Assembly: GCA_021785155.1 (NCBI GenBank)
Contig: JAJYGE010000349.1
Coordinates: 1 to 15,807, forward strand
Reading direction: 5' to 3'
Origin: Planctomycetota bacterium
Lineage (GTDB): Bacteria; Planctomycetota; Phycisphaerae; WQYP01
DNA: 15,807 bases
Shown here: in pieces, positions 1 through 15,807 of the stretch
How the letters are laid out: each line of letters starts with the position of its first letter
How positions within the stretch are numbered: the stretch's first letter is position 1
Position numbers and translations under genes: made by a program
The notes under the pieces: generated by a model
Told to the model about the DNA's origin: nothing
Database searches by the model: none
What the model saw: only the letters and a program-made list of their open reading frames with translations

Positions 1-6
1 GGCGAC

Positions 7-189
7 GGGTGCGTGACACCTGATGCGGGTTACGGACACCGCAATAGTCTCTCCCCCGAGCACCGTGGTGATAACCCGGTGCCGTCAGCCTTCGCGCGGA
101 CCAGCGGCACCGCATTACCATGACGGTGCTCCGGGGGCATCGTGTTTGCGGTGCAACAAAACCATACCCGCGTAAAGTGTCACACACCC
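7..189. repeat. ~183-bp imperfect palindrome (MITE- or REP-like, unclassified)
   Basis: Four nested pairs of complementary arms can be read directly. The outermost is 7-19 with 177-189 (GGGTGCGTGACAC against GTGTCACACACCC, 12 of 13 paired), continued by 25-30 with 166-171 (GCGGGT/ACCCGC). Next are 37-44 with 146-153 (CACCGCAA/TTGCGGTG), 53-65 with 124-137 (CCCCCGAGCACCG against its complement with one bulged base), and 77-84 with 105-112 (CGGTGCCG/CGGCACCG), closing on a 20-nt loop. The order is symmetrical, so the stretch could fold as one long hairpin or be extruded as a cruciform. It encodes no recognisable protein. It lies immediately upstream of a gene that has lost its 5' half, so it may be a small non-autonomous element or the scar of one. 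No target-site duplication could be established, and the left end may lie outside the window. Confidence 0.6.
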
Positions 190-241
190 ATTGGCGACGA
201 TTGGCGATGCAATCAATATGCTTCCGTATTGAAAATAACAG

Positions 242-250
242 TGGTACAAT
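242..250 (+). promoter_or_regulatory. Possible extended -10 promoter before the ATPase remnant
   Basis: TGGTACAAT matches the extended -10 pattern TGnTATAAT at all but one position. It lies about 45 bases before the ATG at 296. No good -35 box is visible at the usual spacing. This is weak evidence from the sequence alone. Confidence 0.25.
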
Positions 251-295
251 AAAATTCAGCGGCGTTTTCGGCACCGCGATCTTGCAGGATTGCAC

Positions 296-742
296 ATGAT
301 TACACCATTTTCCAATAGCCGGATCGCGGCCTCTTATCAGCTCGGCGAAGAGATAATCTCTATTGACCTGCCCAGGCAGTCCGAAGGCTTCCGCCGGTTT
401 CTCGCGCACCTGATTGCCATTTATCAGAATCCCACGCCACAGGTGATCTTATTTGAAGAGCCGGAAAAGGGAATATTCCCGGGTGCTCTATCTCTGCTGG
501 CGGATCACATTAAATCCGCCAGTTTGAAGCTTGGTACGCAATTCATATTGACCACGCACAGTCCGCAACTTCTTGATGCGTTCCCGGGTGAGGCGATCCG
601 TTGGGTGAAATTCTCCGCCCAAGGAACCCAGATCGCACCGCTTAACCAAGACGACTTGCTTGCCCTGCGCGACGGACTGACGACCCCCGGTGAGTTTCTG
701 ACCGTGGCCGACCCGAGCGAGCCGGAGCCGGTACACGGATGA
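296..742 (+). pseudogene. AAA_21-type ATPase, C-terminal half only
   Basis: The 148 residues match the C-terminal half of AAA_21/SMC-like ATPases that pair with small effector proteins. An ABC-signature-like stretch (LPRQSEGFRRFLAHL) is followed by a Walker B motif (VILFEEPEKG, with the catalytic-type EE) and an H-loop (LTTHSPQLLDAF). The P-loop (Walker A) and about 200 N-terminal residues expected for the family are absent. The frame is open only back to a stop at 236-238, so nothing homologous precedes the ATG. The ATG at 296 was chosen because the other candidate, a TTG at 290, has no support; AGGA about 10 bases upstream could serve as a ribosome site. The end overlaps the next gene by ATGA, the usual arrangement of a translationally coupled pair. 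Without a P-loop the protein should not bind ATP normally. It is most likely a decayed gene, although a short expressed remnant cannot be excluded. Confidence 0.7.
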
Positions 743-1095
743 ATTCGCGCGCTGGAAATTTGGTGATCGCCCGTCAGGAAATGGAGTCATGGTTTATCGC
801 TGGTGCCAACTCGCTGAAAGGGGTGCGTGATGGTAACGGCCTGCTGCTTGGGGGAAATTCGCAGGCACCGAGCGGCGATCTGGAATCATCCCCGCGTGAC
901 GCCAAGGGTTGGCTCAATGTAAATATGCCACTGGGTTACAAACCAACCGCCGATCAGGTCCGCCTGGCACAGTGTGTTGATCTCACACTGATTCGCGATC
1001 GCAAGTTGCGATCATTTCAGCGTTTTGAAAACGCGGTCGCCCAGATACAAAGCGCCCTGACCTCTGGTCGGCATATTGCCACCCCAGGAATGTAG
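739..1095 (+). pseudogene. DUF4276-like protein, C-terminal part
   Basis: The 118 residues resemble the second half of DUF4276 proteins. They contain the conserved stretch VIARQEMESWFIAG and a terminal region with YKPTADQVRLAQCVDL followed by a SFQRFENAV-type end. Full-length members are roughly 200 residues or more and begin with a TOPRIM-like segment that is missing here. The start overlaps the ATPase stop by four bases (ATGA), consistent with the common AAA-ATPase/DUF4276 two-gene arrangement often found near defence genes. Both partners lack their N-terminal halves, so the pair is probably non-functional. The gene ends seven bases from the orphan 3' end of the radical SAM gene, which points towards it. 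The family call rests on pattern recognition and is moderately secure. Confidence 0.55.
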
Positions 1096-1102
1096 GAGCG
1101 GT

Positions 1103-1223
1103 TCAACTGAAGAGTCCCAACTGCCTCGGTCCGGGCCGACAGAACGACGCCGATGACATTGCCGGATAATGCGTTTGCAATCCGGCCCGGCGGACGGAAA
1201 GCTCGAAGAGCGTTTCAAGCTGG
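1103..1223 (-). pseudogene. Orphan 3' end of the radical SAM gene (left copy of the direct repeat)
   Basis: Read on the minus strand, this piece encodes LETLFELSVRRAGLQTHY followed by a PAMSSASFCRPGPRQLGLF-type ending and a TGA stop. This is the same C-terminus as the radical SAM gene at the right end of the window, with one internal residue changed and a different last residue (S for A). The nucleotide repeat is 1110-1223 against 15193-15306: 114 bases with 6 mismatches and no gaps. Upstream on the minus strand (to the right, from 1224) the similarity stops abruptly, so no start or catalytic part remains. It is a duplicated gene fragment and not a gene. Confidence 0.85.
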
Positions 1224-1245
1224 ATCAGCCGGCTTTTGACACGTA

Positions 1246-3096
1246 TTACCATGTCGCAGCACCTCGCGATTTCATGTTTACAGCGTAGAGGCTGTGCGCA
1301 GTGGTTACGTAAAGTGTATGCCTGTTTTTTCCGCCAAAACAAATTCCTGTAAGGTGCCGACTGTTACCGTTGGGAACAGGTAATATCGCACAGCATGGAC
1401 CAACGCCTTGGCTGAGCACTTGCACGCCCATGCGCGTAGCCGCAAAGATATATCCGCTCTGATCCGCGCATAATTGGCTCGTGCCGCTGTTGGCCGCTGT
1501 TTCCGGCTGGTAGAGCCAATAGAACGGGATGCCGTAACGCAGCGTACCATCGGGTTGTATCCGATAGCTCATGGCAAAGTGGCTGGTACCCTCGGCTACA
1601 CAAAGCCAGTGATTGCCTGGCAGGGCGATCACACCAGTGGGACCATTGAGACCCTGGGCTACTTCCGTTGGCTTGCGGCCAGGGCGAGTCAACCATATTG
1701 TTCCCCTGGCGGTATTGGTGACGTACACATTGCCGTTCGGCATCACATAAAGATCATTTCCATGGATATTCGTCGCTACAACTTTGACCCTGCCTTGGGC
1801 GTTAACAGCCAGAATATCGCCGACGCCGGCATCGATGGCGTAAATTCGCCCGCCTGGTCCCATGGCAATGCCCCGGCTTCCAGGGCTTACTGCGGCGTAC
1901 AACGTGGCTATGCCGTGACTGAGGCTATAGATCTTTCCACTGGTGGCGCTCTGGGCAAAAATATGCCCCTTGTCGTCGGACACCAAGTCTCCAAGGCCCC
2001 CGACACGGCGCAATAGCTGCCGCCAGTGTGCCCCGGGCCGGCAAATTTGTTGGAGAGCTGGATTGCCGGACACACCGGCATGGATCGATTTGGGATGCCG
2101 GCCCTGCCAAACCCATCGCAAAGCGGCCGGATACGTCATAACGGCCATGGACCCTTGGTGGCTGGTGTATCCCCAAACATGGTGGACCTGGTAGCCCGCA
2201 AATTTCAAGGCGCTTTCCATGGCCCGCGTGTTGAGCCACCAATTACCCATTTCCGCCCCAGGCCAAAACTCATCATTACAGCCATCCCCCAGAAAAATTC
2301 GCAGGGGTTCGGGTGCGGTCTTGCGCACGAGAGTGGGATATTGATCAGCACCACGAATACCCACAAAAGTGCCATTGTATATAATCACACGACGAAAAAA
2401 ATCGGGATTATCAAAGGCAACGGTAAAAGCGCAGGTTCCACCCGAACTGCCACCAAAAAGACACCTATCGTTGGGGTTCTTAGACAGTAAAATGGGCAAT
2501 CCCGATGGAGTGCGAAGTCGCTCGACGGCGGGAATCACCTCCTGGATGATAAAACGTCCCATATTGTCATCTAGGGCGTCAAATTCAAAGCTGCGTTCGA
2601 CCCGTGCGTTGCTGTTCACCGGAATTGATGCGCCAGCCCGTACAGCCGCCAGCGCGGAATGCAGGCCGAAGCGGCCCTTACCGCTGACATGAGCGGCGGA
2701 TGGAGTTAAGCCACCCGGCAAGCCGATGCCGATGGTAATGGGCATTTGCTTTTTGTAAATCAAATTATTAAATGTCGTAAACGACCACTTTCCAAAAGTA
2801 TCCAGATGTACGAAAACGCAGGCTGGCTTTCGGCCTTTATACTCCGCCGGCACATAGACCTGAATGGTTCGGATCGTTCCGGGGAACACTTTGGAGTGCT
2901 TCATCTGAAACGTGAAGATGACGCCGTTGGGAACGCCGGGCTGCGGCAGTAGATTTTTTGCCGGCGGATACGCTTTGTTATACCACGCGTCGGGACCTCC
3001 CCGGTCCTGAGGCGGCAAAATCTTGGCTACAGCCAGAACCGTTTGGCAAGACCCCGCCAATATCGCTGTGAACAATAGGAACATGATTGGCTTCAT
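1246..3096 (-). CDS. Secreted esterase fused to an SMP-30/gluconolactonase-like propeller
   Basis: The protein has 616 residues in two domains. After a hydrophobic signal peptide (residues 1 to ~22), residues ~45-335 are an alpha/beta-hydrolase of the esterase D/feruloyl-esterase type (PF00756-like). The nucleophile elbow is GGSSGG (Ser ~217), an acidic loop is FLGDGCNDE (Asp 271 or 275), and the histidine loop is GYTSHQGS (His ~313). Residues ~350-616 form an SMP-30/gluconolactonase-like beta-propeller, with repeated blades such as YVMPNGNVYVTN and LCADQSGYIFAATRMGVQV. This fusion is known in planctomycetes. A role in removing acyl or feruloyl groups from hemicellulose is inferred. The start at 3096 was chosen over one 14 codons upstream because AAAGAGG lies nine bases before it and the signal peptide then begins correctly. 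The gene follows the GH2 gene by 44 bases, so the two are probably one transcript. A lipobox reading of LAGSC is possible but poor. Confidence 0.85.
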   Translation of the reverse strand: MKPIMFLLFTAILAGSCQTVLAVAKILPPQDRGGPDAWYNKAYPPAKNLLPQPGVPNGVIFTFQMKHSKVFPGTIRTIQVYVPAEYKGRKPACVFVHLDTFGKWSFTTFNNLIYKKQMPITIGIGLPGGLTPSAAHVSGKGRFGLHSALAAVRAGASIPVNSNARVERSFEFDALDDNMGRFIIQEVIPAVERLRTPSGLPILLSKNPNDRCLFGGSSGGTCAFTVAFDNPDFFRRVIIYNGTFVGIRGADQYPTLVRKTAPEPLRIFLGDGCNDEFWPGAEMGNWWLNTRAMESALKFAGYQVHHVWGYTSHQGSMAVMTYPAALRWVWQGRHPKSIHAGVSGNPALQQICRPGAHWRQLLRRVGGLGDLVSDDKGHIFAQSATSGKIYSLSHGIATLYAAVSPGSRGIAMGPGGRIYAIDAGVGDILAVNAQGRVKVVATNIHGNDLYVMPNGNVYVTNTARGTIWLTRPGRKPTEVAQGLNGPTGVIALPGNHWLCVAEGTSHFAMSYRIQPDGTLRYGIPFYWLYQPETAANSGTSQLCADQSGYIFAATRMGVQVLSQGVGPCCAILPVPNGNSRHLTGICFGGKNRHTLYVTTAHSLYAVNMKSRGAATW

Positions 3097-3140
3097 ACGG
3101 ATAAACCTCTTTACGAGTTGGTACGCATTCAATGACATCT

Positions 3141-5321
3141 TTATTTGTGGAACCCACTGCTTTTTCGGCTCAGTCCAGTTGATCGGTATACCCTGCCCAA
3201 TTCCACTCCTGCCGGCTTGAGATTGCCTTCAAAATCAATCACGGCGGTATTGGCGGTGCAAGGGAAAGCATCATGGCCCATCCACACCATAAACCCTCCA
3301 CAGGCTGGGAATCGGCTCAGGGCTGCTCTGGCGGCCAAGCCCAGCGCCGCTGCTTGCCGGGCCTGACTCCAGGCGACAAATTCCTCCAGATTCTCCGGCG
3401 CATGGCCCTTTTCCTGTACAAACTTGGGCCAGTCGATCCACCATGGATTGCGATTCCAGAGCGGATTTTCGGACGAACACGGGAAGGCCTTCAAATCACC
3501 CTTATATTTGCGTATGATCTCGGCAGAGCTGGCACCCGGTGCACCAAGTTCCGAATAGAACATGGAATCCCCCTTATCCCACAGTTCTTTCCAGTATCCG
3601 TCCACCGGCCCATCAAAATCCCATGGCCCATGGGTATCCCAGAATACGCCCTTGCCGCACTCATCTAAATTATTCGACAACCGCGGGCCAAAGGGACTGG
3701 TCTGCAGGAATCGCCGTCCGTGATCCAGTTTTTCGATTACCTCATAAAATCGTTTGAGAATCGGATGTCGGATCGTCAATGGTTCACGATGCTTGCCAGG
3801 GTTGATCCCGTTGAGATTGTTGGCCAATTCATTACCACCACACCATAACAGGAGTGCGGGATGATGCTGCCGCCGCTTGATGTACGATTCAGCAATTTGG
3901 CCCATTGCCTCCACGGAAGCCGGATCCGTCGGGGGATAGCAATCAATGCTGGAACTCGAAAGTGGGAATTCCTGCCAGAGCAAAATGCCCAGCCGATCAC
4001 ACTGATGATAAAAATATTCGGTTTCCAGAAAGGCCCCGCCCCAAACCCGCAGGATCTTCACACCCATATCATGGTACGCATTTAACCGCTTATCGTAATG
4101 TTCCTTGGTCAGGTCGGCAAAGTTGGGACGAATGGGCGTCCAATCAATTCCGCAGAGAAATATTTCCTTGCCATTAACCGCACAGAGATAACGATCCGCT
4201 TCCGGTACCACATCCAGATAGGCATTGGCGGTATTTTTTGCGCCTTTGTTTTTCCGCCACTCAATATTTCGGAAGCCCACCGTACGTACTTGACGATCAA
4301 TAAGATGCCCCTGGTCATTGAGCAAATCACACGTCAGGCTGTATAGTTTCTGCTCTCCGTGCCCATTAGGCCACCACCAGGCAACGGTTAAATCTTTCCA
4401 TTCCACGGGATGTTTGACCAACGCGGAAGCGGACATTTCCTCCTGATGTAACACCCCGGCGTCATCGGCCAGTGTCAACTGAATTTTGCTTCCTCCCCAG
4501 GCGGCACCAAACATTTTCAGTACACCCTTCCCGGAGGCCATGTCCACATCGGCCACCGCGCGGAATTCCCGTATTTCACCCGCTTCCACAACCTCCAGCG
4601 TGATGGCATCCCATATCCCCACCTGCACGAGACGGCTGACCCAGTCCCAGCCATAATTAAACCGCGGCTTCCACTTTTTCATGTGCGAGGTGTAACCAAG
4701 TTGTCCCAGCCAGCGCGGTGGTGGCTGAAAAAGAATCTCCAACACATTACCACTGGCTTTAAGATGCGGCCCCAAGTCGAAGTCCCAAGGATGAAACGAT
4801 CCTTCAAAACCCGCCACCAGGGTGCCGTTTAGAAAAACACCTCCCCGGTAATCCAAGCCCTCGCAATGCAATCGGAACTGTTTGCCGGAATGCACCCACG
4901 GATCCGGGATCGCGGTCTGATACACCCAGTCCAGATTCTCCACCCACTGGCAATCACGCGCATTAAGACCGATGTTCCAGTCTTTAATCAATCCGGCGCT
5001 CAAGAGCGCCAATTGAACCGACCCGGGCACAGATGCCGGGATTGGTCCGACCTTTTGACCTGTGGTTTGATGAATATCGGAAATGGATGCGGCCCCTCCC
5101 AATCTTTCCATGTAAGGCATATAACCGGCAAGCTGCCAGTGAAGACTTGACAGATCGTGCCTTTGTTTCGCTCCTGATGACGCGGCGGCTTGTACCGACG
5201 CCTCCGCTGTCGTCGCCAAGCCGGTTGGGCCAAGGCCTGCCGCGGCCACTGCCGTGGCCAACTGCAACACGTCCCGACGGGTCAATGCCGCTGGCGCATT
5301 CTTGCTTTTGCATGAATTCAT
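3141..5321 (-). CDS. GH2-family beta-mannosidase-like glycoside hydrolase with Tat signal
   Basis: The protein has 726 residues. The N-terminus carries a twin-arginine motif (LTRRDVLQLA, Arg15-Arg16) and an alanine-rich hydrophobic stretch, so the enzyme is probably exported folded. Residues ~60-240 form the sugar-binding jelly roll typical of GH2 (LDYRGGVFLNG, HPWDFDLG). An immunoglobulin-like domain follows to ~350, then a TIM barrel. Within the barrel, KILRVWGGAFLE and GILLWQEFP are characteristic of beta-mannosidases. The acid/base glutamate is Glu498 in WCGGNELA and the nucleophile is Glu591 in FYSELGAPG. The length is somewhat short for a beta-mannosidase (usually about 800-850), as the C-terminal accessory domains are missing. 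Exo-beta-glucosaminidase is the main alternative within the family. The start is supported by AAGGG before the ATG. The esterase follows 44 bases downstream. Confidence 0.88.
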   Translation of the reverse strand: MNSCKSKNAPAALTRRDVLQLATAVAAAGLGPTGLATTAEASVQAAASSGAKQRHDLSSLHWQLAGYMPYMERLGGAASISDIHQTTGQKVGPIPASVPGSVQLALLSAGLIKDWNIGLNARDCQWVENLDWVYQTAIPDPWVHSGKQFRLHCEGLDYRGGVFLNGTLVAGFEGSFHPWDFDLGPHLKASGNVLEILFQPPPRWLGQLGYTSHMKKWKPRFNYGWDWVSRLVQVGIWDAITLEVVEAGEIREFRAVADVDMASGKGVLKMFGAAWGGSKIQLTLADDAGVLHQEEMSASALVKHPVEWKDLTVAWWWPNGHGEQKLYSLTCDLLNDQGHLIDRQVRTVGFRNIEWRKNKGAKNTANAYLDVVPEADRYLCAVNGKEIFLCGIDWTPIRPNFADLTKEHYDKRLNAYHDMGVKILRVWGGAFLETEYFYHQCDRLGILLWQEFPLSSSSIDCYPPTDPASVEAMGQIAESYIKRRQHHPALLLWCGGNELANNLNGINPGKHREPLTIRHPILKRFYEVIEKLDHGRRFLQTSPFGPRLSNNLDECGKGVFWDTHGPWDFDGPVDGYWKELWDKGDSMFYSELGAPGASSAEIIRKYKGDLKAFPCSSENPLWNRNPWWIDWPKFVQEKGHAPENLEEFVAWSQARQAAALGLAARAALSRFPACGGFMVWMGHDAFPCTANTAVIDFEGNLKPAGVELGRVYRSTGLSRKSSGFHK

Positions 5322-5631
5322 CTTGAACCCTTATACTCAATATAACATTGCAAGGCGTCCCATCTGAACAGAGGTGCCATTCCATGTCGTCAATGTTCCC
5401 GCCACACTGCCGGCCGCCAATCTACAAAAATCCCTTCGCCGCATGAAACCATATCCTTACATTTGGGGCGGCCGAATTAATTAGTACCAGAAATTATATG
5501 TTGCGCCACGGTGGACGATACACAATCTAGTGCTTCGTCACACCAACATTTTAGGATGGCCGCCTCTGAAAGGGCACAACCTTCATAGCCAAGGTTCCTC
5601 AGCAACCCTAACATTTTGCTGTGACAGGGCA
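5322..5631. other. 310-base intergenic region before the GH2 gene
   Basis: No gene is visible. The region separates two genes of the same strand and may hold a promoter for the GH2/esterase pair: on the minus strand a TATAAT lies at 5498-5493, but without a convincing -35 box. Two small perfect inverted repeats lie near the preceding gene's end. One is AACCTT/AAGGTT at 5578-5596 and the other is CAGCAA/TTGCTG at 5600-5621. Neither is followed by a T-run, so they are poor terminators and could equally be protein-binding sites. Confidence 0.4.
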
Positions 5632-6123
5632 CTAGCGCCGATACACCAGGTACAGTTTGCTTACTTCCAATTTATTAACCCCTGTGCCGCTGCCGTTGTT
5701 CAGGCCCACCGATATAAATTTCGTATCGGCCAAGCTGGTGACCGGTGGGCCTTTCCCCATGGGATCCAGCCGCGACAGCGGAACCAGCACGGTATGCCAT
5801 TTTCCATCAGCGGCGATAATCGGTCCTGCGAGCGTGCAATAATCGGGGACGCCGCCCTTGTCGAACACCATGAGCCGTACCATGGCCGACCTGGCCACCC
5901 GCGCCCGCAGCAGCACCGCCACCACCCGTTTGGCGTGAATGTCGCCGGGCAGCGGGAATTGCGGATACGCCCACGGATTGCCGCCATGAAACGCCACTTT
6001 CATCCCCCAGCCGCCGCCATTGGGCGCGAAAAACAACATATCAGCGTTGGCGGTGATATTTTTTCGCCAACGCGCCAGTTGGCTGATATGCAGTCGCGTA
6101 TGTTCCGGATAACTGGTCAAATA
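5632..6123 (-). repeat. Jelly-roll domain repeat, copy 1
   Basis: This coding repeat covers the last 163 codons and stop of its gene and matches 6950-7435 at DNA and protein level. By eye the proteins are about 70% identical. Several DNA blocks are unchanged, including a 37-base identical block at 5780-5816 matching 7101-7137. The level of identity indicates a fairly recent duplication or gene conversion. Confidence 0.85.
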
Positions 6124-6888
6124 TTGGCCTACAACGTTAGCGGGCGCGGGTCCCGTGAGTTTGAACCCCGCTACCCTCCCCAACGCGCCGTTTCCTCCAA
6201 ATCCGACTGCGGTGATGACGGGGTTCGTTGGGTATACGAAGGGCCTGGCCCTGACGGCCTTGCCGTCAACATACCACTGCGCCGTCCAATGAGCGGCAGC
6301 GGTATCGAGCACCACGCTTATGGTCGCCGGAGACAGGACTCCGTTGGGTTCTCCCAAATTAGTTCCAGCAAGGGCGGGGCCGGTGAAATATTGGCCGCCG
6401 CCGCCAGTTGTGGCTGTGGCGTTCGGCTCTTGGAGCATCCACGGACCTGCGTCGATGTTACCAAAAGCCGTACCGCCCGTAGTAGTGCCACTGTAAAAAC
6501 TCTGAATGGTTTGGGCCGCCTGTCCATTCTGCACAAAACCCACCGCCAGCCAGTGGGAGGTCTTCGGATTGTTGTCGGGACTGGCCGTGACGGTCAGCGT
6601 GTACACTCCGCCAGCCACCGGTGTGAAGGGAAGAAAGGCATTCTCGGCTTGTTTTCTGACAATCGAGCCATCCGCCTTCCAATCCGGTCCCGCAATCCAC
6701 TTGGCGTGGGTCAGGTCCGTGGCCGGTCTTGTGCCATTAAGTGGCGCTGCGGGACCGCCTGGAAAACTATCCGTGTAGATCGTCATTGCTGGGGACGGGG
6801 GCGCACCCGCGGCCAAGGCGGAACCGGCTGCAATCAAGGCCGACACCGTGGCTGCCAAAGCGGAAAGCTGGAAAGACTTAAGCAACAT
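5632..6888 (-). CDS. Secreted two-domain protein: PEP-CTERM-protein-like front half plus jelly-roll domain
   Basis: The protein has 418 residues. It begins with a signal peptide (MLLKSFQLSALAATVSALIA, cleavage near ALAAG). Residues ~35-245 resemble the mature part of the PEP-CTERM protein at 12542-13312: both share YxDxFPG, LxGTxPATD, a W, a FTPVxGxVYTL segment and a GPW segment. Residues 256-418 are a jelly-roll, CBM-like domain that is nearly a copy of the C-terminus of the neighbouring glycosidase, sharing GGGWGMKV, PWAYPQFPLP and the final GVNKLEVSKLYLVYRR. There is no catalytic signature and no PEP-CTERM anchor. A polysaccharide-binding role outside the cell is inferred. The start at 6888 is chosen because GAGGAG lies seven bases upstream; an alternative start five codons earlier would swallow that site. 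It follows the glycosidase by 61 bases in a likely operon. Confidence 0.75.
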   Translation of the reverse strand: MLLKSFQLSALAATVSALIAAGSALAAGAPPSPAMTIYTDSFPGGPAAPLNGTRPATDLTHAKWIAGPDWKADGSIVRKQAENAFLPFTPVAGGVYTLTVTASPDNNPKTSHWLAVGFVQNGQAAQTIQSFYSGTTTGGTAFGNIDAGPWMLQEPNATATTGGGGQYFTGPALAGTNLGEPNGVLSPATISVVLDTAAAHWTAQWYVDGKAVRARPFVYPTNPVITAVGFGGNGALGRVAGFKLTGPAPANVVGQYLTSYPEHTRLHISQLARWRKNITANADMLFFAPNGGGWGMKVAFHGGNPWAYPQFPLPGDIHAKRVVAVLLRARVARSAMVRLMVFDKGGVPDYCTLAGPIIAADGKWHTVLVPLSRLDPMGKGPPVTSLADTKFISVGLNNGSGTGVNKLEVSKLYLVYRR

Positions 6889-6949
6889 AAATTGACTCCT
6901 CAATAGTTCCTCAATTACTTAATCGCCATGCCATGAACAAGCCAGCAGC

Positions 6950-7435
6950 CTAGCGCCGATACACCAGGTACAGCTTGCTTACTTCCAATTTATTAACCCC
7001 TGTGGCGGTGTCGTTGTTTAGCCCCACCGATATAAATTTTGCGCCTGCCAGATTATTCAGGTGTACGGGGCTGTGTCCCATGGGAGTCAGGCGCGGCAGG
7101 GGAACCAGCACGGTATGCCATTTTCCATCAGCGGCGAGAATCGGTGCCCTTATTGTGCCATAGGTGGGTCGTCCCGGCTTAAACACCAGCAAACGCACCA
7201 TCGCTGATCGGGCCACTCGCACCCTTAGCAGCACATCGGTGACATTTTTGGCGTCAATTCCTTCAGGCAGTGGGAATTGCGGATACGCCCAAGGATCGCC
7301 GCCATGGAACGTCACTTTCATCCCCCAGCCGCCGCCCTTGGGAACAAAAAAGGAAGTGTCACCGTCCGCATTTTTTCGCCACCGCGCCAATGCACTGATT
7401 TGCAGTTGTGTATGGTGCGGATAACGGGCCAAAAA
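6950..7435 (-). repeat. Jelly-roll domain repeat, copy 2
   Basis: This is the partner of 5632-6123 and encodes the last 161 residues of the glycosidase. The two copies lie in the same orientation at the 3' ends of adjacent genes. They differ by small indels near the start of the domain and around residue 90 of it. In this copy the domain is fused to a catalytic module, the typical position of a carbohydrate-binding module. Confidence 0.85.
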
Positions 7436-9499
7436 TTCGCGAATGGTGCCTTGCAATCGGATAGGAATCGCCAGCGGACTTATGGCTGGCGTGTTGGCGT
7501 CGGCCGGCATGGCTTGTCCGGTCACCACCAGATAATGGTAATGCACAATCCCCAAGCCCATAGCTTTCGCTAAATGGTTTAGTTTCCATTGCACTAACAC
7601 ATGCCCGTGCGCAGGTATTTGCCGCAGGATCTTCAACAGGATGGGTTTATGACCCGCCACACGATGGGCGCTGTGCAATAGCAACTTTACGGTTATTGCA
7701 TGATCGGCAAGGTTCCATACTCGAACCGCCAAGGGCGTCTTGGAGGCGCTGGAAAGCACATAGGCTTCGGCGGACCAGTCGGCGTGCGCGTGCGCCAATT
7801 GCAGAATGATTGGAGAATGACGCTGCGGCGTGGGTGGAGGCTGACGGGAAATCGCGTAAAGCCGCCCCGCTTCGGTGTCGGTTTTAATTTTTCCGGCAAA
7901 GGCGCTGGCCGGGCCGCGCAGATAAACCAGGCCGTCGGGAATCGGGACTGCTTTGTTGGCACCACGGCGCAGCACGCGACCATCAATACCGCGAACGCTG
8001 ATATCGTTTAACCCCAGGCTAAGTGTCGCGCGGGGATTCGCCGTGCCGGTATAAACAACCGCGGTGCGCCGATCACCCCGGGCAAACACCGGTGCCAGGA
8101 GTACCGCATGATCGTTGATTTCCAGATTGCCCACATAAGACCAGCCGGAGAGTTCCGCCACGCAGTTGACATACGCCGCCATGCTCCGCAGGGGCGTGTG
8201 TTCCCGGCCCATCATACCAAAATTATCTGCGCCCTGAACAAAAAAGGGATAAACGAAAGCGAAGTAACGCGCAATGCCACAGGCGCGGGCTTCCACAGCT
8301 TTCATGGTGATCCACAGCGCGGAAGTCATGTCCGGTCCCCGATGAGGACGGGCCCTGCCGGCGGGCCAAGGCTTGCCGCTTTCGGTGATCCACAGCGGCA
8401 TGCTTGGCCGACCATAATCCGCAAGCCACCGCCGGTAGGCCGCCACCGCCGAGGGAATTTCGGTGGGGGCATAGTAATCATGAAAACTGATGACATTTAC
8501 CTGCTGTAATAAACCGTTCAGCGCACAATCGCGTTGGAAGAATCCGGGCAGGGACAGTCCGAATACGCCGCCGACCAGCGGAACATGAATATCCGCCCTC
8601 TGGAAACTATACGCGATGGCTTTGACCATCGGAAGTAATTGATCTGGTGGAAAGCCCGCTCCGTCCGGTTCGTTCCATGTCTCCAATGCTCCCCAGTCGT
8701 GGTGAAGATATCGCCCGATGAACGCCCAACTCTGGGCTGTTTGGATCAGATTGATCGGATACGGTGAGTCGCTGTCCGGGTGCGTCCACACAGGCGCATC
8801 GGAAAACATCTGCAACATCGACACATCATTATTAAAGTAATCATTGGCCAACCGTCCATACCGGCAAACAGTGTTATTGCGATATACCCCCGGCAATGGA
8901 TTGATCTGGGCCCAACTCAATCGCTCACGCGACATGCCGATGCCGCTACGGCGTAAAATCCTAATCATCCCCACCCGCACGGCCTGGCGAGTCGCCGGGT
9001 GATTGACCAGCCAGGACATGGCACTATCCATGGCGAAAAAGTGCCCCGCCGGTCCATGATGGGCCGCAATGGACACCACGCCGAACTTTTGCCTGCTTGC
9101 TGGAAAATCCACCTGATAGAATCCACGCGGCAAACGCACCGGCAAATCAAAAGTGTTATCGACTGCGGTTAGAGTTCCAGCCGCAACCGGACGTCCCCAA
9201 TAGTTTGTGATATTCCAGCGTAGCGCTCGTGGCGGCGGCGTGCCGCTTATTGTCCATGACAGCACCGCCGGTTTATTCGGCGTGATAACAAACCGTGTCA
9301 TGTCAACGACTCGTAACCGCGGTGGCGGCGGCTTTGGGGAGGAACTAGTTTTGGCGGACAACGGACCTGCACGGCCCTGCAAGCACGACATGCAGATGCC
9401 TAACGCCAGCACGACGGCAACCACCAAAGCCGGGCCGCCTGGCTCCACGGTTAATCGGCCGGAGCGTTTGACCGGGGGGATGTAACTGAACATTGGCAT
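6950..9499 (-). CDS. Clan GH-A-like glycoside hydrolase (GH39-like) with C-terminal jelly-roll domain
   Basis: The protein has 849 residues. A basic start and hydrophobic segment (residues ~22-40) form a signal peptide or anchor, followed by a proline/serine-rich linker. Residues ~65-145 form an N-terminal beta-domain. Residues ~150-430 look like a TIM barrel of clan GH-A. The predicted acid/base is Glu277 in ETWNEPD and the nucleophile is Glu373 in PLWITESG, with GMSRERLSWAQINP and ISFHDYYAP on other strands. Beta-sandwich regions follow, and residues 689-849 are the jelly-roll domain shared with the next gene. The pattern recalls GH39 (beta-xylosidase/iduronidase type), but the family cannot be fixed by eye, so the substrate is unknown. 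A hemicellulosic sugar is inferred from the neighbours. Met1 and Met3 are both possible starts; neither has a strong ribosome site. Confidence 0.78.
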   Translation of the reverse strand: MPMFSYIPPVKRSGRLTVEPGGPALVVAVVLALGICMSCLQGRAGPLSAKTSSSPKPPPPRLRVVDMTRFVITPNKPAVLSWTISGTPPPRALRWNITNYWGRPVAAGTLTAVDNTFDLPVRLPRGFYQVDFPASRQKFGVVSIAAHHGPAGHFFAMDSAMSWLVNHPATRQAVRVGMIRILRRSGIGMSRERLSWAQINPLPGVYRNNTVCRYGRLANDYFNNDVSMLQMFSDAPVWTHPDSDSPYPINLIQTAQSWAFIGRYLHHDWGALETWNEPDGAGFPPDQLLPMVKAIAYSFQRADIHVPLVGGVFGLSLPGFFQRDCALNGLLQQVNVISFHDYYAPTEIPSAVAAYRRWLADYGRPSMPLWITESGKPWPAGRARPHRGPDMTSALWITMKAVEARACGIARYFAFVYPFFVQGADNFGMMGREHTPLRSMAAYVNCVAELSGWSYVGNLEINDHAVLLAPVFARGDRRTAVVYTGTANPRATLSLGLNDISVRGIDGRVLRRGANKAVPIPDGLVYLRGPASAFAGKIKTDTEAGRLYAISRQPPPTPQRHSPIILQLAHAHADWSAEAYVLSSASKTPLAVRVWNLADHAITVKLLLHSAHRVAGHKPILLKILRQIPAHGHVLVQWKLNHLAKAMGLGIVHYHYLVVTGQAMPADANTPAISPLAIPIRLQGTIREFLARYPHHTQLQISALARWRKNADGDTSFFVPKGGGWGMKVTFHGGDPWAYPQFPLPEGIDAKNVTDVLLRVRVARSAMVRLLVFKPGRPTYGTIRAPILAADGKWHTVLVPLPRLTPMGHSPVHLNNLAGAKFISVGLNNDTATGVNKLEVSKLYLVYRR

Positions 9500-9532
9500 G
9501 CCTGATGAGCCTCACGCAAAATAACAAATTTC

Positions 9533-9561
9533 TTTAACGACACTATATTACGTTTAACGTC
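9533..9561. promoter_or_regulatory. Direct repeats 20 bp apart plus small palindrome upstream of the GH-A-like gene
   Basis: TTTAACGAC at 9533-9541 and TTTAACGTC at 9553-9561 match at 8 of 9 positions and start 20 bases apart, close to two helical turns. AraC-family dimers typically bind half-sites spaced this way. The second overlaps a perfect odd palindrome (ACGTTTAACGT, 9550-9560). The sites lie 34-62 bases upstream of the glycosidase start. A role as an operator for the regulator at 13885 is inference. Confidence 0.35.
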
Positions 9562-9660
9562 GATTTTGGGTTACTCACACCGCAAATTCTTTCGTCCCGC
9601 CATTCCCGATGGACGCAGGTCTGTTGCCACGGGGATGTGAGCGCCGCTTATGTAATCTGT

Positions 9661-11262
9661 TCACGGGCACGCGCGGACCTCTCCCCACGGCGCTGATAGG
9701 GCCTTGCGCCTCCGCCCGATCAGCAACATCCCCACACCACCGGTGACAAATATCAACGGCGTGGCCGGTTCGGGCACCGCAGGCGGGTCCAAGAGCGACA
9801 CATTTGACACATCAACAGTGTCATCTATTCCCGCCGCGCTATTGTTGAGGAACTCAATGTTGGTCGATCCTGAAATCGCGGTGAAATTCAGGAAAAATGG
9901 TGTGAAGGTCGAGTCGGTTATGGCAGGTGACAAAGTGATTATCTTGCGGCCGTGCGTCGCGTCAGTGAGAATCACCTCCAGCACAGCGTTCGTGTCACCG
10001 CCCCTTTGTGCCGCGTCGAAGGCCAGCGTGTAGGTTTGGCCAGCGGAGGTGGCTACGATCTGGGATATGAAAGCGCCCTTGCCCTGAAGAAAACTGAAGT
10101 CGCTCACGCCGGCGGTACTTGAAGGTGCAAAGGGCTGATAGCCGGTGCTGCCGTAGACCGCCGTGTCCGGCCCATTAACGCCGGTGTTCCCGTCGCTTGA
10201 GTTCCAGCCGGTCGGAGCTGTCGGGTTAGCCCCGGCGGAATACCCCGGTGCTGCGGTGTACGCCGCCGCATTCGCCGAGAAAACCCCATTGCTGATCATA
10301 CTGGCACTGGTCGAGAAGACGGCGGGTGTTTGCTGTGAGATCAGGGTGGGGCCGCTTTGTTGTGTACCGACCGCAACCGAAAAATCGTTATTCAGGATTT
10401 CGCCTGGGTACGAGGCAAGCCCGTTGTCCACCACATGCGTTACCCCCAGCGTCCCCGCCGGTGCCCCAGCGGAAACAAAGCCATTAGGATACGTGCCATA
10501 CCCCTCTTGGAAACCCACCGGTGTGGTATAGAATATGCCGATGTTATCGCCGGTATCAACATTGCCGATCCACCCATTTGAGGTGATGGTTGGTTGCGGC
10601 CAAGTTGGCGACCCGGTAGCCTCCAGCACAGTTCCATTTGGGCCCGCGCCCATAAAGGCGTCGGTGTAATCCGAGTAGAGAACGGGCATCTCGGTGCCTA
10701 CTTGGTACGTCCCCGGCTGGTAGTCATAACTGGTATAATGAAAACTGGCGACCCCTTGGGAATTGATACGGACGTTCTCCACGTAAACCCAGTCGGTTGG
10801 ATTGCCCGTGTCAAAATCCAGAGGTGTGATGACCGCCTGAAATTGGTTGGCGGTGGCCGACCATGTCACCACCGGGCTACCCACCTCGGCAAACTGGCTG
10901 CCATTGGGGTGCTGATAATAGGGTTGGTTCCCATACGCTCCACCTTGGGTGGGGTTGAACATCAACTGCTGGCTGCCATTGATATATTGCGACAGGAACT
11001 GATCCGTCTGCAACTCCTGGCCCACATCATGGGCAGAGACCATATTGAGACCATTGGCTACGTTGGTGTCGCTGATGCTGGTTACCACCGCGCCCCAAGC
11101 GAGGTCAAATGTTACCGACAGCCCGCCGTTGGAAATCGTTGCATAGCCACTTGAGCCCAACGCGCTTGGCGTGCTGGCACCCGCTGCGAATCCCAACGCA
11201 ACGGTTACGCTGACGGACATTAGAACCCGTAGAGCCCCTGTATTTTTAGAAAACCCATGCAT
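9661..11262 (-). CDS. PEP-CTERM protein with beta-sandwich and galactose-binding-like domains
   Basis: The protein has 533 residues. After a signal peptide (residues ~1-36), residues ~40-310 form a beta-rich domain with NGGLSVTFDLAWGAVVTSIS, ANGLNMVSAHDVGQELQTDQ and NPTQGG. It resembles mutarotase-like sandwiches in carbohydrate-active proteins, but the family is not recognised. Residues ~325-490 look like a CBM4/galactose-binding fold (TAPTGWNSSDG, FISQIVATSAGQTYTLAFDA, DDTVDVSNVSLLDP). The C-terminus carries the sorting signal VPEP (496-499), a hydrophobic helix and GRRRK, which an exosortase would process to release or anchor the protein at the surface. Thirteen residues follow the basic cluster, more than usual. 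The ATG at 11262 was chosen because a TTG 12 codons upstream would add a charged stretch before the signal peptide. A role in surface capture of polysaccharide is inferred. Confidence 0.75.
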   Translation of the reverse strand: MHGFSKNTGALRVLMSVSVTVALGFAAGASTPSALGSSGYATISNGGLSVTFDLAWGAVVTSISDTNVANGLNMVSAHDVGQELQTDQFLSQYINGSQQLMFNPTQGGAYGNQPYYQHPNGSQFAEVGSPVVTWSATANQFQAVITPLDFDTGNPTDWVYVENVRINSQGVASFHYTSYDYQPGTYQVGTEMPVLYSDYTDAFMGAGPNGTVLEATGSPTWPQPTITSNGWIGNVDTGDNIGIFYTTPVGFQEGYGTYPNGFVSAGAPAGTLGVTHVVDNGLASYPGEILNNDFSVAVGTQQSGPTLISQQTPAVFSTSASMISNGVFSANAAAYTAAPGYSAGANPTAPTGWNSSDGNTGVNGPDTAVYGSTGYQPFAPSSTAGVSDFSFLQGKGAFISQIVATSAGQTYTLAFDAAQRGGDTNAVLEVILTDATHGRKIITLSPAITDSTFTPFFLNFTAISGSTNIEFLNNSAAGIDDTVDVSNVSLLDPPAVPEPATPLIFVTGGVGMLLIGRRRKALSAPWGEVRACP

Positions 11263-11456
11263 GATCAACTTTCTTTTACAGTAACCGCTCCCGGGCAAGT
11301 GTGTGGTGCATTCCGATTTACGGAATTATCTGCATCCATTACTGCGGCCAGCTGCCCCGGCAGGCCGGCATGCGCCACAAAGGGCAACAACGCGGTGGAG
11401 GCGTGGCCGTGAACGGTTGTCTTTTACATCAACAACCCTTCTCGTCACCTGCGGGA
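11263..11456. other. 194-base spacer between pseudopilin and PEP-CTERM genes with inverted repeats
   Basis: Two perfect 6-bp inverted repeats are present: ATTCCG/CGGAAT at 11310-11326 and GGTTGT/ACAACC at 11415-11437. The second lies just past the pseudopilin stop but lacks a T-run on the minus strand, so it is at best a weak terminator. The first could be a regulator site. No gene is seen. Confidence 0.35.
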
Positions 11457-12449
11457 TTACTGTTCGATGTTCGTCCCCAAGTTTGGATTGACAACATTGA
11501 ACACTCTTAACCCGGTTGTCCCGGAGACGTTAATCTGTCCCGGCAACGAGGGGGGAACTTGATTGACAGGGATTTCCGCAGCGTGGCCATCAAAAAATAC
11601 CGCGTTGGCCCAACCGCTGCTGGCCGAGGTCTGCCCGTGCCGGTACCGCATACCAACGCCAAATCCAGCATTTGGATAGTCGTTATTGGTATTCCACCCC
11701 GATGCCATGCCTTGTGACGATACTTGATCCGTCAAGGGCCAGCTAAGTCCGTTCCACGCGTTCTGAAACCAATAGAACTCGGCTAGTCCCACACTGCCGG
11801 TGGGCATCGACTGGTTGGCGTCGCCGATGGCGACTTTTTGGCCTGGATTGACAATATTGGAGGCCTTAAACGTGGTTAACTGGGGTGTGCCGCCCCCCAA
11901 AATCCCGCTTCCGCCGGGCTGAATACATGGCAAAAAGAAATTTGGGTTGCAAGCGTAGGTTGTAATCTCCTCTGGGGCATAGACATCGCTGGCATTGCCC
12001 GGATTCTGGTACAACACCGGCAAGAGGGAACTTGGACAAACAAACATCTGCGCAAACGCTGTGACCAGAGTTTCCTCCTGCGCGGGAGTTATCGTGCTTG
12101 GCTGGCCAAACCACGCCCCCGCAAAATTCTTCGGGTCAATGTTGTGTATATAACAGAAAAGAAGCGAGTCCCACGCATCCTGCCCCCAGTAGTCGATATT
12201 GGGAGATCCACTGTCATAGCCGTAAGGGATCGCATCTTCGAAGCCGCCCTCATACTCGGCCAGCATTTGCCCCTGGGACCGAAGATTCGCCAGGCACACG
12301 GTGGCAAGGGCATCCTGCCTGGCTCTGGCCAGCGCCGGCAGCAGTAATGCAATCAATAAAGCTATGATTGAAATCACCACTAAAAGTTCCACCAAGGTAA
12401 AACCGTGTAGGACTTTACGAGAGTCACCGACCATACGACTGGTATTCAT
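11457..12449 (-). CDS. Prepilin-type (type II pseudopilin-like) protein with C-terminal RHG...FDGH motif
   Basis: The protein has 330 residues. It opens with a type IV prepilin leader, cleaved after Gly16 in LHGFTLVELLVVISIIALL. The conserved Glu lies at position +5 of the mature protein (Glu21), followed by a long hydrophobic helix. The globular part ends with YRHG (His271) and FFDGH (Asp287-Gly288), the signature found in the large planctomycete/verrucomicrobial families annotated as prepilin-type or DUF1559-like. A prepilin peptidase would process it, and the protein would assemble in or at the inner membrane. The start is set by GGAG seven bases before the ATG; a longer reading adds 13 residues without support. 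Paralogues of this type often sit beside glycosidase genes in planctomycetes, and their job there is not known. A part in an export or adhesion structure is inferred. Confidence 0.85.
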   Translation of the reverse strand: MNTSRMVGDSRKVLHGFTLVELLVVISIIALLIALLLPALARARQDALATVCLANLRSQGQMLAEYEGGFEDAIPYGYDSGSPNIDYWGQDAWDSLLFCYIHNIDPKNFAGAWFGQPSTITPAQEETLVTAFAQMFVCPSSLLPVLYQNPGNASDVYAPEEITTYACNPNFFLPCIQPGGSGILGGGTPQLTTFKASNIVNPGQKVAIGDANQSMPTGSVGLAEFYWFQNAWNGLSWPLTDQVSSQGMASGWNTNNDYPNAGFGVGMRYRHGQTSASSGWANAVFFDGHAAEIPVNQVPPSLPGQINVSGTTGLRVFNVVNPNLGTNIEQ

Positions 12450-12480
12450 AAAAATTCTCCAAACTTTGGGCACAAGGCCC

Positions 12481-12539
12481 GAAATCAAAAGCGACGGGGC
12501 GCACCGGACCGTCCGGAAGGCGTCCCATCGCCAACGTCG
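12481..12539 (-). terminator. Strong hairpin with T-rich tail between PEP-CTERM and pseudopilin genes
   Basis: Nested arms are visible: CGACG (12492-12496) with CGTCG (12535-12539), GGGGCGC (12496-12502) with GCGTCCC (12520-12526, one mismatch), and CCGGAC (12504-12509) with GTCCGG (12511-12516). On the minus strand the stem is followed by CTTTTGATTT. It begins right after the PEP-CTERM gene stop and ends before the pseudopilin ribosome site. It may act as a partial terminator or a 3' stabiliser that makes the first gene the most abundant one. Confidence 0.5.
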
Positions 12540-12541
12540 TG

Positions 12542-13312
12542 TTACCCGTTCCGGCGGGCCGCACGCCTGCGGCCGATCAACAATAATCCCAATCCGCCGA
12601 CGGCGGACAGCCCCAGCGTGGTGGGCTCCGGCACGGCGGTTAGCTGGAAATTGCTGACGGAACCAGGTTCTCCATTAGTATCGATACCGACATAAGCGAT
12701 ATTCGTAGGGTTGCTTCCCACGGCGTAGGTATCAGTAATCTCTAACTTTCCGTTGTAGTACCCCTGAAACGTCCACTGGCTGCCTTCGGTGTTCAGAACC
12801 AGCGAAGAAGTCTCCGGTGAAGTGGTACTCGTGTAACCGCCAACGCTGGTGGCACCCGGTCCGGGGGAAAATGCGATTTGACCATTGCCCCTGACGATGG
12901 TCCATGGGCCACCACTGGTGTACATGGGTGTCGACGAATTGGCATCCGCAAAGCCCAGCGCTATCCAATTGCTATTAAGGCCGGTCGGATCCAGCGTCGC
13001 CGAAAGAGTGTAAACATTCCCACTTACCGGGGTAAACGACAACAGGGCATCAGCGTTAGTGGAGGTATTCGTGGTCGAGCCATTCGCGGCCCAGCCGCCG
13101 CTGCTGAGTGCCAGTGGGGCGCTCCAAGTGGCGGCGGTGGCGTCCGTCGCCGGGCTGGTGCCGTCGAGCGCTGCAGTAGAACTCCCCGGAAAATTATCCG
13201 AGTAGATGACACTGGCCGAGGCCGTTCCGGCCAGTCCGACAGCCACCATCGCTGCGAGCGCCGCAGCCGCAAAGGAACAACTGCGAGAAATCGATCGACG
13301 ATTGAAAAACAT
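12542..13312 (-). CDS. PEP-CTERM sorting-domain protein, first gene of the cluster
   Basis: The protein has 256 residues from the preferred start. A signal peptide with an arginine-containing n-region (MFFNRRSISRSC, then an alanine-rich core ending TASA) is followed by a beta-rich domain of about 190 residues. This domain is related to the front half of the protein at 5632-6888 and contains YSDNFPG, LDGTSPATD, FTPVSGNVYTL and GGPWTIV. The C-terminus has VPEP (227-230), a glycine/leucine-rich helix and GRRR (ending ~250), the exosortase sorting signal. The start at 13312 places GGAAAGAG eight bases upstream and gives a normal signal peptide. A second in-frame ATG at 13426 also has a good AAGGA site and would add 38 polar residues, so the start is not certain. 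Function is unknown; surface display of a glycan-binding domain is inferred. Confidence 0.75.
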   Translation of the reverse strand: MFFNRRSISRSCSFAAAALAAMVAVGLAGTASASVIYSDNFPGSSTAALDGTSPATDATAATWSAPLALSSGGWAANGSTTNTSTNADALLSFTPVSGNVYTLSATLDPTGLNSNWIALGFADANSSTPMYTSGGPWTIVRGNGQIAFSPGPGATSVGGYTSTTSPETSSLVLNTEGSQWTFQGYYNGKLEITDTYAVGSNPTNIAYVGIDTNGEPGSVSNFQLTAVPEPTTLGLSAVGGLGLLLIGRRRAARRNG

Positions 13313-13693
13313 AAACGACTCTTTCCGTGCCATAATGGATCTGTGTGAATTGTCCATTGTCCGAATGGACGACGGTTTGCCGCAACCATCTGCCGCAGAT
13401 GTGACGATACTTGTTTTGAAATTCATAACGTGCTTCCTTATTTAAGCAACCACTTTGTTCCCCCACTCCACGCCAACCGCACGGCTGGCAAAAATGAAGT
13501 TGAGAACACCTTGAAGAAAACCCAAGTCGGCCCGCCTTGGCCAACTCACTGGAAAAACCTTCCCGCCTTATAACCTCCCTTCCCTAACTCATGCCGGCGG
13601 CGGAGCTGCTGCAGCAACCGCGAGGACGCGAAGAATATGACTCCCTACAGGCTTCGCGTAAATGAAGGCGAAGATCCTTCCGACCAGCCACTG

Positions 13694-13709
13694 CTGACCG
13701 AATGGTCAG
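13694..13709. promoter_or_regulatory. Perfect inverted repeat, possible operator
   Basis: CTGACC and GGTCAG flank a 4-base GAAT centre. This is a compact symmetric site of the size bound by dimeric regulators. It lies between the two divergent genes, about 175 bases before the regulator start. A role in binding is inferred only from symmetry and position. Confidence 0.3.
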
Positions 13710-13753
13710 GAAAAGAAAGCCGATCCATAAAACTTAGCTTAAACGCGCTATGT

Positions 13754-13798
13754 TCATAAAGCAACGATTTTTTTTGACAATCGTTCGCTATTTTATGA
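13754..13798. promoter_or_regulatory. Imperfect inverted repeat upstream of the regulator
   Basis: The arm TCATAAAGCAACGATT (13754-13769) is complementary to 13779-13798 (AATCGTTCGCTATTTTATGA) apart from four extra bases in the right arm. The right arm overlaps the first 28-bp direct repeat. The arrangement suggests a regulator site made of related half-sites (CGTTC-type cores) in both orientations. Confidence 0.4.
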
Positions 13799-13875
13799 CG
13801 TATCCGTAAGATCGTTCATACCCCAACAGCACACACCAAAGGCCCCATTTGACAACGGTTCGCTATTTTACGAAA
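13773..13875 (+). repeat. Pair of 28-bp direct repeats upstream of the regulator (probable operators)
   Basis: Two copies, 13773-13800 and 13848-13875, agree at 23 of 28 positions and share TTTGACAA and GTTCGCTATTTTA. Their starts are 75 bases apart, and the second copy ends nine bases before the regulator's ATG. The copies carry TTGACA, which could be a -35 box, but no -10 lies at the right distance. Binding by the regulator itself, giving autoregulation, is the simplest reading. If so, the downstream copy would block the ribosome site or early transcription. Confidence 0.5.
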
Positions 13876-13884
13876 CTGACATTG

Positions 13885-15054
13885 ATGAAACGACCTTCGT
13901 GCCAGTCCATGGAACCTCGACCTTTTCGCCGTGTACTGCTTCTGATGGGCTGGTATGCCGTCGGCATTCACCGCGGAATCGCCCGTTATGCCCGGGAAGC
14001 TGGCTGGTCATTGGATGCCATGGCGGCTCATCAGACAGATTCCAGCCCTGTCTGGCAGCCGGACGGGGTAGTATGCATACTTGGCGTCAGCCGCTGGATG
14101 GATAGACTGGTAAAGAAACTTGAACTCCCGACGGTTAACATTGGGTATCATACCACACAGCCGCTAACGCGAATCACCGCCGACAACCGCCTTGTCGCGG
14201 CTTTGGCTGCGGAGCATTTTACACAACGCGGTTTCAAACATATTGCGCTTTATTACAAGGGCCTTTTCAATCCCGGTGAATCGGAGCGACGGGAAGCGAT
14301 AGAACAAGCCGTTGCTCAGCGCGGACGCCAATTTCATCTCATTGACGCCAGTGTCATTAACCGTCGTAAGCCGACGCCCGAAGCCATGTTCGGCCTGCTC
14401 CGACGAACGCTCGTCAAGTTACCCAAGCCATTGGGGATTCTGGGATGGATGGACGACACGGCCGTCGAAATCATAACGGCGTGTCGGATGGAAAACCTAC
14501 GGGTGCCCGAACAAGTGGCGGTTTTAGGCATCGGCAACGACGAACTACGGTGTGAATTCGCCCCGGTTCCCCTATCGAGTATTGATGAAAATTTAGAAGG
14601 AATTGGCTATACCGCCGCCCGAATCTTGGACCGAAAAATGAGAGGCGATCCTGTGTCACTCAAGCCAGTTTTAGTTCCACCGGTAGGCGTCATCACCCGC
14701 CAGAGCTCCGACATTCTTGCCATTGAGCATGTGGAAGTCGCAACCGTCTTAAGAAACATCTGGACCCATTTTCGCGAGCCAATCAGTGCGCAGCACGTTG
14801 CGGCCAACGTTCCGATGTCCTATCGTCGACTGCATGACGCATTTGTGAAGCATGTCGGGCACAGCATTTTTGACGAGATTCTTCAGCACCGGCTGGAATA
14901 CGCCTCCAAGCTCATGGCCGAAACTAACGACAAACTTGAGGTGATTGCCCGCGCGTCCGGGTTTTCCAACATTAATCATTTTGGCAAGGCCTTCTTCCGA
15001 AAGAACCGAACTACGCCAAGTGTATTCCGTAAACATGCTCATAATCGAAAATGA
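13885..15054 (+). CDS. XylR-like AraC-family transcriptional regulator (sugar-binding domain plus AraC HTH)
   Basis: The protein has 389 residues. Residues ~15-275 form a LacI/periplasmic-binding-protein-like ligand domain. It has the start RRVLLLMGWYAVGIHRGIARYA, the segment ITADNRLVAALAAEHFTQRGFKHIA and the segment VAVLGIGNDELRCEFAPVPLSSID, the pattern of the E. coli xylose regulator. Residues ~285-385 form an AraC DNA-binding domain with two helix-turn-helix units; the second (LEVIARASGFSNINHFGKAF) is very close to the family consensus. It is transcribed away from the glycosidase cluster, the usual position of a local activator that senses the sugar released. The ATG at 13885 was chosen; an earlier TTG at 13849 lies inside the upstream repeat and is unlikely. 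No strong Shine-Dalgarno sequence is visible before any candidate start. The ligand is unknown. Confidence 0.88.
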   Translation: MKRPSCQSMEPRPFRRVLLLMGWYAVGIHRGIARYAREAGWSLDAMAAHQTDSSPVWQPDGVVCILGVSRWMDRLVKKLELPTVNIGYHTTQPLTRITADNRLVAALAAEHFTQRGFKHIALYYKGLFNPGESERREAIEQAVAQRGRQFHLIDASVINRRKPTPEAMFGLLRRTLVKLPKPLGILGWMDDTAVEIITACRMENLRVPEQVAVLGIGNDELRCEFAPVPLSSIDENLEGIGYTAARILDRKMRGDPVSLKPVLVPPVGVITRQSSDILAIEHVEVATVLRNIWTHFREPISAQHVAANVPMSYRRLHDAFVKHVGHSIFDEILQHRLEYASKLMAETNDKLEVIARASGFSNINHFGKAFFRKNRTTPSVFRKHAHNRK

Positions 15055-15185
15055 TTCCCATTTGTCATGTAAGACCACTCGATCACGCAATGTCTTGGCC
15101 GGCAAGCGTTGTCCAATGTAAACGGCTGGCATGGCGGGCTATTTCTTGGCCCGAGCGGTATTGCATGTACACTACGGACGGTGAA

Positions 15186-15807
15186 TTACGCAAAGAGGCC
15201 CAACTGCCTTGGCCCGGGCCGACAGAATGACGCCGATGACATTGCCGGATAATGCGTTTGCAATCCGGCCCGTCGGGCGGAAAGCTCGAAGAGCGTTTCA
15301 AGCTGGTCGGCAAAAATTCCTTCCCCCTTCATACGCGTGGCAAAATTGGAATCATTGAGTTTGCCGCCCCGCATGGAGCGAATGCGATTGACGATTTTCT
15401 CCGCCCGGTCCGGCTTGTGTTCCCGCAGCCAATTTTGGAATAAATCCTTGACCGCATACGGCAGCCGCACCGGCGTATAGCCGGCGAATGTCGCCCCAGC
15501 CGCCGCGGCGGCCTTGAGAATATCCGGCATCTGTTCATCGGTTAAGCCCGGTATCACCGGTGCCACCAGCACGCCCGTTGGAATGCCGGCTTGTGACAGC
15601 GCGGTGATGGCCGCCAGCCGGCGCTTGGGCGAACTGGTGCGCGGCTCCATCATTGCGATCAATTCCGTTTGCAGCGTGGTAATGGAGATAAACACCGCCA
15701 CCGCATGATGTCGGGCCAATTCACTTAGCAGATCAATATCGCGGGTGATCAGATGGTTTTTGGTGATGATCGAAACCGGATTTTTGAATTCCGCCAGCAC
15801 TTCCAGA
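15186..15807 (-). CDS. PA0069/Rv2578c-like radical SAM protein, C-terminal part (runs off the window)
   Basis: About 206 residues of the C-terminal part are visible, and the frame stays open to the window edge (LEVLAEFKNPVSIITKNHLI). Recognisable stretches are ITKNHLITRDIDLL, VFISITTLQTELIAMMEPRT, GIPTGVLVAPVIPGLTD and the terminal RAGLQTHYPAMSSASFC, which together match the SPL-like radical SAM group. The CxxxCxxC iron-sulfur motif and the start lie beyond the window. The exact reaction of this group is not established. Its last 114 bases (15193-15306) are the right-hand copy of the direct repeat, and this copy is continuous with the rest of the gene, so the gene looks intact. It converges with the regulator, 131 bases away. 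Confidence 0.85.
   Translation of the reverse strand, partial: LEVLAEFKNPVSIITKNHLITRDIDLLSELARHHAVAVFISITTLQTELIAMMEPRTSSPKRRLAAITALSQAGIPTGVLVAPVIPGLTDEQMPDILKAAAAAGATFAGYTPVRLPYAVKDLFQNWLREHKPDRAEKIVNRIRSMRGGKLNDSNFATRMKGEGIFADQLETLFELSARRAGLQTHYPAMSSASFCRPGPRQLGLFA
15193..15306. repeat. Direct repeat, right copy (in the radical SAM 3' end)
   Basis: This is the partner of 1110-1223: 114 bases with 6 mismatches, mostly near the gene's 3' end. A central block is fully identical. Similarity stops at 15306/1223 on one side and near the stop codon on the other, so the repeated unit covers about the last 38 codons only. Confidence 0.9.

Follow-up and report, generated by a model that had tools for sequence, protein, structure and literature searches.

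The stretch analysed here, called the window below, comprises 15,807 nt of a Planctomycetota contig (JAJYGE010000349.1, assembly GCA_021785155.1; Phycisphaerae, WQYP01 in the GTDB lineage). At its right end is the 3′ part of a radical SAM gene, whose frame is open to the window's edge (the 5′ part of the gene lies outside), and whose last codons recur near the left end as an orphan fragment. Between these two copies are seven large ORFs on the minus strand and a divergent regulator on the plus strand (Table 1), as a preliminary description of this DNA had stated. It had also stated that no integrase is present, which holds for the ten window proteins scanned (the remaining small ORFs lay outside the scan): none has an integrase or recombinase domain. 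Rfam and tRNA scans of the window gave no matches.

Table 1. Features of the window, with strand and the kind of evidence used.
Positions	Strand	Feature	Basis
1..218	.	Stretch outside the AAA relic, without blastn match in L001 and L005; REP-like palindrome at ~50-138	blastn
219..742	+	AAA ATPase relic (HEC-01A-like): start region and codons 234-380, middle gone relative to L005	domain scan, blastn
739..1095	+	DUF4276 relic (HEC-01B-like), in-frame internal deletion relative to L005	ORF, blastn
1103..1223	-	Orphan 3′ end of radical SAM, own stop included, adjoining DUF4276 as in L001 and L005	alignment, blastn
1246..3138	-	Esterase-like and SMP-30/gluconolactonase-like protein	ORF, domain scan
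3141..5321	-	Glycoside hydrolase family 2 (GH2) protein	domain scan, structure-database matches
5526..5635	.	MITE-like repeat, ~29-nt terminal inverted repeats, CTAG ends	genome matches
5632..6903	-	Protein with C-terminal domain common to next gene	ORF, window self-comparison
6950..9499	-	Large protein, glycosidase-like by eye only	ORF
9661..11298	-	PEP-CTERM protein; choice-of-anchor C and DUF642 matches weak, below cut-off	domain scan
11457..12488	-	Protein with prepilin-type N-terminal methylation motif	domain scan
12542..13426	-	PEP-CTERM protein	domain scan
13773..13873	+	26-nt direct repeat, two copies (13773-13798, 13848-13873)	window self-comparison
13849..15054	+	XylR-like regulator: periplasmic-binding-like domain and AraC-type HTH	domain scan
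15127..15184	+	Remnant of PEBP gene 3′ end, MAGYFLARAVLHVHYGR-stop, convergent with the radical SAM gene	blastn, translation
15186..15806	-	Radical SAM gene, 3′ part of open frame; contains repeat copy 15193-15306	ORF, domain scan

The solved structures that best match the GH2 protein are mostly beta-mannosidases; the large protein encoded at 6950-9499 is without a sequence match in Pfam, NCBIfam or the PDB. The C-terminal domain that it has in common with the product of the adjacent gene (5632-6128 against 6950-7440, 77-89% DNA identity in blocks) suggests a duplication or conversion. The cluster plausibly serves polysaccharide use. The 26-nt direct repeat precedes and overlaps the annotated start of the regulator, has partial matches in genome G026, and is a possible operator of this divergent gene; the exact operator-like pattern is absent from all 199 of 199 loci. 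Its second copy would read MTTVRYF, so the true regulator start may lie further in.

Everything between the copies had been taken for one functional unit, and this can be upheld only in part: the genes and their regulator are there, but in the relatives compared, the nearest homologues of these genes are scattered over separate places. In these loci, homologues of the GH2 protein (84-89%) and of the 9661-11298 protein (56-68%) are found in G001, G003, G004, and G026, and those of the 6950-9499 protein (63-72%) in G001 and G026. Near some of them are weaker relatives (31-47%) of other cluster proteins (e.g., contigs G001:C109 and G004:C324); this general type of cluster therefore also exists outside the window. 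A regulator homologue in G010 (69%) heads genes for a PEP-CTERM-like, a prepilin-like, and a large protein at another place, comparable by eye. The esterase gene, at the cluster's left end, has a match in 6 of the 28 genomes of the family, the best in G027 and G020 (66%), and none in G001-G005, G025, or G026. The whole cluster at a radical SAM gene end was found in no genome searched.

Two repeats in the window are of a dispersed kind. A MITE-like element of about 109 bp lies just downstream of the 5632-6903 gene; six more full-length copies (80-86%) are in G004, and G002 and G026 have one copy each among the matches listed, with end pieces in G004 and G026. The REP-like palindrome at 50-138 occurs at no fewer than 16 places in G005 and at least 23 in G025 (several in a row on its contig C3), and at a few or more in other genomes. 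Both were considered as ends of the insert and rejected, being dispersed repeats of which neither is at its border.

The direct repeat at the ends of the cluster is as first described, with six differences in 114 bases: 1110-1223 and 15193-15306, in the same orientation at a spacing of 14083, align without gaps over 114 nt, of which 108 are identical (94.7%). The local alignment score of the pair is 198, against 34 or less for the left stretch shuffled 20 times and run against window 2001-15000 on one strand. Homology of the orphan to the gene end reaches 1106, its own stop codon being 1103-1105; on the other side it breaks sharply at 1223/1224. Each copy is the other's best match, at 94.7% as against at most 83.3% in 11 other genomes (the best of these is G026, with 83.3% to either copy). 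Five of the six differences between them are synonymous third-position changes, an excess with a binomial P of 0.018 against a third, for only six differences; the one remaining gives the orphan V in place of A. Such a pattern is consistent with two gene ends that were both functional while they diverged and were joined later, and less so with a duplicate that no longer worked. Placement of a crossover within the 114 bp, by eye from the six differences, was dropped as too weak.

The radical SAM gene does not abut the cluster directly. Its 3′ part within the window is intact, and past its stop, before the regulator, are the 58 bp of a PEBP gene remnant. Positions 15131-15184 read MAGYFLARAVLHVHYGR-stop, against MAGYVLARATLHVHYGR at the end of the PEBP gene of locus L002, and blastn alignments of the window's right end to L002-L004 run past the radical SAM stop to 15127, into PEBP. 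The PEBP gene of L001 has a PF01161 match, and the radical SAM homologue of that locus belongs to the PA0069 family (NF033668). We take the PEBP gene to be YbhB/YbcL-like.

A scan of contigs with the radical SAM protein gave 45 loci, among them L001-L006 from close Planctomycetota or Phycisphaerales MAGs (81-91% protein identity). Two junctions are found past the gene's 3′ end. In L002, L003, L004, and G025 it abuts a convergent PEBP gene (P-type), and in L001 and L005 a single radical SAM gene runs directly into a DUF4276/AAA pair, without a cluster and without a second copy of the gene end (D-type); alignments to the window pass unbroken from DUF4276 into this single gene, over 876-1223 in L001 and 761-1222 in L005. 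A cluster-free site of this form, with one 114-bp unit followed by the AAA/DUF4276 pair, was what the preliminary description had predicted. The insert between the direct repeats thus has an empty counterpart in both relatives, and relative to L001 and L005 the cluster is an insertion.

The gene order is radical SAM, DUF4276, AAA, PEBP, CdsA-like in L001, and radical SAM, DUF4276, AAA, M42 peptidase-like in L005 (CdsA-like and M42 peptidase-like are names that we assigned from the sequences). Both outer neighbours occur with either junction: the CdsA-like gene with D in L001 and with P in L002 and L003, the M42 peptidase-like gene with D in L005 and with P in L004 and G025. A radical SAM match is present in 21 of the 28 genomes of the family. 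Four of these are P-type (G002, G003, G004, and G025) and two D-type (G001 and G005); besides G026, there are 14 others, with no PEBP or DUF4276/AAA match in flanks of up to 1.5 kb a side at E ≤ 1e-4. It is the sequence past the stop that separates the two types, not the last codons of the gene, which were ruled out as a mark: the orphan's TTCAGTTGA end occurs in both L001 (D) and L004 (P), and a different one is found in L005 (D). L005 also has a cobalamin riboswitch (L005:9203-9453), upstream of a ribonucleotide reductase-like gene on the opposite side of the radical SAM gene.

The DUF4276/AAA pair at the window's left end is reduced. What is left in comparison with L005 are AAA residues 234-380, DUF4276 residues 124-232, and short stretches around each start; with both genes internally deleted, the pair is not intact as a HEC-01 system. 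The L005 proteins have HEC-01B (DUF4276) and HEC-01A (AAA) as their best PADLOC models, although the AbiLi model also matches the AAA protein, and on these similarities the pair in the window is a decayed HEC-01-like candidate defence cassette. Relatives of DUF4276 are present in 9 of the 28 genomes, several of them elsewhere than at the radical SAM end (43-47% identity); this gene end is thus not the pair's only site.

One further genome has part of the window's right side. Contig C196 of G026 aligns to window 13645-15506 with 91% identity over 1,871 aligned columns. In it are the regulator (95% identical as a protein) and, next to this, the PEBP remnant known from the window; the radical SAM piece that follows, about 318 bp long, is truncated and has an in-frame stop. 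By 60-base bins, identity to the window is 88-100% over the regulator and 73-90% over the radical SAM piece; as the piece is truncated and less window-like than the regulator, the history of this block is not simple. The next gene, cut by the contig end, encodes a different protein from that of the window's cluster, so the G026 cluster is shown to be the same only at its regulator end. At about 570 bp beyond the radical SAM piece, a serine recombinase is represented by its C-terminal part (Pfam Recombinase, zinc ribbon). Its frame ends in a 41-base stretch resembling, by eye, the 3′ half of a tRNA (L088:1353-1393), and this stretch may serve a different element as its att site. No tRNA was detected by ARAGORN in the contig that carries it. 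The recombinase was considered as the cluster's own, but is disfavoured, since the tRNA-like end makes a separate element more likely. A 23-base match of window 15107-15129 at other places in G026 and G002 was also rejected as an element end, its surroundings having no repeat element in common.

The intact gene, then, keeps the PEBP remnant and the orphan keeps DUF4276; two natural versions of one junction are thus brought together in the window. The site is probably a recombinant of these two versions of the DNA downstream of a housekeeping radical SAM gene, and the 114-bp repeat most likely represents two gene ends rather than an att core. We infer the order and direction of events, and a RecA/illegitimate mechanism, as follows. 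In version P the radical SAM gene abuts the convergent PEBP gene, and in version D the DUF4276/AAA (HEC-01-like) cassette. The regulator end of the sugar cluster would have come to rest within the PEBP gene of a P-type ancestor, sparing just the final codons of that gene; the same PEBP remnant lies beside the regulator in both the window and G026. Recombination may then have taken place between DNA with the order radical SAM, PEBP remnant, regulator, cluster and a D-type chromosome, with either of the two as the incoming partner. At one end this would have been homologous recombination in the radical SAM gene, and at the other an illegitimate join at 1223/1224, so that a single event could explain both borders. 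The old gene end would have been pushed aside, still attached to its old neighbours DUF4276 and AAA, with no need of a site-specific recombinase.

The orphan does adjoin DUF4276 in the manner of L001 and L005, and the gene homology does stop at 1223/1224. Since window 1-218 reaches no recognised backbone gene, the exchange may have gone in either direction, bringing the cluster into a D-type chromosome or a D-type piece to the cluster. Arrival by homologous exchange was among the options that the preliminary description had offered, and is the one favoured here, given the two junction types and the cluster-free L001 and L005. Its other option, a cargo island of att type that had lost or borrowed its recombinase, fares less well.

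Under that option the cluster would be a site-specific island in the radical SAM 3′ end, and the 114 bp an att region. It accounts for an insertion at a gene's 3′ end with the frame kept, for direct repeats at both ends, and for the cluster-free site found as predicted. The repeat edge, however, is the natural end of the gene, and the side belonging to the insert carries 58 bp of PEBP, a chromosomal neighbour in the relatives; in L001 and L005 the junction is occupied by DUF4276/AAA, with no second gene end there. Nor was the repeat found beside other islands, a search that had been proposed at the outset: in the 28 genomes, 7 gave a match at E ≤ 1e-3, at one place each, always the radical SAM locus. 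The sensitivity of this search was limited: G005 and other, more distant genomes are known to possess the gene, yet their versions of its end went undetected, and diverged repeats could have escaped it too. With no recombinase among the scanned proteins, a piece of a neighbour gene on the insert side, and no reuse of the repeat found, site-specific integration becomes distinctly unlikely.

The main rival is a single-crossover (Campbell-type) integration, in which a circle with the cluster and a 3′ piece of the radical SAM gene recombines with the chromosomal gene and duplicates the piece. The anatomy would be the same, the G026 regulator block does end in a truncated radical SAM piece of the kind required, and circularisation by ligation followed by a single crossing-over of linear DNA is reported for E. 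coli (PMC3240628). No circle or plasmid home has been seen, however (matches of the regulator in 134 plasmid records are all below 60% identity), and the G026 piece is followed by the serine recombinase region, not by the esterase end of the cluster; we consider this explanation unlikely. That the assembly fused two strains at the radical SAM gene, as a chimera, is very improbable. The window may derive from a metagenome, and both haplotypes occur in related MAGs, but the copies differ by six bases where identity would be expected of such a join, and no repeat of the window covers the suspicious one at 1223/1224. A tandem duplication of the gene end that arose locally in a single lineage, and was split later by independent insertions, would explain why the two copies are each other's closest relatives, but hardly why their neighbours differ (PEBP remnant and DUF4276, each present in other genomes), or why five of the six differences are synonymous in an orphan free to decay. 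The number of differences is small and the copies are mutual best matches. We give this explanation a very low probability.

Beyond the single site, the radical SAM 3′ end might be a standing exchange point that works without a recombinase, where defence pairs, PEBP, and sugar clusters swap, and where a portable homology arm, consisting of a piece of the gene end, travels with the cargo. This is a speculative extension to which we give a low probability; the truncated radical SAM piece in G026 might be an example of such an arm. The recombinant reading of the window itself points to homologous recombination as a means by which metabolic clusters and defence cassettes can replace each other at a single gene end. 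It also provides a clear natural case, in an uncultured group, of a border repeat that resembles an attachment site but for which two allelic gene ends are the better interpretation; such a site could mislead island finders that work from flanking repeats.

In integrase-driven islands in gene 3′ ends, the insert lies between two copies of the gene end and the reading frame is kept. The site described here has the same arrangement, but differs from them in that no recombinase was found among the ten proteins scanned, the repeat is not a core site, and the insert side carries a PEBP remnant.

The type of event proposed is already known from other bacteria, and the site is a new example of it. 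Homology-facilitated illegitimate recombination in transformable bacteria and, at low frequency, in E. coli combines one homologous and one illegitimate join (PMC3240628); the same pair of joins is proposed for this locus, where it is deduced from one natural site. The displacement arrays of T6SS effector-immunity genes and the orphan 3′ ends of Rhs genes come closest. There, according to PMC5361080, DNA enters at a conserved gene, anchored by homology, and the old gene end or old neighbour is left downstream as an orphan, with homology-facilitated illegitimate recombination as the proposed mechanism. Homology-anchored entry and an orphaned old end are what we propose here as well. Unlike in those systems, the anchor in the window is a housekeeping-type radical SAM gene whose product is hardly changed, and the cargo is a sugar cluster that would have displaced a decayed candidate defence pair.
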